64,000 bases of DNA, from assembly GCF_009827325.1 (NCBI RefSeq), contig NZ_WTYC01000002.1:62001-126000 (forward strand), in the 5' to 3' direction. Of the stretch, positions 1-64,000 are shown piece by piece. The stretch comes from Qipengyuania vulgaris (lineage in GTDB: Bacteria > Pseudomonadota > Alphaproteobacteria > Sphingomonadales > Sphingomonadaceae). Position 1 is the first letter of the stretch, and the number at the start of each line of letters is the position of its first letter. Under the pieces are notes generated by a model. The model worked only from the letters and a program-made list of their open reading frames with translations, was not told the origin of the DNA and ran no database searches. The position numbers and the translations under genes were made by a program.

Positions 1-33
1 CGGGCGGCCTGTCCGGCAGATAGACGCCGACCT

Positions 34-699
34 CTACGAGATCGAATCCTCGGGCGAACTTCTCGAACGAGTTTCTTGATCTGCGCGCCGCGCTCGCAAT
101 TCATTCTCTCGAATAGCGAGGCGTTCATGTCGGCACAGCGGAATATGACCGGTCGATGTCTGGTCGGTTTTCGCTTCGGGATAGATCACCTCATCCACGG
201 ATCGGCGAACAGCACCCTTGGTCATCTCGGCTGTGTCTTGGCGGCCAGGAGCCATTAAATGACAAACTTTGTGCCCCCGTGCCATCAGATGATCAGCGAT
301 GATCCGGCGATGGCAGCGCCACCAGACAGCTTCCGAGCACATGAGGGCCACGTGTCGATCGCACGCCAACTTTTCGATCTCGTCGAGGGCTGACTTAAAC
401 TCATCGCCGAGCGCGTAGTCGGCATAGTTATGAAAACTTTGGACGCGCCAATATCCGTTGAGTGCGGGATCTATCGATGGGTGCTTTTTTCGCCGACCGC
501 CGAGCTTCTCAAAATGCATGTACTCAATTTCATGCTCGTCCAGCGCCGCTGGAAATGTGTCGACATTGAAAGCAGGATTGGACCGGGAGCGAGGGAATGC
601 GCGGACGTCAGCCAGAAGATCGACGCCAGCTTCGACTAACATCTCAAGAACAGTCTCCGGACTGCGATTAGAATGCCCGATGGTGAAGACAGTGGGCAT
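34..699 (-). CDS. DUF488 family protein
   Basis: 221 residues. Shows the DUF488 pattern: an opening FTIGHSN (residues 5-11), DVRAFPRSRSNPAFN (31-45), and CSEAVWWRCHRRIIAD (121-136), whose cysteines and histidine are the family hallmark. DUF488 proteins are small soluble proteins of unknown biochemical role. The last 40 or so residues are polar, rich in Arg, Ser and Glu, and do not look like the usual family end, so the C-terminus may be drifted. The ATG overlaps the stop of the DUF2945 gene upstream by one base (TAATG), so the two are very probably cotranscribed and translationally coupled. Family assignment is firm, function unknown. Confidence 0.85.
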   Translation of the reverse strand: MPTVFTIGHSNRSPETVLEMLVEAGVDLLADVRAFPRSRSNPAFNVDTFPAALDEHEIEYMHFEKLGGRRKKHPSIDPALNGYWRVQSFHNYADYALGDEFKSALDEIEKLACDRHVALMCSEAVWWRCHRRIIADHLMARGHKVCHLMAPGRQDTAEMTKGAVRRSVDEVIYPEAKTDQTSTGHIPLCRHERLAIRENELRARRADQETRSRSSPEDSIS

Positions 700-911
700 T
701 AGCGCTCGAGCTTGGTCAATGCGCTTTCCTTGTGCGCGGCAATATGATCGGTCTTGTCGCTCTCGATCTCGTATTGCGGTTCATCTTCCGATGCGCGATG
801 GGTATGGCCCTTGTATTGAAAATCCTTTTTATGGACTTTCGAAATTGTTCCATGAACCCGTCCGGCTTCGGAATTCCAGCTTACGTGATCTCCCACTGAA
901 AACTTTGCCAC
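699..911 (-). CDS. DUF2945 / HVA1-type TUDOR domain protein
   Basis: 70 residues, soluble. The sequence MAKFSVGDHVSWNSEAGRVHGTISKVHKKDF at the start, with VSWNSEAG and the later EPQYEIESDKTDHIAAHKESAL, matches the small bacterial DUF2945 family, which shares a TUDOR-like barrel with fungal hypervirulence-associated proteins. Molecular role is not known. It leads a two-gene unit with the DUF488 gene (one-base overlap). Family call from recognition of the whole-length pattern. Confidence 0.8.
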   Translation of the reverse strand: MAKFSVGDHVSWNSEAGRVHGTISKVHKKDFQYKGHTHRASEDEPQYEIESDKTDHIAAHKESALTKLER

Positions 912-1039
912 GGCTGTGCTCTCCTGCCTGACTGAATAAGACTGCTCAATTATACAAATCGAACGCAGTCAGATTGTTTCGCGATCGCGTTCAGGTTTTC
1001 TTACCCCGGGCAAACGGGCAAAGCATCCACACCGCCGAC

Positions 1040-2638
1040 TCATGAAGCGAGTTCAAATCGATCGGCGCGTGCCAGCTTCCAAGCCGCGCTGTAGAAATCA
1101 CGGTCATGGGATCCCGTTAGCAGTTCACCTTCCTCAAGAAACATATGCAACTGCGAAAACAGGCGGATTTCGGTCAAGGAGACCCGGCGCACGAGATGAT
1201 GCGGTCCAATTTCCGACGGATGTGAAAGGCCGGCAGCAGCCGTCATCTCGGCCAGAGCACGAAGCGTATTATGGTGAAAGCGCCTTACTCTTTCGGCCTT
1301 GTCAGGAACGACGAGCGCGCGTTGGCGCAGCGGGTCCTGCGTAGCAACGCCCACCGGACAGCGGTTCGTGTGGCAGGAAAGCGACTGGATGCATCCCAAG
1401 GCGAACATGAAACCGCGTCCTGCATTGGTCCAATCAGCACCCAAGCCTAGTACAGCTGCAATGTCGAACGCGCTCACGATCTTACCGGCTGCACCAATTT
1501 TAACGCGATCCCGAATACCTGCCCCCACAAGCGTATTATGGACAAATAAAAGGCTCTCGCGCAGCGGCATGCCGATATTATCCGCAAACTCCACCGGCGC
1601 CGCACCGGTCCCACCTTCCGCACCGTCAACGACGACAAAATCCGGATAGGTTTCGGTTTCGCGCATCGCCTTGACCATTCCCATGAACTCCCAGGGATGA
1701 CCGACACACAGTTTAAAACCAACGGGCTTTTGCTTGGAGAGTGCGCGCAACTGGGCGATAAATTCCATCATCTCGAGGGGATTACCAAATGCCGAGTGCT
1801 CAGCTGGTGAGATGCAGTCTACGCCAATGGGGATCCCTCGGCTCTCGGCTATTTCGGACGTAACCTTTTCGCCCGGAAGAATGCCGCCGTGACCAGGCTT
1901 TGCCCCTTGGCTGAGCTTGATTTCGATCATCTTCACTTGTGGATCGCTGGCCTGGTCAGCGAATTTGATTGGATCAAAGTTGCCGTTCCTCGTGCGGCAA
2001 CCGAAATATCCGCTACCGATTTCCCAGATGAGATCCCCGCCATATTCCCGGTGGTAGCGGCTTATTCCGCCCTCCCCTGTATCATGAGCAAAATCCCCTA
2101 ATCTGGCGCCCTTGTTGAGCGCCCGTATGGCGTTGGCGCTCAGCGAACCGAAGCTCATTGCCGAGATGTTGAACATCGAGGCGAGATATTGGGATCCAGT
2201 CTCGGCATTCCCGATCGCTATACGAAACGTATCGGGATCAGCTTGAGGCTTGGGTTTTGTCGAATGCGAAATGAACTCATATCCATTCCGATATACATCG
2301 GCTCGCGTGCCAAAAGGACGATCGCTTACTTCGTCCTTCGCACGGGCATAAACCAGAGATCGCTGCGCTCTGGAAAACGGTGTCTGATCGTCATCACTCT
2401 CGATCAGATATTGACGAATTTCGGGCCTGATCTCTTCGAAAAGCCAGCGTAGCCGTCCAATGATGGGATAATTTCGCCGGACCGAATGTCGCGTTTGATG
2501 TAGATCGAGAAGCCCTAAGATTGTGAATGTCGCACAAAGGGTAAAAGTGAGCACTGCCCAACGCTCGGAAACGTAGGCAGCAGATAGTAATAGCCCAAAC
2601 AGGCTCGCGCCGAGCGCGGTGAAGCGAGAAAAGAACAC
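1040..2638 (-). CDS. FMN-binding glutamate synthase-like protein
   Basis: 532 residues. Two hydrophobic segments at the N-terminus (about 8-45) are followed by a stand-alone glutamate synthase FMN domain: SAMSFGSLS, DTGEGGIS, QGAKPGHGG, DGAEGGTGAAP and the cluster motif C416-x5-C422-x4-C427, equivalent to the 3Fe-4S site of GltB. There is no glutamine amidotransferase domain, so it cannot do the full GltB reaction alone; substrates of these stand-alone proteins are unknown. The N-terminal hydrophobic stretch suggests membrane attachment. Single-gene unit; a 27-bp inverted repeat lies about 100 bases upstream. Family firm, reaction unknown. Confidence 0.9.
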   Translation of the reverse strand: MFFSRFTALGASLFGLLLSAAYVSERWAVLTFTLCATFTILGLLDLHQTRHSVRRNYPIIGRLRWLFEEIRPEIRQYLIESDDDQTPFSRAQRSLVYARAKDEVSDRPFGTRADVYRNGYEFISHSTKPKPQADPDTFRIAIGNAETGSQYLASMFNISAMSFGSLSANAIRALNKGARLGDFAHDTGEGGISRYHREYGGDLIWEIGSGYFGCRTRNGNFDPIKFADQASDPQVKMIEIKLSQGAKPGHGGILPGEKVTSEIAESRGIPIGVDCISPAEHSAFGNPLEMMEFIAQLRALSKQKPVGFKLCVGHPWEFMGMVKAMRETETYPDFVVVDGAEGGTGAAPVEFADNIGMPLRESLLFVHNTLVGAGIRDRVKIGAAGKIVSAFDIAAVLGLGADWTNAGRGFMFALGCIQSLSCHTNRCPVGVATQDPLRQRALVVPDKAERVRRFHHNTLRALAEMTAAAGLSHPSEIGPHHLVRRVSLTEIRLFSQLHMFLEEGELLTGSHDRDFYSAAWKLARADRFELAS

Positions 2639-2735
2639 GGGGATGGCTCCGGTCGCGCCAATAGCGCGATGGGGACTGACATTGTCACAGCAAGGAAGTG
2701 ATAGTGACCGAACGATCGCGTGATATTAAGCGACA

Positions 2736-2762
2736 CCCTAGGTCACCACGAATGACCTAGGG
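2736..2762. repeat. 10-bp-arm inverted repeat upstream of the glutamate synthase-like gene
   Basis: Arms CCCTAGGTCA and TGACCTAGGG pair perfectly around a 7-base loop. No T-run follows on either strand, so a terminator is unlikely. Position about 100 bases upstream of the minus-strand gene start suggests an operator, or a hairpin in its leader. Confidence 0.5.
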
Positions 2763-3179
2763 ATGTAGGCGTGCGGTGCTGCTGCCCGCAGGAGTCCCTG
2801 CGGCAAGTCCGATATTTTCTGAAACCATCAGCCTTTAATGTGCCCTACGAGATCGGAAATCAAGGAGGTGAGATAGCACTCCTGCGGAGCTGCAGTGCTG
2901 GATGGGGCACCACCCTAGCAAGCGTTCCGTGGGACATGGCGAAAAGTGCGGTGCCGCTGCCTCTTGCACCCTACCAATCTTGTCTTCTTCCATAGCCAGG
3001 GCGCGCCATGGATGCGGCCCAATTGTGGGTCACAATCTCATTGCTTTTTTCGGTCACGCTAGTGCGAATTCCTAGGTCGGCATCTTGCGATGCGCCCAAC
3101 AAATAACGGTGGTGATTATGATGCCCCGGAACGTCTGAGCTGGTTTTGGTTAATGACTACAACAACCGCGGAGCTTTGA
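2763..3179. other. intergenic region with paired elements upstream of mgtC-like gene
   Basis: No convincing coding sequence. It holds a GC hairpin (CCGCAGG / CCTGCGG, about 2785-2804), a GCACT / AGTGC stem near 2876-2899, and a 15-base direct repeat with one mismatch (TGCGGTGC-T/C-GCTGCC) at 2772-2786 and 2947-2961. It could be a structured leader or small RNA. I could not match it to a known riboswitch or to SRP or 6S RNA. Confidence 0.35.
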
Positions 3180-3674
3180 ATGTTCGAGCAGTTTCTGGGT
3201 CCTGATCATTTCGACATCATGCCCCATCTTGTTGCAATTGGATTAGCCTATCTATTGGCGTTCCCGATCGGCTGGAACAGGGAGAAATCAGAAAGAAGTG
3301 CCGGACTTCGGACTTTTCCTCTCGTAGCAGTTGCCAGCTGCGGCTTTATCCAGGCGGCGGAATCTATGACGGCCGACACTCCAGAAGCGATGGCCCGGAT
3401 TGTGGAGGGTCTTATCACCGGCATGGGCTTTATCGGTGGTGGCGCCATTCTGCGCCTGAAGGACTCGGTCAAGGGCACCGCCACCGCCGCTAGCCTCTGG
3501 ATAACCGGAGCTATTGGAGCCGCGGTTGGGCTTGGCAGCCTCGATGTAGCAATCATGCTTTCGGTCATAACCGTCGCCACACTATGGATCATGGCCCCCC
3601 TTAAACATTTTGGACACCTCGATAACGATGAGGCAGTCGAGGACAGCGAAATTGGACAACCCCGGGAGAAATGA
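3180..3674 (+). CDS. MgtC/SapB family membrane protein
   Basis: 164 residues with four to five hydrophobic helices. The segment GWNREKSERSAGLRTFPLVAVAS (about 33-55) and the glycine-rich GMGFIGGGAILRLKDSVKGTATAASLWITGAIGAAVGLG (about 81-120) are the MgtC/SapB signature. MgtC in Salmonella inhibits the F1Fo ATP synthase and supports growth at low Mg; other family members are less well understood. It lacks the C-terminal ACT-like domain of the long MgtC forms, ending in a short acidic tail. Monocistronic, with a long upstream region that might carry regulation. Confidence 0.88.
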   Translation: MFEQFLGPDHFDIMPHLVAIGLAYLLAFPIGWNREKSERSAGLRTFPLVAVASCGFIQAAESMTADTPEAMARIVEGLITGMGFIGGGAILRLKDSVKGTATAASLWITGAIGAAVGLGSLDVAIMLSVITVATLWIMAPLKHFGHLDNDEAVEDSEIGQPREK

Positions 3675-3716
3675 GGCATGTCATTGATCACGCACGTTAC
3701 GCGGAGCGAATCCCCA

Positions 3717-3803
3717 GGCGGTGAGAGAACTTTGCTCTCCTGATACTCCTTTATCCCACAGCAGTAAAAATCTCTAAAAGACTGGGATAACTCATATTTA
3801 TGG
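3717..3803 (+). repeat. operator-region repeat, copy 1 (upstream of hipBA)
   Basis: Imperfect direct repeat of 6410-6495. The first 44 bases differ at one position; the rest is looser but keeps a palindrome, TTATCCCA at 3751-3758 and TGGGATAA at 3783-3790. A short open frame starts with the ATG at 3800 and stops after 35 codons, as if a gene start had been cut off. Probably a duplicated or displaced promoter-operator. Confidence 0.7.
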
Positions 3804-3885
3804 CTAGACGCCGCCTTCTTCGGTCACAGGGGTGCGGCAATCACCGCATGCGAGATCAAGCTCTGATTGTTCCACACTGCAATGC

Positions 3886-3973
3886 ATATGCTATAATATA
3901 TATTTGAGTGATGAGATATGCGTTTGCATATTTCGATGGTTTTCAGCCGCGGTGATGATATGTAGGCGCATAT
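3886..3973 (+). promoter_or_regulatory. putative HipB operator array and hipBA promoter
   Basis: Three 16-bp inverted repeats of the form ATATGC-N4-GCATAT: 3886-3901 (degenerate right arm), 3916-3931 (perfect) and 3958-3973 (one mismatch). They lie just upstream of hipB, whose ATG is at 4006. A possible promoter, TTGAGT (3904-3909) - 17 bases - CATATT (3927-3932), overlaps the central site; a TATAAT at 3892-3897 overlaps the first. This layout fits autorepression by HipB. The inverted repeats are seen; binding is inferred. Confidence 0.65.
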
Positions 3974-4005
3974 ACTCCTAGAGCAATATACGTGGAAACA
4001 TATCG

Positions 4006-4617
4006 ATGAGTGAAATCTCCGAAAGCATTAAAGCTGCTCGCGCAGCAAAAGGCTTCACCCAAAGACAGCTGGGCGAACGGGTAGGCCTGCCCCAAAGTCA
4101 TATCTCGAAGATTGAGAGCGGCGCCGTGGACCTCCAACTCTCCAGCCTTATCGAGATCGCGCGGGCGCTCGATCTGGAGTTGAAGCTTGTGCCCCGCAAA
4201 ACTCTACCAGCGATCGAGAGCGTCGTACGCTCTCAGCGGGAAAGACACGACACAAGCCGCGCGCTCACAACGATTGCCGAAACGAGAAGATTTGCTGAGC
4301 GCATCCGCGAGAACTTCCCAAGCGTCACCCAAGTAGATGAACTTCAAAAGGCCTTGAACAACATCGAGCCGGCTTATTTCAATCCCGAAATGCTCAGAGA
4401 CATTCAGGAAGCATTGCAGCCGGTCGCCCACCTCAGAAAACACCTGCAAGATCTGGGTTGGGTTCTTGAAGACCAGGTGGGAACGAGAAAACTCGTGCGG
4501 CAAATCCAGAATGCGACCCGCGCACTCCAAAACATCAGAAATCTTCAAAGTCATGCGACGCATTTAGAGAATGCGCCTCGACTGCCGGCATATCGGCTCG
4601 AGGAGGACGACGAATGA
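4006..4617 (+). CDS. hipB: HipB-like XRE antitoxin with long C-terminal extension
   Basis: 203 residues. Residues 5-60 form a clear helix-turn-helix of the XRE/Cro type (IKAARAAKGFTQRQLGERVGLPQSHISKIESGAVDLQLSSLIEIARALDLEL). Canonical HipB of E. coli is under 90 residues, so about 140 residues beyond the HTH are extra; they are helical, charged and probably coiled-coil (LNNIEPAYF, IQEALQPVAHLRKHLQDLGW). It is expected to neutralise HipA and repress the operon. It starts downstream of a weak GGAA ribosome site and its stop overlaps hipA by four bases (ATGA), so the two are coupled. Role by context is strong; the tail is unexplained. Confidence 0.88.
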   Translation: MSEISESIKAARAAKGFTQRQLGERVGLPQSHISKIESGAVDLQLSSLIEIARALDLELKLVPRKTLPAIESVVRSQRERHDTSRALTTIAETRRFAERIRENFPSVTQVDELQKALNNIEPAYFNPEMLRDIQEALQPVAHLRKHLQDLGWVLEDQVGTRKLVRQIQNATRALQNIRNLQSHATHLENAPRLPAYRLEEDDE

Positions 4618-5828
4618 TCGACGCAGCAGCCCTCGATATCTTTCTCGGTAAAACGCGCGTTGGAACGATCGCCCGGCTCGATGGAGATGCCAGCATCTTC
4701 ACATTCGACGAAACCTATCTGGCCAGTCCGGATAGGCAGACGCTTTCACTCGCCTACAAAGATGCCAACGGCGACATTCTCTCGGATACGCGAAGCTATC
4801 GCACCGTAATCGAGCCGTTCTTTTCCAACCTTCTACCCGAAGGCACACTTCGGGACTACCTGGCCCGGCGCGCCGGAGTGAAATCGGTCCGAGAATATCA
4901 TCTACTCACACAGCTCGGGCACGATCTTCCGGGGGCAGTGCGGGCCGTCCCAGTGGATACAGAGGATACAGAGGCAGACGAGCCCGATGAAAATGCCGTG
5001 GAGCAACAGGGAAAGCGCGCGCTGCGCTTCTCGCTCGCCGGCGTGCAACTCAAGTTTTCAGCGGTCAAATCTCATGAGAAAAATGGAGGGCTAACCATCC
5101 CAATCACTGGCAGCGGGGGGGACTGGATCGTCAAGCTGCCTTCTGCCCGGCACCCCGACGTGCCGGAGGCGGAGTTTGCAGCGATGAGCCTAGCAGGCAA
5201 AATTGGGATCGATGTACCTGACAACGATCTGCTACCGCTGGATCGGATCGGCGGTCTACCCGAGGGCATCCACCGCTACGGGCAATCCGCTTTTACCATC
5301 CGGCGCTTCGATCGGGGCGCGGAGGGTGCGATACATATCGAAGATTTCGCTCAGGTATTCGGCGTCCTTGCGGAGCAAAAATACGAAAATGCCAGCTACC
5401 GTCAGATCCTCAGTGTGCTTGCCATCGAAACAGACGAGCAAAGCATATTGGAGTTCATTCGCCGCCTCACCTACTCGGTCCTGATCGGCAATGGCGACAT
5501 GCATTTGAAGAACTGGTCCTTGATCTATCCCGACACGCGCAACGCGCTGCTAGCACCAGCCTATGACTTGCTTTCGACGCTCGCCTATATTCCGGGCGAC
5601 GATGCGGCGTTGAAATTTCATCGTTCGCGAAATTGGACATCTTTCACCTACGACGAACTCGAGACGATCGCGGACAAGGCCAAACTGCCAGCACATTTGC
5701 TGATCTCGACGGCGAAAGAAACCGTTGCGCAATTCGACGAAGTCTGGAGCAGCGAAAGCGGCCACCTCCCCTTCCCCGGTGACGTGCGTATCGCAATTGA
5801 AAAGCACCGCAAATCTCTTGCGATTTGA
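4614..5828 (+). CDS. hipA: HipA-family serine/threonine kinase toxin
   Basis: 404 residues, close to the E. coli HipA length. An N-terminal subdomain (about 5-110, YRTVIEPFFSNLLPEGTLRDYLARR) is followed by the kinase core: SLAGVQLKF (140-148, the P-loop and autophosphorylation-serine region), DWIVKLP (170-176), the HIED motif (241-244), catalytic GNGDMHLKN (292-300, Asp295) and metal-binding PAYD (315-318, Asp318). E. coli HipA phosphorylates glutamyl-tRNA synthetase and causes dormancy; other HipA proteins have different targets, so the target here is not known. All key residues are intact. Operon partner of the HipB-like gene. Confidence 0.92.
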   Translation: MIDAAALDIFLGKTRVGTIARLDGDASIFTFDETYLASPDRQTLSLAYKDANGDILSDTRSYRTVIEPFFSNLLPEGTLRDYLARRAGVKSVREYHLLTQLGHDLPGAVRAVPVDTEDTEADEPDENAVEQQGKRALRFSLAGVQLKFSAVKSHEKNGGLTIPITGSGGDWIVKLPSARHPDVPEAEFAAMSLAGKIGIDVPDNDLLPLDRIGGLPEGIHRYGQSAFTIRRFDRGAEGAIHIEDFAQVFGVLAEQKYENASYRQILSVLAIETDEQSILEFIRRLTYSVLIGNGDMHLKNWSLIYPDTRNALLAPAYDLLSTLAYIPGDDAALKFHRSRNWTSFTYDELETIADKAKLPAHLLISTAKETVAQFDEVWSSESGHLPFPGDVRIAIEKHRKSLAI

Positions 5829-5894
5829 GATGAACGATATGGCGCGGCAATCCGCAGACGCCTGCCAATCGGATCGACTCCCCGACCCAGGACT

Positions 5895-6470
5895 GAATTC
5901 ACCATGATCATCGCCCTGCTCTTCAACTGGCGAGCTACGAGCAGTCCGGGAATTATTGGCACGAGATCAGAAAAGAGGTGTTCGGAACGCAAATCATCCA
6001 GAACTCCGGACAGCACATGAAGCTCTCGATCGGCGACGTGCTCGTCGGACTAAAGAGGGGACAAGATCCTCAAGCGCTGTTCATGGCGGCTTTTGGAAAT
6101 AGCGAATGGGGGATGATCCATGAACAACGGTTGTGCGACGGATTCCCAACCGTTTTTCGGGATGATCTTCGAAAACATGCCTCGCGCATTGGCGTCCGAT
6201 CTTCATGCCGCGCTCGAAGACCACGATGGCTACCTCGGTCCGATTTCAATGCACTTCGAGGTCCCGGCTCATCTAGCTCTCCATCGGCTTCGTCTGCCCA
6301 CCGAGTTCCGCCTTCAGGGCAAGATGTTTCGTCAATTCTACCGCATGGGCAATCGGGAAGGTTACAAGGTGGAGGACCTCAACGAGATGAAGCAGTTGGG
6401 CTATCCTCGGGCGGTGAGAGAATTTTGCTCTCCTGATACTCCTTTATCCCACAACGTTGTAAATTTCTAA
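5895..6470 (+). pseudogene. decayed gene of unknown function (frameshifted, 3' end cut)
   Basis: Two consecutive protein-like stretches lie in different frames. Frame A (from about 5897, no good start codon) reads LASYEQSGNYWHEIRKEVF ... MKLSIGDVLVGLKRG ... FMAAFGNSEWGM; frame B, from an ATG at 6120, reads GMIFENMPRALASDLHAALEDHDGYLGPISMHFE ... QFYRMGNREGYKVEDLNEMKQLGYP. Protein-like sequence in frame B stops exactly where the operator repeat (6410) begins. A frameshift near 6120-6180 plus truncation at the repeat edge is the simplest reading. Alternatively 6120-6470 is a short intact gene, since GGGGGA precedes its ATG. I do not recognise the family. Confidence 0.45.
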
Positions 6471-6495
6471 AACGTGGGATAAATCACGCGCATGG
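6410..6495 (+). promoter_or_regulatory. promoter-operator of the nucleotidyltransferase gene (repeat copy 2)
   Basis: Contains a GAGAG / CTCTC inverted repeat (6416-6432) and a larger palindrome, TTTATCCCAC (6443-6452) and GTGGGATAAA (6474-6483), ending eight bases before the ATG at 6492. The arms thus flank the transcription and translation start region, as expected for a repressor site. Copy 1 lies at 3717-3803. The binding protein is not recognisable in the window. Confidence 0.6.
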
Positions 6496-7487
6496 CCATC
6501 ATTCGCCCCTTTTCGCCGGAGCAGGAACGCGCGCTGATTAATATGCACCAACGTTACGATGCATGGATCGACGCCGAGCGGGACTTAATCGCCCTTCCGT
6601 ACGACCTGCGCCGCAAGAAAGTCGGCGAATACGAGTATCTCTATGAGATCTACGACCGCTCGGGCAACGGCACGAGCCTCGGGGCATGGGATGAAGAGAA
6701 GCAGCGCCTGTTTGACGAATACCGCGAACGAAAAAAATCCGCCAAGCAGCGCCGCGAAGGTGCGAGCGCAGCACTTTCCGAAAGTAGCCGTATTGCTCGC
6801 GCGCTCCGCCTACCCCTCCTCTCCGCAGATGCCGGACCGATTCTGCGGGAGGCGGATCGCCGCGGTCTGCTCGGATCCCACCTTCTGGTTGTCGGCACCA
6901 ATGCCATGGCGGCCTATTCGATCGAAGCCGCGGGCAGTTTCATCGACGTGCCTGACGAGACCGAGGACTTCGACCTCGCCTGGGCAGCGGAGGAAGAAGC
7001 GGGCGAAGCTCTAGTTTGGGACATGCTGAAAGCCGTCGACCCGACTTTTGCAATTAATTCCGAACGTGATTTCCAGGCGCGCAACGCCAAGGCTTATGAG
7101 GTCGAGATCCTCGTCGCACCTTCGCGTGCTGAGACACTCGGTACGAAGGATCGGCCTAAACCCGTACCTCTCCCCGAACAGGAATGGCTGCTTCCCGGGC
7201 GCCGGATTGACCAGGTCGTGCCCTGCCGCGATGGTACGCCGGCGCGCATCGTTGCGCCCGATCCGCGCTGGTTCGCGCTGCACAAGCTATGGCTGGGCGC
7301 GCAGGCCAAGCGCAATCCTCTGAAGCGCCGGAAGGACACCGCACAAGGCTACGCCCTGCTCGATGCCATCGCCGAAGCCATGCCGCACTACGATGTTAGC
7401 GAGGACTTCGCTGACGGGCTTCCTGCGGAATTGACACCCTTCTTCGAAGAGTGGCGTTCACGCAGGCTCCGGGAGAACAAGCAATGA
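6492..7487 (+). CDS. GSU2403-family nucleotidyltransferase-fold protein
   Basis: 331 residues. The middle of the protein carries a minimal nucleotidyltransferase fold: GTNAMAAY (135-142, the variant G-S/T loop) and DFDLAW (159-164, the metal-binding hDxD), typical of the NTP_transf_8 / GSU2403 family related to AbiE-type toxins. The charged N-terminal 100 residues are helical. The third acidic residue would be expected near EVEIL (about 201-205). Such proteins usually sit in toxin-antitoxin or abortive infection loci. No AbiEi-like antitoxin is adjacent, but a palindromic operator overlaps the start. Family likely; toxin role is inference. Confidence 0.8.
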   Translation: MAIIRPFSPEQERALINMHQRYDAWIDAERDLIALPYDLRRKKVGEYEYLYEIYDRSGNGTSLGAWDEEKQRLFDEYRERKKSAKQRREGASAALSESSRIARALRLPLLSADAGPILREADRRGLLGSHLLVVGTNAMAAYSIEAAGSFIDVPDETEDFDLAWAAEEEAGEALVWDMLKAVDPTFAINSERDFQARNAKAYEVEILVAPSRAETLGTKDRPKPVPLPEQEWLLPGRRIDQVVPCRDGTPARIVAPDPRWFALHKLWLGAQAKRNPLKRRKDTAQGYALLDAIAEAMPHYDVSEDFADGLPAELTPFFEEWRSRRLRENKQ

Positions 7488-7829
7488 GCCCGTGGTCACG
7501 TTCGTATCCCGAACACTGAATGTTGATCTACGCTCCGAGTTTAGGCTTCGCACGTTCGGTGTCCCATCCGGGACCTAGGCATGGATTATGCTCATTCTGC
7601 GAACGACGATCGCGACGGAGAAAAGGAGTGACGGGACAGCTACACAAGAATGTAGCACAAGAATCGCAGTAGCTCTTAGAAACCGCAGAAATCCGTCACT
7701 TTCTACCCGAAATTTTGGTTTGGAATCCTCTCTCTGGAACCGAATTCAAGCATACAAGATCGTCTTACCGGCTTGAACTTGCACAGTCGCACCTCCGGTA
7801 AATCCCTTAAGGTGGCTCCCATAGGGTGA
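7488..7829. other. intergenic region without a supported gene
   Basis: Runs of short open frames only; none has a convincing start, ribosome site or protein-like composition. It contains GACCTAGG at 7572-7579, the reverse complement of part of the arm seen at 2736-2762, which may be chance. Confidence 0.4.
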
Positions 7830-7955
7830 TCATCCAAATTTCGCGATCCCAAAGATCACCATACTCAGGACATCCGCAGCGCCACTAACGCGCCGCCACA
7901 AAAAGCGAACCGTCACTGACCGGATGGTCGGCCGGAAAGCTGTGTTGCTTGCCAT
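7830..7955 (-). CDS. possible small hypothetical protein
   Basis: 41 codons reading MASNTAFRPTIRSVTVRFLWRRVSGAADVLSMVIFGIAKFG. A GGGGC lies nine bases upstream of the ATG. The C-terminal half is amphipathic to hydrophobic. It is divergent from the membrane protein gene that starts at 8009. No family recognised; kept because composition looks protein-like. Confidence 0.3.
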   Translation of the reverse strand: MASNTAFRPTIRSVTVRFLWRRVSGAADVLSMVIFGIAKFG

Positions 7956-8008
7956 TCTATGATGCCCCGGCGAACTAAATACCGGTGGCATCGGAAAGGA
8001 TCTATCTG

Positions 8009-8485
8009 ATGCCTGATACCGCTCTTCACACACCAGCCCCGACATTCACACCCAGCCCTCACGATCTTCGTCCGAAAGCTCTGGTTTCTGTCGCCCCGTT
8101 CGAAGCGAACGACAACGAGACTAACCTACTCCGGCTACGGCCAGAAGCTCGGATGTTCGAGCTGCCTACCGCAGTCTGGGGGTTAATGATCGGAAGCTAC
8201 GCTATCTTTCTCCTTGCCCTGCTCGGGGCAACGGGAGGTGCGCATGCCGCGTTCGCAATCACAATTTCAGCAGCTTATGTCACCATGTTTTTTGGAACGG
8301 CCCGTGTGATGCTGCGCCAGTCCCCTCCGCAGGCGCGTAGCGCTTTGAACCACGCCGGTTCGGTTCTCCAAACTGCATATGGACCTTTACCAAGAGGTGC
8401 GGTTTTCGGGCAGGTTCTTATCGTCCCCGCAGTGGTCGCGTTTTTCGGAATAGGTATCTGCATTATCAGCGCAGTAGTCATGTGA
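8009..8485 (+). CDS. hypothetical membrane protein
   Basis: 158 residues from the ATG at 8009, chosen because AAAGGA sits nine bases upstream; an in-frame ATG at 7985 lacks such a site. A proline-rich cytoplasmic-looking N-terminus (1-50) precedes three hydrophobic segments at about 55-76, 80-98 and 135-157. The short loop MLRQSPPQARSALNHAG joins the second and third. No family recognised. A 51-residue gene starts 25 bases downstream and may be cotranscribed. Confidence 0.6.
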   Translation: MPDTALHTPAPTFTPSPHDLRPKALVSVAPFEANDNETNLLRLRPEARMFELPTAVWGLMIGSYAIFLLALLGATGGAHAAFAITISAAYVTMFFGTARVMLRQSPPQARSALNHAGSVLQTAYGPLPRGAVFGQVLIVPAVVAFFGIGICIISAVVM

Positions 8486-8509
8486 CGGGATCGGAAAGAG
8501 GATACTGCC

Positions 8510-8665
8510 ATGTTTTGTGAACACTGCGGCGAACTAGCTCCTCCAGGTCCCTTGGACCTTCGCAACTGCGCTCCAAGGCCGAAATCATCATCAGGATTTC
8601 TGAAACTCATGTCCGCTAGTTTGGTGAACTGGCTGAGAAACCTGTTCAAAGATCATAAAGTTTGA
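8510..8665 (+). CDS. small CxxC protein
   Basis: 51 residues starting MFCEHCGELAPPGPLDLRNC. A good ribosome site (GGAAAGAGG) is ten bases upstream of the ATG. The N-terminal FCEHCG looks like half of a zinc ribbon; the C-terminal VNWLRNLFKDHKV is amphipathic. It follows the membrane protein gene by 24 bases. No family recognised; existence is supported by the ribosome site and the CxxC. Confidence 0.5.
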   Translation: MFCEHCGELAPPGPLDLRNCAPRPKSSSGFLKLMSASLVNWLRNLFKDHKV

Positions 8666-8737
8666 ACTTTGAAATCTCCCCTCTGTCGGGCGAGGCAAGC
8701 GTCACTTATCGCTGCGGTCTGGGTGACCCGCGCAGCG

Positions 8738-8938
8738 CTAGTTGGGTTCCGTCATAATTGCGTCACGCAACTCAACGTATCGACGTGCTACGTTCATCCA
8801 TAATTCCTGCCCGCCGCTGTCGCCTTGGGATTCGAAGTGAAGCACCCGTTCAGCGATGAAGCGCTCCGCATCTTCACCGTGTTCCCGGTCCACCCACAGA
8901 GCCATGGCCCAGATTTCCTGCTCGCGCGTAACCGTCAT
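8738..8938 (-). CDS. small hypothetical protein (DUF6961-like)
   Basis: 66 residues from the ATG at 8938: MTVTREQEIWAMALWVDREHGEDAERFIAERVLHF then GDSGGQELWMNVARRYVELRDA. This all-helical small protein matches a family common in sphingomonads that I believe is now DUF6961; function is unknown. A longer frame upstream to 9007 exists but its first 23 residues look unrelated. Next gene upstream on the same strand is the thermonuclease-like gene. Confidence 0.65.
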   Translation of the reverse strand: MTVTREQEIWAMALWVDREHGEDAERFIAERVLHFESQGDSGGQELWMNVARRYVELRDAIMTEPN

Positions 8939-9025
8939 TCGATCACTTCCCCAGTTACCTGCCCGAGCCTCGCGACAGGGCTGCCCGGCGAGAACGAAAA
9001 TTCGCACGAAAGGGTCTTTCTACGG

Positions 9026-9382
9026 TCAATCATTGCGGCACCAAGGTTCGCGCCGACCCGACCAGGTTCGCGCCAATCCCTCTTTTACCAGCTGCGTGCC
9101 TATTGAGCGTCCTGAACGGTGCAGCGTCGCGAGGGTCCTCCCGTAGCGGTCCTTGCCATTACGGGTTATTTCGAAAGCATCGGCGTTCAATAACTGCATA
9201 AGCCTGTCGCGCGACCGAATGGCCAAAGCTCGTTCGTATGCGCACGCACCGTTCAGTTCCGGCGTATCAATATCCGCTATCCGGATCTTCTCTCCTTCGA
9301 ACCATGCGGTGTCGCCGTCGTGAACACAGTGGTCTCGTGGTCCGGTGGAGCAAACGGCAAGTGCGGCGGCAAAGAAAAGCAT
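9026..9382 (-). CDS. thermonuclease family protein (SNase-like)
   Basis: 118 residues with a short hydrophobic N-terminus (MLFFAAALAVCS) that may be a signal peptide. DGDTAWFEGEKIRIADIDTPE (23-43) holds the calcium-binding Asp and the catalytic Arg and Glu region, and DRYGRTLATLHRSGRSIGTQLVKEGLA (about 78-104) the second catalytic Arg region of the staphylococcal nuclease fold. The likely role is an exported or periplasmic nuclease. The family is typically this short in alphaproteobacteria. Substrate preference unknown. Confidence 0.82.
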   Translation of the reverse strand: MLFFAAALAVCSTGPRDHCVHDGDTAWFEGEKIRIADIDTPELNGACAYERALAIRSRDRLMQLLNADAFEITRNGKDRYGRTLATLHRSGRSIGTQLVKEGLARTWSGRREPWCRND

Positions 9383-9551
9383 AGAGGGAACCTAGCGGTT
9401 CATCGCGCAATTTCCTACTCAGAACAAATATGGAACATGAGCCGTTTCGATTCGGAGATAAACATGCTTGTTCTCAGTCCCTCCATGTTCGCTGCCACAG
9501 CTTGTGTGATCACCCCTTGGCTGCACTGATCTGGTCGGAGCGCCGTAAACC

Positions 9552-9803
9552 ATGAGCTCGAAGCGTCTCGATACGATCGCCGATTATACCCGTCACGGAT
9601 ATACCCTGCGCGTGGACTGTCTGAAGTGCCGCCGGGTTGCGATTATCAATCTCCTGGAACTCACATTGAGGTGTCAGGAGCGCGGATGGTCCAAGCAAAT
9701 TGCTGCAGTCGAAAGGCGCTTGCGGTATTCACAATGCGGTAATCGTGCGGTCAGATTGGGACCGGCATTCGGTCCGTCACCTAGAGCGTCTGAACAGAGT
9801 TGA
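9552..9803 (+). CDS. small zinc-ribbon-like hypothetical protein
   Basis: 83 residues starting MSSKRLDTIADYTRHGYTLRVDCLKCRRVAIINLLELTLRCQERGWSKQIAAVERRLRYSQCGNRAVRLGPAF. DCLKC (23-27) and the later SQCG suggest a two-knuckle zinc ribbon; the position before SQC where a cysteine would complete a CxxC holds tyrosine here. This is a common small sphingomonad protein of unknown role. It overlaps the open frame, but not the chosen start, of the YqcI/YcgG gene that follows. Confidence 0.6.
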   Translation: MSSKRLDTIADYTRHGYTLRVDCLKCRRVAIINLLELTLRCQERGWSKQIAAVERRLRYSQCGNRAVRLGPAFGPSPRASEQS

Positions 9804-9864
9804 TGTGAGCCAGAACTCGAAGGCTGGCGACGGAACCGGCTCCGTCACACGGAGTTCCTTCCGT

Positions 9865-10554
9865 ATGTTGATCGACGAACGGACCCGGATCGAGGGTGAA
9901 GACGAACTGCGTGCCCGTATCGCCCAGCCTGACTTTCCCTGTGTGGGCGCGAAGTCGGCCTTGGCGAAGGGCACGCTAAAGACGCTCGTGTGCCATAGCC
10001 TCGACAGTGGCTGGGACGATGTGCTCATTCACCGAGAGCTCATGGAATGGGCAGAGGACTACAAGTCCGATCCCACGGGGCTCCGAAGTCTAGCAGCGGT
10101 ATTTTCAGGGCCAGATGGGCTAAGTGAACCTGAGTTCGAAGCCCTGATGTGGACGCGAATCCAGTCCTTTGCCGACAAGGACCATTGGCTGGGCCAGCGA
10201 TACGACCACCGTGTTAGTGCCGACCCTTCGGATCCGCATTTCTCATTGAGTTTCGGGGGCGAGGCTTTCTTTGTGGTGGGCCTTCATCCCCTCGCCTCGA
10301 GGCCGGCACGACGATTCCCACGACCCACGTTGGTTTTCAATCTTCACGCCCAGTTCGAGCAATTGCGAGAAGAAGGCCGTTATGAGCGAATGCGGGAAAA
10401 GATACTCGAGCGAGATATAGACTTGGCCGGTTCACTCAATCCGATGCTGGCGCGGCACGGCGAAGTAAGTGAGGCGCGTCAGTACAGCGGTCGTCTGGTG
10501 GCCGATGACTGGTCCTGTCCCTTTCGCGACAAGCGCGCCAGTGAGGAAGCATGA
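9865..10554 (+). CDS. YqcI/YcgG family protein, GntA-type haem-dependent hydroxylase homologue
   Basis: 229 residues from the ATG at 9865; a GTG at 9805 in frame is an alternative. Family signatures are FPCVGAKSAL (24-33) and FFVVGLHPLASRPARRFPRPTLVFNLHAQFEQLR (about 142-175), ending ADDWSCPF. The characterised member GntA N-hydroxylates a guanidino group in guanitoxin biosynthesis with haem, and I recall that the arginine hydroxylase DcsA of cycloserine biosynthesis is related. The FPC cysteine may be a haem ligand (inference). Stop overlaps the DUF1989 gene by four bases, so the two proteins probably act together. Substrate here is unknown. Confidence 0.82.
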   Translation: MLIDERTRIEGEDELRARIAQPDFPCVGAKSALAKGTLKTLVCHSLDSGWDDVLIHRELMEWAEDYKSDPTGLRSLAAVFSGPDGLSEPEFEALMWTRIQSFADKDHWLGQRYDHRVSADPSDPHFSLSFGGEAFFVVGLHPLASRPARRFPRPTLVFNLHAQFEQLREEGRYERMREKILERDIDLAGSLNPMLARHGEVSEARQYSGRLVADDWSCPFRDKRASEEA

Positions 10555-11132
10555 CCGAAATCATTGCGCCCCGGAGCGGTACCGCCTTCACTCTCGAGCG
10601 CGGACAATTGCTGAAGGTCATTGACCCGGAGGGTACCCAAGTCAGCGACCTGCTAGCCTTTGCAGCCGATGACGTGCGCGAGGCGCTCTCCAACGGGCGC
10701 ACCTTCGACTATGAAGAAACGTTGCGGATGGGCGCGGGCAATCGTCTGTGGTCGAACCGGTCGCAGATTATGTTGAGCATAATTGAAGACACCGTCGGAA
10801 CGCATGATTTCCTGCTCACGCCGTGCAGCGAAGCGACGTTCCGCCATTTCTATCCTGAGGAACCGGTCCATCGCGGCTGCTTTGGCAATCTGGCTGAAGC
10901 CTTGGCGCCCTTCGGGATCGAACCCGATCAGATCCCCTGCGCCTTCAACGTGTTTATGAACGTTCCGGTTACTCCCGATGGCAAGCTTCGTGTTGACCCG
11001 CCGGTCAGCATGCCGGGTGACTACATCCGCCTGCGAGCGGAGATGGATCTGATAATTGGTCTCACTGCCTGTTCCGCCTATGCCTCGAATGGAGGGAGCT
11101 TCAAGCCCATCCACTACGAGATTGAGAAATAG
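10551..11132 (+). CDS. DUF1989 / urea carboxylase-associated family protein
   Basis: 193 residues, soluble. Matches DUF1989: PEGTQVSDLLAF (24-35), LTPCSEATFRHFY (84-96), GCFGNLAEALAPFGI (about 103-117), AFNVFMNVPV and the end LIIGLTACSAYASNGGSFKPIHYEI. Relatives next to urea or guanidine carboxylase form carboxyguanidine deiminase (CgdA/CgdB). Here it is paired instead with a YqcI/YcgG hydroxylase homologue via an ATGA overlap, which suggests processing of a guanidino compound; that is inference. No carboxylase or allophanate hydrolase is nearby. Confidence 0.85.
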   Translation: MTEIIAPRSGTAFTLERGQLLKVIDPEGTQVSDLLAFAADDVREALSNGRTFDYEETLRMGAGNRLWSNRSQIMLSIIEDTVGTHDFLLTPCSEATFRHFYPEEPVHRGCFGNLAEALAPFGIEPDQIPCAFNVFMNVPVTPDGKLRVDPPVSMPGDYIRLRAEMDLIIGLTACSAYASNGGSFKPIHYEIEK

Positions 11133-11439
11133 TCCTTTTCGAAATGGAGCGGATTGCGTTCCTGCGCTCCGGAAATCTGTGACGCTCAATACCCGCCACA
11201 GATCGCGGCGACGAGCTGCAGTTGCATTTCCTAGGCGTGGAAAGTTCGGTGCGACAAAGCCTCAATGGCGTCTCCGGGGCAGTTGGCAATCGATCCCGGC
11301 AGCCCGAGATTCCGGTTGAATACACATTTTTACCTGCTTGAAATGGAACGCGTCTTCTTTTCTGTGGGGTTGGCAACTCAGTTTCTCCAACACCAGCGCC
11401 CAGTCTTTCAGGTTAGAACGGCGCGTCTCTTTCTATGGG
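11133..11439. other. intergenic region without a supported gene
   Basis: About 300 bases between the DUF1989 gene and the cytochrome gene. No protein-like frame, tRNA or strong hairpin with a T-run is visible. Confidence 0.4.
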
Positions 11440-11829
11440 ATGAAAAAGCTGTATTCTCAGCCAATGAGAGTTACTGCTTGCCTTATGGCCCTGATGCTTG
11501 CCGGATGCCAATCGACAGCCTCCGATCCTGTTTCATCTACCGCAGTTTCGGCGGGAGGGTTCAAGAAGGACACGCCCGAATGGCGGGGCGAGAAATTTGC
11601 TAACAATCGTTGTGCGAGGTGCCATTCCGTCGGTTTCGCCGAAACCTCGCCGCTGTCAAATGCGCCAAGCTTCTCCGAAATTGCGAACACCCGGGATCTG
11701 ACGGCGGCGAGCCTGGCAGAGTGGATGAAAAGCCACGAGAACTATCCCGACGAGATGTATTTCCAGATACCAGAGGAGCACATCGACGACGTAGTGGCCT
11801 ACATGATCACGCTGCGCCGACCAGACTGA
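11440..11829 (+). CDS. c-type cytochrome lipoprotein
   Basis: 129 residues from the ATG at 11440; an ATG at 11464 is also possible and gives a compact lipoprotein signal. Signal peptide ends LMLAGC, so Cys23 should be lipidated. The haem motif is CARCH (58-62), within RGEKFANNRCARCHSVG, and the C-terminal HIDDVVAYMITLR is the usual last helix of class I cytochromes. The axial methionine is probably Met106 in YPDEMYF. A small membrane-tethered periplasmic electron carrier; partner unknown. It would depend on the Ccm system encoded at 46-51 kb. Confidence 0.85.
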   Translation: MKKLYSQPMRVTACLMALMLAGCQSTASDPVSSTAVSAGGFKKDTPEWRGEKFANNRCARCHSVGFAETSPLSNAPSFSEIANTRDLTAASLAEWMKSHENYPDEMYFQIPEEHIDDVVAYMITLRRPD

Positions 11830-12232
11830 CACTGGGACCGCCGCATAGCGACCAAATAGCGTTCCCCCGGTCCAGCCAACTCCCCTCATTATGTCGATCG
11901 CAACTCTCTCGCAGACCAAGGTCAGCGCCGGCGCGAGCAAGGTTGTACGGCGGCGGTAGGTGGTCTTTACGGAAAGACGTAACTGGAAAGGTTTTTCAGG
12001 CCTGAACGTATGAGTTTACGGTAAAATAGGTTCCGTGCTTGCGGGCGACGTTCTGAGTGCCGCACACTTGGTGTGTTTCCCTGCCTTGGCACCTTGACGT
12101 GGCAAGCCGCAGGCGCGCTGAAAGGAGAAATCTTAACTCTCAGATGCTTGGGGTATTTCCGGCTCGGGTCCCTGTCACCCTCGCCACTCCCTTACATTTG
12201 CGAATTCAGCCCGCATCGCTAAGCCCTGCGAC
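11830..12232. other. intergenic region without a supported gene
   Basis: About 400 bases. A purine-rich GAAAGGAGAAA at 12119-12129 resembles a ribosome site but opens no long frame. Some -10-like AT-rich sequence lies near 12016-12026. Nothing further can be supported. Confidence 0.4.
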
Positions 12233-13762
12233 ATGAGCGAGACCGATCCGCACAAAACTCCCGTTATCATTGGCGTGGGTCAGATCAACGACCGTCCGGA
12301 GGATCCGCGCGACGGCCTCGACCCGATCGGCCTGATGGCAGAGGCCTTGCGAAGGGCAGATCAAGATGCGGGCGGCGGATGGCTGGCGGATTGCGATTCG
12401 CTTTCGGTCGTGGCGCAGCTGGCGTGGCCGCAGCTAAACCCGGTCGATGGCAAGCTGGCCAAGATGCTCAGCCTCAATCCGGTACATAGCATGCAGACCG
12501 CAATGCCGAGTGGAGACAGCCCGGTCCTGTTGTTGCACGAAGCTGCGAACCGGATCGCGCGCGGAGATGCACAGATATGCTCCGTCGTCGGAGGTGAGGC
12601 TCTGCGCACGGCAGCGAAACTCGTTACTTCGAAAGCCAGCGAAAACGGAGAGAAGCCCAATGCGCTGCGCGATGCAAACCATCGCAAGCGAACCGGTTAT
12701 GCGCAGACCTATGGGCTAGTGCTGCCGACCGACGTCTACCCGCTCTACGAGAACGCCAGCCGCGCCGCTTATGGGCAAACCCTTGAAGAAGGCCAAGCAG
12801 AGAGCGGAGTTATCTGGTCGAAAATGAGCGAGGTCGCCGCCGGGAACGAGAGCGCGTGGATACGCAGGCCAGTCGGTCCCCGCGCCATCGTCACGCCGAC
12901 ACCCGACAACAGGCCCATCGCTTTTCCCTATACCAAGCTGCAGGTCGCCAATTCCTCAGTGAATCAGGGTGCCGGCTTTCTGGTCACCAGCTTGGCCGAA
13001 GCGCGGGCGCGGGGCATTCCCGAAAGCCATCTGGTATTCCTGGGCTATGGAGCGGCGGCGCATGAAGATGCCGATTTCCTTGCCCGTGACGATTACGAGG
13101 CTTCGCCGAGCCTGGCGGTATCGATCGAGCGGGCATTGAATTTGAACGGGATTTCGACCTCAGATCTCGCCCATGTCGAGCTGTATTCCTGCTTCCCCTG
13201 CGTTCCCAAGATGGCGCGGCGTGTTCTCGACTGGCCCCTCGATAAGCCCATGACCGTCTTTGGCGGTCTTACCTTTGGCGGGGGCCCCGTTGGCAATTAC
13301 ATGAGCCATGCGATTGCAGAGATGGTTTCGCGCCTCAGGGGAACTTCCAGTAAGGGCCTGCTGTTCGCCAACGGCGGTTATGCGACACATAACCACACGC
13401 TCGTTCTGTCCGGCGCGCAAACCGGAGCGCTATTCCCGCAAGATTTTGATTTTCAGGGCGAGGCAGACAGCCGGCGGGGCAGTATTCCGGAACTCGACGA
13501 GGCCTATTCGGGCGATGCGACCATCGAGACCTATACCGTTCATTACGGCCGCGAAGGATCTCCGCGATCGGGCGTAATCGTGGCGCGAACGTCTGCCGGC
13601 GGGCGAACACTGGCGCTTGTCCCTCCATCGGATGCGGAAACCATCTCGTTCCTGACCTCCGGCGCTCCCGAATCGGTTGGTCGCGCGGGATTGATAAGCC
13701 GTGATGAAGAAGGCATGGGGCTTTGGCGCATGCCAGCGAACCCTGCTGAAAAAACGGATTGA
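12233..13762 (+). CDS. thiolase-like protein (acetyl-CoA acetyltransferase family, TLP1 type)
   Basis: 509 residues. Opens KTPVIIGVGQINDRPEDP and contains QICSVVGGEALRTAAKL, SSVNQGAGFLVTSLAEAR, VELYSCFPCVPKMARRVL, FGGLTFGGGPVGNYMSHAIAEM and NGGYATHNHTLVLS, the SCP2-thiolase style. About 100 residues at the C-terminus (GRTLALVPPSDAETISFL) look like the extra domain of thiolase-like type 1 proteins. The usual N-terminal nucleophile cysteine with its CG context is not apparent; the GDSP segment sits there. It may bind acyl-CoA without classic thiolysis. First gene of an acyl-CoA cluster running to 17907. Confidence 0.85.
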   Translation: MSETDPHKTPVIIGVGQINDRPEDPRDGLDPIGLMAEALRRADQDAGGGWLADCDSLSVVAQLAWPQLNPVDGKLAKMLSLNPVHSMQTAMPSGDSPVLLLHEAANRIARGDAQICSVVGGEALRTAAKLVTSKASENGEKPNALRDANHRKRTGYAQTYGLVLPTDVYPLYENASRAAYGQTLEEGQAESGVIWSKMSEVAAGNESAWIRRPVGPRAIVTPTPDNRPIAFPYTKLQVANSSVNQGAGFLVTSLAEARARGIPESHLVFLGYGAAAHEDADFLARDDYEASPSLAVSIERALNLNGISTSDLAHVELYSCFPCVPKMARRVLDWPLDKPMTVFGGLTFGGGPVGNYMSHAIAEMVSRLRGTSSKGLLFANGGYATHNHTLVLSGAQTGALFPQDFDFQGEADSRRGSIPELDEAYSGDATIETYTVHYGREGSPRSGVIVARTSAGGRTLALVPPSDAETISFLTSGAPESVGRAGLISRDEEGMGLWRMPANPAEKTD

Positions 13763-13780
13763 GGTTTTCAAGACAGGCTG

Positions 13781-14596
13781 ATGCCCGACGAAGTATGGAC
13801 ACCAATACGGCACGTCTATGTTGCCGGTCAGTGGGTCGCTGCGGCGAGCCGCCAGGACTTTGTCGGTGCTGCGCACGCCGATGCCGATTATGCCGACAGG
13901 CACGGCCGGGTTCGCACACGCCTGATCTTCGATGCAAACGGACAAGGCACGTCGCTCGCCCGCACCAGGCCCGATTTCCGCGAGGCGCTGGCGCATGCGG
14001 ATGTCGTCCATGCAGACGGACAGTTCATTGTGAACATGGCTCGCCGTTATTGTGCCGAGCCAATTCCCGAACGCGCGCCGACAACCGACATGATCATGGA
14101 CTTCGCGAAGCGCTGCGAACAGAGCGGCCGCAGCTTCTATCTGCTCGGCGCCTCCGAAGAAACCAACGCCGATTGCGCTCGGATTCTGCAGGAAATGTAT
14201 CCGCGGCTGAAGATCGTCGGCCGCCATCACGGCTATTTCAATGGCAGCGAAGAGCAAATCCTCGCCGATATCGCGGACAAGAGGCCCGATTTCCTCTGGG
14301 TCGGCCTCGGCAAACCGCTGGAACAAAAATTTTGTGCCGAATATGCTCATCGGATCGACGCGGTCTGGACCATTACCTGCGGCGGATGCTTCAACTTCAT
14401 CACTGGAGAATACCGGCGCGCGCCCGAATGGATGCAGAATTCCGGGCTCGAATGGGTGCACCGGATGTTCACCCAGCCCAAGCACCTGTTCTGGCGATAT
14501 TTGACCACGACGCCGCACGCCCTGACGATCGCCCTGCGCCAGTCCGACAAGCGGTTGAAGGTCATGAAGTACGACACGCCTTTCGAGGCGAACTGA
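13781..14596 (+). CDS. WecB/TagA/CpsF family glycosyltransferase
   Basis: 271 residues, no signal peptide. Family motifs: DANGQG (51-56), VVHADGQFIVNMAR (75-88), ERAPTTDMIMDFAKRCE (97-113), FYLLGASEE, FLWVGLGKPLEQKF, WTITCGGCFNFITGEYRRAPEWMQNSGLEWVHRM. The class transfers N-acetylmannosaminuronic acid or similar sugars to undecaprenyl-linked acceptors for polysaccharide assembly. It begins 18 bases after the thiolase-like gene and is followed by crotonase, dehydratase and dehydrogenase genes, an unexpected context for a sugar transferase. Family firm; substrate unknown. Confidence 0.9.
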   Translation: MPDEVWTPIRHVYVAGQWVAAASRQDFVGAAHADADYADRHGRVRTRLIFDANGQGTSLARTRPDFREALAHADVVHADGQFIVNMARRYCAEPIPERAPTTDMIMDFAKRCEQSGRSFYLLGASEETNADCARILQEMYPRLKIVGRHHGYFNGSEEQILADIADKRPDFLWVGLGKPLEQKFCAEYAHRIDAVWTITCGGCFNFITGEYRRAPEWMQNSGLEWVHRMFTQPKHLFWRYLTTTPHALTIALRQSDKRLKVMKYDTPFEAN

Positions 14597-14665
14597 GCAG
14601 GTAGGTTGCCTTTCCAGACCTGTTTCCCCAAGACATCGCAAACACCGATTTGACGGGAACGGGAA

Positions 14666-15451
14666 ATGAGCGACTTCGAAACCATCCGCGCGGATAGCAG
14701 CGGCAGTATCCTGACCATAACCCTGAACCGCCCTGAACGGCTCAACGCTTGTCCTCCCGGCATGGCCGACGAGATTTTCGCGGCGATCCGCGATCTTGGT
14801 GATGCCCGCGCCGTGGTCCTGAAAGGAGAGGGCCGCGCTTTCTGTTCGGGCGCCGATCTTGCTGGAAATGCGGAAATGTCGATCAGCGGCGGCGACCGTG
14901 CCTATGCATCGCTGAGCCAGCATTACAATCCGATGATCCAAGCACTCGCTACCCTTCCGGTGCCGGTCGTCTCCGTCGTCCAGGGACCGGCTGCAGGAGT
15001 TGGATGCTCCATCGCACTTGCTGCCGATTTTGTCATCGCGGGCAAGAGCGGATATTTCCTCCAAGCGTTCGCCAATATCGGGCTCGTGCCCGACGGCGGT
15101 TCGAGCTGGATGCTGCCCCGACTCATCGGGACCGCCCAGGCGACCCGCATGATGATGCTGGGCGAGAAGATCCATGCCGAAGAGGCGGAGCGTCTCGGTC
15201 TGATATACAAGTGTGTCGAAGACGAATCGCTGGAAGGCGAGGTTCAAGCATTGGCCGAGCGGTTAGCAAACGGCCCTACGGTGGCGCTCGGCCTGATGAA
15301 ACAGACGCTTCGCGACGGACTTTCACAGGATTTGGCAACCACGCTTGGCGCAGAGGCGAAGGCCCAGCGTTCGGCGGGAAACACGCAGGATGCCGTTGAA
15401 GGCGCCATGGCGTTCCTTCAGAAGCGGAAGGCAGATTTCAAGGGAAGTTGA
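14666..15451 (+). CDS. enoyl-CoA hydratase/isomerase family protein
   Basis: 261 residues, standard crotonase length. LTITLNRPERLNAC (14-27), the oxyanion-hole segments FCSGADL (59-65) and GPAAGVGCSIALAADFVIA (107-125), and GYFLQAFANIGLVPDGGSSWMLPRLIG (128-154). The QAFANIGLVPDGG stretch resembles PaaG-type enoyl-CoA isomerases/hydratases: the first catalytic Glu of classic hydratases is absent while the Asp of PDGG is kept, so isomerisation or hydration of an unusual acyl-CoA is possible. Same-strand cluster with MaoC-type dehydratase three bases downstream. Confidence 0.88.
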   Translation: MSDFETIRADSSGSILTITLNRPERLNACPPGMADEIFAAIRDLGDARAVVLKGEGRAFCSGADLAGNAEMSISGGDRAYASLSQHYNPMIQALATLPVPVVSVVQGPAAGVGCSIALAADFVIAGKSGYFLQAFANIGLVPDGGSSWMLPRLIGTAQATRMMMLGEKIHAEEAERLGLIYKCVEDESLEGEVQALAERLANGPTVALGLMKQTLRDGLSQDLATTLGAEAKAQRSAGNTQDAVEGAMAFLQKRKADFKGS

Positions 15452-15454
15452 GGC

Positions 15455-16270
15455 ATGACCGGCGTGAGCGAAGCGCAAGTCGCCGAATGGCAGCAGGCTG
15501 TCGGACGGGAATTGGTCGAGGAAGAAACACTCGATCCGCTGGCCTTGCGCCGCTTCGCCCGTGCTGTCGGTCGAGAAGACGAGACCGACCGGGTCCCCCT
15601 GCCCCACTGGGCCTTCTTCCTTCCTTGTCCGGACGATGGCACGATTGGACCCGACGGACATCCTCGAAGGGGAGGTTTCCTCCCCGAAGTCGCGCTTCCT
15701 CGCCGAATGTACGCCGCTTCCGACATCACGTTCGGCCGCCGTCTCGAAACCGGCGCACCTGCGCGTCAGACGAGCCGCGTGATGGAACTCGAACATAAGG
15801 CCGGACGAAGCGGGGACCTCGTTTTTGCGAGGGTCGAAAAGCGGATCGAACAACACGGCGAGTTATGCGTTCGTGAACTGCAGACCTACGTCTATCGCGG
15901 AGAAGGAGAGCCGATCTCTCTGCCCAAAGCTGCTCAGACGACACTCGAGGGCGAGCTCTGGCACCCTCGCGAGGTCAATCTTTTTCGCTTCTCCGCGGCA
16001 ACTTTCAATGGGCACAGAATTCACTATGACCTGCCCTACACGATTGAGGTGGAAGGATATCCCGCGCTAATCGTCCATGGTCCCTTTACCGCCGCCAAAC
16101 TCGCCGAACTCGCCATGCGTGAGGGAATACTCTCCAGCTTTTCCTTTCGCGCCATGGCGCCGCTCTTTCTGGGCCAGACCATTGTATTGCGCGCTGTGCT
16201 GAAGAGCCGCTACGAGGCGGTGCGATGCGATGGAACCGTGGCGATGATTGCCACTGCGGAGTTCCTATGA
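15455..16270 (+). CDS. MaoC/HTD2-type acyl-CoA dehydratase (mesaconyl-C4-CoA hydratase-like)
   Basis: 271 residues. N-terminal FAS1-like dehydratase half (about 1-130, LPHWAFFLPC, GFLPEVALPRRMYAASDITF) and a C-terminal half with the hydratase-2 signature LFRFSAATFNGHRIHYDLPY (about 176-195), then GYPALIVHGPFTAAKLAEL. Related proteins hydrate or dehydrate branched or dicarboxylic acyl-CoA esters such as mesaconyl-C4-CoA. Starts three bases after the crotonase stop and its own stop overlaps the dehydrogenase start by four bases (ATGA), so expression is coupled. Confidence 0.85.
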   Translation: MTGVSEAQVAEWQQAVGRELVEEETLDPLALRRFARAVGREDETDRVPLPHWAFFLPCPDDGTIGPDGHPRRGGFLPEVALPRRMYAASDITFGRRLETGAPARQTSRVMELEHKAGRSGDLVFARVEKRIEQHGELCVRELQTYVYRGEGEPISLPKAAQTTLEGELWHPREVNLFRFSAATFNGHRIHYDLPYTIEVEGYPALIVHGPFTAAKLAELAMREGILSSFSFRAMAPLFLGQTIVLRAVLKSRYEAVRCDGTVAMIATAEFL

Positions 16271-17907
16271 GCGACGACATCGCCCTTGCCCGCGCAGCTT
16301 CCCATGCTGCAGCGGAATTCACCGACAGCGTCCGATCGAAGCTCGCCGACTTGGTTGCGCCCGACGGCAAACTCGACGCCAAACTTGCCGAGCGCGAACA
16401 GCACCTGCTTCATGGGTTTGCGTGGATGGCCACCATCTCCGCCGCGATTGACGCTGCCGCGAACTGGGCGGGTCGGGCGCATGATGCAGGCGCCTTCGGA
16501 GAGACCGACGAGCTCGTCCTGAGCATCGGTATCGGCGAATATTGCGCGCAGCTCGCCAGCGGCGTTGTGATGAGCCAGAACGAAACGGTCCGGCCCTGCG
16601 ATTTCGGGCTCGACGAGGAAGCACGGGAATTCGCCTGTGACGATGCCGTCAGCCAGTTCATCACGCTTCGCAACACTGCGGAAAAGCGCGCGGCTCTGGC
16701 CCGGCGACTCGCTGAAGGCGAGCGCCCCTTCGAGGGTACGGGGGATGGCATGCTCGACATGGTCCGCGACCAATTCCGAACATTTGCCGCGAACCGCATC
16801 GCGCCCTACGCACATCGGTGGCACCTGGAAGATGCGCTGATTCCCTCCGAACTGGTTCAGGAAATGGCGAATCTTGGCGTGTTCGGGGTTTGCATCTCCG
16901 AAGAATACGGCGGCTTGGGCCTCGGCAAGCTCGCCATGTGCCTCGTTTCGGAAGAACTCTCACGCGGCTGGATTTGTGCAGGGTCGCTGGGCACGCGTTC
17001 CGAGATTGCGGGCGAGTTGATCGGCGAGAACGGAACGGACGAACAGAAAGCCAGATACCTGCCGAAGATCGCGGATGGATCGATACTCCCGACCGCGGTC
17101 TTTACCGAGCCCGATACGGGTTCCGATCTTGCATCGGTGCGAACGCGGGCATCCCGTGCCCCGGATGGTGTTTGGCTAATCGAGGGCGCGAAGACATGGA
17201 TCACCCATGCCGCCCGCGCGGATTTGATGACCATCCTTTGCCGCACCGATCCCGGCACCCCGGGCTATGGCGGACTTTCCATGCTGCTCGCCGAGAAGTC
17301 CCGCGGCACGGAGGAATGTCCGTTCCCCGATGATGGCATTGCAGGGGATGAAATAGAGGTTCTCGGCTACCGCGGGATGAAGGAGTACTCACTAGGCTTC
17401 GATAGGTTTGCGGTAGATTCCGACGGACTGCTTGGCGGTGAGGAAGGACAGGGTTTCAAGCAGCTCATGCGCACCTTCGAAGGCGCACGTATCCAGACGG
17501 CCGCCCGGGCGATTGGTGTGGGATGGAATGCGTTTGATCTCGGCCTGCGCTACGCCGCGCAGCGTACCCAGTTCGGCAAGCCACTGCTGGCCTTCCCCAG
17601 AGTGTCCGACAAGCTTGCCATGATGGCCTGCGAACTCGTGATGGTACGCGAACTGACCTATTCCGCCGCCCGTCACAAGGATCGCGGCGAGCGCTGCGAT
17701 ATAGAGGCAGGAATGGCAAAGCTGTTGGCTGCACGCGTTGCTTGGGCGAATGCCGACAACGCACTACAGATCCACGGCGGGAACGGATATGCGCTGGAAT
17801 ATCAAATCAGCCGAGTCCTTTGCGACGCACGAATCCTGAATATTTTCGAAGGGGCCGGGGAAATCCAGGCGCACGTCATCGGCAGAGGATTGATGGCGTT
17901 GCGATAG
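16267..17907 (+). CDS. acyl-CoA dehydrogenase
   Basis: 546 residues from the ATG at 16267, chosen because it overlaps the preceding stop; an upstream in-frame ATG at 16225 would run into the dehydratase. About 150 extra N-terminal residues (helical, AHDAGAFGETDELVLSIGIGEYCAQLASG) precede the canonical fold: FGVCISEEYGGLGLG, TEPDTGSDLASVRTRA, KTWITHAARADLMTILCRT, AQRTQFGKPLLAFPRVSDKLA, ALQIHGGNGYALEYQISRVLCDARILNIFEGAGEIQAHVIGRGLM. FEGAGE carries the catalytic glutamate. Longer than the usual 380 residues. FAD enzyme oxidising an unknown acyl-CoA, last gene of the cluster. Confidence 0.9.
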   Translation: MSDDIALARAASHAAAEFTDSVRSKLADLVAPDGKLDAKLAEREQHLLHGFAWMATISAAIDAAANWAGRAHDAGAFGETDELVLSIGIGEYCAQLASGVVMSQNETVRPCDFGLDEEAREFACDDAVSQFITLRNTAEKRAALARRLAEGERPFEGTGDGMLDMVRDQFRTFAANRIAPYAHRWHLEDALIPSELVQEMANLGVFGVCISEEYGGLGLGKLAMCLVSEELSRGWICAGSLGTRSEIAGELIGENGTDEQKARYLPKIADGSILPTAVFTEPDTGSDLASVRTRASRAPDGVWLIEGAKTWITHAARADLMTILCRTDPGTPGYGGLSMLLAEKSRGTEECPFPDDGIAGDEIEVLGYRGMKEYSLGFDRFAVDSDGLLGGEEGQGFKQLMRTFEGARIQTAARAIGVGWNAFDLGLRYAAQRTQFGKPLLAFPRVSDKLAMMACELVMVRELTYSAARHKDRGERCDIEAGMAKLLAARVAWANADNALQIHGGNGYALEYQISRVLCDARILNIFEGAGEIQAHVIGRGLMALR

Positions 17908-18007
17908 TGGAAGGATGGGCGCAATCGCGTTTATCGGCATCGGAAAACCCCTCGACACCCGCGAAGCCCGACATCGGGGCAATTGCGACGAAACGGGATG
18001 ACAACAA

Positions 18008-18511
18008 CTATTCGTGGAGACTGACTCCTTCACGCTCGACCACATTCTCGCCCGAAGCCGCAACGTCGAGCAGCAGGTCGACCAGATGGTCTTCAAGCAG
18101 GTTGATCTCGTCAATGTAGAGAAAGCCACGATGTGCCTTGGCCAAAAGCCCCGGCTCGAATGCTTTCTCCCCAGAACGTAGCGCTCGTTCCAGGTCGAGT
18201 GAGCCGATTACCCGGTCCTCGGTTGCCGCAAGGGGCAGATCGATATAGGGAACAGGGCGTAGGCGCATCGGCCCAATTCCGCAGACATCGGGATAGCGCC
18301 CCTGATCTTCTTTCGAGCAACCGTATGGGCAATCCTTGACCGCCGAAATCGGCGGCAGAAGCGACGCAAGCGCCCGTGCGGCGGTGGATTTGCCCGTACC
18401 CCGATCTCCGAACACCATGACCCCGCCAATCGCCGGATCGACCGCGCTTACCAGCAGTGCCTGCTTCATTTCGTCTTGAGCGACGATCGCGGAAAAGGGA
18501 AAGCGCGCCAT
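18008..18511 (-). pseudogene. bchI: truncated bchI (magnesium chelatase ATPase subunit I), relic
   Basis: 167 codons from the ATG at 18511. Matches the N-terminal half of BchI closely: [20 protein letters not shown], Walker A GDRGTGKS (35-42), the [16 protein letters not shown] insertion (61-77), LDLERAL and Walker [37 protein letters not shown] (129-164). It then stops at SLHE, where BchI normally continues for about 170 more residues with the sensor and arginine-finger parts. bchD and other photosynthesis genes are absent. It converges on the acyl-CoA dehydrogenase gene. Cannot be a working chelatase subunit as read. Confidence 0.85.
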
Positions 18512-18649
18512 ATCTTGCACCTTCCTGCAACAGCTCTCGGTCGGCGGCAAGGTCTTTACCTGCGGTCGTTGCAGCGGGTTATACAGAAGCCCACTGCAAC
18601 AGGATCATCCGGCTATGCACAGCGAGAGTGTGCGCTTATGAGATAGCCA

Positions 18650-19150
18650 ATGGACTTCTCAATCCTTTTCGCCGCCATCTGGGCAATTTTCCTCGCATTT
18701 GGCGGAGGCTTACTCACCCAGATCGATGATTGGTATCACCATCTCGAAAAGCCTTCCTGGCAACCGCCAAACTGGTTGTTCGGTCCGGCCTGGACAATCA
18801 TTCTCGGGCTCGCCGCTTGGGCATTCGTGTTGAGCTGGGACAACGCCGCCAGGGCCGGGCAGGAAATTTTCCTGATCGGCCTCTATGTAGCCAACGGCGT
18901 GTTTCACTTCCTGTGGTCACCCCTGTTTTTCAAGGCACGGCGGCCGGACTGGGCGCTGATCGAAGTCCCATTTCTCTGGCTATCCGTGCTGGCTCTCTGC
19001 GTATTCCTCAGAGACTGGTCGGTCCTGGCCAGCTGGCTGATCGTGCCGTACCTAGTCTGGGTCAGCTTTGCAGCCATTCTGAATTTGAAAATTGTCGAGC
19101 TAAACCGCCCGTTCTCAAAAGCCGCCGATGCGTCCAACAGTAGTAAATAA
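18650..19150 (+). CDS. tspO: TspO/MBR family tryptophan-rich sensory protein
   Basis: 166 residues, five transmembrane helices. PSWQPPNWLFGPAWTIILGLAAWAFVLSWD (about 35-64), LYVANGVFHFLWSPLFFKARRPDWALIEV and VPYLVWVSFAAILNLKIVELN are the TspO signature. In Rhodobacter TspO is an outer-membrane tetrapyrrole-binding protein tied to control of pigment genes and lies in the photosynthesis cluster. Here it is divergent from the truncated bchI (138-base gap) and ends 11 bases before the left attachment repeat of the tRNA island. Confidence 0.9.
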   Translation: MDFSILFAAIWAIFLAFGGGLLTQIDDWYHHLEKPSWQPPNWLFGPAWTIILGLAAWAFVLSWDNAARAGQEIFLIGLYVANGVFHFLWSPLFFKARRPDWALIEVPFLWLSVLALCVFLRDWSVLASWLIVPYLVWVSFAAILNLKIVELNRPFSKAADASNSSK

Positions 19151-19161
19151 GGAATAAATGT

Positions 19162-19209
19162 TGGTAGCGGAGGAGGGACTTGAACCCCCGACACGCGGAT
19201 TATGATTCC
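19162..19209. repeat. attL: 48-bp copy of the tRNA-Met 3' half
   Basis: Perfect 48-base match to 24575-24622, which is the 3' end of the intact tRNA-Met gene from CCA back into the anticodon arm. After 19209 the sequence no longer resembles the tRNA. This is the classic footprint of integration at the 3' end of a tRNA gene, marking the left end of a 5.4-kb element. Confidence 0.85.
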
Positions 19210-19221
19210 AACGGAATGGGG

Positions 19222-19237
19222 CGTAGACGCGTCTACG
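19222..19237. repeat. 16-bp perfect palindrome beside attL
   Basis: CGTAGACGCGTCTACG, fully self-complementary, 13 bases inside the island from the end of the attL repeat. It could be a binding site for an integrase accessory protein or a regulator. Function is not shown by the sequence. Confidence 0.5.
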
Positions 19238-19322
19238 TTGACATGATCACTCCGCGATCCCGCTGCTTCTGGAATGGCGGGAAGCCAAGCGCAGCGTCTG
19301 TTTTTGGGATGAAAAGCAGCCA

Positions 19323-19508
19323 TTAGTCAGGTCGTTTCCAAACGGCACCGATAAGGCCAACGATCAGTGCAAGGCCAAGCGCCCAAGGAAAGATCTGCCC
19401 CCCAATTATCGCACGCTCTGAAACTGCAAAACCTAGCGCAGTCAAAATAAACCCAATCGGTAAGCCGACGATCGAAAAGACTAAAAGTCTTATTGGCGAA
19501 AAACTCAT
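19323..19508 (-). CDS. small hypothetical membrane protein
   Basis: 61 residues from the ATG at 19508: MSFSPIRLLVFSIVGLPIGFILTALGFAVSERAIIGGQIFPWALGLALIVGLIGAVWKRPD. Two hydrophobic helices (about 7-27 and 36-56) joined by a short loop, positively charged C-terminus. A longer frame to 19667 exists but its first 53 residues look non-coding. First cargo gene of the island; no family recognised. Confidence 0.5.
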   Translation of the reverse strand: MSFSPIRLLVFSIVGLPIGFILTALGFAVSERAIIGGQIFPWALGLALIVGLIGAVWKRPD

Positions 19509-19733
19509 ACTCTTCACTATAAACCAAGTTTCTGCGAGCCGCACAGAAATATCCAAAGTTAGGGTCACTCCTCCGGTTTTGGGTGGGAAACGGACACAGG
19601 CTAGAGGGCCTCTTCTCCAAAAAAATTCACTACCGCCGGAGTAAATAGGATGCGGCACAATACGCAAACGAGCACGTGGTTGCAGACTTCACAATCGCAT
19701 GGCTAAATTAGCGTTCCAGCGACGGGGGATGCT

Positions 19734-21167
19734 ATGAAAGTCTTGAGAGCCCTTCTTTGCAGTTCGGCTGCTCTGTTGGTGACACTGGCGAGTGCTGCAG
19801 GCGCGCAGGACGAAGACGCGTTGCTCTTGAAGGACGTGCAGATCCTTCATCTCGAAGGGGAACATGCACGCTTGGTCCCTGGAATGTCGATTCTAATCAA
19901 GGACGGCAAGATTGCCCGGATTATCCCGGCCGAGGAGGCCGAAATGGACGGCCTTGCCATGATCATTGAGGGTAACGGTCGGATCGTGATGCCTGGCCTC
20001 GTCGATATGCATGTTCACGTTTGGGATCGGCAATCTCTGGGCGCATATCTGGCGGCTGGCGCTACAACAATCCGCAACGCATCGGGGATGCCATTCCATC
20101 TTCGGCTAATTCGGGAGATCGAGCGGGGCAACGTGATCGGCCCTCGTCTGATTACGACCGGACCGATATTGAACAGCCCCGGCCCCAACGAGCAGGTCAA
20201 CCACCAAATTGTTTCGACAGCTGCGGAAGCCCGCGATGCCGTGCAACAGCAGCACGAGGCCGGCTATCGCAGACTTAAGGTTTATTCCAATCTCACACGT
20301 GAAGCATATGAGGCAGTCCTGACCGAATCGGACAGCCTCGGAATGACGGTCATGGGGCACACTCCCGAAGGAGTTCGAAAGCCCGGAATGCCCTACCAAA
20401 TCCCGTTCGAAATAGCATTCGGGGAAATCCTCGATGACGGCTTTGTTACGATCGAACACGTTGAATCAATTGTTTGGCACGGATTAAGGGACCGCCATGA
20501 CCAAGCGGCTGGGCGTGCGCTCGCGAGTCAGATCGCAGCCGCCGAGGTGCCTGTCGATCCAACTCTGCTCGCGTTCTACAACCTTTTAAGGGTCGCCGAG
20601 ACCAAAGGCGCATATCTTCAGCGTCCAGGGACCGAGATGCTCAATCCCCTGTTGGTCGCTCAGAGCCAGGCCGAATATGAGCGGTGGTCCAGCGAGGACG
20701 TGGACCGGAACCGTGCTGCATTCCAGTTCTACAAGAGCATGGTGCGGTTAATGTCGGAGGAAGGCGTCCTGATTATTGCAGGGAGCGACGCCGGTATCTT
20801 TACGAACGTTCCGGGGATCTCGTTGATCGAGGAACTCGAATTGCTCGAAGAAGCTGGGCTGGACCGAGTTGCGGTTCTCCGCGCGGCGACGATCAACTCG
20901 GCGATCGCGCTCGGAGAGCAGGATCAGGTTGGTCGCGTGGCCGAAGGTTACCGGGCAGATCTTGTTCTATTGGGCGATGACCCGACAGTAAGCTTGGAAG
21001 CCCTCAGATCAGTCTCAGCCGTCATTGCAGGGGGCAGATGGTTCGACAGAACTGCGTTGGATGATCAGTTGGCCGCTGCATCCCAACACGACGTGGTGCG
21101 AACTCATCGCAACCTAGTCGAAGCCCTGACTGCACAAGGCGTCGATCCAGCCACTCTTGGACTATGA
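19734..21167 (+). CDS. exported amidohydrolase family protein
   Basis: 477 residues with a signal peptide (cleavage near AAGAQ, residue 24). Metal ligands of the amidohydrolase fold are visible: His93 and His95 in MHVHVW, Lys182 in LKVYSN (probable carboxylated lysine), His209 in MGHTPEG, His242 in IEHVES and Asp352 in AGSDAG. The C-terminal GRVAEGYRADLVLLGDDPTVSLEALRSV is typical of imidazolonepropionase-like and prolidase-like exported members. Likely a periplasmic hydrolase of an amide or cyclic substrate. Ends three bases before the convergent serine hydrolase gene. Substrate unknown. Confidence 0.9.
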   Translation: MKVLRALLCSSAALLVTLASAAGAQDEDALLLKDVQILHLEGEHARLVPGMSILIKDGKIARIIPAEEAEMDGLAMIIEGNGRIVMPGLVDMHVHVWDRQSLGAYLAAGATTIRNASGMPFHLRLIREIERGNVIGPRLITTGPILNSPGPNEQVNHQIVSTAAEARDAVQQQHEAGYRRLKVYSNLTREAYEAVLTESDSLGMTVMGHTPEGVRKPGMPYQIPFEIAFGEILDDGFVTIEHVESIVWHGLRDRHDQAAGRALASQIAAAEVPVDPTLLAFYNLLRVAETKGAYLQRPGTEMLNPLLVAQSQAEYERWSSEDVDRNRAAFQFYKSMVRLMSEEGVLIIAGSDAGIFTNVPGISLIEELELLEEAGLDRVAVLRAATINSAIALGEQDQVGRVAEGYRADLVLLGDDPTVSLEALRSVSAVIAGGRWFDRTALDDQLAAASQHDVVRTHRNLVEALTAQGVDPATLGL

Positions 21168-21170
21168 ATT

Positions 21171-22607
21171 TCATTCGGAAGAATGCTGACGGCCTCCAGT
21201 AGAGTATGCGAGAGCCAAACGAAGCATCGCCCAGATAGGAGCGACTATGGCTGAAGCAATCAAGCACCAGGCGAAGTCGGGCTGATAGAGTTGAAGGGTT
21301 GCGATCGAGCCCCCGAAAATGCTCGGCAACGGCCAGACCAGAAACCACGCAAGGCCAAGCATCGCGACAAGCGGGAACCAGAGGCTGAACTTGCCGCTTA
21401 TGCTGTCTCTCTTCGCAATCAAGGCTGACCTTCCTCTCCAAGAGACGAATGCAAACAGCACAAACAAGGGCGGCAGGATTGCAATTGAGAGGTAGGCGAT
21501 TTTTGGCCCCCACCGTGACCCGTCATCATCATGAGATTGGCCCAAGGCTCGCGCCCCAACGCCACCGATTAGATACCAGGTATCGGCGAAGCCCAAGCCG
21601 CCATTGGCGTTGGCCAACACCACTACGCCTTTCTTTTCGGCGGGTCTGAAGGAGACAAGCGCTTCGGCTCCGGGCACCAATCCGATATGATAGACAGCCT
21701 CGTGCTCAGCATCGATAGACCAGCCCAGTCCATAAGAGGGCGAGGCAGGGCCAGAAGCCATCACCATTTCGGATTTGGTATTGGCCGAGAGGATGTCGTC
21801 TTCGCCGTTTAACCACATGGCGAGATAGCGTCCCATATCCTCCACGCTGGCCACGATCCCCCCAGCCGAAGCATTGATCGGATAGCCATCACCGCTTGCA
21901 TAGGCACGGACACTGCCAAACCAAGGACGATGCCCGGTTGCCATGCCCGCAGGATTGGGTCCGCTCACCACCAAACTGTTTGTCATCCCAAGGGGTTTGA
22001 ATATCCGTTCGTCGATGTAGTTCGAGTAGTTTTGACCGCTCACTTCCTCGATGACCGCTCCTAGGATTTGATAGTTTGCGTTGGAATATTCCCAGACAGC
22101 GCCCGGTGCGTTCGCGGGAGGCACCTGCGCAAGCTGCTCCGCATATTGGATAAGTCCAAGTTGTGATGCGTCGGCATTGCCATGCTGGCTATTGCCCTGA
22201 ACGGTCGAGAACCCGCTAGTGTGGTTTAAGAGCTGGCGCACCGTCACGCCGCGTGCAGGTCCCGTTGCGAAAACGGGCAAGTGCTGCGATACGGGGTCAT
22301 CCAGCGTGAGCTCCCCGGCTTCGACCAGCTGCATGATGGCGAGCGCTGTAAAGCTCTTGGTGACCGAACCGATTGGGAACAGCGTATCTCGTGTGACCGC
22401 CTCGTCACTCCCCCTTGCAGTTCTTCCAAATCCTCTTGCTGTGATCTCACCGTCTTGCACTAGGGCGTAAGCGATACCTGGCGCAGCGCTCTCTGGAAGT
22501 TCGGCTGCGATGAAGGGGTCGACTTGCGAACTTCCCGCGCTCGCAGACAGGTTTGAACCAGCCAACGCAAGAGCGGCAAATACCCATGTCATTTTCATGC
22601 GGATCAA
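21171..22607 (-). CDS. serine hydrolase (beta-lactamase/penicillin-binding fold) with C-terminal membrane domain
   Basis: 478 residues: signal peptide (1-24), serine hydrolase domain with SVTK (81-84, nucleophile Ser81 and Lys84) and YSN (174-176), LLNHTSGFS (127-133), then a C-terminal region of about 120 residues with four hydrophobic segments (IAILPPLFVLFAFVSW, FPLVAMLGLAWFLVWPL, FAWCLIASAIVAPIWAML). The catalytic part should face the periplasm, anchored by the C-terminal helices. The ATG overlaps the stop of the DUF3667 gene by four bases. Class C lactamase relatives cleave peptides or esters; the substrate here is unknown. Confidence 0.9.
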   Translation of the reverse strand: MIRMKMTWVFAALALAGSNLSASAGSSQVDPFIAAELPESAAPGIAYALVQDGEITARGFGRTARGSDEAVTRDTLFPIGSVTKSFTALAIMQLVEAGELTLDDPVSQHLPVFATGPARGVTVRQLLNHTSGFSTVQGNSQHGNADASQLGLIQYAEQLAQVPPANAPGAVWEYSNANYQILGAVIEEVSGQNYSNYIDERIFKPLGMTNSLVVSGPNPAGMATGHRPWFGSVRAYASGDGYPINASAGGIVASVEDMGRYLAMWLNGEDDILSANTKSEMVMASGPASPSYGLGWSIDAEHEAVYHIGLVPGAEALVSFRPAEKKGVVVLANANGGLGFADTWYLIGGVGARALGQSHDDDGSRWGPKIAYLSIAILPPLFVLFAFVSWRGRSALIAKRDSISGKFSLWFPLVAMLGLAWFLVWPLPSIFGGSIATLQLYQPDFAWCLIASAIVAPIWAMLRLALAYSTGGRQHSSE

Positions 22608-23896
22608 AATGCACCAAGCACTAGAAGGGCCTGCAAGAACAGTATCAACACGATCAAGACGAAAGCGAGTAGAGCCAGAAAGCGCCAGACGGTCGAGAAG
22701 CGAGACAAGTCGTATGTGTGTCTCAGATGCTTGTAGACATGAAGCGGTGCGACCGTCGCAAAGATTGTAAAAGCATAGCCACCACTTTGATCAACCGGGC
22801 TTGCTGCGACCAAAGACATCGCGATAAACAAGAGCGACATGAAGCTCAGCGAATAGGTCACAAAGATTGCATGGTCATAGGCTTTGAACCGTCGTTTCCA
22901 TGCAAAGAGCAGCCAAACAAATGGGATGGACAATGGGATCAGAAGCCAGCTGAATTTGTAGCCGTTCGTTTGCAGTTTGTAGAGCATCAGGCTCGGGTTT
23001 GATCTCCATTTCTCGACGAGCGAATCCACCAATCCAACCCCGGTCTTTCGGGCTGCAATCCTCCCTTCATTGCTTTCAAGGAAGGGAATTGTGCTCTGCG
23101 CTTGTTCTTCAAGTTGTTGGAGTTCCGATAAGCTCCCTTCTGCGGCAGCGATCTCGGCAGCCAGATCGGCGTATTCGGATGACCCTTCTGGAAGGGCTTC
23201 CAGCCTTTCTCTTGCTTCGGCGATCTGCTCTTGGCCAGCTGACTTTAGCTCACCGACGTAGCTGCTATCGCCCGATATCAGCCATTGGGAGAGATTCCGC
23301 CCACGTGTCTCCAGCAGCCTTAGATCATCTTCGAGGCTTGCACGCTGCGTCACAAGCGCCTCTCGGCGCGCTGCATCAAGATCGGGCGATGCCAGTTCCG
23401 CATCGATGTCGGTGATTTGTGCAAGAACCTCTTCGCTCTCGGCTTCGACCATCCGAGTGACCTGCGTGCGCGCAACACTTGTCAGATCGGTGGGCGTGGT
23501 GAGCCCAACCATTTGAAACACAGCGAACATCAGAAAGACGCTGAAGAGGAACATGGCCATCGGACTGACGAACTTGGCGCGTTCGCCATCGATATAGCGT
23601 CGCGTGAGCTTGCCAGGTTTGAAGACTAGCAGCGGCAGCGTTCGCCAAAGCTTGCCATCGAGATGCAGAACACCGTGAACGATATCGTGGCCAATTGCAG
23701 CCAGGCTGCGATGCACCTCGCGCTTCTGCCCGCACTGCGGACAGTGAGGGCTTGTGAACGAAGTGCCGCAGTTAAGGCAGGTCGTCTTTTCGTGAACTTC
23801 GGGCTGCTGGTTGGTCTCGCCTTGGCGCGGTTCCACAGATCGTCCGGCGAGTGTTCCCTCAATCGCTGTGCCAAGTCCATCTGTGATGTCGTTCAT
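22604..23896 (-). CDS. DUF3667 domain protein with zinc ribbon and coiled coil
   Basis: 430 residues. A zinc ribbon with Cys40, Cys43, Cys52 and Cys55 (CLNCGTSFTSPHCPQCGQ) leads into the DUF3667 motif HRSLAAIGHDIVHGVLHLDGKLWRTLPLLVFKPGKLTRRYIDGERAKFVSPMAMFLFSVFLMF. A charged, probably coiled-coil stretch (about 145-265, RASLEDDLRLLETRG, AAEGSLSELQQLEEQAQ) follows, then four transmembrane helices. Function of DUF3667 is unknown. Cotranscribed with the serine hydrolase gene (four-base overlap), implying a joint membrane function. Confidence 0.87.
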   Translation of the reverse strand: MNDITDGLGTAIEGTLAGRSVEPRQGETNQQPEVHEKTTCLNCGTSFTSPHCPQCGQKREVHRSLAAIGHDIVHGVLHLDGKLWRTLPLLVFKPGKLTRRYIDGERAKFVSPMAMFLFSVFLMFAVFQMVGLTTPTDLTSVARTQVTRMVEAESEEVLAQITDIDAELASPDLDAARREALVTQRASLEDDLRLLETRGRNLSQWLISGDSSYVGELKSAGQEQIAEARERLEALPEGSSEYADLAAEIAAAEGSLSELQQLEEQAQSTIPFLESNEGRIAARKTGVGLVDSLVEKWRSNPSLMLYKLQTNGYKFSWLLIPLSIPFVWLLFAWKRRFKAYDHAIFVTYSLSFMSLLFIAMSLVAASPVDQSGGYAFTIFATVAPLHVYKHLRHTYDLSRFSTVWRFLALLAFVLIVLILFLQALLVLGAF

Positions 23897-24114
23897 AATC
23901 GCCCCTCGTCACTTCTGCCTTATACCCAAGCTGTGGCTCGCAGCAAAAAAGGTGTGTGTGTGTGTTTCCGGACATGCACTGGTTCGGCGTTACGATGTAG
24001 GAACTCGCGAAAAGGAAATAATCTCGCGCTTGCGGTGAACGAGCGTCTTGGTGTTTCACAGCTGTGGCTGAAATGGGCTGTTTGCGGAACAGCGGCATTC
24101 ACGGCGGCTATGGG

Positions 24115-24272
24115 CTACGCAGCAAGAAGCCCCCGCTCCATCTCGCCCATGAGATCCACGTCCTCCGCTGGATCGTGGAACAGGTGCCCATAAACGTCAT
24201 AGGTCATCGTGATGGACGAATGTCCCAGCATGGTCTGTATCTTCTTTGGCGGCCAGGCAGCTTCGGGAGAAA
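24115..24272 (-). pseudogene. tyrosine recombinase (integrase) C-terminal relic
   Basis: Reading the minus strand, about 50 codons give WPPKKIQTMLGHSSITMTYDVYGHLFHDPAEDVDLMGEMERGLLAA then a stop (TAG at 24115-24117). This is the C-terminal end of a phage-type integrase with the LGHSS motif and the tyrosine nucleophile in VYGHLF. Upstream the frame is lost and no catalytic Arg region can be seen, so the gene is dead. Its place 300 bases from the tRNA-Met attachment site fits the integrase that built the island. Confidence 0.75.
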
Positions 24273-24574
24273 CCAGCACTAGCCTTGTAATTACAAAAGC
24301 TTTGCTGGAGACACCTTGAACGAACGGGGGTGACTGATGGAATTGACTGTAGCCGATGCTGAACGCCTGAAGGGCGGCTTAGCGCAGCACCGCATCAAAT
24401 CTCGAGGGGTTTTCGTCCTCACAGCCATCGTTTTTACAGCGCTCTCTATGGCAGTCTTGCTGCAATTTCAGGTGCTTATATCTGCGATCTGTAAAAGATG
24501 CCCAACCGACCAAACTTTTTACAATCAGGAGGAAGGCCAAGTCCTGGAATTTTTTGCTTGAAATCAAGAACTTA
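24273..24574. other. island right end, no supported gene
   Basis: Contains a 12-bp perfect palindrome TTGTAATTACAA (24285-24296). A 74-codon plus-strand frame (24337-24561) has one hydrophobic segment and a plausible start, but composition and context do not let me call it a gene. Confidence 0.35.
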
Positions 24575-24622
24575 TGGTAGCGGAGGAGGGACTTGAACCC
24601 CCGACACGCGGATTATGATTCC
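24575..24622. repeat. attR: 48-bp repeat inside tRNA-Met
   Basis: Identical to 19162-19209. The copy sits in the functional tRNA and so preserves the gene after integration. Together with attL it bounds a 5.4-kb element. Confidence 0.85.
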
Positions 24623-24651
24623 GCTGCTCTAACCAGCTGAGCTACTCCGCC
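24575..24651 (-). tRNA. tRNA-Met (anticodon CAT)
   Basis: 77 bases with CCA encoded (TGG at 24575-24577 on the plus strand). Acceptor stem GGCGGAG / CTCCGCT, D-arm GCTC / GAGC, anticodon stem GCGGA / TCCGC with loop ATCATAA giving CAT, T-arm GGGGG / CCCTC with TTCAAGT. A 7-bp acceptor and normal variable loop fit an elongator tRNA-Met; a lysidine-modified tRNA-Ile(CAT) cannot be excluded by eye. Its 3' half is the attachment site of the island on its left. Confidence 0.92.
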
Positions 24652-24730
24652 CCGAAAGGCCGTGTCGGCAGGCAGTTTGGCCCGCTCGGCAGGCGGCGCA
24701 TTTAGGGCGGGAGTGCCCCCCGGTCAACAG

Positions 24731-25249
24731 TCATTTCCCGCGAAAGGCAAAGCGGCGCAGGAATTCCCAAGGGCCGCCGCGATAGACATGTAAAGCGAGT
24801 CCGGGAAAGGCGAATTCGCGAGGCTCGAAAAGTCCTGAAAGTCGAGCCTGGAGCGCTTTGGCTTCTTTCGAAGTTACCTTGTTCTGGATTGTCACATGCA
24901 AGCGCGGTCGGTGTTGGTCCTGTTGGGTTAACAGACCGCGAAAATGTTCCGCAATTTCGTCTCGCAAGGCGAGGAGGTCCGGGCTGGAAAGCTTGACTGC
25001 CGTACCGCCGCCGAGCGACATCAATCCTTCGACATTTCCCCTCAGTGGCGGCACCTCTCCAGCCAGACGCGCCAGATAGCGCCGCACCTCTTCCTCGCAT
25101 TGTGAGGGAATCGCATGGAATAGCGTGACATGCGCCTCCAGGTAATTGCGTTCAGGCGGGAAATATTTGGTGCGGAGGTCGGTGAAGCGACGATGCAATT
25201 CGGGCGGGAGCTCCGCCGTCAGGATCAGGGGAGCATCGGCTGCAGTCAC
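24731..25249 (-). CDS. 2'-5' RNA ligase family protein (2H phosphoesterase)
   Basis: 172 residues, no signal peptide. The two HxT motifs of the 2H superfamily are His40-Val-Thr42 (AHVTLFH) and His118-Val-Thr120 (LHVTIQN). Such enzymes act on 2',5' or cyclic phosphodiester bonds in RNA. The start overlaps the mltG stop by four bases, so it is read as the last gene of a unit acpP-fabF-mltG-2H. The link with lipid and wall genes is positional only. Confidence 0.88.
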   Translation of the reverse strand: MTAADAPLILTAELPPELHRRFTDLRTKYFPPERNYLEAHVTLFHAIPSQCEEEVRRYLARLAGEVPPLRGNVEGLMSLGGGTAVKLSSPDLLALRDEIAEHFRGLLTQQDQHRPRLHVTIQNKVTSKEAKALQARLSGLFEPREFAFPGLALHVYRGGPWEFLRRFAFRGK

Positions 25250-26214
25250 ATTTCCCCACGTTCGCGGCGGAGCTTGCGCCAGGCGGCCGCGTTGCGGTTG
25301 TGCTCTTCCAAGGTCTCGGCAAAGACATGGCCGCCGCTGCCATCTGCAACATAATAGAGCGCCTTGGTTTCAGCCGGATCGAGCACGGCGGCGATACTTT
25401 CGCGTCCCGGATTGGTGATCGGACCGACCGGCAGGCCTGCAATGGCGCGAGTGTTATAGAGGTTTTTGTCTCGAAGTTCGGACACGCGAATGCGGCGCCC
25501 CAAGGGTTTGCCCTTGGTGATCGGGTAGATCGTCGTCGCATCGGCCCCGAGCATCATGCCGATGCGTACGCGGTTCGAAAGCGCGCCCGCCACCATTCGA
25601 CGTTCTTCGGGGACGGCGGTTTCCTTCTCTACGATGGAGGCGAGAATGATCGCTTCTTCGGGTGTCTTCACTACGGCCTTCTCAGTGCGCTTCTCCCACG
25701 CTTCCGCCAAGAATCTGTCCATCGCACCCTGCATACGGGCGAGGACCTCGGCGCGGCTCTCGCCGCGCTCGAAGTCGTAAGTGTCTGGAAGGACAGAACC
25801 TTCCTCGGGAACTTCCACCTTACCCGTCAGAAGATCCTCCGCCATCAACCTCTCCCAGACGAGGATCGAGGGCAAACCTTCGGGAACGGTCACGAACCGG
25901 CGGATTACCTGGCCATGCTGGAAGGTATCGAGAATTTGCGATGGGCTCGCGCCCGCCGGGATCAAGAACTCGCCGGCCTGAATGGGGTCACCCGAGCCAA
26001 GGATCTTGGCGCGCAGGAGAAAGGCATCCGAGGAATCGATCAGTCCTTCTTCGCCCAGTTGGCGAGCCACGGCGGTCAATGTCGATCCGGAAGGTACGAT
26101 AAAACTCGTGTCTTCCTCGACGTCGGCCGAGGCGTACCAGCCGCTGGCGAACCAGGCGAGGCCGGCGAGCCCGAGAAGGACCACGGCCCCCAGCGCGAGG
26201 CCGAGTTTCCTCAT
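25246..26214 (-). CDS. mltG: endolytic murein transglycosylase MltG
   Basis: 322 residues: one N-terminal transmembrane helix (about 5-25), a LysM-like segment (FIVPSGSTLTAVARQLGEEGLI, 38-60) and the YceG domain with the catalytic glutamate in LASIVEKETAVPEER (Glu196). VLPDTYDF, GLPVGPITNPGRESIAAVLDPAETKALYYVADGSGGHVFAETLEEHN are standard. Anchored in the inner membrane, it cleaves nascent glycan strands and helps set their length. Lies one base downstream of the fabF stop region on the same strand, the common fabF-mltG order. Confidence 0.95.
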   Translation of the reverse strand: MRKLGLALGAVVLLGLAGLAWFASGWYASADVEEDTSFIVPSGSTLTAVARQLGEEGLIDSSDAFLLRAKILGSGDPIQAGEFLIPAGASPSQILDTFQHGQVIRRFVTVPEGLPSILVWERLMAEDLLTGKVEVPEEGSVLPDTYDFERGESRAEVLARMQGAMDRFLAEAWEKRTEKAVVKTPEEAIILASIVEKETAVPEERRMVAGALSNRVRIGMMLGADATTIYPITKGKPLGRRIRVSELRDKNLYNTRAIAGLPVGPITNPGRESIAAVLDPAETKALYYVADGSGGHVFAETLEEHNRNAAAWRKLRRERGEM

Positions 26215-26215
26215 T

Positions 26216-27475
26216 TCAATCGACCTTCTTGACGATCAGCGAGGCATTGGTCCCGCCGAAGCCGAAGCTGTTGTTGAGCGCGGCTTTGACTTCACGCTTT
26301 TTCGCCGTGTGCGGGACGAGGTCCACGCCTTCCGTCCCTTCGTCAGGATCATCGAGGTTGAGCGTGGGAGGCACGATCTGGTCGCGGATGGCCAAGATAC
26401 AGAAGATCGCCTCTACTGCCCCCGCACCGCCCAGCAGGTGACCGATCGCAGATTTCGTGCTGCTCATCGAGGCACCGCACAAATCGTCGCCCAGCACGCG
26501 TTTGACGGCGGCGAGTTCGATGGTGTCGGCCATGGTCGATGTGCCGTGAGCGTTGACGTAATCGATGTCGCAAGGCTCGAGACCCGATTTCCGGATCGCC
26601 ATCTTCATCGCCAGTTCCGCACCTTTGCCCTCGGGATGAGGTGCGGTGACGTGGTATGCATCGCCCGACAAGCCGTACCCTACGACTTCGGCATAGATCT
26701 TTGCGCCGCGCGCCTTAGCGTGCTCATATTCCTCGAGCACCACGACCCCGGCGCCCTCGCCCATGACGAAACCGTCGCGGTTCTTGTCATAGGGACGGCT
26801 CGCCTTTTCGGGCGTGTCGTTCATGCTCATGTTGAGCGCACGCGCTTGTGCGAATCCGGCCACACCCAGCGGATTGATTGTACCTTCCGCGCCGCCCGCC
26901 AGCATGATGTCGGCATCGTCGAGCGCGATCATACGGGCAGCATCGCCGATCGAGTGTGCACCGGTGGAACAGGCTGTCACGACAGCATGATTGGGACCCA
27001 TCAGGCCATACTTGATCGAAACCTGACCACTGATCAGATTGATCAATCGTCCATGGACGAAGTGCGGGCTGACACGGCCGGGTCCGCGTTCTTTCAGAAC
27101 GAGCGATTCACTCTCAATACCGGGAAGGCCGCCGATGCCCGAACCGATCGAAACGCCAGCGCGTTCCTTCGTGGCCTGGTCCATTTCGGTGAGACCCGCA
27201 TCTTCGAGCGCCTGCCCAGCGGCGTCGATACCGTACACGATGAAGGGATCGACCTGGCGCTGAACCTTGTGGTCTACACGCTTGTCGGGATCGAAACCGT
27301 ATTCATGGTCCTTGGGTTTGACCTCGCACGCGATCAAACACTTCTGACCTTCGGTATCGAAGCGGGTAATCCTGCCCGCCCCGCTCTTGCCCGCGATCAG
27401 ATTGGACCACGTGGTTTCGACATCAGCTCCCAGAGGGGTGACAAGGCCAAGTCCGGTAACGACCACACGACGCAT
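26216..27475 (-). CDS. fabF: beta-ketoacyl-ACP synthase II
   Basis: 419 residues. Catalytic triad clear: Cys169 in TACSTGAH, His311 in NAHGTST, His347 in SAIGHLLGG, with Lys342. Condenses malonyl-ACP with acyl-ACP in fatty acid elongation. Follows acpP on the same strand, with about 100 bases and a hairpin between them, and precedes mltG. Confidence 0.97.
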   Translation of the reverse strand: MRRVVVTGLGLVTPLGADVETTWSNLIAGKSGAGRITRFDTEGQKCLIACEVKPKDHEYGFDPDKRVDHKVQRQVDPFIVYGIDAAGQALEDAGLTEMDQATKERAGVSIGSGIGGLPGIESESLVLKERGPGRVSPHFVHGRLINLISGQVSIKYGLMGPNHAVVTACSTGAHSIGDAARMIALDDADIMLAGGAEGTINPLGVAGFAQARALNMSMNDTPEKASRPYDKNRDGFVMGEGAGVVVLEEYEHAKARGAKIYAEVVGYGLSGDAYHVTAPHPEGKGAELAMKMAIRKSGLEPCDIDYVNAHGTSTMADTIELAAVKRVLGDDLCGASMSSTKSAIGHLLGGAGAVEAIFCILAIRDQIVPPTLNLDDPDEGTEGVDLVPHTAKKREVKAALNNSFGFGGTNASLIVKKVD

Positions 27476-27498
27476 GAAATTCTCCGCTCAAAAGGCAA

Positions 27499-27529
27499 CA
27501 GGCCCGGCCCATCATCCGGGTCGGGCCTG
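27499..27529 (-). terminator. hairpin between acpP and fabF, possible partial terminator
   Basis: CAGGCCCG (27499-27506) pairs with CGGGCCTG (27522-27529), and inner bases can extend the stem. On the minus strand it is followed by TTGCCTTTTG, a weak T-tract. It may reduce read-through from the strongly expressed acpP into fabF. Confidence 0.45.
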
Positions 27530-27573
27530 TCCGGTCCCGTACCTGTCGCACGGGCAATCAAAAGGCTTCGGGC

Positions 27574-27810
27574 TTAACCCTTGTGCTCTTCGATATACTT
27601 AGTCGCGTCGCCGACGGTGGTGATTTTCTCAGCTGCATCGTCGGGGATTTCCACGCCGAATTCTTCTTCGAAGGCCATCACGAGTTCGACGATGTCGAGG
27701 CTGTCTGCGCCCAGATCGTCGATGAAGCTAGCTTCCTGGGTGACCTTGTCGGCCTCGACGCCGAGATGCTCGACGACAATCTTCTGCACGCGGTCGGCAG
27801 TATCGCTCAT
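27574..27810 (-). CDS. acpP: acyl carrier protein
   Basis: 78 residues from the ATG at 27810 ([18 protein letters not shown]); an ATG 15 bases upstream adds MRGNR and is less likely. The phosphopantetheine serine is Ser37 in [19 protein letters not shown]. Strongly acidic, as usual. Carries growing acyl chains; upstream of fabF. Confidence 0.97.
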
Positions 27811-27962
27811 TCTATTCCCTCTCATCTTGGGGGTTTCGTATTGGCGTTCGCCCTAATCAACGGCGCGGCGCAGCGCAAGGGCATCTCGTCCGGTTGGTCG
27901 ATCCCATTCTTCGTTTCACCCGTTTCATGACGAGTTACAATATTGAAAAAGGGAACAAAATC

Positions 27963-28394
27963 ATGGCCACCACCATATTCAAAAGCCTTACCGACACGGC
28001 GTTCGATTCGGTCGAGGGTTACCGGCAGGCAGGCGAAAAGGCGAACGACCCGCAGCTCAAGCAGGCCCTGCAGCAGCGTTGCAGCCAGCGCGAGAACTCC
28101 CTGCGCCAGATGAATGCCGAACTCGAGCGTCAGGGTGACGAGCTTGTTACAAAGGGTACCCTCAGCGGCGAAGCGCATCAGATGTGGCAAAGCATCTCAT
28201 CCGCGTTCGAAAACGACGACAAGGCAGCGGCGCACCGCGTCGAGGAAGGCGAAGATTACCTCAAGGACAAATTTCAGGAGGCAATCGAGAGCAACCAGCT
28301 CGAAGCTCAGGAACTGGCCGTCGTGCAGCAGGTCTATAATGAAATTCGCGAAGGCGAACGTTTTGGCGACATGATCGAAAAGCAGTACGATTAG
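27963..28394 (+). CDS. PA2169-type four-helix-bundle protein (DUF2383)
   Basis: 143 residues from MATTIFKSLTDTAFDSVEGYRQAGEKANDPQLKQALQQRCSQRENSL. A ribosome-like AAAAGGGA precedes the ATG. It is all-helical and ferritin-like, with ESNQLEAQELAVVQQVYNEIREGERFGDMIEKQYD at the end. Members are often stress-induced; function unknown. Monocistronic, followed by a strong terminator. Confidence 0.85.
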   Translation: MATTIFKSLTDTAFDSVEGYRQAGEKANDPQLKQALQQRCSQRENSLRQMNAELERQGDELVTKGTLSGEAHQMWQSISSAFENDDKAAAHRVEEGEDYLKDKFQEAIESNQLEAQELAVVQQVYNEIREGERFGDMIEKQYD

Positions 28395-28418
28395 GGCCTA
28401 TAGCACCCAAACAGGAAA

Positions 28419-28447
28419 GGGCGCGGATATCCTCCGCGCCCTTTTTT
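28419..28447 (+). terminator. rho-independent terminator
   Basis: Perfect 9-bp stem GGGCGCGGA (28419-28427) / TCCGCGCCC (28433-28441) with a 5-base loop and a run of six T. Ends the DUF2383 gene. It also lies in the convergent gap just before the aspS stop. Confidence 0.92.
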
Positions 28448-28461
28448 ATGTCGAGCTAAAA

Positions 28462-30318
28462 TCAACCCTCAGGCTTTTGATCGCGGTCGGTCGCAGTGCC
28501 GTTCATATCGGTCGCTTCCGAGCTATCATCCGCTGCGACCGCCTCGCGTGCGGTTGGGGAAAGCTGAATGTTCAGTTCGCGCAGCTGTTTGGCACTCACG
28601 ATAGAGGGCGCACCCATCATCAGGTCCTGCGCACGCTGGTTCATCGGGAAGGCGATGACTTCGCGGATATTCGGTTCGTCTGCCAGCAGCATGACGATAC
28701 GGTCGATGCCCGGAGCCGATCCACCGTGCGGCGGTGCACCTAGCTTGAATGCCTCGATCATGCCGGAAAAGTTCGCATCGACATCCTCTCGCGAATAGCC
28801 GGCGATCTCGAATGCCTTGTACATGATTTCCGGCTTGTGGTTCCGGATGGCACCCGATGACAACTCGTAGCCGTTGCAGACGATGTCGTACTGCCATGCA
28901 AGGATATCGAGCGGGTCCTTCGTTTCGAGCGCTTCCATCTCGCCCTGCGGCATGGAGAAGGGATTGTGGCTGAAGTCGACCCGCTTGAGGTCCTCGTCAT
29001 ACTCGAACATCGGGAAATCGACGATCCAGCAGAATTTGAAGCAGTCCTCCTCGACCAGGCCAAGTTCCTCGGCCACTCGGGTGCGCGCGGCGCCAGCCAG
29101 CTTGGCAGCGTCCTTTTCCTTCCCCGCAGCGAAAAACAGACCGTCGTTCTCGCCCAGGCCTAGTTCGGCATAAAGCGCTTCCATGCCTTCGGCGCCGTGG
29201 TTCTTGGCAATCGGGCCGCCGAATTCGCCGCCCTTGCGCGTGACGTAACCGAGTCCGGCGAAGCCTTCACGGCGCGCCCAGTCGTTCATCTCGTCGAAGA
29301 ACTTGCGGCTCTTCTCATGCGTATTCGGCGCGGGGATGACGCGCACACGCCCGCCGCCGCCGACTATCTTCTCGAACAGGCCGAAGCCCGATTTCTCGAA
29401 GTGCGAAGTCACGTCGCTGATGATCAGCGGGTTGCGCAGATCCGGCTTGTCCGAACCATACTTCAGCATCGCTTCGGCATAGGGGATACGCGGAAATTCG
29501 CCGGCGGGGGTGACGGTCTTGCCGCTGGAGAACTCTTCGAACACACCGGCCAGGACGGGCTCGATGGTGTTGAACACGTCTTCCTGCGTCACGAAGCTCA
29601 TCTCGAAGTCGAGCTGGTAGAATTCCGGGCTGCGGTCGGCGCGTAAGTCCTCGTCACGGAAGCAGGGGGCGATCTGGAAATAGCGGTCGAACCCGGCCAC
29701 CATCAATAGCTGCTTGAACATCTGCGGTGCCTGCGGGAGCGCATAGAAGCGGCCCGGATGCAGACGGCTGGGCACAAGGTAGTCGCGTGCGCCTTCCGGG
29801 CTGGACGCACCGAGGATCGGGGTCTGGAACTCGCTGAAGCCCTGCCCGATCATGCGTTGACGCAAGCTGGTGATGACCCGGTTGCGCAGCATGATGTTGG
29901 CGTGAACGCGCTCGCGGCGCAGGTCGACGAAGCGGTATTTCAGGCGTGTTTCTTCCGGATAGTCTTCCGCCTGGTTTACGATCAGCGGCAGGTCCTCGGC
30001 GCGGCTCTGGATTTCGACTTCGCGGGCGAAGACTTCGATTTCACCGGTGGGCAGGTTCTTGTTGACCGCCACTTCGTCCCGCGCCTTCACCGTACCATCG
30101 ATGGTCACCACCGATTCCAGTTTCAGCTTTTCGAGCACGGGCAGAGCCGCACTGTCGCTGTCGGCCACGATCTGGGTTATTCCGTAGTGGTCACGCAGAT
30201 CGACGAATAGCACGCCGCCGTGGTCGCGCTTGTTGTGCACCCAGCCGGAAAGGCGGACCGTCTCGCCAACGTTTTCCTTCGTCAGCTGTGCGCAGTTGTG
30301 GGTACGATAGGCGTGCAT
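28462..30318 (-). CDS. aspS: aspartyl-tRNA synthetase
   Basis: 618 residues. N-terminal OB-fold ([29 protein letters not shown]), class II motifs 2 ([23 protein letters not shown], about 218-240) and 3 ([14 protein letters not shown], near 540), and the bacterial-type insertion between. The last 30 residues ([24 protein letters not shown]) are an acidic, low-complexity tail beyond the usual length of about 590. Alphaproteobacterial AspRS is often non-discriminating and also charges tRNA-Asn; the sequence alone does not settle that here. Divergent from rnd. Confidence 0.96.
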
Positions 30319-30472
30319 CTAAAATCTTTCCATTTTCGGAGTTATGCCGCTAGGGCGCAGGCGCCGCGCTCCTTAGCAGGAATCGCGCGCGCTAACAGGG
30401 CACCAGCGGGTTTTTGTCAAGGCTCGTGAGAGGTGCGGGAGCGGTACTCCGCTCAAGACAAGAAACGAAACG

Positions 30473-31705
30473 ATGAAAATACACGATCTGATTACCGACA
30501 CCGATACGCTGGCCGCACTTTGCGAGCGTCTTGCGAAAAGCGACTTCGTGACCGTCGACACCGAATTCATGCGCGAGAACACCTATTGGCCCGAGCTGTG
30601 CCTGGTGCAGATCGCCAATGAGGAAGAAGCGGCGGCGATCGATCCGCTGGCGGACGGCATAGACCTGAAGCCCCTGTGGGACCTGCTTTGCGAAAACGAG
30701 GAAGTCCTGAAGGTCTTTCACGCTGGCGGACAGGACGTTGAAATCGTCTACAATTTCACCGGCAAGACCCCGCATCCGATCTTCGACACGCAGATCGCGA
30801 TGATGGCGATCAGCCAGAACGAGCAGATCGGTTATGCCAATCTCGTGGAAAGCTGGCTCGGTATTCCGGTTGATAAGGGTGCGAGGTTTACCGACTGGAG
30901 TCGCCGTCCGCTGACTGAAAGACAGATCGAATATGCGATCGGCGATGTGACGCACCTATCGGACATATTCCCGAGGATATTGAAAAAGCTAATCAAGACG
31001 GAACGCGGCGGCTGGCTGGATGCCGAGATGGACAAGCTCGCCGATCCGGCAAACTACGCCAATAACGCCGACCAGGCCTGGAAGCGCATCCGCTCGCCGG
31101 GACGCAACCCCACGGTGCTGGGCCGGTTGAAGGCTCTGGCCGCCTGGCGCGAGGGCGAAGCGCAGCACAAGAATATCCCGCGCGGTCGCATCATGCGCGA
31201 CGAAACCCTGGCCGATATCGCCAGTCATCCGCCCAAGAAACAGGGCGACCTTATCAAGGTGCGCGGCCTTTCCAACGCCTGGAAAGACAATGACATCGGC
31301 AAGCGCCTGATGAAGGTAATCGACAAGGCCGAACCCTTGCCGAAGGAAGAAATGCCGGAGAAACCGAAGCGAGGGGCACCACTGGGCAAGGAAGGTGCGC
31401 TGGTGGCGGATCTGCTCAAGCTGTTGCTCAAAATTCGCGCCCGTGAAATCGATGTCGCGTCCCGCCTTCTCACCCGCTCGGATGAGATGGAGGCGCTTGC
31501 CGCAGGGGTTCGCAAGCTGCCGATCCTGCAGGGCTGGCGCTACGAGGTCTTCGGCAAGGACGCGCTCGAGCTGGTCGAGGGGCGTCTGGCCTTCGCCGTG
31601 AAAGACGGGAAGCTACTGATGACTCATGTCGACGATGTCCACGCGGGCATGATGGACGCCGCTCATGATGAAGTGATCACTGGAATGGAAGCGGACGCCG
31701 GGTGA
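30473..31705 (+). CDS. rnd: ribonuclease D
   Basis: 410 residues. DEDDy exonuclease residues are Asp29 and Glu31 (VDTEFMRENTYWP), Asp88 (HAGGQDVEIV), and Tyr154 with Asp158 (YAIGDVTHL); HRDC domain about 210-285 (RLKALAAWREGEAQHKNIPRGRIMRDETLADIA). Trims 3' ends of tRNA and other small RNAs. The last codons overlap the GTG start of oxyR by four bases, so the two genes are coupled. Confidence 0.93.
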   Translation: MKIHDLITDTDTLAALCERLAKSDFVTVDTEFMRENTYWPELCLVQIANEEEAAAIDPLADGIDLKPLWDLLCENEEVLKVFHAGGQDVEIVYNFTGKTPHPIFDTQIAMMAISQNEQIGYANLVESWLGIPVDKGARFTDWSRRPLTERQIEYAIGDVTHLSDIFPRILKKLIKTERGGWLDAEMDKLADPANYANNADQAWKRIRSPGRNPTVLGRLKALAAWREGEAQHKNIPRGRIMRDETLADIASHPPKKQGDLIKVRGLSNAWKDNDIGKRLMKVIDKAEPLPKEEMPEKPKRGAPLGKEGALVADLLKLLLKIRAREIDVASRLLTRSDEMEALAAGVRKLPILQGWRYEVFGKDALELVEGRLAFAVKDGKLLMTHVDDVHAGMMDAAHDEVITGMEADAG

Positions 31706-32598
31706 GCACCTACCTCCCCACCCTCAAGCAGCTGCAATACCTCGTCGCGTTGCACGAGCATGGCCATTTCGGCCGCGCAGCGGATGCGAGCTTCGTGTCG
31801 CAATCAACGCTTTCGGCAGGAATCCGCGAGCTGGAATCGCTGCTTGGTGTGACGCTGGTCGAGCGCAGCCGCCGCGTTGTGCGTTTCACTGCGCTGGGCA
31901 ACCAAGTGGTCGAGAAGGCGCACCGTGTCTTGCGCGAAACCGAGGAACTGGCCGATCTCGTTCAGGCAGCAGGCAAGCCGTTGGCAGGACAGCTCCGGAT
32001 GAGCGTGATCCCGACCATAGCCCCATTCATGCTGCCGCGATTCCTGCCGCGCCTGCGGCGCGAACGTCCAGATCTGGAGCTATTTCTGCGTGAAGAGACC
32101 AGCCATGATGCTGTCGAATCGCTGCAGCATGGAAGGGTTGATTGTGTTCTCTTGGCCCTGCCTTTCGTCACCGGTGAAGTCGATCAGGCGCATATCGCCG
32201 ATGACCCGATCTATGTGGCGTTCCCTAAGGATGATCCACGCGATCCGCCGGAAACAGTCACGGCCGACATGATCGACGACGGGCGGCTGCTGCTGCTGGA
32301 AGATGGCCATTGCCTCAAGGATCACGCGCTGGCGGCTTGCAACCGCCCCGAACTGCGCGGCTCGACGACCATGATCGGCACCAGCCTCCATACGCTCGTC
32401 CAGATGGTGGACAATGGTCTGGGGCTTACGATGCTACCCGAAATGGCGGTGGACGCGGGCATCCTCAACGGTACGGAGGTTGTTGCGCGCCCCCTTAAAT
32501 CGAAGCGGGCTAGCCGTGAAATCGCTCTGATATGGCGTAAGAATTCGCCTCGACGTCAGGACTTCGAACTGCTGGCGGAAGAACTGCGCGCCGGTTAG
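31702..32598 (+). CDS. oxyR: hydrogen peroxide-sensing LysR regulator OxyR
   Basis: 298 residues, GTG start overlapping the rnd stop. LysR helix-turn-helix at residues 7-65 (LKQLQYLVALHEHGHFGRAADASFVSQSTLSAGIRELESLLG). The redox pair is kept: Cys204 and Cys213 in LEDGHCLKDHALAAC, the same spacing of nine as Cys199/Cys208 in E. coli OxyR. It should form a disulfide with peroxide and activate defence genes such as catalase and peroxiredoxin, none of which is adjacent. Downstream on the other strand is a small membrane protein gene. Confidence 0.9.
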   Translation: MSTYLPTLKQLQYLVALHEHGHFGRAADASFVSQSTLSAGIRELESLLGVTLVERSRRVVRFTALGNQVVEKAHRVLRETEELADLVQAAGKPLAGQLRMSVIPTIAPFMLPRFLPRLRRERPDLELFLREETSHDAVESLQHGRVDCVLLALPFVTGEVDQAHIADDPIYVAFPKDDPRDPPETVTADMIDDGRLLLLEDGHCLKDHALAACNRPELRGSTTMIGTSLHTLVQMVDNGLGLTMLPEMAVDAGILNGTEVVARPLKSKRASREIALIWRKNSPRRQDFELLAEELRAG

Positions 32599-32864
32599 GC
32601 GAGTTTTGCTTCGGACTTCGATTTCATAAAATTATCGAGCTTGCGGTAAGCGAACAGAGGCACAATCACGCTCAAGGCAATTCCGCCGAGAGCGCATATT
32701 CCGAGCCAGATCGCCATCGCGGTGCCGCCCGATGCCCACATCCCGTAAAGCACAGGCGCCGCGAGCACGAGACCACGAACTTCATTGAAGATCATTGCGA
32801 CTGCGCCAACCTTCAGCAGCGCAGCGAGGAGCATATGGATGGAAGCACTCATGTCTAACAACAT
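32595..32864 (-). CDS. small hypothetical membrane protein
   Basis: 89 residues (77 or so if a later ATG at 32852 is used). Three hydrophobic segments: MLLAALLKVGAVAMIFN, VRGLVLAAPVLYGMWASGGTAMAIWLGICALGG and IALSVIVPLFAYR, with a charged tail NFMKSKSEAKLA. Its stop overlaps the oxyR stop on the opposite strand by four bases. No clear ribosome site. No family recognised. Confidence 0.55.
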   Translation of the reverse strand: MLLDMSASIHMLLAALLKVGAVAMIFNEVRGLVLAAPVLYGMWASGGTAMAIWLGICALGGIALSVIVPLFAYRKLDNFMKSKSEAKLA

Positions 32865-32895
32865 GAACGCATTTGGTTGAGAAAAGGTTCACCTA

Positions 32896-32910
32896 TGCAA
32901 CGGCGTTGCA
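32896..32910. promoter_or_regulatory. 15-bp perfect palindrome upstream of the small membrane protein
   Basis: TGCAACG-G-CGTTGCA, arms of seven around one base, about 30 bases upstream of the gene start at 32864 and about 45 bases after the pgsA stop. Likely a regulator binding site; the protein is unknown. Confidence 0.4.
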
Positions 32911-32955
32911 TCTACGCATTGCATCGACTCGTCGCACTACGAAAGTCGATTGGCG

Positions 32956-33549
32956 CTAATCCATGTGCTTGAGGCCGACGCGCAGGTAATCCCAACCCGT
33001 TATGACAGTCATGGCCGCAGCTGCCCACAGCGTGACGAGGCCGACTGTATGCGGTACATTGGCCTCCAGCGTACCGAGCATTACATTCCAGCTAGGCAGA
33101 CCCTGCCCGAGGATCAACGAACCGAGTGCGAGCAGCTGGAAGGTCGTCTTCCATTTTGCCAGACGGCTCACTGGCACCGATACCTGCAGGCCGCCAAGGA
33201 ATTCCCGCAAGCCCGAAACCGCGATTTCGCGCACCAGAATAATCAACCCGGCGATCACGTGCATATCGCCCACGTAGGGGCCACGCAGAACGCCTTGGGC
33301 CGCCAACACGAGAATCACCGATGCGACCATGATCTTGTCAGCGATGGGATCTAGAAAGATTCCGAGCTTCGAAACTGCCCCGCTGGTGCGCGCCAAATAT
33401 CCATCGAAATAATCGGTAATGCCCATAAGGCAGTACAGCACGAAGGCCATGAGATAGCCCGCTTCCCATCCAGGCCACCATAACAGGAAGGCGAGCAAGG
33501 GAATCGCGACGATACGCGACAATGTGAGGATGTTTGGCAGTGTCAGCAT
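32956..33549 (-). CDS. pgsA: phosphatidylglycerophosphate synthase
   Basis: 197 residues, five or six transmembrane helices. The CDP-alcohol phosphotransferase signature DG-x2-AR-x8-G-x3-D-x3-D is exact at residues 49-71 (Asp49, Asp67 and Asp71). Makes phosphatidylglycerophosphate from CDP-diacylglycerol and glycerol 3-phosphate. Divergent from the LplT-like carrier gene, a possible functional pairing in phospholipid metabolism. Confidence 0.94.
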   Translation of the reverse strand: MLTLPNILTLSRIVAIPLLAFLLWWPGWEAGYLMAFVLYCLMGITDYFDGYLARTSGAVSKLGIFLDPIADKIMVASVILVLAAQGVLRGPYVGDMHVIAGLIILVREIAVSGLREFLGGLQVSVPVSRLAKWKTTFQLLALGSLILGQGLPSWNVMLGTLEANVPHTVGLVTLWAAAAMTVITGWDYLRVGLKHMD

Positions 33550-33665
33550 CTAGGCATGTCCCCCTAACCGTATTCGCCCTGCCGCAAAAGACATCAAGCA
33601 GGGTTGTCCGCCGCCACGATGTAGCTACCAAGTGCATCCTTCGGGAAGGTTTCCGCCGGGGGTTC

Positions 33666-35012
33666 ATGTTCACAAGTCCGCATCTGCTGCGCACGAGGCG
33701 GTTTCTGCCGTTGTTCGTGACGCAGTTATTCAACGCCTTCAACGACAACCTTTACAAGACCGCGATGGTCCTGTTCGTTGTCTACCAGATCTATAATTCC
33801 GAAGAGGCGGAGGGCATTTTCTCTGCCGTTGCATCCGGGCTGTTCATTATCCCGTTCTTTATTCTTTCCGCACTCGCCGGACAGCTTGCCGACATGCGTG
33901 ACAAGGCGGCGATCATCCGGAAGGTGAAGGCGTTTGAGATTGTTCTGATGATCATCGGTGCCAGCGGCCTCATGCTGGCATGGCGTGGCTACGAAATGCC
34001 GGTGAGTCTCTTCGGGATCGAGACCAGCTTTCCGGTCCTGCTGATGCTTCTGGCGCTGTTTCTGACTGGTGTGCAGTCGACTTTCCTCGGACCTATCAAA
34101 TACGCGATCCTTCCGCAGCATCTGCGCAAGGAGGAGGTTTTGGCAGGAACCGGGCTGGTGGAGGCAGGGACATATATAGCCATTCTGGCAGGGACGATCC
34201 TGGCCGGCTGGATCTCCGTCGAGATCGCGGCCGTTGGCGTCATCTTCACTTCAATCGTCGGCTATATGGTGAGCCGGCAGGTCCCCCCTGCCCCGCCGCA
34301 AGGCGAGGTTGAGAAGCTCGACTGGCATATATTGCGCGCGTCCGTGCGCCTCGTGCGGGATACCATGCACAATCGAGAGGTCTATTACGCAATACTGGCT
34401 ATCAGCTTCTTCTGGACCATCGGAGCAGTGCTCTTCATCCAGTTCCCCCCGCTCGCCAAGAACGTGATCATGGCAAGCAAGGAAGTGGCGAGCATATTCC
34501 TCGTGATTTTCTCGATCGGCGTTGCCATCGGATCGGTCGCAGTGGGAGCCTTGCTCAAAGGCAAGGTCTCGGCCCGTTATGCCCCCCAATCGGTAATCGC
34601 GATGGGCGTTTTCGTCGTCGCCTTTTACGTCGTCTGCAAGATCTGGGAGGCGGACAAGCCCACGCAATTGCTCGACGTGGCAGGCTTCCTCGGTTGGCCG
34701 ATGGCAAGCATTATCCTGTTGTGCCTCCTGGGAATCGCAATCTCGGGCGGAATGTTCGTGGTTCCGCTATACGCTTTTCTCACGACCCGGGTTGCGCCCG
34801 ACAAGGCCTCTCGCACGATTGCGGCGAACAATATCGTCAATTCTGGCGCGATGGTGGGTGGCTCACTGCTTGCTATGGGAATGAGCGCAGCAGGTGTGCC
34901 GATCGTTGAGCAGGTGCTTATCAGTGCTGGCATGTGCCTAGTGTCGGCATGGCTTGGCCGCCGGTTGCTGGAAGCCGAACGCGCCGCATCTGCGGCGGAT
35001 GAAATCAGATGA
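33666..35012 (+). CDS. MFS transporter, LplT-like
   Basis: 448 residues from the ATG at 33666 (MFTSPHLLRTRRFLPLFVTQLFNAFNDNLYKTAMVLFVVYQIY); sequence between 33534 and this ATG is not protein-like. Twelve hydrophobic segments. LFNAFNDNLYKTA, QSTFLGPIKYAILPQHLRKEEVLAGTGLVEAGTYIAILAGT and PDKASRTIAANNIVNSGAMVGGS are typical of the lysophospholipid transporter LplT group, which brings lysolipids inward for re-acylation. In many bacteria it is fused to an acyltransferase; here it is not. Divergent from pgsA. Confidence 0.87.
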   Translation: MFTSPHLLRTRRFLPLFVTQLFNAFNDNLYKTAMVLFVVYQIYNSEEAEGIFSAVASGLFIIPFFILSALAGQLADMRDKAAIIRKVKAFEIVLMIIGASGLMLAWRGYEMPVSLFGIETSFPVLLMLLALFLTGVQSTFLGPIKYAILPQHLRKEEVLAGTGLVEAGTYIAILAGTILAGWISVEIAAVGVIFTSIVGYMVSRQVPPAPPQGEVEKLDWHILRASVRLVRDTMHNREVYYAILAISFFWTIGAVLFIQFPPLAKNVIMASKEVASIFLVIFSIGVAIGSVAVGALLKGKVSARYAPQSVIAMGVFVVAFYVVCKIWEADKPTQLLDVAGFLGWPMASIILLCLLGIAISGGMFVVPLYAFLTTRVAPDKASRTIAANNIVNSGAMVGGSLLAMGMSAAGVPIVEQVLISAGMCLVSAWLGRRLLEAERAASAADEIR

Positions 35013-35199
35013 TAAAGGCCAGAACGGCTGCCACGGTCGCAAAGTAGGTGGTTGCTACGCCGCGCACATCCTGCGCGGTGAGCTTCCAGTCTACCGGCTG
35101 CCCTTGCGGCGCGTCGGCAAACAGCGTGCGACGGTGGGGAATGCTGGCTCGCATCCAATGGCGGGCCGCTTCGTTCGACAGGACAAGTGCGCGTCTCAT
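35005..35199 (-). CDS. small hypothetical membrane protein
   Basis: 64 residues: MRRALVLSNEAARHWMRASIPHRRTLFADAPQGQPVDWKLTAQDVRGVATTYFATVAAVLAFII. A basic N-terminal half and one C-terminal transmembrane helix. Looks like a conserved small sphingomonad protein. Its end overlaps the end of the MFS gene by eight bases on the other strand. Function unknown. Confidence 0.6.
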   Translation of the reverse strand: MRRALVLSNEAARHWMRASIPHRRTLFADAPQGQPVDWKLTAQDVRGVATTYFATVAAVLAFII

Positions 35200-35346
35200 G
35201 ATGCGGGTTTAACGATTTTTTAACCATTGGTTTCCCGGCAAATTCGCTCTGTTTCATTTCGGGACGGTTCGCCGGCCTAGTGGAGATACGAGTTAGCCTG
35301 CTTCCGGCGATTGCACGAAGAAGCACGCGAGGCTAACCGCCATTTT

Positions 35347-37014
35347 ATGACCAGACGTCCAACTCCCGCAGCCGCCACGCTACTCGTTGATTGCTTGATC
35401 GCACAAGGTTGCGAACGGATTTTCACTGTTCCCGGCGAGAGCTTCCTTCAGGTGCTCGACGCGCTGGGACAGCAGGACGCAATCGATGTCGTCACCTGCC
35501 GCCAGGAAGGCGGTGTCGCCATGATGGCCTGTGCGGATGGATCGATGACCCAGCGCCCGGGCGTGGCATTCGTGACGCGCGGTCCGGGAGCGACCAATGC
35601 CAGCATCGGTGTCCATGTAGCGATGCAGGATTCTCAACCGTTGATCCTTTTCGTCGGTGACGTCGACAGCGAAATGCGCGACCGCGAGGGGTTTCAGGAA
35701 GTCGATTTCGCAGCCTTCTTCGGCCCTATCGCCAAATGGGCAGCCCGGATCGACTCCGCCGATCGCATCCCCGAGTACGTCGCGCGCGCCTACGCTACCG
35801 CGATTTCCGGGCGTCCCGGGCCGGTCGTGCTCGCTCTCCCCGAAGACATGTTGAGCCGCGACACTTCGGCCCTGTCGCGCCCGCGCGTCGAACGTCCCGC
35901 GCAGGCGCCCTGCCCCGATGCGATGCAGGCGATGATGGCGTTGATCTCCGACGCAGCCTCGCCAGTCGCGATAATCGGAGGTGCGGGCTGGAACGCCAAG
36001 GCTCGGGAGTACTTCCAGCTTTTCGCCGAGCGGATCGGTATCCCGGTCGCCACAGCCTTCCGCCGGCAGGACGCTATTTCCCCCGCCAGCCGGGTGTACG
36101 CTGGCAATCTCGGCTATGGCCCGAATCCCAAGCTGATCGAGCGAGTCAAGAACGCCGACCTCGTGCTCGCGGTCGGAGCGCGGCTGGGCGAGGCAACCAC
36201 GGACGGCTACACCGTCCCGCCGCTCGTGGCGCAGGATCGCAAGCTCATCCACATCCATCCCGATCCGAAGGAGCTAAACAGCGTATATCCGGCCGATCTC
36301 GCCATTTGTGCCGAGATGGACGAGTTTGCCGAAAGCGCTGCCCTTTGGGATGAAGGGGATGCGATCGACTTCGACGCCGGTGCCGAAGCCCATGCCGAGT
36401 GGGAAGCTTGGGCGACCGCCCATCCGACGGACCATGCGCTCGACATGGGGCAATGCGTGCAATTCATGCGCGATACTCTTCCTGCCGATACGATCATCTG
36501 CAACGGAGCGGGAAACTTCGCGGGATGGTGGCACCGATATTGGCGTTATGATGGCTTCCCCACCCAGCTTGCTCCGACATGTGGAGCCATGGGCTACGGA
36601 GTGCCTGCGGCGATCTCGGCAGCACTGCGCTTCCCGCAACGCACGGTGGTCGCAGTCGCAGGAGACGGCGATTTCCTGATGAACGGCCAGGAACTGGCAA
36701 CCGCAGTCCAACATGATGCGAACCTGATCGTCATCGTGGTCGACAATTCAGCATATGGGACGATCCGCATGCATCAGGAGCGCGAATTTCCCGGCGAGGA
36801 TCGGGTGAGCGCCACCCGTTTGAAAAACCCTGACTTCGCCGCCTTGGCGGAGGCTTATGGGGGCTGGTCTGCGAGCGCTTCTAAAACCAAAGAATTCAAG
36901 GAAGCTCTCGTGGCAGCGCAAGGGCGTGCGGGCGTGCGTCTAATTCATTGCAAAATCGAAATTGAACAACTTGCTGCGAGCGGCGCGAGCATTAGCGGCC
37001 TTCGCAATCGATAG
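35347..37014 (+). CDS. thiamine pyrophosphate-dependent enzyme, acetolactate synthase-like
   Basis: 555 residues from the ATG at 35347 (MTRRPTPAAATLLVDCLIAQGCERIFTVPGESF); an ATG 36 bases upstream is possible. VPGESFLQVLDAL carries the activating Glu, FVTRGPGATNASIGVHVAMQDSQPLILFVGDV the usual loop, and GDGDFLMNGQELATAVQHDANLIVIVVDNSAYGTI the Mg-TPP motif. No small regulatory subunit or other branched-chain gene is adjacent, so it may be a relative with another 2-keto acid substrate. Isolated gene with its own terminator. Confidence 0.87.
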   Translation: MTRRPTPAAATLLVDCLIAQGCERIFTVPGESFLQVLDALGQQDAIDVVTCRQEGGVAMMACADGSMTQRPGVAFVTRGPGATNASIGVHVAMQDSQPLILFVGDVDSEMRDREGFQEVDFAAFFGPIAKWAARIDSADRIPEYVARAYATAISGRPGPVVLALPEDMLSRDTSALSRPRVERPAQAPCPDAMQAMMALISDAASPVAIIGGAGWNAKAREYFQLFAERIGIPVATAFRRQDAISPASRVYAGNLGYGPNPKLIERVKNADLVLAVGARLGEATTDGYTVPPLVAQDRKLIHIHPDPKELNSVYPADLAICAEMDEFAESAALWDEGDAIDFDAGAEAHAEWEAWATAHPTDHALDMGQCVQFMRDTLPADTIICNGAGNFAGWWHRYWRYDGFPTQLAPTCGAMGYGVPAAISAALRFPQRTVVAVAGDGDFLMNGQELATAVQHDANLIVIVVDNSAYGTIRMHQEREFPGEDRVSATRLKNPDFAALAEAYGGWSASASKTKEFKEALVAAQGRAGVRLIHCKIEIEQLAASGASISGLRNR

Positions 37015-37026
37015 AGATACAAAAAA

Positions 37027-37056
37027 GGCCGCCTCCAATTAGGGAGACGGCCTTTT
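37027..37056. terminator. bidirectional rho-independent terminator
   Basis: GGCCG-c-CTCC (37027-37036) pairs with GGAG-a-CGGCC (37043-37052) with one mismatch. TTTT follows on the plus strand and six A precede it, giving a T-run on the minus strand. It separates the TPP enzyme gene from the convergent csbD gene. Confidence 0.88.
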
Positions 37057-37079
37057 CGCTATTTGGGTATTGCCGATGA

Positions 37080-37262
37080 TCAGATATCGTTACCCAGCTT
37101 ACCTTCCACTTCACCGGCAAATTGCTGGGCTTCACCCTTGCGTTCCTGACGCTTGCCTTCGCGATCAAGACGCTCGTTATCGGTCATTTCGGCCACTGCC
37201 TGCTTTGAATTGCCGCTAGCTTCATTGGCATTGCCTTTGATCTTCTTGGTTAGTTCGCCCAT
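37080..37262 (-). CDS. CsbD family stress protein
   Basis: 60 residues: MGELTKKIKGNANEASGNSKQAVAEMTDNERLDREGKRQERKGEAQQFAGEVEGKLGNDI. Hydrophilic, helical, with the KGNANEASGN and KGEAQQ repeats typical of CsbD. Ribosome site AGAAGGAGCG lies just upstream. Members are induced in general stress; molecular role unknown. A possible extracytoplasmic sigma (EcfG-type) promoter precedes it. Confidence 0.9.
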   Translation of the reverse strand: MGELTKKIKGNANEASGNSKQAVAEMTDNERLDREGKRQERKGEAQQFAGEVEGKLGNDI

Positions 37263-37314
37263 GGGACGCTCCTTCTAATGTGGCGCCTGGAAAAAAAGAC
37301 GCGGTTACAGAAGG

Positions 37315-37342
37315 ATAAGCATTCAGAAGGAACTAACGTTCC
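37315..37342 (-). promoter_or_regulatory. possible EcfG-type promoter of csbD
   Basis: On the minus strand GGAAC (37338-37342) is followed after 17 bases by GCTTAT (37315-37320), about 50 bases before the csbD ATG. GGAAC at this spacing from a short -10 is the general stress response pattern of alphaproteobacteria (GGAAC-N16/17-CGTT). The -10 match is imperfect. Confidence 0.4.
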
Positions 37343-37381
37343 GCGCTCATGCGCCCAGACGGTTGCTCCGTGCGACGAAGC

Positions 37382-37792
37382 TTAAATACCGGCCATCGAG
37401 CAGATGATCGACCATTCTTCGGGTTTGATCTCTGCCACTGAGAGGCGGGACAGTTTTACCAATTCGCAATCCGCCAAATTCGGCTCCGCCTTGATCTGCT
37501 TGAGCGTGACGGGATGAGGCAGCCTGGTCTTGGGTACGATCTTTACTGCAGCCCACTTGCCTTCGGGATCGGTGGGATCGGTGATGCCCGCTGCGCTGAT
37601 TTCGCAAATGCCGACAATTTCCAATCCTTCGCGAGAATGGTAGAAGAACGCCTGGTCCCCCACTTCCATAGCCGCAAGATTGTTCTTGGCCCGATGATTG
37701 CGGACGCCGTCCCAAGTACCCTCATTCTCGGCGACAAGATCGTCCCAGCCGTATTTGAATGGTTCGGATTTCATCAGCCAGTAACGTGCCAT
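37382..37792 (-). CDS. EVE domain protein
   Basis: 136 residues from MARYWLMKSEPFKYGWDDLVAENEGTWDGVRNHRAKNNLAAMEVGDQAFFYHS; an ATG 36 bases upstream is less likely. WLMKSEP, W-x-GVRNHRAKNNL and FYHSREG are the EVE (PUA-like) signature, which binds modified bases in RNA or DNA. The C-terminal LVKLSRLSVAEIKPEEWSIICSMAGI is standard. Stand-alone EVE proteins of this size are widespread in proteobacteria; the ligand is not known. Confidence 0.9.
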   Translation of the reverse strand: MARYWLMKSEPFKYGWDDLVAENEGTWDGVRNHRAKNNLAAMEVGDQAFFYHSREGLEIVGICEISAAGITDPTDPEGKWAAVKIVPKTRLPHPVTLKQIKAEPNLADCELVKLSRLSVAEIKPEEWSIICSMAGI

Positions 37793-37946
37793 CTGCGCGA
37801 TTTCCTTGTCGATCGTGAATGCCAGCAACGGGAACTAGCGAGCGGGATACCTGCTGGCCAGTCCGCCCCGACCATCAAATTGGCAGTTAACGGGTTTTTA
37901 GCCTCGCAAGCCTAGATGGATTGAATGAACAAGTTCGGGGGGTCCC

Positions 37947-39647
37947 TTGTCTCGAATGCCAGCGCCTGACAATACCCCGACATTGTCGGAGGCTATTCCT
38001 ACCGTGAATGGGACGCGTCACGATCTGGTGACGCTGGGAGTCGCCCTTGCCGCGATCATTGTATTCGTCGGAGTGGCAGGAACGGTCCTGCCCGCGGCGA
38101 TCCGCGCGTTGCAAGGCCAGGGGGCACGCCCGGACCTTATCCTGACCAATGCCCTCTTACTCAACATCGCGCTGATCCTGCTCGGCTGGAATCGTTACAA
38201 GGCACTGACAGGAAAGCTGGAAACGCACCGAAAATCCGAAGAAGAAGCGCGCCGTCTCGCCGATTCGGACGATCTTACCGGCTGCCTCAACCGGCGCAGT
38301 TTCGCGGCACACCTCGAGAAGATACTGGGAGAAGGTACGAAGGCGGAAAGCGCGCTTGCGGCGATCGCGATCGATCTCGACAATTTCAAACAGATCAATG
38401 ATGTTAACGGGCACGCTGCAGGTGATCTCGTTCTTCGCACCGCCTGCGACCGCATCCGTCAACTTTTGCCCGACGGTGCCTCGCTGGCCCGCTTGGGCGG
38501 CGACGAATTCGTCTGTGCAGTGCCCTACAATCTTGCCTCACCGGGACGTATCGAACTGTTGGCATCAAGGATGATCGAGCACGTTTCGCGGCCCGTTGTT
38601 CATGATGGCACTGCCTTGGATGTCACCATTTCAATCGGGATCGCCAGTTCGATCCACCTGTCGGAGGCGAGCAAGGAAACGCCTGCGCAGGGCCTGATGC
38701 ACAAGGCGGATATCGCCATGTATCATGCAAAAAAGCAGGGTAAGAACCGTTTCTACTGGTTCGAACCGCCGATGGAAAACGAACTACGCTTCCGTAGCGA
38801 ACTGGAAGCTGGGATTCGCCGCGGCATCGAGAACGGCGAATTCGTGCCCTATTACGAACAGCAGGTCGATCTCGACAGCGGGGAACTGGTCGGTTTCGAG
38901 ATGCTGGCTCGGTGGGATTCTCCCGAAATGGGTATTGTCGGCCCCGAAATCTTCATTCCGATAGCCGAGGAAATCGGAGTCATCGCAGAACTTTCGGAAA
39001 AGCTGATCACCCGGGCCTTTGCCGATGCGCTTTGCTGGGATCCGCAAATCACGCTTTCGGTAAACATCTCCCCTGTGCAGATGCGCGATCCGTGGTTTGC
39101 CCAGAAAATGCTGAAGATGTTGGTCGAACACCGGTTCCCGCCACACAGGCTCGACATCGAGATAACCGAAACCTGCCTGCACGAGAATATCGGGATGGTA
39201 CGGTCGATGATCACCTCATTGCGCAACCAGGGCGTCCGGGTAAGCCTCGACGACTTTGGAACCGGCTATTCGAGCCTGTCCCAACTGCGCAGCTTGCCCT
39301 TCGACCAACTGAAGATCGACCGCAGCTTCATCAGCGAACTCAAGAACGGCGAACAGAGCGACAAACTTGTCGATGCCATCATTTCGATGAGCGACGGTCT
39401 GAAAATGCCGATCACAGCGGAAGGGATCGAAAACGAGGACATTGTCGTGGCGCTGAAACGGTGGGGCCAAATGAGGGGGCAGGGTTATCACTATGGACGC
39501 CCCGAACCCGGGGACAAGGTCCTCGAACGCTTGGCTGCATGTGGAAGGCTGATACAGGATTCCGATTCCCGGTCACTTGATATAACCGGGTTCTCCGGGG
39601 CCGATGAGATGCAAAAGAAAGCCGACAGCGGTCAACGCGCCGTCTGA
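37947..39647 (+). CDS. membrane-anchored GGDEF-EAL protein
   Basis: 566 residues from a TTG at 37947, preferred because GGGGGG lies six bases upstream; ATG at 37956 is the alternative. Two transmembrane helices (about 28-50 and 64-81), then GGDEF domain with SDDLTGCLNRRSF and an intact GGDEF (184-188), then EAL domain with EML in place of EAL (318-320), SVNISPVQMRD, and DDFGTGYSSLSQLRSLPFDQLKIDRSFI. No RxxD inhibitory site precedes GGDEF. Both cyclase and phosphodiesterase parts look active. Upstream of dapF but with no clear link to it. Confidence 0.93.
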   Translation: MSRMPAPDNTPTLSEAIPTVNGTRHDLVTLGVALAAIIVFVGVAGTVLPAAIRALQGQGARPDLILTNALLLNIALILLGWNRYKALTGKLETHRKSEEEARRLADSDDLTGCLNRRSFAAHLEKILGEGTKAESALAAIAIDLDNFKQINDVNGHAAGDLVLRTACDRIRQLLPDGASLARLGGDEFVCAVPYNLASPGRIELLASRMIEHVSRPVVHDGTALDVTISIGIASSIHLSEASKETPAQGLMHKADIAMYHAKKQGKNRFYWFEPPMENELRFRSELEAGIRRGIENGEFVPYYEQQVDLDSGELVGFEMLARWDSPEMGIVGPEIFIPIAEEIGVIAELSEKLITRAFADALCWDPQITLSVNISPVQMRDPWFAQKMLKMLVEHRFPPHRLDIEITETCLHENIGMVRSMITSLRNQGVRVSLDDFGTGYSSLSQLRSLPFDQLKIDRSFISELKNGEQSDKLVDAIISMSDGLKMPITAEGIENEDIVVALKRWGQMRGQGYHYGRPEPGDKVLERLAACGRLIQDSDSRSLDITGFSGADEMQKKADSGQRAV

Positions 39648-39694
39648 TACGACACTGGACGCTGTGCCCCGCACACCCTAGATGCGCGGTCCTG

Positions 39695-40504
39695 ATGCGC
39701 GTCCCTTTCACCAAGATGCATGGCCTCGGCAACGACTTCGTCGTTCTCGATGCCCGAACGCAGGAATTGCCGGCGCTCGAACGGTCACGTGTTGCAGCGA
39801 TCTCCGACCGCCAGACCGGAATCGGATGCGATCAGTTGATCGTCCTCGAACCGAGTGAAGACGCAGATTTCCGTATGCGGATATACAATCAAGATGGCGG
39901 AGAGGTCGAAGCTTGCGGCAACGCTTCACGGGCGGTCGCAATCCTTCACGGCAGTGATGCGCGCATCGAGACAGCTGGCGGCATATTGAGCGTTTCACCC
40001 GCCGCCGGCGGTGCGAGCGTCCAGATGGATGAGCCGCGGTTCGGCTGGAATGACATCCCTCTCGCCTATGCGATGGACACGCTTGCCATGCCGGTCGGCT
40101 GGGACATGCTCGATGACCCCGGTGCGGTGAATGTCGGCAATCCGCATGTGGTTTTCTTTGTAGATAATACCGATACCATCCCACTCGATCGGTTGGGACC
40201 GGAAATCGAGAACGATCCGCTCTTTCCCAATCGCGTGAACGTGAACGTCGCCACCGTCGAAAGCCGGAAGCGGATCCGTTTGCGCGTCTGGGAGCGCGGA
40301 GCGGGCCTGACCCGTGCTTGCGGAACCGGGGCATGCGCCACGGCGATCCATGCCATGCGGCGCAAGCTGGTCGATAGCCCGGTTACCGTCGCCCTGCCCG
40401 GGGGCGAACTCGTCATCGAGTGGCGGGAGGGTACGTCCATCCGCATGACCGGCCCGGCGACCGAGAGTTTCCGCGGCAGTTTCGAATGGGACGATTACGC
40501 GTGA
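39695..40504 (+). CDS. dapF: diaminopimelate epimerase
   Basis: 269 residues. The two catalytic cysteines are Cys74 (EACGNASRA) and Cys209 (TRACGTGACA). MHGLGNDFVVLDA at 8-20 is typical. Converts LL- to meso-diaminopimelate for lysine and peptidoglycan. Its stop overlaps the GTG of mtaB by three bases, starting a dapF-mtaB-ftsY-yciB unit. Confidence 0.97.
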   Translation: MRVPFTKMHGLGNDFVVLDARTQELPALERSRVAAISDRQTGIGCDQLIVLEPSEDADFRMRIYNQDGGEVEACGNASRAVAILHGSDARIETAGGILSVSPAAGGASVQMDEPRFGWNDIPLAYAMDTLAMPVGWDMLDDPGAVNVGNPHVVFFVDNTDTIPLDRLGPEIENDPLFPNRVNVNVATVESRKRIRLRVWERGAGLTRACGTGACATAIHAMRRKLVDSPVTVALPGGELVIEWREGTSIRMTGPATESFRGSFEWDDYA

Positions 40505-41676
40505 ACGCTCCGCAGGTCGTATCGCTGGGCTGCCGCTTGAATATCTCCGAAAGCGAGCGCATTCGCGCCATGCTGGCAGGCGAAGACAACCTCGTTGTTG
40601 TGAATAGCTGCGCCGTGACCAGCGCGGCCGTTCGGCAGACCCGGCAAGCGATCCGCAAGGCGCGCAAGGCCAATCCCGATGCGCGGTTGCTGGTGACCGG
40701 ATGCGCAGCAGATATCGAGCGCGACCAGCTTTCCGCCATGCCGGAGGTCGACGGCCTGATCGCCAACGAGGCAAAGCTTGACCCACGGGCCTGGAATGTC
40801 CCGGCCGGCGCTGCGCCCGTTCCCGCCTTGCACACCCGGGCTTTCGTCGCAGTCCAGAACGGCTGCGACCACGCCTGTACCTTTTGCGTGATACCACAGG
40901 GGCGCGGACAGAGCCGGTCACTGAACATTGCCGAGGTACTGCGCGAAGTCGAGGCGCATCTTAACGCCGGCGCGGCAGAAGTCGTGCTGACGGGGGTCGA
41001 CGTAACCTCATGGGGTCACGACCTGCCCGGCAGCCCCAGCCTCGGCTCGCTGGTCCGGGCAGTGCTCGAAGCCTTTCCCGCCCTTGCCCGGATTCGCATG
41101 TCGTCGATCGACGGGATCGAGGTGGACGACGAACTGTTCGAGCTTTTCGCTTCCGAGCCGCGCGTGATGCCACATATCCACCTGTCGTTGCAGCACGGGC
41201 ACGACCTGATCCTCAAACGAATGAAGCGCCGTCATCTGCGCGCAGACGCAGTCGAACTGGTGGAAAAACTGAAATCGCGGCGGCCCGAAATTGCGGTCGG
41301 CGCCGACCTCATCGCGGGTTTCCCGACCGAGACCGAGGATCACCATACCGCGAACCTTTCCATCATCCGGGCACTTGCTATCGTTCACGGCCACATTTTC
41401 CCTTACTCGCCGCGTCCCGGCACGCCGGCATCGCGCATGCCCCAGGTGGAGCGGCAAACCATCAAACGCCGGGCGGCAGAATTGCGGGCGGAGGTCGCCA
41501 ATATGCGTGCAGATTGGCTGGCAACGCTCGTCGATGAGCCGCTGGAAATTCTCGCCGAACGCGACGGCACCGGCTATTCGCCCCAATTCGCCCGTGTTGC
41601 GCTGCCGATTGGCACTCCGCGCGGCTCGATCGTCACCGTGACGCCAACGACCCTTGAGGACAATCTCCTGTCATGA
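40501..41676 (+). CDS. mtaB: tRNA N6-threonylcarbamoyladenosine methylthiotransferase
   Basis: 391 residues from the GTG at 40501, chosen because it overlaps the dapF stop and the family begins at VVSLGCRLN. UPF0004 cluster cysteines are Cys11, Cys37 and Cys68; the radical SAM cluster is C122-x3-C126-x2-C129 (GCDHACTFCVIP); C-terminal TRAM-like tail. Adds the methylthio group to t6A37 in tRNA. Four-base overlap with ftsY downstream. Confidence 0.93.
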   Translation: MNAPQVVSLGCRLNISESERIRAMLAGEDNLVVVNSCAVTSAAVRQTRQAIRKARKANPDARLLVTGCAADIERDQLSAMPEVDGLIANEAKLDPRAWNVPAGAAPVPALHTRAFVAVQNGCDHACTFCVIPQGRGQSRSLNIAEVLREVEAHLNAGAAEVVLTGVDVTSWGHDLPGSPSLGSLVRAVLEAFPALARIRMSSIDGIEVDDELFELFASEPRVMPHIHLSLQHGHDLILKRMKRRHLRADAVELVEKLKSRRPEIAVGADLIAGFPTETEDHHTANLSIIRALAIVHGHIFPYSPRPGTPASRMPQVERQTIKRRAAELRAEVANMRADWLATLVDEPLEILAERDGTGYSPQFARVALPIGTPRGSIVTVTPTTLEDNLLS

Positions 41677-42596
41677 GCAAACCTAGCTGGACCGAGCGCC
41701 TGTTCGGCGGCTTCAAGAAGACCTCCGAACGGCTGACCGAGAATCTCGCCGAAGCGGTTACCAAGGCAAAACTCGACGATGCGACACTGGACGACGTCGA
41801 AGATGCGCTGATCATGTCCGATCTAGGGCCCAGCGCGGCCGCGCGCATCCGCGAACGCCTCCGCGAAAAGCGCTTCGGGCTCGAGATCAGCGCCGAAGAA
41901 TTGAAGCAGGCCGTTGCGGATGAAATCGCCGCCATCCTTCGTCCGGTGGCCAAGCCGCTTGAAATCACCGCCTTTCCCCGCCCGCAGGTGCTGCTCGTGA
42001 TAGGCGTCAACGGCAGCGGCAAGACCACCACCATTGCCAAGCTGGCGCATCTTTTCGTCGAAGACGATTACAACGTTATGCTGGCGGCAGGCGACACTTT
42101 CCGCGCGGCTGCCATTGGTCAGTTGCAGACCTGGGCCGACCGGGTTGGCGTGCCCCTCGTGCGCGGCCCCGAAGGGGGTGACCCCGCCAGTATCGTGTTC
42201 GACGCGGTCAAGAAAGGCACCGAGATCGGAACCGATGTCCTCATTGTCGACACCGCCGGCCGCTTGCAGAACAAGCGTGAACTGATGGATGAACTATCGA
42301 AAATCCGGAAGGTGCTCGGCCGGCTCAATCCAGAAGCGCCGCATGATGTGGTATTGGTCCTGGATGCGACCAATGGCCAGAATGCACTTTCGCAGATCGA
42401 CGTATTCAAGGAAGTTGCGGGCGTGACGGGACTCGTGATGACCAAGCTCGACGGCACCGCGCGCGGCGGCGTTCTGGTGCAGGCTGCGGAGCTATACGGG
42501 CTTCCGATCCACGCAATTGGAGTGGGGGAGAAAATCGACGATCTGCGGCCATTCGATCCTGATCTTGTCGCGCGCGTGATCGCAGGAGTTGCATGA
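41673..42596 (+). CDS. ftsY: signal recognition particle receptor FtsY
   Basis: 307 residues. NG domain GTPase motifs: GVNGSGKT (111-118), DTFRAAA (141-147), DTAGRLQNK (193-201) and TKLDGTARGG (257-266). The acidic A domain of E. coli FtsY is absent, as in many alphaproteobacteria. Receives SRP-ribosome complexes at the inner membrane. Overlaps mtaB and yciB by four bases each. Confidence 0.97.
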   Translation: MSKPSWTERLFGGFKKTSERLTENLAEAVTKAKLDDATLDDVEDALIMSDLGPSAAARIRERLREKRFGLEISAEELKQAVADEIAAILRPVAKPLEITAFPRPQVLLVIGVNGSGKTTTIAKLAHLFVEDDYNVMLAAGDTFRAAAIGQLQTWADRVGVPLVRGPEGGDPASIVFDAVKKGTEIGTDVLIVDTAGRLQNKRELMDELSKIRKVLGRLNPEAPHDVVLVLDATNGQNALSQIDVFKEVAGVTGLVMTKLDGTARGGVLVQAAELYGLPIHAIGVGEKIDDLRPFDPDLVARVIAGVA

Positions 42597-43249
42597 TGAG
42601 CGATACCGAAACCGCCAAGACCAAGAAACCGACCGGCTGGCTGCACACGCTGGTTGATTACGGTCCGCTGCTGGTCTTCCTGGGTGTCTACAAGTTCTAC
42701 CAGCCGCCCGAGACATCTACTTTCGGCGAAATCGCGGCAGTGATCTACGGCACGATAGCCTTCATGGGTGCTGCGGTAGTGGCGCTTGTCTTCAGCAAGT
42801 GGAAATTCGGCAAGGTCAGTCCGATGCTGATCCTGTCCACGACACTGATCGTAGGTTTTGGGGCGCTGACGATCTGGCTGCGCGACGAACGCTTCATCCA
42901 GTTAAAACCGACTGCGATCTACCTGCTTTTCGGTGTGGTTCTGCTCGTCGGCTGGCTGCGCGACCGTGCCTGGCTGCAAGTGCTGCTGGAAGCGGCATTT
43001 GAGGGCGTGACCCACCAAGGCTGGCTGAAGCTATCCCGCAATTGGGGCTTTTTCTTCTTTGCGCTTGCAGCGCTTAACGAAGTACTGGTTCGCACGATGA
43101 GCTTCGAAAGCTGGCTCTGGGCGAAACTATGGGTCTTCCTGCCCCTCACATTCCTCTTCACCTTCACGCAGATACCGATGCTGTTGAAGCATGGCCTGTC
43201 GCTGGAGGATACTGACGATGTGCTAAAGGATGAGCCCCCGACGGGCTGA
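42593..43249 (+). CDS. yciB: inner membrane septation protein YciB/IspZ
   Basis: 218 residues, five or six transmembrane helices. DYGPLLVFLGVYKF, FSKWKFGKVSPMLILSTTLIVGFGALTIWLRDERFIQLKPTAIYLLFG and WLKLSRNWGFFFFALAALNEVL are the family signature. Thought to link cell wall synthesis and division. Double ATG at 42593 and 42596; either may be used. Last gene of the dapF unit. Confidence 0.93.
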   Translation: MMSDTETAKTKKPTGWLHTLVDYGPLLVFLGVYKFYQPPETSTFGEIAAVIYGTIAFMGAAVVALVFSKWKFGKVSPMLILSTTLIVGFGALTIWLRDERFIQLKPTAIYLLFGVVLLVGWLRDRAWLQVLLEAAFEGVTHQGWLKLSRNWGFFFFALAALNEVLVRTMSFESWLWAKLWVFLPLTFLFTFTQIPMLLKHGLSLEDTDDVLKDEPPTG

Positions 43250-43261
43250 TAAACGGAGCCT

Positions 43262-43471
43262 TCAGGCGTCCAGTTCTTCGCGCGTCTGCTTTTCAACGCG
43301 AGCCTTCTCGCGTTCTTCCGCGACACCGCGGGCGTGTTCGGCGAGTCCACGCCAGGTTGCTTCGGAGCGCAAGGCGCGATCGCGCACATTGTCGAGAATA
43401 GCTTCGGAAGCCTCTTCCGCGGCCTGGTCGGCGCGGGCAGTACAGAATTCGTAGTTTTGCGTGTTGGCCAT
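43262..43471 (-). CDS. small hypothetical soluble protein
   Basis: 69 residues from MANTQNYEFCTARADQAAEEASEAILDNVRDRALRSEATWRGLAEHARGVAEEREKARVEKQTREELDA. All-helical and highly charged. It resembles small conserved alphaproteobacterial proteins of unknown role. Convergent with yciB. Confidence 0.6.
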   Translation of the reverse strand: MANTQNYEFCTARADQAAEEASEAILDNVRDRALRSEATWRGLAEHARGVAEEREKARVEKQTREELDA

Positions 43472-43496
43472 CCATGCTCTCCGAAAAAGGATACAA

Positions 43497-43528
43497 CACG
43501 CCCTCCCCACCAAGGCAGGAAGGGCGTG
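43497..43528 (-). terminator. probable terminator after the cold-shock gene
   Basis: CACGCCCT (43497-43504) pairs with AGGGCGTG (43521-43528). On the minus strand it is followed by TTGTATCCTTTTTC, a late T-run. Lies 14 bases after the csp stop. Confidence 0.55.
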
Positions 43529-43541
43529 CGCGATTGTCTGC

Positions 43542-43754
43542 TTAGTCAGCAGCCGAGAGGTTCACGGCGCTTTCCTTGCCGTTACGACCAGCTTCGACTT
43601 CGTAGTTGAGACGCTGTTCTTTATCGAGCGTCTGCATGCCAGCGGCCTGCACCGCCGAAATGTGTACGAAGCTGTCGGCCGAACCATCGTCGGGCTGGAT
43701 GAAGCCATAGCCCTTGTCGGCGTTGAAGAATTTGACTGTTCCGGTCTTGCTCAT
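43542..43754 (-). CDS. cold-shock protein, CspA family
   Basis: 70 residues with RNP1 KGYGFIQP (14-21) and RNP2 FVHISAV (29-35). Single-stranded nucleic acid binding OB-fold. Roughly 240 bases of non-coding sequence separate it from kup upstream, room for the long leader usual in csp genes. Confidence 0.95.
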   Translation of the reverse strand: MSKTGTVKFFNADKGYGFIQPDDGSADSFVHISAVQAAGMQTLDKEQRLNYEVEAGRNGKESAVNLSAAD

Positions 43755-43996
43755 GTGCGGTTCCTTTCAAGAACGCTTGAGGTTGCCCCGCGGCGACATG
43801 CCTAGGGGATCGTGCGTAAAATCGTCCAATGAAAGGAAGTCGTCGTCTGGTTAGCGCCGGGGCCAATAGAGGCAAGCGGCGGTCGTCAAAACCCGAAGTC
43901 CGTCGCAAATTTCGACGTCAGCAGACGGCTGTTAGCATGGTTTGGCGCGTTAACCTAACGAAATGGGCCGGGAGCTCTTACGGCCCCAATGCGGCC

Positions 43997-45934
43997 CTAG
44001 ATTTCGACCTGGCTTCCGAGCTCAACCACGCGATTGGTCGGAAGGCGGAAGAAGTCCATTGCGGTAGCGGCATTCCGCAACATCCAGGCGAAGATCTTCT
44101 CACGCCAGATTGGCATGCCCGGCTTGTCGCTGGGTAGCAGCGTCTGGCGGCTGAGGAAGAAGCTGGTGTGCATCATGTCGAACTCGCCGCCGCAGCGTTC
44201 CATTTCCTTCAGGCCCTGCGGCACGTTGGTTTCCTGCATGAAACCATAGTGCAGAACGGCGCGATAGAACCCGTCGCCGAGATCGTGGATTTCGCAGCGC
44301 TCGTTCTCATCGACATAGGGTGCGTCGGCAATGAGGACCGTCAGGATCACGACGCGTTCGTGCAGCACCTTGTTGTGCTTGATGTTGTGCAGCAATGCGG
44401 ACGGCACGCCCGCAGTCTGGCTGGCCATGAAAATGGCTGTGCCCGGGACGCGGGTGGCCGAATTCTTGGCGCTCTTGGCGAATATCTCGATAGGCAGCGC
44501 CGTTTCGTGCATGCGTTCGCGCATCAGCTTGCGTCCACGCGCCCAGGTTGTGAGCAGGGTGAAAGCAGCCAGACCGACCACCAGGGGGAACCATCCCCCA
44601 TCGGGAATCTTGACGAGGTTTGCCGCGAAATAGGCACCATCCACGATCAGGAAGAAGATCACCACAGGCGCGGCGACCCACCACTTCCATTTCCATACGC
44701 CGATGAACAGAACCCCCATCAGAAGCGTGTCGATGGTCACCGCACCGGTCACGGCGATACCGTAGGCCGCAGCTAGGTTAGACGAATTCTGGAAGGTCAG
44801 GACGAGAAGTATCACCGCGACCATCAGTGCCCAATTGATAACCGGGATGTAGATCTGCCCCGCTTCGGTCTCGCTCGTATGGCGGATGGTCATACGCGGC
44901 ATGAAGCCGAGCTGCATCGCCTGGTGGGTGATGCTGAAGGCACCGGAGATGACCGCCTGGCTAGCGATGAAAGTCGCCAGCGTAGCGAGAATGACGAGCG
45001 GAAGGCGATATTCCTCGCTTGCCAGCAGGAAGAACGGGTTACGCACCACTTCGGCTGCCTGTTCAGGCGGCAGACCCGCAATCATCGCCCCTTGGCCGAA
45101 GTAGTTGAGCAGCAAGCACGGCATGACGAAACCGAACCATGAAAGCCGCATCGGTCCGCGCCCGAAATGGCCCATGTCCGAATAGAGCGCTTCCGAACCG
45201 GTAACCGCCAGCACCACAGCGCCTAGGGCGAGGAAGGCGATCACGCCGTCTGTCAGAAAGAACTGAACCGCATACCAGGGGTTGAGCGCCCACAGTATGT
45301 CTGGGTTCTGTAGGATCTGGTTTGCGCCGAGTAGGGCAATGGTGACGAAATAGACGATCATCACCGGCGCGAAGAGTGCCCCTACCTTGGCCGTGCCGCG
45401 GCTTTGCAGAATGAACAGGAAGACCAGCAATACCAGCGCTATGGGAATGACTAGCGGGTCCAGCCCGGGATTGACTACAGTCAGGCCCTCCACTGCGGAA
45501 AGCACCGAGATTGCAGGCGTGATCATGCTGTCGCCGTAAAAGAGCGAGGTCGCGAAAACGCCCAGCAGCACAACCAGCCAACCGTACTTGGATCTGCCGA
45601 TATGACGGCTCAGAAGCGCAACGAGAGCGAGGCTTCCGCCCTGCCCCTTGTTATCTGCACGCATCAGGATGGTGACGTACTGGATCGAAACCACAATGAG
45701 CATCGACCAGAAAATCAGGCTTACCACACCCAGCACATGCATCCGGTCGATCGCGATGCTTGCTGCACCTGCAAATGTTTCACGGAAAGCGTACAGCGGA
45801 CTGGTGCCGATATCACCGAAGACGATGCCGATCGCACCGACGGCGAGTGCGGTCCTCGATCCCCCATGGCCTCGGCCATGCCCGTTCGCCCCGTCGTGTG
45901 CGGGGGTAGCTTCAGGCGCGTTCGCCTCGCTCAT
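43997..45934 (-). CDS. kup: potassium uptake protein Kup
   Basis: 645 residues with twelve hydrophobic segments. [24 protein letters not shown] (about 31-54), [32 protein letters not shown] and [15 protein letters not shown] are Kup signatures; a cytoplasmic tail of about 150 residues follows and ends LGSQVEI. Proton-coupled K uptake. Single gene. Confidence 0.95.
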
Positions 45935-46055
45935 ATAAAGGGTGTCACCTGCCGCATAGCGTCAAAACCTTGAGGTCGGGGAAGCCTGCCCCCGTGCAAG
46001 GGGGCGGCGCTTAGCACCATGGGAGAGAGGGAGCAATACGCGCCAAAGTGCTATA

Positions 46056-46703
46056 TTATTCCAGATCACGTGGCTCGGCGGAGCCTTGCCCCACCATTGT
46101 TTCGAGCTGCATCAGCCGAAGCGCCAGCGATTCGCGCCATTCCGCTTCTTCCGGCGCCGCCTCGAGCGCCTCACGCCACAGTTCGAGGGTGCGCTCAACC
46201 TCGCCCGCACGAAGCCACGCAAGGCCGAGGAAATAGCGCGGACCGGCATTCTCGGCGTCGATCTGCTGGGCCTTTTGAAATGCATAAAGCGCAGCGGGCG
46301 TGAGTCGGCCTTCGGCATGTTCGACCAGCGCAATTCCCAAAGCGAGCCACGCTTCGAGATCACCCGAATTTTCCTGCGTAGCGCTACGATAGAAGCCAGC
46401 AGCCTGCGCAAAATCGCCGCGACGGGCAAAACCGTCACCGGTCGTGATCCAGCGCGACGGGAATTGCGACGTGTCGAAATATTCCCGGCGCGCTTCGATC
46501 AAGAGCTCTCCATCAGTGCCTTGTCGTTCCATCGCCATGCCCGGTGCAGAGGGTTGCCCGGGTGATCCGTGGAGCGCATATCCAGTAAGCCCGAATAGCA
46601 AGGTCGCTCCGAGCAAGGTCCAGCCATTACGATTGACCTTGAGCACGAAGGCAGCAGCCAGGAATACGGTCGCGGCCAGAGCGATCACCGGAGTCCAGCT
46701 CAT
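46056..46703 (-). CDS. ccmI: cytochrome c biogenesis TPR protein (CcmI-like)
   Basis: 215 residues: two N-terminal transmembrane helices (about 4-22 and 28-46) and three TPR-like helices pairs (SRWITTGDGFARRGDFAQAAGFYRSATQENSGDLEAWLALGIALVEHAEGRLTPAALYAFQKAQQIDAENAGPRYFLGLAWLRAGEVERTLELWREALEAAP). Last gene of the ccm operon, matching the C-terminal part of CcmI, which binds apocytochrome c. Start overlaps the ccmH stop by four bases. Confidence 0.88.
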   Translation of the reverse strand: MSWTPVIALAATVFLAAAFVLKVNRNGWTLLGATLLFGLTGYALHGSPGQPSAPGMAMERQGTDGELLIEARREYFDTSQFPSRWITTGDGFARRGDFAQAAGFYRSATQENSGDLEAWLALGIALVEHAEGRLTPAALYAFQKAQQIDAENAGPRYFLGLAWLRAGEVERTLELWREALEAAPEEAEWRESLALRLMQLETMVGQGSAEPRDLE

Positions 46704-47104
46704 GGGCGCCTCGTGAAGCGGCGCCGGAACAGGAGGCCTGCGATCAAGACCAGCAGCACAGGAATGGCGAAAAGCGGCCAGGTGGTCGTGCTCATGACGG
46801 GCTCATAGCTGACGTAGTCGCCATAGCGGCTCATCAGCCACTGACGAATCTCGTCAGGATCCTCGCCCGCCGCGATGCGGATTCGAACCTGATGGCGCAT
46901 ATCGCCGGCCATCGACGCGTCGCTATCGGCGATAGATTGGGACTGGCACTTGAGACAGCGCAGTGTCTCCATAAGCTCCTGCGCGGCGGCCTCCTGTTCG
47001 GGGTCGTCCAGCTGGCGATAGGCAAAGGGCGCGGGCGGCATTGCATCCTGTGCGGCAGACGGGGCCGCGAGCATGGCTGCCAGCAGGAGCGCGAGCATTC
47101 TCAT
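46700..47104 (-). CDS. ccmH: cytochrome c-type biogenesis protein CcmH
   Basis: 134 residues: signal peptide (1-19), LRCLKCQSQSIADSDASMA (49-67) with redox cysteines Cys50 and Cys53, MSRYGDYVSYEP and one C-terminal membrane helix. Reduces apocytochrome haem-binding cysteines with CcmG. Short form without the TPR part, which is the separate ccmI gene. Confidence 0.95.
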   Translation of the reverse strand: MRMLALLLAAMLAAPSAAQDAMPPAPFAYRQLDDPEQEAAAQELMETLRCLKCQSQSIADSDASMAGDMRHQVRIRIAAGEDPDEIRQWLMSRYGDYVSYEPVMSTTTWPLFAIPVLLVLIAGLLFRRRFTRRP

Positions 47105-47628
47105 CGTTCGGCCTTGCGCAGTTCTTCCAAGAGCACCGGTACGTGTTCGGGCCGGATATCGCCAATATGCTGATAGGTTATCACGCCATTGCCATCGATC
47201 ACGAAGGTCTCGGGGACGCCGGAAGAGCCGAGCCCAAGCTGAACTTCGGACAAATCGTCACGCCCTATGCGGGTATAGGGATTGCCGTGTTCGGTCAGGA
47301 AATGCATTACGTCGGCGGGCTTGTCGCGAATGGCGACGCCGACGATTTCCACGCCTGTCTCTTTCAACTGCTCGAGCTGGGCGGCTTCCGCAATGCAGGG
47401 CAGACACCAGCTCGCCCAGATGTTGAGCAGTTTCGGTCCACCATCGTAAAAGTATCGGCTATCCACGCCCGGCCGGTCGAGGCTGGCAGGCGGCAAAGTG
47501 AAATAGGGTAACTCCTTGCCGACCATCGTGCTCTTGATGAAATCGTCCTTGGGCTGGCTCAGCTGGTAGGCCGCAAGACCCAGGAAACCGAAAAATACCA
47601 GGAACGGGAGCCACATACGCCAGCTCAT
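47101..47628 (-). CDS. ccmG: thiol:disulfide interchange protein CcmG/DsbE
   Basis: 175 residues: N-terminal membrane anchor (5-22) and thioredoxin fold with WASWCLPC (71-78, Cys75 and Cys78) and GVPETFVIDGNGVITYQHIGDI near the cis-proline. Periplasmic reductant for CcmH. Four-base overlaps on both sides. Confidence 0.95.
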   Translation of the reverse strand: MSWRMWLPFLVFFGFLGLAAYQLSQPKDDFIKSTMVGKELPYFTLPPASLDRPGVDSRYFYDGGPKLLNIWASWCLPCIAEAAQLEQLKETGVEIVGVAIRDKPADVMHFLTEHGNPYTRIGRDDLSEVQLGLGSSGVPETFVIDGNGVITYQHIGDIRPEHVPVLLEELRKAER

Positions 47629-49580
47629 GCGATTGCCTCCTCATCCATGCGTCGCAGTGCCAGCTTGCGGCGGATGGTCCTTCGTCTGAGGTCACCGCGC
47701 ACCCGCCCGATCAGCGCCAGCAGGCCGCCCAGCGCTACCAGTATTCCGCCATACCAGATGAAGGTCACGAAGGGTTTCCACCACAGGCGCACCTGCCAAC
47801 GACCATCGGTGCTGTCGCTACCCATCACGGCATAGAGCTGTCCATTCCAGCGGGTGACGAGTACGCTTTCCGTGGTTTGCTGCGGCGGTGCCCAGAAATT
47901 GCGGGACTGAGGTGCGATCTGGATCGGCTCTTCGCCCTTGTAGGCAATGTTGAGTTGGCCCGCCAAAGCGGTCCAGTTCGGTCCCGCGATCGGTTCCACT
48001 GCATCGAGCTGGACGGCCCATGGTCCGACCGTGGTCGTTCCGCCTTCTTCGAGCGCAGCCAGCCTTTCTTTCGAGAAAGCACTTTCGCTCGCCATGCCGA
48101 ACAGCGCCACCGCCAGGCCAAAGTGAGCGATGACCATACCCCAAGTCGCTACCGGAACCCGCCGCAGGCTTCTCCCTCTCAGCGGCAGGAGGCTCGCCAC
48201 AGCAAGGGCGACGGCGAAAGACAGGCCCAGCAGTGGCAACAGCGCCGCGCCGAACAGCACCGCACAAAGGATCAGCGCAGCCAGCAGTAGCGCCGCAACC
48301 AGCGCGATCTCTTTCGAAATTCGCCCCCAATTGTCTTGGCGCCAGCGTAGGAGCGGACCTACTGCCATCACCACCAGCATGGGGAACAGGAAGACGGCGC
48401 CTACCGGATTGAAATAAGGCGGCCCTACCGAAACGCGGACATCGAAAGCCTCGGTCAGCAGGGGATAGAGAGTACCCAGCAGAACCACCGCAAGGATGGC
48501 GCTGAGCATGACGTTGTTGACCACCAGCGCCGCTTCGCGGCTGGCGAGGGAAAAGCGTTCGCCCTCCGTGATGGAGCCCGCGCGCAGGGCGAAAAGCAGT
48601 AATGCCCCGCCGATATAGAGTGCCAGAAGGAACAGGATGAAAGTCCCTCGCTCAGGATCGACTGCAAAGGCGTGAACGCTGGTAAGGATGCCGGAGCGGA
48701 CGAGGAAAGTCCCGAGCATCGACATGGAAAAGGCGACTACACCCAACATGATCGTCCATACCCGCAAAGCGTCGCGGCTTGCCAGGACGCTCGCCGAATG
48801 CAGCAGCGCGGTCGCGGCAAGCCATGGCATGAGCGATGCGTTTTCAACCGGATCCCAGAACCAGTACCCACCCCAGCCGAGTTCGTAATAGGCCCAGTAA
48901 CTGCCCGCAGTGATCCCCAGCGTCAGAAACACCCAAGCCCCGAGTATCCAGGGGCGCATTGCCCGCGCGAAATCAGGCGTGACCTGCCGCGTCACCAAGG
49001 CACCTACGGCGAAGCTGAAGGCGACGGACAGACCTACATAGCCGAAATAGAGAGTGGGCGGGTGTAGCGCGAGGCCGATGTCCTGCAGCAGCGGATTGAG
49101 CCCGAGCCCTTCTACCGCCGGCTGCGAAAGCCGTTCGAACGGATTGGAACTCAGGAGAAGGAAGGCATAGAAGCCGAGCGCGACGAACCCTTGCGCAGCG
49201 AGAGTTGCCTGCATGGTACGCTCTGGCAGGCGCCGCTCTATCCCGGCGATCAGTGCCCCCGCCAGTGCCATCACCGTCACCCACAACAGCATCGAGCCTT
49301 CGTGATTGCCCCAAGCTCCCGAGAGCTTGAAAATCAGGGGCTTCAATGTGTGCGAATTCATCGCCACCAGTTTGACAGAGAGATCGGTGATGGCGAAAAC
49401 CCACAAGAGCATCGCGAAGGACACCGCCACGAGGCCGCCCTGCAGGATTGCTGCTGGGCGGGTCAGCCCGGCAATCTCGCTCTCTGTCCCGCCCCTCAGC
49501 GCGAGAACTCCGCCAACCATCTGCAGCACTGCTAGTGCCGCTGCGAGCCACAACGCCGCGAGACCGATTTCGGCAATCAT
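47625..49580 (-). CDS. ccmF: haem lyase subunit CcmF
   Basis: 651 residues, about 15 transmembrane helices. The tryptophan-rich haem-handling motif is WGGYWFWDPVENASLMPWL (about 235-253). Joins haem from CcmE to apocytochrome c with CcmH and CcmI. Usual length. Overlaps ccmE and ccmG by four bases. Confidence 0.96.
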   Translation of the reverse strand: MIAEIGLAALWLAAALAVLQMVGGVLALRGGTESEIAGLTRPAAILQGGLVAVSFAMLLWVFAITDLSVKLVAMNSHTLKPLIFKLSGAWGNHEGSMLLWVTVMALAGALIAGIERRLPERTMQATLAAQGFVALGFYAFLLLSSNPFERLSQPAVEGLGLNPLLQDIGLALHPPTLYFGYVGLSVAFSFAVGALVTRQVTPDFARAMRPWILGAWVFLTLGITAGSYWAYYELGWGGYWFWDPVENASLMPWLAATALLHSASVLASRDALRVWTIMLGVVAFSMSMLGTFLVRSGILTSVHAFAVDPERGTFILFLLALYIGGALLLFALRAGSITEGERFSLASREAALVVNNVMLSAILAVVLLGTLYPLLTEAFDVRVSVGPPYFNPVGAVFLFPMLVVMAVGPLLRWRQDNWGRISKEIALVAALLLAALILCAVLFGAALLPLLGLSFAVALAVASLLPLRGRSLRRVPVATWGMVIAHFGLAVALFGMASESAFSKERLAALEEGGTTTVGPWAVQLDAVEPIAGPNWTALAGQLNIAYKGEEPIQIAPQSRNFWAPPQQTTESVLVTRWNGQLYAVMGSDSTDGRWQVRLWWKPFVTFIWYGGILVALGGLLALIGRVRGDLRRRTIRRKLALRRMDEEAIA

Positions 49581-50038
49581 TCGAGACCGACCGTCGTGTC
49601 TTCAGCCATCTCCGCGGCCTGGTGCTCGCTCATCCCTTCAAGCTCGCGCGGAACGTAATTTTCGTCATGCTTGGCGAGCAGATTATCCGCCACGAAAGTC
49701 CCGTCGGCTGCGAGCCGTCCTTCGGCAACCACGCCCGACCCTTCCACGAAAAGATCGGGAAGTATCCCGGCATAGCGCACCGGTATCGCCGAATTCTCGC
49801 GGCCGGTCACGGTGAAGGTCACGGTGATGCCGTCCGTCAAAGTCTGCAGGGAGTTCGGTGCCACCATCCCGCCCAGCCGGACCGCCTGCCCGACTTCAGG
49901 CGGGTCGGCCTCCATTTGCTCGGGAAGATAGAAATAGCTCGCCTGATTGCGCAGCGCGTAGGACGCCAGCAACGCCGCACCGATCAGCGCGGCGAGAGCA
50001 AGCACTACAAGGACAAGACGCTGGTGCTTGGCTTTCAT
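49577..50038 (-). CDS. ccmE: haem chaperone CcmE
   Basis: 153 residues with an N-terminal anchor (8-28). The covalent haem-binding His124 lies in LLAKHDENYVP with Tyr128. Periplasmic OB-fold carrier passing haem from CcmC to CcmF. Its ATG overlaps the stop of ccmD (ATGA). Confidence 0.96.
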   Translation of the reverse strand: MKAKHQRLVLVVLALAALIGAALLASYALRNQASYFYLPEQMEADPPEVGQAVRLGGMVAPNSLQTLTDGITVTFTVTGRENSAIPVRYAGILPDLFVEGSGVVAEGRLAADGTFVADNLLAKHDENYVPRELEGMSEHQAAEMAEDTTVGLE

Positions 50039-50190
50039 CTATCCGCCTTCGAACCGGAACGCGCCTTGGCGCGGCGGGCTTCGGCGCGCTTCATCGCGAT
50101 CCAGCTCCACGCGATCATGGCCAGCGTGCCGCCAACCCCGATGGCGTAAGCCAAATAGACGAAAGTCCACTGGTCCAGTGCCTCGCGCAT
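50035..50190 (-). CDS. ccmD: haem exporter protein CcmD
   Basis: 51 residues, too short to be found easily: MREALDQWTFVYLAYAIGVGGTLAMIAWSWIAMKRAEARRAKARSGSKADR. One transmembrane helix then a basic tail, the CcmD pattern. Its ATG overlaps the ccmC stop by one base (TGATG) and its TGA overlaps the ccmE start by four. Needed to release holo-CcmE from CcmC. Confidence 0.88.
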   Translation of the reverse strand: MREALDQWTFVYLAYAIGVGGTLAMIAWSWIAMKRAEARRAKARSGSKADR

Positions 50191-50912
50191 CAGTCCATCT
50201 CCATTGCGCGGCGGCGCAGGCGAGCTTCCGCCTGTATGTCGGCCAGCAGCGCTCGCATACGCGCCAGCACCACGCCGCCGAAAATGAGCGAGAAACCGAC
50301 GACCGCAACAAGCAGTGGGGCGAGGAATATGCCGTCGATCGAGCTATTGCCCAGTGTGATACTCGGCGGCTGGTGCAGCGAGTTCCACCACACGACGCTT
50401 CGGTTGATAATCGGAATGTTGATTGCACCCAGCAGGCCGAAAATCGCCGGGATCCGGGCTGACACGCCTTCCCGCTCGGCCGCTTGTGCCAGAGCGATAT
50501 AGGCAACGTAGAGGAAAGCGAGCACCAGCATCGACGTAAGCCTGCCATCCCATACCCACCATGCCCCCCAGGTTGGACGCCCCCAGACGGAGCCGGTAGC
50601 AAGACAGATCAGCGTGAAGACCAGGCCCGGTACGGCTGCGCCCCGCGCGGCAAGCGCCGCGAGCGGGTGCCTCCACACAAGGAATACGAGACTGGAGATC
50701 GCAATCGCCGTCCAGCCTCCCATCCCAAGCCATGCTGTCGGGACGTGAATGAACAGGATACGCACGGTCTCGCCCATCAGCTGGTCGGGCGGAACCTGGG
50801 TGAAGCCCCAGACAAGCGCTCCGGCAGTCAGCACGAGTCCGCTCACCAACAGAATTGGTGTCAACCAGGCAGCAAGGGCCAGGAAGCGCTTGGGATTGGC
50901 GAAACCATGCAT
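50190..50912 (-). CDS. ccmC: haem exporter protein CcmC
   Basis: 240 residues, six transmembrane helices. WWD motif WGRPTWGAWWVWDGRLTS (110-127) and His56 in LFIHVPTAW. Loads haem onto CcmE. First recognisable gene of this ccm unit; the ABC subunits ccmA and ccmB, often just upstream, are not in this window. Confidence 0.96.
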   Translation of the reverse strand: MHGFANPKRFLALAAWLTPILLVSGLVLTAGALVWGFTQVPPDQLMGETVRILFIHVPTAWLGMGGWTAIAISSLVFLVWRHPLAALAARGAAVPGLVFTLICLATGSVWGRPTWGAWWVWDGRLTSMLVLAFLYVAYIALAQAAEREGVSARIPAIFGLLGAINIPIINRSVVWWNSLHQPPSITLGNSSIDGIFLAPLLVAVVGFSLIFGGVVLARMRALLADIQAEARLRRRAMEMD

Positions 50913-50967
50913 GTCGTAAGCCGTCGCTGGTGCCTATTGCAGCCCCAGCGCCCGCCCGCAAGGACGA

Positions 50968-52032
50968 TCAGCGCCCGATGAGTTCCTGCGCCATCTTGTC
51001 GGCCACGACATCAGGCGAAACACCGGTCTTGTCGCTTTCCTGCCAGATCTGCTCAAGGCGGCCCGGGATCAGCGCAATCCGCTTGCGAACCTCGTTGATA
51101 TCGCAGGGCGCCTTGTCCTTGCGGCAGAGATATTCGAGCGTAACAGAAATGATTCCGCCCGCATTGATCACGTAATCCGGCGCGTAAAGGATGCCGCGCT
51201 CGGCCAGCATCGGTCCATGTTCAAGACGCTTGAGCTGGTTGTTGGCTCCGCCAGCCACAATCTTGCAGTCGAGGCTTCCGATACCCTCTTCATCCAGAAT
51301 AGCGCCGAGAGCATTGGGGCTGAAGACATCGCAGGGAACCGACATGATCGCTTCGGGAGCGACGCATTCGGCAGCGAGTTCCTTTGCCAGCGCGGCGCAG
51401 CGATCGGCATTGATATCCGACAGGGTAAGCTTCGCCCCGTCCTTGGCCAGCAGGCGGGCGACACCGCCGCCGACGCTGCCCGTGCCCTGGATCGCAACAT
51501 GGACACCATCCATGCCGTCCTTGCCGAGCTTGTGCTTCACGGCGGCCTTTATGCCGAGGAAGATGCCAAGCGCCGTGAAGGGCCCGGGATCTCCGCCAGC
51601 GGCATCGTCACCCTCAACGGGCAGGCCGGAAACATATTGAGTGCGCTCCGCAACGGCAGCCATGTCCGCTTCGGAAATGCCTACGTCTTCGGCTGTCACA
51701 TACTGACCGCCGAGTGCATCGACGACATCGGCGAAAGCGGCGAGCATTTCCGGGGTCTTGGTGCGGTTCTCGTCGGCGAGGATAACCGCTTTTCCGCCGC
51801 CCATCGGCAGCCCGGCCATGGCGTTCTTGTAGCTCATCCCGCGCGAGAGGCGCAGTGCGTCGCGCATCGCGGCATCGGGTTCAGCATAATGCCAGAAACG
51901 CGTGCCTCCGGCGCCCGGGCCGAGGTGGGTCGAATGGAGCGCGATGATTGCGGTCAGGCCGCTCTTCGGGTCGCGCACGAACTGCACGAGCTCGTGATCG
52001 TCGTAATCCGCTTCGGTCCAGAATGCCGTCAT
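50968..52032 (-). CDS. Glu/Leu/Phe/Val dehydrogenase
   Basis: 354 residues, size and style of leucine/valine/phenylalanine dehydrogenases. Lys69 and Lys81 in MSYKNAMAGLPMGGGKAVI are the substrate and catalytic lysines; GTGSVGGGVARLLAKDGAKLTLSDIN (183-208) is the NAD-binding Rossmann site. VINAGGIISVTLEYLC near the C-terminus is typical. Reversible oxidative deamination of a branched or aromatic amino acid; exact substrate uncertain. Single gene. Confidence 0.9.
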   Translation of the reverse strand: MTAFWTEADYDDHELVQFVRDPKSGLTAIIALHSTHLGPGAGGTRFWHYAEPDAAMRDALRLSRGMSYKNAMAGLPMGGGKAVILADENRTKTPEMLAAFADVVDALGGQYVTAEDVGISEADMAAVAERTQYVSGLPVEGDDAAGGDPGPFTALGIFLGIKAAVKHKLGKDGMDGVHVAIQGTGSVGGGVARLLAKDGAKLTLSDINADRCAALAKELAAECVAPEAIMSVPCDVFSPNALGAILDEEGIGSLDCKIVAGGANNQLKRLEHGPMLAERGILYAPDYVINAGGIISVTLEYLCRKDKAPCDINEVRKRIALIPGRLEQIWQESDKTGVSPDVVADKMAQELIGR

Positions 52033-52085
52033 CGCAAGTCACCCCATTTGGCAGGTATTTCGTGACCCGGCGCGAAAGGAGAAAA

Positions 52086-52162
52086 TGGGGCGATCGAGGG
52101 GTCTCGAACCCCCGACCTCCGGTACCACAAACCGGCGCTCTAACCAACTGAGCTACGATCGC
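52086..52162 (-). tRNA. tRNA-His (anticodon GTG)
   Basis: Acceptor stem GCGATCG / CGATCGC, D-arm GCTC / GAGC, anticodon stem CCGGT / ACCGG with loop TTGTGGT (GTG), T-arm with GGTTCGA. CCA is encoded (TGG at 52086-52088). Base 52163 supplies the G at -1 that pairs with C73, a tRNA-His feature. Confidence 0.93.
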
Positions 52163-52356
52163 CACACGCCCCCGGAACGCTGCCGGGAAGGCGGCACATA
52201 TACGCGAAGAACGAGCCGTCAACCCGCCACGCGCAACGGCGTGCGCCTGTTGCATAACATGGGGAGAATGGGAAGTGAAAAAGCGATTTCGGGTTGGTAC
52301 GCGCAACTATCTTGCGCGACTTGCGGAGCTATCGCGTCCGGCTATCGTGCCGATCC

Positions 52357-52995
52357 ATGAACGGCCCCGGCGAATCTTCGAGCGAATTGTTGATGTCACG
52401 CGCAGGCGTCCAGCGATTGCCTTCCGACAAGATAGAGCTCCTCCAGCTGCGCAATTTCGCAAACCCCGGCTTGTGCCGACGCCTCATCGAACTGATCGAA
52501 AAAGACCGCCGTCCGTCTACCCTCGCAGACGCGGGAGACGACCGTTATTTCCGGACCAGCGAGACCTGCGATCTAGAACCGCAAGAACCTGCAGTTCGCG
52601 AAATGGAGGCCTTGCTTGCGGCATTGAACGGCATCGATCCCGCACATGGCGAGCCACTTCAGGGCCAGCGCTACGACGTCGGTCAGGAGTTCAAGCCGCA
52701 TTGCGACTATTTCAACCGCAATGGGCTGGACTGGGATCGATATTGTTCGGTCGCAGGTCAGCGGACGTGGACGTTCATGGTCTATCTCAACGATGTCGAT
52801 GCTGGCGGCGCGACCCGCTTCAAGGCTGTGAAGAAGACTTTCCAGCCGGAAACCGGAAAGCTGTTATGCTGGAACAACATGCGGCTCGACGGGACAGAGA
52901 ACCCGAACACGATCCACCACGGAATGAAAGTACGCTCGGGAGTGAAATATGTTATAACCAAGTGGTATCGAGAACTGCCCTGGGGGTGGAAATGA
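52357..52995 (+). CDS. prolyl 4-hydroxylase-type 2OG-Fe(II) oxygenase
   Basis: 212 residues from the ATG at 52357; upstream frame to 52294 is less protein-like and an ATG at 52393 is possible. Iron ligands His115 and Asp117 in PHCDYF and His188 in IHHGMKV, with Lys197 in SGVKYVITKWYRELPW for 2-oxoglutarate. LQGQRYDVGQEFKPHCDYF is the standard P4H alpha subunit pattern. Target protein unknown. Stop overlaps the DksA-like gene start by four bases, so they form an operon. Confidence 0.9.
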   Translation: MNGPGESSSELLMSRAGVQRLPSDKIELLQLRNFANPGLCRRLIELIEKDRRPSTLADAGDDRYFRTSETCDLEPQEPAVREMEALLAALNGIDPAHGEPLQGQRYDVGQEFKPHCDYFNRNGLDWDRYCSVAGQRTWTFMVYLNDVDAGGATRFKAVKKTFQPETGKLLCWNNMRLDGTENPNTIHHGMKVRSGVKYVITKWYRELPWGWK

Positions 52996-53309
52996 CCGAC
53001 TACAGCGACCTGCAGCAACAACTTCGCCAGCGCCTCGCCGACCTGCTCGATCGCGCCGATGTCATCGAGGATGACCTGCGGCATCCGCTCGACGCCGATT
53101 CCAGCGAACAAGCGGTTGATCTCGCCGATGACGAAGCCCTTGAAGGCGTGGACATGATCTTGCGGCAGGAATTGGCCCAGGTGCGCCAGGCACTTCACCG
53201 AATAGAGAGCGGCACCTATGGAACCTGCGCAGCTTGCAGCAAACCGATTGCGCGTGCCCGCCTCGAAGCGCGTCCGATCGCGACGCTCTGTATCGACTGC
53301 GCCGCCTGA
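52992..53309 (+). CDS. DksA/TraR-family zinc finger protein
   Basis: 105 residues. Helical N-terminus (QQQLRQRLADLLDRADVIEDDLRHPLDADSSEQAVDLADDEALEGVDMILRQELAQVRQALHRIESGTYGTC) and a zinc finger with Cys79, Cys82, Cys100 and Cys103. Shorter than DksA itself (about 150 residues). Probably binds RNA polymerase or acts as a small regulator. Operon with the hydroxylase gene. Confidence 0.88.
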   Translation: MTDYSDLQQQLRQRLADLLDRADVIEDDLRHPLDADSSEQAVDLADDEALEGVDMILRQELAQVRQALHRIESGTYGTCAACSKPIARARLEARPIATLCIDCAA

Positions 53310-53319
53310 CCTGAAATGG

Positions 53320-53345
53320 AAAAGGGCGGCCCCACGGGACCGCCC
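53320..53345 (-). terminator. rpmE terminator
   Basis: GGGCGG (53324-53329) pairs with CCGCCC (53340-53345) around a GC-rich loop. On the minus strand it is followed by TTTTCC. Located 25 bases after the rpmE stop in the gap between convergent genes. Confidence 0.7.
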
Positions 53346-53370
53346 ATCGAAAATCGTCTGCGCTCCAAGA

Positions 53371-53595
53371 TTACTTCTTGAGCGAAAGACCGCCGAAGCG
53401 CTTGTTGAAGGCTGCAACGCGGCCACCTTCCTGAAGCTGCTGCTTGCCGCCGGTCCATGCCGGGTGACTGGTCGGGTCGATTTCAAGCGTCAGCGTGTCG
53501 CCTTCCTTGCCCCAAGTCGAACGCGTCTGGAATTCGCTGCCATCGGTCATCTTGACCGTGATCATGTGGTAATCGGGGTGACCTTCGGCCTTCAT
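53371..53595 (-). CDS. rpmE: 50S ribosomal protein L31
   Basis: 74 residues from [71 protein letters not shown]31 signature HPAWTGG and RVAAFNKRF. The zinc-ligand cysteines of the C+ form are absent, so this is the C- type common in alphaproteobacteria. Monocistronic with its own terminator. Confidence 0.95.
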
Positions 53596-53690
53596 GATAA
53601 AACGTCCTTCTAGCTTCGGAGCGGTTCCGACCGATCCAGCTGTGTTGGGAAAGGCTGCGCCCTTAGCGGCGCTACCGTGGATTCGCAAGG

Positions 53691-54143
53691 CTATTCGGGT
53701 GCATCCGCGATCATGGCGGTGAAGCCCACTTCGCAGGTTAACTTGCCGTCGACCGAAGCCTCGCCCGAGAACTTGCATACGCGCGCGCGCTTCTGAACGA
53801 ATTCGGCCTTGAGATCGAGCAAGACCCCCGGAGTTACCGGAGCGCGAAATTTCGCGTTCTCGATCGCCATGAAATAGACCAGCTTGCCCGATCCGGCGAG
53901 GCCGAGACTCTCGACCGCGAGCACACCGGCGGCCTGCGCCAGCGCTTCGATCTGGAGCACGCCTGGCATGATCGGCGAACCGGGGAAATGGCCCTGGAAG
54001 AAATCTTCGTTGAAGCTGACCGCCTTGACTGCGTGGATACGCTCGTCCGGCACGAGTTCTTTAACCCGGTCGACAAGCAGCAGGGGATAGCGATGCGGCA
54101 GGCGCTTCAGCACCTCGACGATGTCGAAACCGGTCTCGCTCAT
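53691..54143 (-). CDS. fabZ: 3-hydroxyacyl-ACP dehydratase FabZ
   Basis: 150 residues. Active-site His52 and Glu66 in [22 protein letters not shown]. Dehydrates 3-hydroxyacyl-ACP. Last gene of the bamA-skp-fabZ end of the operon. Confidence 0.97.
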
Positions 54144-54168
54144 GTCCCCTGCTCCTGCGATGCTGCTT

Positions 54169-54846
54169 TTAGCGACCGGTCGGCTGCGCCGGTTGCTGCT
54201 GCGGGGCCGCAGCTTGCTGGCGTGAAGCGGCCACCATCAGGATCTGCTGAACCTGTTGGTAAACGCCGACGGCCTGCTGGCTCGGCTGCCAGTTCTGCGG
54301 CGGCGTTGTCTGGACCGATGGCACGCGGGTGTTGAGGGCCGCGACGACCTTCTGGTTGATATTCGCCGCCGGAGCCGACCAAGTCACCGCTTCTGGCGAC
54401 AGAACGACCTGGATATTGTCCGCCGTGGTCACCGTCTGAAGAGCGGCGCTATATTGCTGGAGGATCTGCTCGATTGCATAGACGCGGGCCGATTCCACTT
54501 GGTTCTGAAGCTGTCCGATCTCGCGCTCGAGCGTCTGGATTTGCTGCGCCTGCGGGGCATTTTGAGCTGCCTGTTGTTCGGCCTGGTCGAGATTGCCGTC
54601 GCTATTCGTATCCAGTTGCTGAATCAGAGTCTGCGCCTGCTGCTGCTTCTGCTGAATCTGCGTGATCTGCGAGGCATACGTGGTGTTGATCTGCTGATAA
54701 GCTGCGCTGAACGCCGAGCTCCCAGCGATGGTCGCGGGAGGATTGACCACGGCAATAGTGCCGTTGACCTGTGCCACAGCGGGGCCGGCAACGAGCGCGG
54801 CACCAGCAAGGCTTGCAGCCGCGAAGGTTTTTGAGAGAAGTTTCAT
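54169..54846 (-). CDS. skp: OmpH/Skp family periplasmic chaperone with an EF-hand-like loop
   Basis: 225 residues: signal peptide (cleavage after AVAQ, about 26), small core strands, and a Gln-rich coiled coil ([18 protein letters not shown]). Residues 79-90, [12 protein letters not shown], fit the canonical 12-residue EF-hand calcium loop (Asp1, Asn3, Asp5, Gly6, Leu8, Asp9, Glu12), placed in the coiled-coil arm. The C-terminal tail is Gln/Pro/Ala-rich. E. coli Skp (about 160 residues) holds unfolded outer-membrane proteins; this form is longer. ATG shares one base with the bamA stop. Confidence 0.88.
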
Positions 54847-57548
54847 TAAAATTGCGTTCCTACATTGAAGGAAAGAGTCTTGGTGTCGTCTCCGCGCTGC
54901 TTGATAAGAGCATGGGATATATCGATCCTGAACGGACCGAAGGGCGAGTTCCAGTTCACTCCGACACCGACGGTGAGGCGAGGCGAAATACTGTCCCCGA
55001 GGAACAGCTCCTTGTAAAAATCGCCGATCAGCGGATCGTTCGGCGTTCCGTCCGGCGCAGTCGGATCGGTCACGTTGACGAATCCACCCGTCGGTTCGCC
55101 ATCTTCATCTAGAATAGGCTGGGTAAAGAGCGGTTCGCCGGCCGAGTTGGTCAGCTGCCTGCCTTCGGGATTGTCGACCAGATTCGGCGCGTCGAGCGCG
55201 AAGAGCGAACCGACATCTGCCCAGATCGACGGCCTGAGGCCCATCTCGCGCGCGCCGGATCCGAGTGGGATTTCCAGCTCTGCACGGCCAAGATAATAGG
55301 CCCGGCCACCGAGGGCATCGGCGAAGCGCCGATTGTCCTGATTCTGCACGTCTTCGAGCGATTCGAGAATGCGGGGGCCCTCCGGATTGTCCGGATCGAC
55401 GAGATAATTCAGCCGTACGATACGAGGGCCGACGCCGCGAATGTCGAAACCGCGGAATTGCGGCTCGCCCAAGAAGAAGCGGTCCGTAAGACGTACATCG
55501 TCGAATCCCGGCGTAGGATTGTCCTTGAGCGCTTCGATCCATCCACCTTCGGCATTGAGCGAAAAGATGAAGCCGCTGCCGAGGTTGAACCACTTGCCCA
55601 TGCGCGACCGCATACGAAGGTACTTCACATCGCCGCCCAAGCCGGCAAATTCGCCCGTCAGGGAGATTGTCTCACCCCGCGTCGGTCGCAATCGGCTATC
55701 TAGTGTGTCATGATTGACGGTAAGCCCAAGGATCGAAGCTGTACGCTTGCCCACCGCTTCGCAAATAAAGCGCGAGGTGATACATTCCTCCACGCCGTCG
55801 CCATCCAGATCGGCAAAGTCGCTGCCCGCAATCGAGACGTTCTCGCGATTTAGGGTATAGCTGCCAATCAACGACATATACTCGCTGAGCGGCACACCGG
55901 CACGCAGCGAAAGGCCCGTGGTCGCCTGTTCGTAGGTCGAAAATCCGCTATTGAAGTAATCGTTATCGACCTCGCGGTGATAGACGTCCGCACCGAGCGA
56001 GATATTGCGGTCGAACACATAGGGTTCGGTAAAGCTGATCTGCGCCGACTTGGAATAGCCCGAATAGTTCAGGCTCAAGCCGACGGTCTGACCACGCCCG
56101 CGGAAGTTGCGCTGGCGGATCGAACCGGAAAGAATGAACCGCTCCAGCGACGAGAAACCGGCGGAAAGCTGGAGTTCGCCCGTCGGCTGCTCTTCGATAT
56201 TGGCCTCCAGGATGACGCGGTCGGGCGCACTCCCTTCGACCTGCGTGATCTCGAAGTTCTCCTGAAAATAACCCAGCGACTTGATACGCGCTTCCGAGCG
56301 CTTGATGGCGAGGCTGTTGAAAGCATCGCCTTCCGCCACGCGGAATTCGCGGCGCACGACCTTGTCTTGCGTTAGCGTGTTGCCGTTTACGTCGATCCGT
56401 TCGACATAGACGCGCGGCGCCTCGCGCAGGACGAAGGTAACATCCATCGTGAGATCTTCGGGGTTGCGGCTGAATTGGGGCCGCACATCCGCGAAAGCGT
56501 AGCCGAAGGTCCCGGCCAGGTCGGTCATCTGTTCGACCGTATCTTCAACCAGCTTTGCGTTGTAGAAGTCACCCGTCTTCATAGCCAGGCGCTGGGTCAG
56601 TGCTTCACTGTCGAAATCGCGCAACTCGCTCTGCACCTCGACGTCACCGAATTTGTAACGCTCGCCCTCTTCCACCACATATGTGATGATAAAGTCCTCC
56701 TTGTCGGGCGTAAGCTCGGCCACAGCCGAAACGACGCGGAAGTCGGCATAGCCTTGCGTAAGGTAGAATGTGCGCAGATTCTGCTGGTCGAAAGCGAGCC
56801 GATCGGGATCGTAACTCGTGTTTGAGCTGAGGAAACTGAGTAGTCCTCCCGTTTCCTCAGTTACCATCTCGCTCTTGAGCTCGCCATCGTCGAACTGTTG
56901 GTTGCCGATGATGTTGATCTGGCGGACCTTCGATTTCGGCCCTTCCTCGATCTCAAACACGATATCGACGCGGTTCTGGCTGAGCTGCACCATCTGCGGC
57001 TCTACCGTCGCGGCGAAGCGGCCTTGCCGCTTGTAGAGCTCAATGATGCGCGCAACGTCGGCGCGAACCTTCGAACGGGTGAATATCTGGCGCGGCGCAA
57101 GCCGGATTTCCGGAACGATCTTGTCGCTCTTGATCCGCTCGTTGCCTTCAAGAAGGATGCGGTTGATCACCGGGTTTTCAACCACGGTGATGACGACATT
57201 GCCATCGTTGTTCGTAACGCTGACATTGGAAAACAATTCGGTCGCGTAAAGGTCCTTCAGGACCTCGTCGCCGGCAGCCTGCGTATAGGCATCGCCGGGG
57301 CGCAAACGGATGTACGACAGGATCGTCTGCGGCTCGAGACGCTGCGCACCCGATACGGCGATCGTGCGCACGACGTCCTGCTGCTGAACCGCTGCCGGCT
57401 GAGTGGCTTCCTCTTCTGCGGAAGTTTCCTGCGCCAGCGCCATTGTCGGCAGGCTGCCCATGATCGTTCCAGCAAGCAGGCCGGCCACGAGACGCGTGGT
57501 CCGCGTATTCCTATTGCCCGCGGCAATCGCAAATCCAGTCATCGACAA
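54846..57548 (-). CDS. bamA: outer membrane protein assembly factor BamA
   Basis: 900 residues: signal peptide, linker with poly-Gln/Ala, five POTRA domains (about 60-430; VRTIAVSGAQRLEPQTILSYIRLRPGDAY begins the first) and the beta-barrel, closing with SHALIKQRGDDTKTLSFNVGTQF, whose last residue is Phe. It inserts outer-membrane proteins. Longer than E. coli BamA (810). Between rseP and skp, the conserved order. Confidence 0.97.
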   Translation of the reverse strand: MSMTGFAIAAGNRNTRTTRLVAGLLAGTIMGSLPTMALAQETSAEEEATQPAAVQQQDVVRTIAVSGAQRLEPQTILSYIRLRPGDAYTQAAGDEVLKDLYATELFSNVSVTNNDGNVVITVVENPVINRILLEGNERIKSDKIVPEIRLAPRQIFTRSKVRADVARIIELYKRQGRFAATVEPQMVQLSQNRVDIVFEIEEGPKSKVRQINIIGNQQFDDGELKSEMVTEETGGLLSFLSSNTSYDPDRLAFDQQNLRTFYLTQGYADFRVVSAVAELTPDKEDFIITYVVEEGERYKFGDVEVQSELRDFDSEALTQRLAMKTGDFYNAKLVEDTVEQMTDLAGTFGYAFADVRPQFSRNPEDLTMDVTFVLREAPRVYVERIDVNGNTLTQDKVVRREFRVAEGDAFNSLAIKRSEARIKSLGYFQENFEITQVEGSAPDRVILEANIEEQPTGELQLSAGFSSLERFILSGSIRQRNFRGRGQTVGLSLNYSGYSKSAQISFTEPYVFDRNISLGADVYHREVDNDYFNSGFSTYEQATTGLSLRAGVPLSEYMSLIGSYTLNRENVSIAGSDFADLDGDGVEECITSRFICEAVGKRTASILGLTVNHDTLDSRLRPTRGETISLTGEFAGLGGDVKYLRMRSRMGKWFNLGSGFIFSLNAEGGWIEALKDNPTPGFDDVRLTDRFFLGEPQFRGFDIRGVGPRIVRLNYLVDPDNPEGPRILESLEDVQNQDNRRFADALGGRAYYLGRAELEIPLGSGAREMGLRPSIWADVGSLFALDAPNLVDNPEGRQLTNSAGEPLFTQPILDEDGEPTGGFVNVTDPTAPDGTPNDPLIGDFYKELFLGDSISPRLTVGVGVNWNSPFGPFRIDISHALIKQRGDDTKTLSFNVGTQF

Positions 57549-57680
57549 GGGGGTTCCCGTCCTTGAAATAGTACCTTGCCCGCCACATGCAGGCAGCCGA
57601 TTGGCCCCCTGCCCGATGCGGGCTCCACGATCAAGCCGTGACGCGCCGCTTGAGGTTTGCGCAACACGGCCTGTCCCCGC

Positions 57681-58814
57681 CTAATTCCCGAAGAAGGGAA
57701 GTTTGGCGATATCGATGAAGGTGACGAAAACCATCAGTGCGAGCACAAGGGCCACACCGGCCCGGTAGGCCACCTCCGTAGAGCGGGGACCCAGCGGTTT
57801 ACGGCGGATTGCTTCTGCCGCATAAAAAGCCAGGTGCCCGCCGTCGAGGGCGGGGATTGGCAGGAGGTTGATGAATGCCAAGTTAAGCGAGATCAGGGCG
57901 GCGAAATTGATGAAAGCGAGCGGCCCCATGCTCAGTTGCTCGCCTGCATATTTGCCGATCGTGACCGGTCCGCCGAGTTCCTTGACCGAGCGATCCCCGA
58001 CGATGATCTGCTTGATGCCGGTGACCATCATGTCGACCAGATTGGCGGACTGCACGAAAGACAGGCTGACTGCTTCTCCAATCCCGACCGGTTCGAAAGC
58101 GAAGCCGGTGGAATAGATGCCGAGCCGCCCGACTCGCGAGGAATTGCCGAACCGATCGGTTTCCACGCTGTCGGCGATCGTGACGGGTATCGTCACCATT
58201 TCACCATCGCGATCGACGTTCACTTCGATCGTCTCGCCGGGGAACATCAGGACGCGGTCCTGGATGTCCTGGAACTGGCTGATCCTGTCGCCATCGATGG
58301 CGACGATCCGGTCGCCCTCCTCCAGTCCAGCCTCGCGCGCGGCGGATTGTTCTGCAAAACTCTGGATCACGTTGGTTTCGCTGGGATCGGCCGAAACCGG
58401 CTTCCCGAAGAACGCGAAGAAACTCGCGAAGATCGCCAGCGTGATGATGATGTTCATTGCCGGGCCGGCGAAAACTATCAGCGCCCGCTTCCACAGCTCA
58501 GCATGCTGGAAACTGCCGTCCCGCTCCTCGGGCGTAGCCTTGTCCGCCTCATCTCGATGGGGGATGCTGGCCGGGTCCATGTCGCCCTTGAACTGGACAT
58601 AGCCGCCCAGCGGCAGGGCGCAGAGTTTCCAGCGCGTCCCGCGCTTGTCGGTCCAGCCGACCAGTTCCTTGCCGAAACCGACCGAAAAGGCCTGCGCTTT
58701 CACGCCGAACCACCGCCCGACGAGATAGTGGCCAAGCTCGTGCAACGTCACCAGCGGTCCCAGCAACAGGGGGAAGCCGACGATATACAACCAGAAGGGA
58801 ATCGAACCGTCCAA
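57681..58814 (-). CDS. rseP: site-2 protease RseP
   Basis: 377 residues, four transmembrane helices. Zinc motif HELGH (25-29), one PDZ domain (about 115-195, VIQSFAEQSAAREAGLEEGDRIVAIDGDRI) and the second zinc-ligand segment LINLLPIPALDGGHL. Cleaves membrane-embedded substrates such as anti-sigma factors or signal peptide remnants. One base gap to dxr upstream. Confidence 0.95.
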   Translation of the reverse strand: MDGSIPFWLYIVGFPLLLGPLVTLHELGHYLVGRWFGVKAQAFSVGFGKELVGWTDKRGTRWKLCALPLGGYVQFKGDMDPASIPHRDEADKATPEERDGSFQHAELWKRALIVFAGPAMNIIITLAIFASFFAFFGKPVSADPSETNVIQSFAEQSAAREAGLEEGDRIVAIDGDRISQFQDIQDRVLMFPGETIEVNVDRDGEMVTIPVTIADSVETDRFGNSSRVGRLGIYSTGFAFEPVGIGEAVSLSFVQSANLVDMMVTGIKQIIVGDRSVKELGGPVTIGKYAGEQLSMGPLAFINFAALISLNLAFINLLPIPALDGGHLAFYAAEAIRRKPLGPRSTEVAYRAGVALVLALMVFVTFIDIAKLPFFGN

Positions 58815-58815
58815 C

Positions 58816-59964
58816 TCAGGCAGTCTCCATTTGCGCCGTCGCCAGCCTGCGCGCCGCCTCGTCGATCACGAGCACGTCATCGAGCGATTTGGGCGCAGGC
58901 GGAAGGTTTCCGGCATTCAGTACGGCTTCCACCATTATCGGTATGCGGCTGAACTTTATCTTACCAGCGAGGAATGCCGCCACTGCGACCTCATTCGCGG
59001 CATTGAGCGTGGCCGGGGCTGACCCGCCTTCTTCCGCCGCCTGCCTCGCCAGCTTCGTCGCGGGGAAGCGTTCTTCATCGGGCGGGAAAAAGCTGAGTTC
59101 GCCGATACCCGCGAGGTCCAGCGATTCCATCGGCGTCTCCATCCGCGCAGGGAAGGCAAGGCACGAAGCGATCGGCACGCGCATGTCGGACGGCCCCAGC
59201 TGGGCCAGCGTGGAACCGTCGCGATATTCGACCATCGAATGGATCACGCTCTGCGGATGGACCACGATCCGCAGGCGGTCGAGACCGACCGGGAACAGGT
59301 GGTGCGCCTCGATCAGTTCGAGGCCCTTGTTGAACATGGTGGCGCTGTCGACGCTGATCTTGGCGCCCATGTCCCAGTTGGGGTGCGCGATGGCCTGTGC
59401 GGGGGTGACCGCGTCCAGATTTTCGACCAGTCGCAGCGGCCCGCCACTGGCAGTAAGCGTGATCGTCCGGACTTCGTCGATCCTGCCGCCCTGCAGGCAT
59501 TGGAAGATCGCATTATGTTCGCTGTCGACCGGCAGCAGCGTCGCGCCGTGCTTCTCGACCGCCGCGGTCATCACCTCGCCGGCGGAGACCAGAGCCTCCT
59601 TGTTGGCGAGCGCCACTGTGCGTCCCCGTTCGATCGCGGCCATGACCGGACCCAGCCCCGCACAGCCGACGATCGCCGCCATCACGATGTCTGCGGGCCG
59701 CGCCGCGGCTTCGCACAGGGCTGTGCGCCCGGCTGCCACTTCCACATTCGAGCCAGCGAGCGCTTCCTTGAGTTCGGCGTAGCGGGATTCGTCGGCGATT
59801 ACGGCAAGCCTGGCGCCGAATTCCCGGGCCAGCTTGGCGAGGTCAGCGACGTTGGAATTGGCCGTCAGCGCCTCGATCCGCCAGCCCTCCGGATTGCGCC
59901 GGACCAGATCGAGGGTGGATGCGCCGACCGATCCGGTCGCGCCGAGGATGGTGATGCTGCGCAT
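58816..59964 (-). CDS. dxr: 1-deoxy-D-xylulose 5-phosphate reductoisomerase
   Basis: 382 residues from MRSITILGATGSVGASTLDLVRRNPEGW; sequence before this ATG is not part of the family. NADPH-binding GATGSVG (8-14), PVDSEHNAIFQCLQG and GGPLRLVENLD in the active site. Second step of the non-mevalonate isoprenoid pathway, placed with uppS as expected. Confidence 0.97.
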   Translation of the reverse strand: MRSITILGATGSVGASTLDLVRRNPEGWRIEALTANSNVADLAKLAREFGARLAVIADESRYAELKEALAGSNVEVAAGRTALCEAAARPADIVMAAIVGCAGLGPVMAAIERGRTVALANKEALVSAGEVMTAAVEKHGATLLPVDSEHNAIFQCLQGGRIDEVRTITLTASGGPLRLVENLDAVTPAQAIAHPNWDMGAKISVDSATMFNKGLELIEAHHLFPVGLDRLRIVVHPQSVIHSMVEYRDGSTLAQLGPSDMRVPIASCLAFPARMETPMESLDLAGIGELSFFPPDEERFPATKLARQAAEEGGSAPATLNAANEVAVAAFLAGKIKFSRIPIMVEAVLNAGNLPPAPKSLDDVLVIDEAARRLATAQMETA

Positions 59965-59966
59965 AA

Positions 59967-60644
59967 TTAGGGGTGGACCTGATACCACAGGATGCCCGCT
60001 GCCAGTACAACGGGAAGAATACCGTCGACACGGTCGAGCACGCCGCCATGGCCGGGAATGAGGTTGGAGCTGTCCTTCATGCGGGCACGCCGTTTGAGCC
60101 AGCTTTCGAAAAAGTCGCCGCATTGCGCCAGGACTGCCAATCCGGCACCCACGGCCACGGCGCCCAGCCCCATCGGCGAGAACGCCCGCTCACCGACATT
60201 GGAATAGAAGAAGCCCAGCGATACGAGCCCCGCTGCGGTCATCCCACCGAACAGGCCCGCCCAGGTTTTCGACGGACTGATGCGGGGCGCGATCTTCGGC
60301 CCGCCGATGCTGCGCCCGCTGAAATAGGCCCCGGTATCGGTTGCGATCACTACTGCAAGCACGCCCATGACCACCGTCATCGGGAAGCCCATGAGGATGA
60401 AGGCCGCGACAGCGATATAGCCGAGACCGAATATCAGCCCCGCGACCCGCCAGAGCGGCGATTCCGTGCCGCGCCAGACCAGCCGCGAGAATTCGAACAG
60501 GCTTGCCGCCGCCACCGTGCCGACAAACAGATCGAACCAGAATCCATCCAGCCAGGCAGCAAGACCGGCGACCGCCAGCATCACCAATGCCGATGCGACC
60601 CGCACCGGAAGATCGGATGTGCGGACCGACAGCGGCACCGCCAT
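59967..60644 (-). CDS. cdsA: phosphatidate cytidylyltransferase
   Basis: 225 residues from the ATG at 60644 (MAVPLSVRTSDLPVRVASALVMLAVAGLAAWL). A longer frame continues upstream and overlaps uppS; a TTG at 60713 is another possible start. Seven hydrophobic segments. The CdsA signature SPSKTWAGLFGG and AQCGDFFESWLKRRARMKDSSNLIPGHGGVLDRVDG (with Asp at DRVD) are clear. Makes CDP-diacylglycerol. Between uppS and dxr. Confidence 0.93.
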   Translation of the reverse strand: MAVPLSVRTSDLPVRVASALVMLAVAGLAAWLDGFWFDLFVGTVAAASLFEFSRLVWRGTESPLWRVAGLIFGLGYIAVAAFILMGFPMTVVMGVLAVVIATDTGAYFSGRSIGGPKIAPRISPSKTWAGLFGGMTAAGLVSLGFFYSNVGERAFSPMGLGAVAVGAGLAVLAQCGDFFESWLKRRARMKDSSNLIPGHGGVLDRVDGILPVVLAAGILWYQVHP

Positions 60645-60699
60645 GTAGCGGAGCGCGCGGTCCCTCAGCACATCGCGCTTGCGCGATACCTGTCCGGCC

Positions 60700-61383
60700 T
60701 CACCTTCCCCCAAAACGTCTCTCCCTGCCCGCAAACTGGACCAGTGCATCCTGCAGGTGCTCCAGGGTGAAGTCGGGCCACAAAACCTCGGTGAAGATCA
60801 TTTCCGCATAAGCGGATTGCCACAAGAGGAAATTCGACAGGCGCACCTCGCCGCTGGTGCGGATGAGCAGGTCCAGCGGCGGCAGGTCGGCGGTATAGAG
60901 GTTCGCCGCGATGCTTCGTTCGGTGACCTCGCCATTCGCCGCGGCCCTGGCTGCAGCCTGTGCGATTTCGCCCCGCGCGCCGTAATTAAGCGCGACCGCC
61001 AAAGTGCGCGAACCCTGCGCGGTCTTGGCCAGTGCATCCTCGAGCATCTTCACGATATCGGGCGCAAGCGATTGCCAATCGCCGATAATCTTCAGCCGCA
61101 CGTCATTGGCGATGAATTCCGGCAGGTCGGATTTGATGAACTTGCGCATCAGATCCATCAGATCGTCGACCTCGTCTTCGGGCCGGTTCCAGTTCTCCGA
61201 AGAAAAAGCGTAGATCGTCAGGCACTCGATCGAGGTGTCCTTGAGGCCGCGCACCAGTTCGCGCACGGCTTCCACGCCCTTGCGGTGCCCCATGGCACGC
61301 GGCAAGTGCTTGCGCTTCGCCCAGCGACCATTGCCGTCCATGATGATGGCGACATGGCGCGCATGCTGGGTTGTTTCGGTCAT
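60700..61383 (-). CDS. uppS: undecaprenyl diphosphate synthase
   Basis: 227 residues. HVAIIMDGNGRWAKRKHLPRAMGHRKG (10-36) with catalytic Asp16; TIYAFSSENWNRP and DLLIRTSGEVRLSNFLLWQSAYAE are standard cis-prenyltransferase segments. Makes the C55 lipid carrier precursor for peptidoglycan and polysaccharides. Confidence 0.97.
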   Translation of the reverse strand: MTETTQHARHVAIIMDGNGRWAKRKHLPRAMGHRKGVEAVRELVRGLKDTSIECLTIYAFSSENWNRPEDEVDDLMDLMRKFIKSDLPEFIANDVRLKIIGDWQSLAPDIVKMLEDALAKTAQGSRTLAVALNYGARGEIAQAAARAAANGEVTERSIAANLYTADLPPLDLLIRTSGEVRLSNFLLWQSAYAEMIFTEVLWPDFTLEHLQDALVQFAGRERRFGGR

Positions 61384-61409
61384 TATCGAAAGACTATCCC
61401 AAAAGCCGG

Positions 61410-61967
61410 TTACTGGCTCAGGATTTCCTGTTCCTTCTTGGCGACCAGCTGGTCCGTCTCGGTCACGTATTGATCGGTCAGCTTCTGGACTTCGGTCTCG
61501 CCGCGCTTCTGGTCGTCTTCCGAGATTTCCTTCTTCTTCTCATCTTCCTTCAGCGCTTCCATACCGTCACGGCGAACGTTGCGGATCGCGATCTTGGCCT
61601 TCTCGCCATATTCGCCAGCGATCTTGGCGAGCTGCTTGCGGCGTTCCTCGGTCAGGTCGGGCATCGGCAGTCGCACGTTCTGGCCGTCGATCATCGGGTT
61701 GAGCCCCAGATTCGCCTTTGCGATGCCCTTCTCGACCGCAGTGACGTTGGCCTTGTCCCAGACCTGCACGCTCAGCATGCGCGGTTCGGGAGCCGACACG
61801 GTGGCGACCTGGTTCAGCGGCATCATCGAGCCGTAGACATCCACCACCACCGGATCGAGCAGGCTGGTGTTGGCGCGGCCCGTGCGCAGGCCCGAAAGAT
61901 CGCCCTTCAGGCTGTCGATCGCGCCTTTCATCCGGCGTTCGATATCGGCTTTGTCGTATTTTGCCAT
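61410..61967 (-). CDS. frr: ribosome recycling factor
   Basis: 185 residues. MKGAIDSLKGDLSGLRTGRANTSLLDPVVVDVYGSMMPLNQVATVS and PMPDLTEERRKQLAKIAGEYGEKAKIAIRNVRRDG are family hallmarks. Frees ribosomes after termination with EF-G. Follows pyrH, the usual order. Confidence 0.98.
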   Translation of the reverse strand: MAKYDKADIERRMKGAIDSLKGDLSGLRTGRANTSLLDPVVVDVYGSMMPLNQVATVSAPEPRMLSVQVWDKANVTAVEKGIAKANLGLNPMIDGQNVRLPMPDLTEERRKQLAKIAGEYGEKAKIAIRNVRRDGMEALKEDEKKKEISEDDQKRGETEVQKLTDQYVTETDQLVAKKEQEILSQ

Positions 61968-61997
61968 GGTCGGCTTCCTCGTCTTTTCTGTCGTCTT

Positions 61998-62723
61998 TTA
62001 TGCGGTGTGGTCGGTCACGATAGTCTGCACGCCCTCGTTCGAGAGTACGCGCGCCAGATTGCCCTTCTCGCGGATGGAGAAGACCACGATCGGAATATCA
62101 TTGTCACGGCATAATGCCACGGCACTGGCGTCCATGACTCTGAGATTGTCCGCCAGAACCTTGCCGTAACTCACGGTTTCGTAACGCTTGGCGTCGGCAT
62201 TGTGCTTGGGATCGCTGTCGTAGACGCCGTCGACGCTGGTTCCCTTTAGCAGCGCATCGCAGTTCATTTCCGCGGCCCGCAGAGCCGCGCCGCTGTCGGT
62301 GGTGAAATAGGGTGCGCCCACCCCGGCGGCAAAGATCACCACGCGGCCCTTTTCGAGATGGCGTTCGGCCCGGCGGCGGATCACGGGTTCGCACACCTGG
62401 TCCATCTGCACCGCGCTCTGCACGCGGGTCTGGACGCCAATCTGCTCGAGCGCGCTCTGCATCGCCAGTGCGTTCATCACCGTGGCGAGCATGCCCATGT
62501 AATCGGCCTGCGCACGGTCCATCCCCTGCGCCGCTCCGGCCATGCCGCGGAAGATGTTGCCGCCGCCGATGACCAGGCAGATTTCGAGGCCGGTTTCCTT
62601 GGCCGCCTTCACTTCCTGCGCCAACTCCAGCACGAAGGCCGGGTCGATCCCGAACTGCTGGTCCCCCATCAACACCTCGCCCGACAATTTCAGGAGGACG
62701 CGGTTCATCTTCGGGAGGGTCAT
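61998..62723 (-). CDS. pyrH: uridylate kinase
   Basis: 241 residues. [21 protein letters not shown] (8-28), [10 protein letters not shown] and [13 protein letters not shown] are the amino-acid kinase fold of PyrH. Phosphorylates UMP. First gene of the block in this window; rpsB and tsf, which commonly precede it, are not upstream here. Confidence 0.97.
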
Positions 62724-63211
62724 GCGGGCTTGTCTCTATCTGCAGGGTTTGCGGCTCCTTAGCCATGAAGGGCTTAAGGCGCAAAGGGAAAGGCCGCGGG
62801 AGGGCGACGAGCACTTCGCAAGCGGCAAGCAGGCATGCAAAAACATCCGGCGGCGAGCCCGGACCGTAACGCCGGGGGAAGCACCTGCGCTCAAGCAGCC
62901 CGAAGGGCGGTAGCGCAAAGAAAAGGACGTGCTCTCAAGTAGCGCAAAGCGCGGTAGAGCAACAAAAAACAGATCACGCGGCCGGGCGAACCTTGCGCGA
63001 GGCGAGGCGTAGCCCCCGAGAGCGAGAATGACGGGGACCTTTTGCAGATTGCTCTGCTAAAGACCCCGCGGGCGGATGCCTGATCGGCGCGGTTCGGGTG
63101 GCGGCCCCGCCGGATCTTCATGCACTCAAGGCGGTCCGCCTCTGGCATCTGACGCGCACGATCAAAGCGACAAAAACGGGGTGGAATGCCGACTTCAGTA
63201 GCCAACCGCCA
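62724..63211. other. intergenic region upstream of pyrH with short hairpin repeats
   Basis: No supported gene. The first third should hold the pyrH promoter. Two REP-like hairpins lie at 62891-62962. The rest is GC-rich with short frames that are not protein-like. Confidence 0.5.
62891..62962. repeat. two GTAG-tailed hairpin repeats (REP-like)
   Basis: Two related units 44 bases apart. Unit 1: GCCC-GAA-GGGC (62898-62908) then GGTAG; unit 2: GCGC-AAA-GCGC (62942-62952) then GGTAG. The flanks TCAAG and GCAA also match. The stems differ by paired changes, so pairing is kept. Confidence 0.5.
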
Positions 63212-63637
63212 TCAGTGTGCAGGCTCCGAACATTGGAGATAGATAAAAGTCTTCGTTTTGGGATCAAACTCGATCTGTAGGGCAGTGCAATCTCTTCCTG
63301 CTACAGCCGGATAGTCTTCAAACTTCACCCATCGGCGATTGCCCGGTTGAAGGTCGGCGACGGATGGGCACGCGACTGGCCAAGAGTTGCCGTCCAACTC
63401 AGCCTCCTCGCATCCGTAATCGATCGGTCTCCGCTCTTCTATTTTAGTTGTGTAAGCGGCGTGAATCGATCCGCTATATTCGGTGTAGTAACGGGCATAG
63501 CGTTGTATGGGTAACGCGCCCACTGGCAAGATTATAGAGCTTTCGATTTCATCCATCAGTGCTTCATGGCGACCTGACTGATTTGAAGCGCAAGCCGACA
63601 GTGGGATAAACAATAATGTCGCAAATACTGCTCGCAT
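63212..63637 (-). CDS. hypothetical lipoprotein
   Basis: 141 residues from MRAVFATLLFIPLSACASNQ. Lipobox LSAC makes Cys16 the lipidated residue. The mature part contains ALPIQRYARYYTEYSGSIHAAYTT, DYGCEEAELDGNSWPVACPSVADLQPGNRRWVKFEDYPAVAGRDCTALQIEFDPKTKTFIYLQCSEPAH, with four cysteines that could form two disulfides. A longer frame to 63715 adds residues unlike a signal peptide. No family recognised. Confidence 0.7.
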   Translation of the reverse strand: MRAVFATLLFIPLSACASNQSGRHEALMDEIESSIILPVGALPIQRYARYYTEYSGSIHAAYTTKIEERRPIDYGCEEAELDGNSWPVACPSVADLQPGNRRWVKFEDYPAVAGRDCTALQIEFDPKTKTFIYLQCSEPAH

Positions 63638-63742
63638 AACGCATGCTTCGCACGGGCCTCCCCCGTCCGCAACGTCGACGTTACGGGAAGGTGGTGAACA
63701 CTGCGCTGGATCCAAACGGCAAGAGCGGGTTGGAGTGCGGAC

Positions 63743-64000
63743 CTACCCTTTGTCGTAGAATGTATGCCCTCGGTTGACGGGCAAGAATGCTTTCAGAAAA
63801 GACGCCTGCAATACTTCTTCGGCTTCCAGTTCAAGCTCAGCGATACCATCACGCATCCACCCAGTTTGACTATCTAGATTAGTGAAAACGCTTTCGCAGG
63901 CCTTCCATGTAGCCGCCTGTCGGTCGGACGCGAGCACATATCTGTGGCAGTACAGGCCAGCTGGCTGACTTACGTCCCGGTCATCCTCAGATGGTTCGAT
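63743..64000 (-). CDS. hypothetical protein, 5' end beyond the window
   Basis: The frame is open to the last base of the window, so the start is outside. Visible part, 85 codons, ends ATWKACESVFTNLDSQTGWMRDGIAELELEAEEVLQASFLKAFLPVNRGHTFYDKG. Tryptophans and acidic helices give it a real-protein look. A GTG at 63937 could start a shorter version. No family recognised. Confidence 0.5.
   Translation of the reverse strand: MEPSEDDRDVSQPAGLYCHRYVLASDRQAATWKACESVFTNLDSQTGWMRDGIAELELEAEEVLQASFLKAFLPVNRGHTFYDKG

Follow-up and report, generated by a model that had tools for sequence, protein, structure and literature searches.

A half-length bchI gene at a tRNA-Met integration hotspot in Qipengyuania vulgaris, probably the deletion scar of a photosynthesis gene cluster

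Phototrophs are scattered among the Erythrobacteraceae, and published work has argued either for gain of the trait, as in Erythrobacter sp. AP23 and strains 6B39 and 6D47A, or for its loss, as in strain JLT1363. Complete photosynthesis gene clusters (PGCs) and clean empty sites cannot show the direction of change. The locus described here raises the question of how half of a bchI gene came to stand next to a tspO gene and a tRNA gene in the genome of Qipengyuania vulgaris (G000; other G-numbers denote the compared genomes). An initial sequence-only reading took it for the last relic of a PGC lost in this lineage. We call the whole 64,000-nucleotide stretch of G000 that was analysed the window and give its features in window coordinates (Table 1). 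Protein and profile searches covered 99 genomes, including 60 members of the genus.

The truncated bchI frame lies on the minus strand, starting with an ATG at 18511 and ending with a stop codon at 18010-18008. Its 167 residues contain the N-terminal AAA+ half of BchI, with Walker A and Walker B intact and the motif GDRGTGKST present, as had been read from the letters alone; profile coverage and the homology break described below both confirm the truncation. The BchI-ChlI profile TIGR02030 aligns over positions 1-169 of its 337 with 249.7 bits (E 4.2e-74), which falls short of the full-length cut-off of 466.95 bits because half of the protein is missing. BchI was matched in 12 of the 99 genomes, namely G000, six genus members (G007, G009, G025, G042, G045 and G050) and five genomes from other families, one of them weakly. 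The six congeneric proteins are 79-90% identical to the stub and lie in open frames of 334-560 residues; among the best 80 matches, the nearest BchI proteins of named genomes belong to Erythrobacteraceae, for example Alteriqipengyuania abyssalis at 89%. The stub has a GC3 of 0.64 versus 0.70 for three neighbouring genes in the window, and composition therefore does not flag it as foreign.

In alignments with the six congeneric genes, DNA homology stops at window position 18026-18027, at about codon 162, and the stub frame continues into unrelated sequence for five codons before its stop. Because the homology ends so abruptly and the DNA after it is unrelated, we place the junction near 18027 and reject an origin by frameshift or by a nonsense mutation within a complete bchI. 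Position 18008, where the junction had first been placed, is the end of the stop codon, and it is the alignment with phototrophic congeners that moves it. The acyl-CoA dehydrogenase gene on the other side ends at 17907, and the bases from 17908 to the break have no convincing match in the relatives that were fetched (best E-values at least 0.11). The left end of any deletion would thus fall within 17908..18026.

Table 1. Features of the bchI locus in window coordinates, with the evidence for each.
Feature	Position	Strand	Evidence
Left neighbour: thiolase-like, WecG-type glycosyltransferase, enoyl-CoA hydratase, unassigned 271-aa protein and acyl-CoA dehydrogenase genes	12233..17907	+	Pfam
Junction stretch, acyl-CoA dehydrogenase gene to bchI stub	17908..18026		No convincing match in relatives
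Non-homologous end of the truncated frame, with its final codons and stop codon	18008..18026	-	Alignment
bchI 5' half, about codons 1-162	18027..18511	-	TIGR02030, congener protein and DNA homology
tspO, of the kind flanking bchI in G042 and G045	18650..19150	+	PF03073, DNA match
48-bp copy of the tRNA-Met 3' end, attachment-site-like repeat	19162..19209		100% against 24575-24622
Small island, repeat to tRNA-Met, 5.4 kb	19210..24574		Pfam
Amidohydrolase	19734-21167	+	PF01979
Beta-lactamase-family serine hydrolase	21171-22607	-	PF00144
DUF3667 protein	22604-23896	-	PF12412
tRNA-Met (CAT), putative integration site	24575..24651	-	ARAGORN

The remainder of a PGC was sought throughout G000. The statement that puf genes are missing holds for the whole genome: no PufLM reaction-centre gene (PF00124) is present, the profile having matched in 12 of the 99 genomes and in 8 of the 60 genus members. 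With the stub as query, its own locus is the sole BchI match in G000, and this search found neither a second nor a full-length bchI. There are two further Mg_chelatase matches. One is strong and lies in a 543-residue frame, which we take from its full-length match to be YifB-like; the other is weak, at 23.9 bits. Two 14-kb pieces of the G042 PGC, 28 kb in total, were also used as DNA queries (they exclude the bchI 3' half, the bchD 5' part and G042 1500-1506 kb, and bchD and bchH are identified in them by published gene order). Both pieces match the G045 PGC at 80-82% over nearly their whole length; in G000 their matches are limited to a tspO paralogue (49 bp) and a hemA-like gene (172 bp), and the hemA-like match also occurs in the non-phototroph G046. 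These queries thus detected the bchD 3' part and the bchH region in G045 and not in G000, and for that part of bchD the original remark that the gene is missing stands. The puhA profile PF03967 had no match in G000 and none in control genomes either.

The far edge of a PGC can be followed by a DUF3422 gene, which occurs in 6 of 16 genomes searched, all among the 8 of these that carry PufLM, and which was not found in G000. G013 and G028, which bear PufLM, are fragmented assemblies with no match to DUF3422 or BchI. Four genomes carry the gene at the hemA end (hemA being named by published gene order and ORF length); G007 and G009 carry it at the bchI end, with an identity of only 40-41%. At the hemA end it is accompanied by a plastocyanin-like lipoprotein gene, the two spanning 1521403-1523426 in G042, 557025-558961 in G045, 582142-584123 in G050 and 37109-38957 in G025, with the plastocyanin domain tested in G042 only. 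Neither the DUF3422 search nor the G042 DNA pieces found a far PGC edge in G000. This counts against a deletion scar, and also fits the arrival of a fragment alone, in which only tspO and half of bchI would have reached the site by transfer or rearrangement and a working cluster would never have stood there in this lineage. An assembly artefact at the junction, by comparison, is scarcely credible. The junction is known from one strain's assembly, a point that also weighs against a scar, but the contig is 476 kb long with the junction 80 kb inside it, the assembly has 99.99% completeness and 0.26% contamination, and the cluster parts searched for do not turn up elsewhere in that assembly.

The neighbouring tspO is full length (PF03073, E 1.6e-39, profile positions 6-143 of 145), scores 95.6 against the NCBIfam equivalog NF047825, under its cut-off of 180, and may still work. 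The initial reading pointed to the tspO inside the Rhodobacter cluster, but identity and position lead us to reject the window gene as a PGC-internal tspO. Six congeners carry such an internal gene near pufM, and it is only 43-49% identical to the one in the window, which is a second tspO, divergent from bchI. In G042 and G045, bchI and a divergent tspO align with the window as an unbroken DNA match about 1.1 kb long, and the window tspO is 79% identical to the G045 copy. Because copies of this type also stand away from the PGC, in G050, G007 and G009 among the matches listed, it is the bchI-tspO pair, and not tspO alone, that links the locus to a PGC end. Among 37 genus genomes, non-phototrophs have only weaker tspO paralogues (up to about 39%), except for a 49-residue piece in G035 (G035:C7:95258-95404) that is 61% identical to the window tspO and contains a stop. 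G035 has no PufLM, and its tspO piece may be another PGC-edge relic.

On its other side the pair faces a tRNA gene. A direct repeat of a tRNA 3' end is the mark left by an element that enters a tRNA gene, and such a repeat of the tRNA-Met 3' end, identical at 48 of 48 bases, starts 11 bp past the tspO stop. No integrase was found among the three island genes scanned (amidohydrolase, serine hydrolase and DUF3667 protein); the island also has a 114-residue ORF at 19323-19667 on the minus strand. A second copy of the tRNA-Met end also lies near this tRNA in G009, G034 and G059, as found in a scan of 59 congener loci, of which 52 yielded the full tRNA. Over the 3 kb that follow the tRNA-Met 3' end, at least 500 bp are common to 57 of 1275 genome pairs (51 genomes), versus 1378 of 1378 pairs (53 genomes) on the other side of the tRNA, and the window has at least 500 bp of these 3 kb in common with no other genome. 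The tRNA-Met site is a hypervariable integration hotspot. Elsewhere in the window, at 4006-5828 on the plus strand, a helix-turn-helix protein (HTH_3) is followed by a HipA-like protein (HipA_C, Couple_hipA), and by their domains the two are likely a HipBA-type toxin-antitoxin pair.

A complete cluster occupies this hotspot in G042, where the order is yfcG-like gene, tRNA-Gln, DUF3422, plastocyanin-like gene and hemA at one end and bchI, tspO, about 30 kb of other genes, tRNA-Met and the fabF region at the other. The PGC thus lies between tRNA-Gln and tRNA-Met with its tspO side towards tRNA-Met, and the same PGC end faces tRNA-Met in the window relic. In three genomes that the core tree (below) places close to G042, namely G002, G055 and G056, the two tRNA genes are 118-124 bp apart; the range is 44-124 bp when G045 is included, whose PGC lies more than 400 kb from this site. 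Comparison by eye indicates that in G042 about 50 bp of this spacer remain next to tRNA-Gln, ahead of the insertion. A search of 140 kb found no tRNA-Met repeat bounding the G042 PGC, and this, together with the absence of an integrase from the scanned island genes, counts against a scar. The PGC flanks differ between congeners. In G050 a tyrosine integrase gene (L035, G050:C17:621881-623173) is divergent from and adjoins bchI at a PGC end that is also a contig end, and tRNA-Pro-GGG was not found in the scanned G050 stretches.

Other relatives hold the window's left neighbour at the same place. G046, a relative of the window with no PGC, has the acyl-CoA dehydrogenase cluster in the interval from tRNA-Gln to tRNA-Met, and part of the DNA corresponding to 12233..17907 sits there; in G052 the cluster lies between the yfcG-like gene and tRNA-Met, and the DNA is collinear with that of the window. 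The left neighbour is accounted for because these two genomes hold the cluster at this site. Among the matches listed, the cluster is elsewhere in G020 and the acyl-CoA dehydrogenase gene is elsewhere in the phototrophs G009, G028, G042 and G045. The idea that the cluster was the original far flank of the PGC is thus unsupported, and the position of this gene in phototrophs is a further point against a scar. In G000 itself, tRNA-Gln and the yfcG-like gene are on contig C17, 9 kb from the contig end, which prevents the hotspot's two sides from being linked in this genome. The tRNA-Gln and yfcG-like genes have opposite orientations in G042 and G045 and the same orientation in G000, G046, G020 and G050, a difference that would reflect a local inversion or a second gene.

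A core tree was built from three proteins (FabF, MltG and AspS) and a bchI tree from the half gene, both with modest support. The core tree groups the window with eleven congeners in a 12-species clade (SH-aLRT 99.3, UFBoot 71). None of the other eleven members has a BchI or PufLM match, and the phototrophs sit on other branches; descent of a PGC to G000 would thus need many losses, which again counts against a scar. The bchI tree conflicts with the core tree, with weak support around G000. This conflict, the phototroph-free clade, the hotspot with its island traces and the missing trace of a far edge are all what one would expect if a fragment alone had arrived. Identity at fourfold sites, however, is 0.42-0.53 between the stub and the six bchI genes and 0.50-0.54 for core genes. 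The stub is as distant as core genes or farther and therefore not a recent copy from any sampled relative; these distances leave no sampled genome as a recent donor, yet the stub is undecayed. Gene order and orientation to tRNA-Met also equal those of the complete G042 cluster. On balance we consider it unlikely that a fragment was all that ever reached the site.

The state of the half gene bears on when it was cut. Its dN/dS is 0.05-0.11 against G050, G045, G025, G042, G007 and G009, within the 0.04-0.28 of intact pairs, and 1 of 78 near-invariant residues is changed, compared with a mean of 0.43 and a highest value of 3 in 86 sequences. By our estimate the stub has probably gained no more than about 0.03 neutral substitutions per site since it was cut, which is a few per cent of the synonymous depth and an order-of-magnitude figure (calculated with some 180 nonsynonymous sites and an upper limit of 4.7 expected events, one-sided 95%, with dS near saturation). 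Because the half gene shows no relaxed constraint, we judge the deletion to be recent; by this rough, order-of-magnitude measure the cut would be recent relative to the age of the bchI lineage. The same open frame, low dN/dS and near-intact invariant residues could mean that the short BchI has been kept as a functional protein, such as an ATPase that serves another chelatase, or a regulator, but a recent truncation explains the absence of decay equally well. Moreover, the C-terminal half is missing, no bchD 3' part or bchH-containing DNA was found in G000, and no copy of the short protein appeared among the best 120 of 3195 matches (best identity 88%; eligible lengths 0.55-1.75 of the query; three of the 120 listed proteins inspected). 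We regard a working short protein as very improbable, and the stub should not act as a magnesium chelatase because its C-terminal half and partner subunits are missing.

Together, these observations suggest that the locus is probably the deletion scar of a PGC that formerly lay at this hotspot. A cluster with bchI at one end and hemA and DUF3422 at the other would have stood there with its bchI-tspO end towards tRNA-Met, and was probably gained at, or kept in, the hotspot and then deleted recently. The deletion, starting about 162 codons into bchI, would have taken out the remainder, some 36-39 kb for a cluster resembling those of G042 and G045, and would have fused bchI to the sequence that follows the acyl-CoA dehydrogenase gene. 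A further small island may have entered at the tRNA-Met 3' end, leaving the 48-bp repeat. Arrival could have been by transfer or by descent; the PGC may have been gained before it was lost, because the site is a hotspot, PGC flanks vary and eleven clade members have no BchI or PufLM. The sequence-only reading of a relic of a lost PGC therefore remains the most likely one, and its loss in this lineage is too simple an account given the hotspot and this clade. An undecayed half gene says more than an empty site can, namely that intact PGC DNA would have been present here and then cut recently, and it places the cut in an integration hotspot where a congener carries a complete cluster.

It is also conceivable, though we hold this only tentatively, that the spacer beside tRNA-Met is a recurrent docking site for whole PGCs in the genus, with G042 as the loaded state, G002, G055, G056 and G045 as empty states and the window as the state after loss. 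If so, phototrophy here would come and go at a single place on the chromosome, as a plug-in trait of short duration, and the question of gain or loss could be tested in individual strains.

In the open-licence literature, judged by titles and the starts of abstracts, no account of a truncated bchI relic from the Erythrobacteraceae was found. The closest case of loss is Citromicrobium JLT1363, which like G000 is a non-phototroph whose PGC is gone, the loss being inferred from an emptied site by comparison with a relative (PMC3338782). G000 differs in retaining half of a PGC gene, whereas the main text on JLT1363 contains none of the words remnant, relic, bchI or fragment (PMC3338782). For gain, the PGC of Erythrobacter sp. 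AP23 has the same gene order, with a tRNA gene at one end and an integrase after that tRNA-Pro-GGG, and was argued to have come by transfer; it is a complete cluster at tRNA-Pro-GGG, in contrast to a stub at tRNA-Met in G000 (PMC4919336). The PGC island of Bradyrhizobium cosmicum is likewise a complete cluster between repeats, whereas in G000 the repeat separates tspO from a small island and no more than the stub is left (PMC7656271). Qipengyuania strains 6B39 and 6D47A, probably of the same genus as G000, carry complete PGCs running from bchIDO to hemA, with a patchy occurrence and a proposed origin by acquisition, and the available part of that account mentions no relic such as the G000 stub (PMC9241875). 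Loss of PGCs and tRNA-linked PGC islands are thus both known already, and G000 is a further, unusually direct case.
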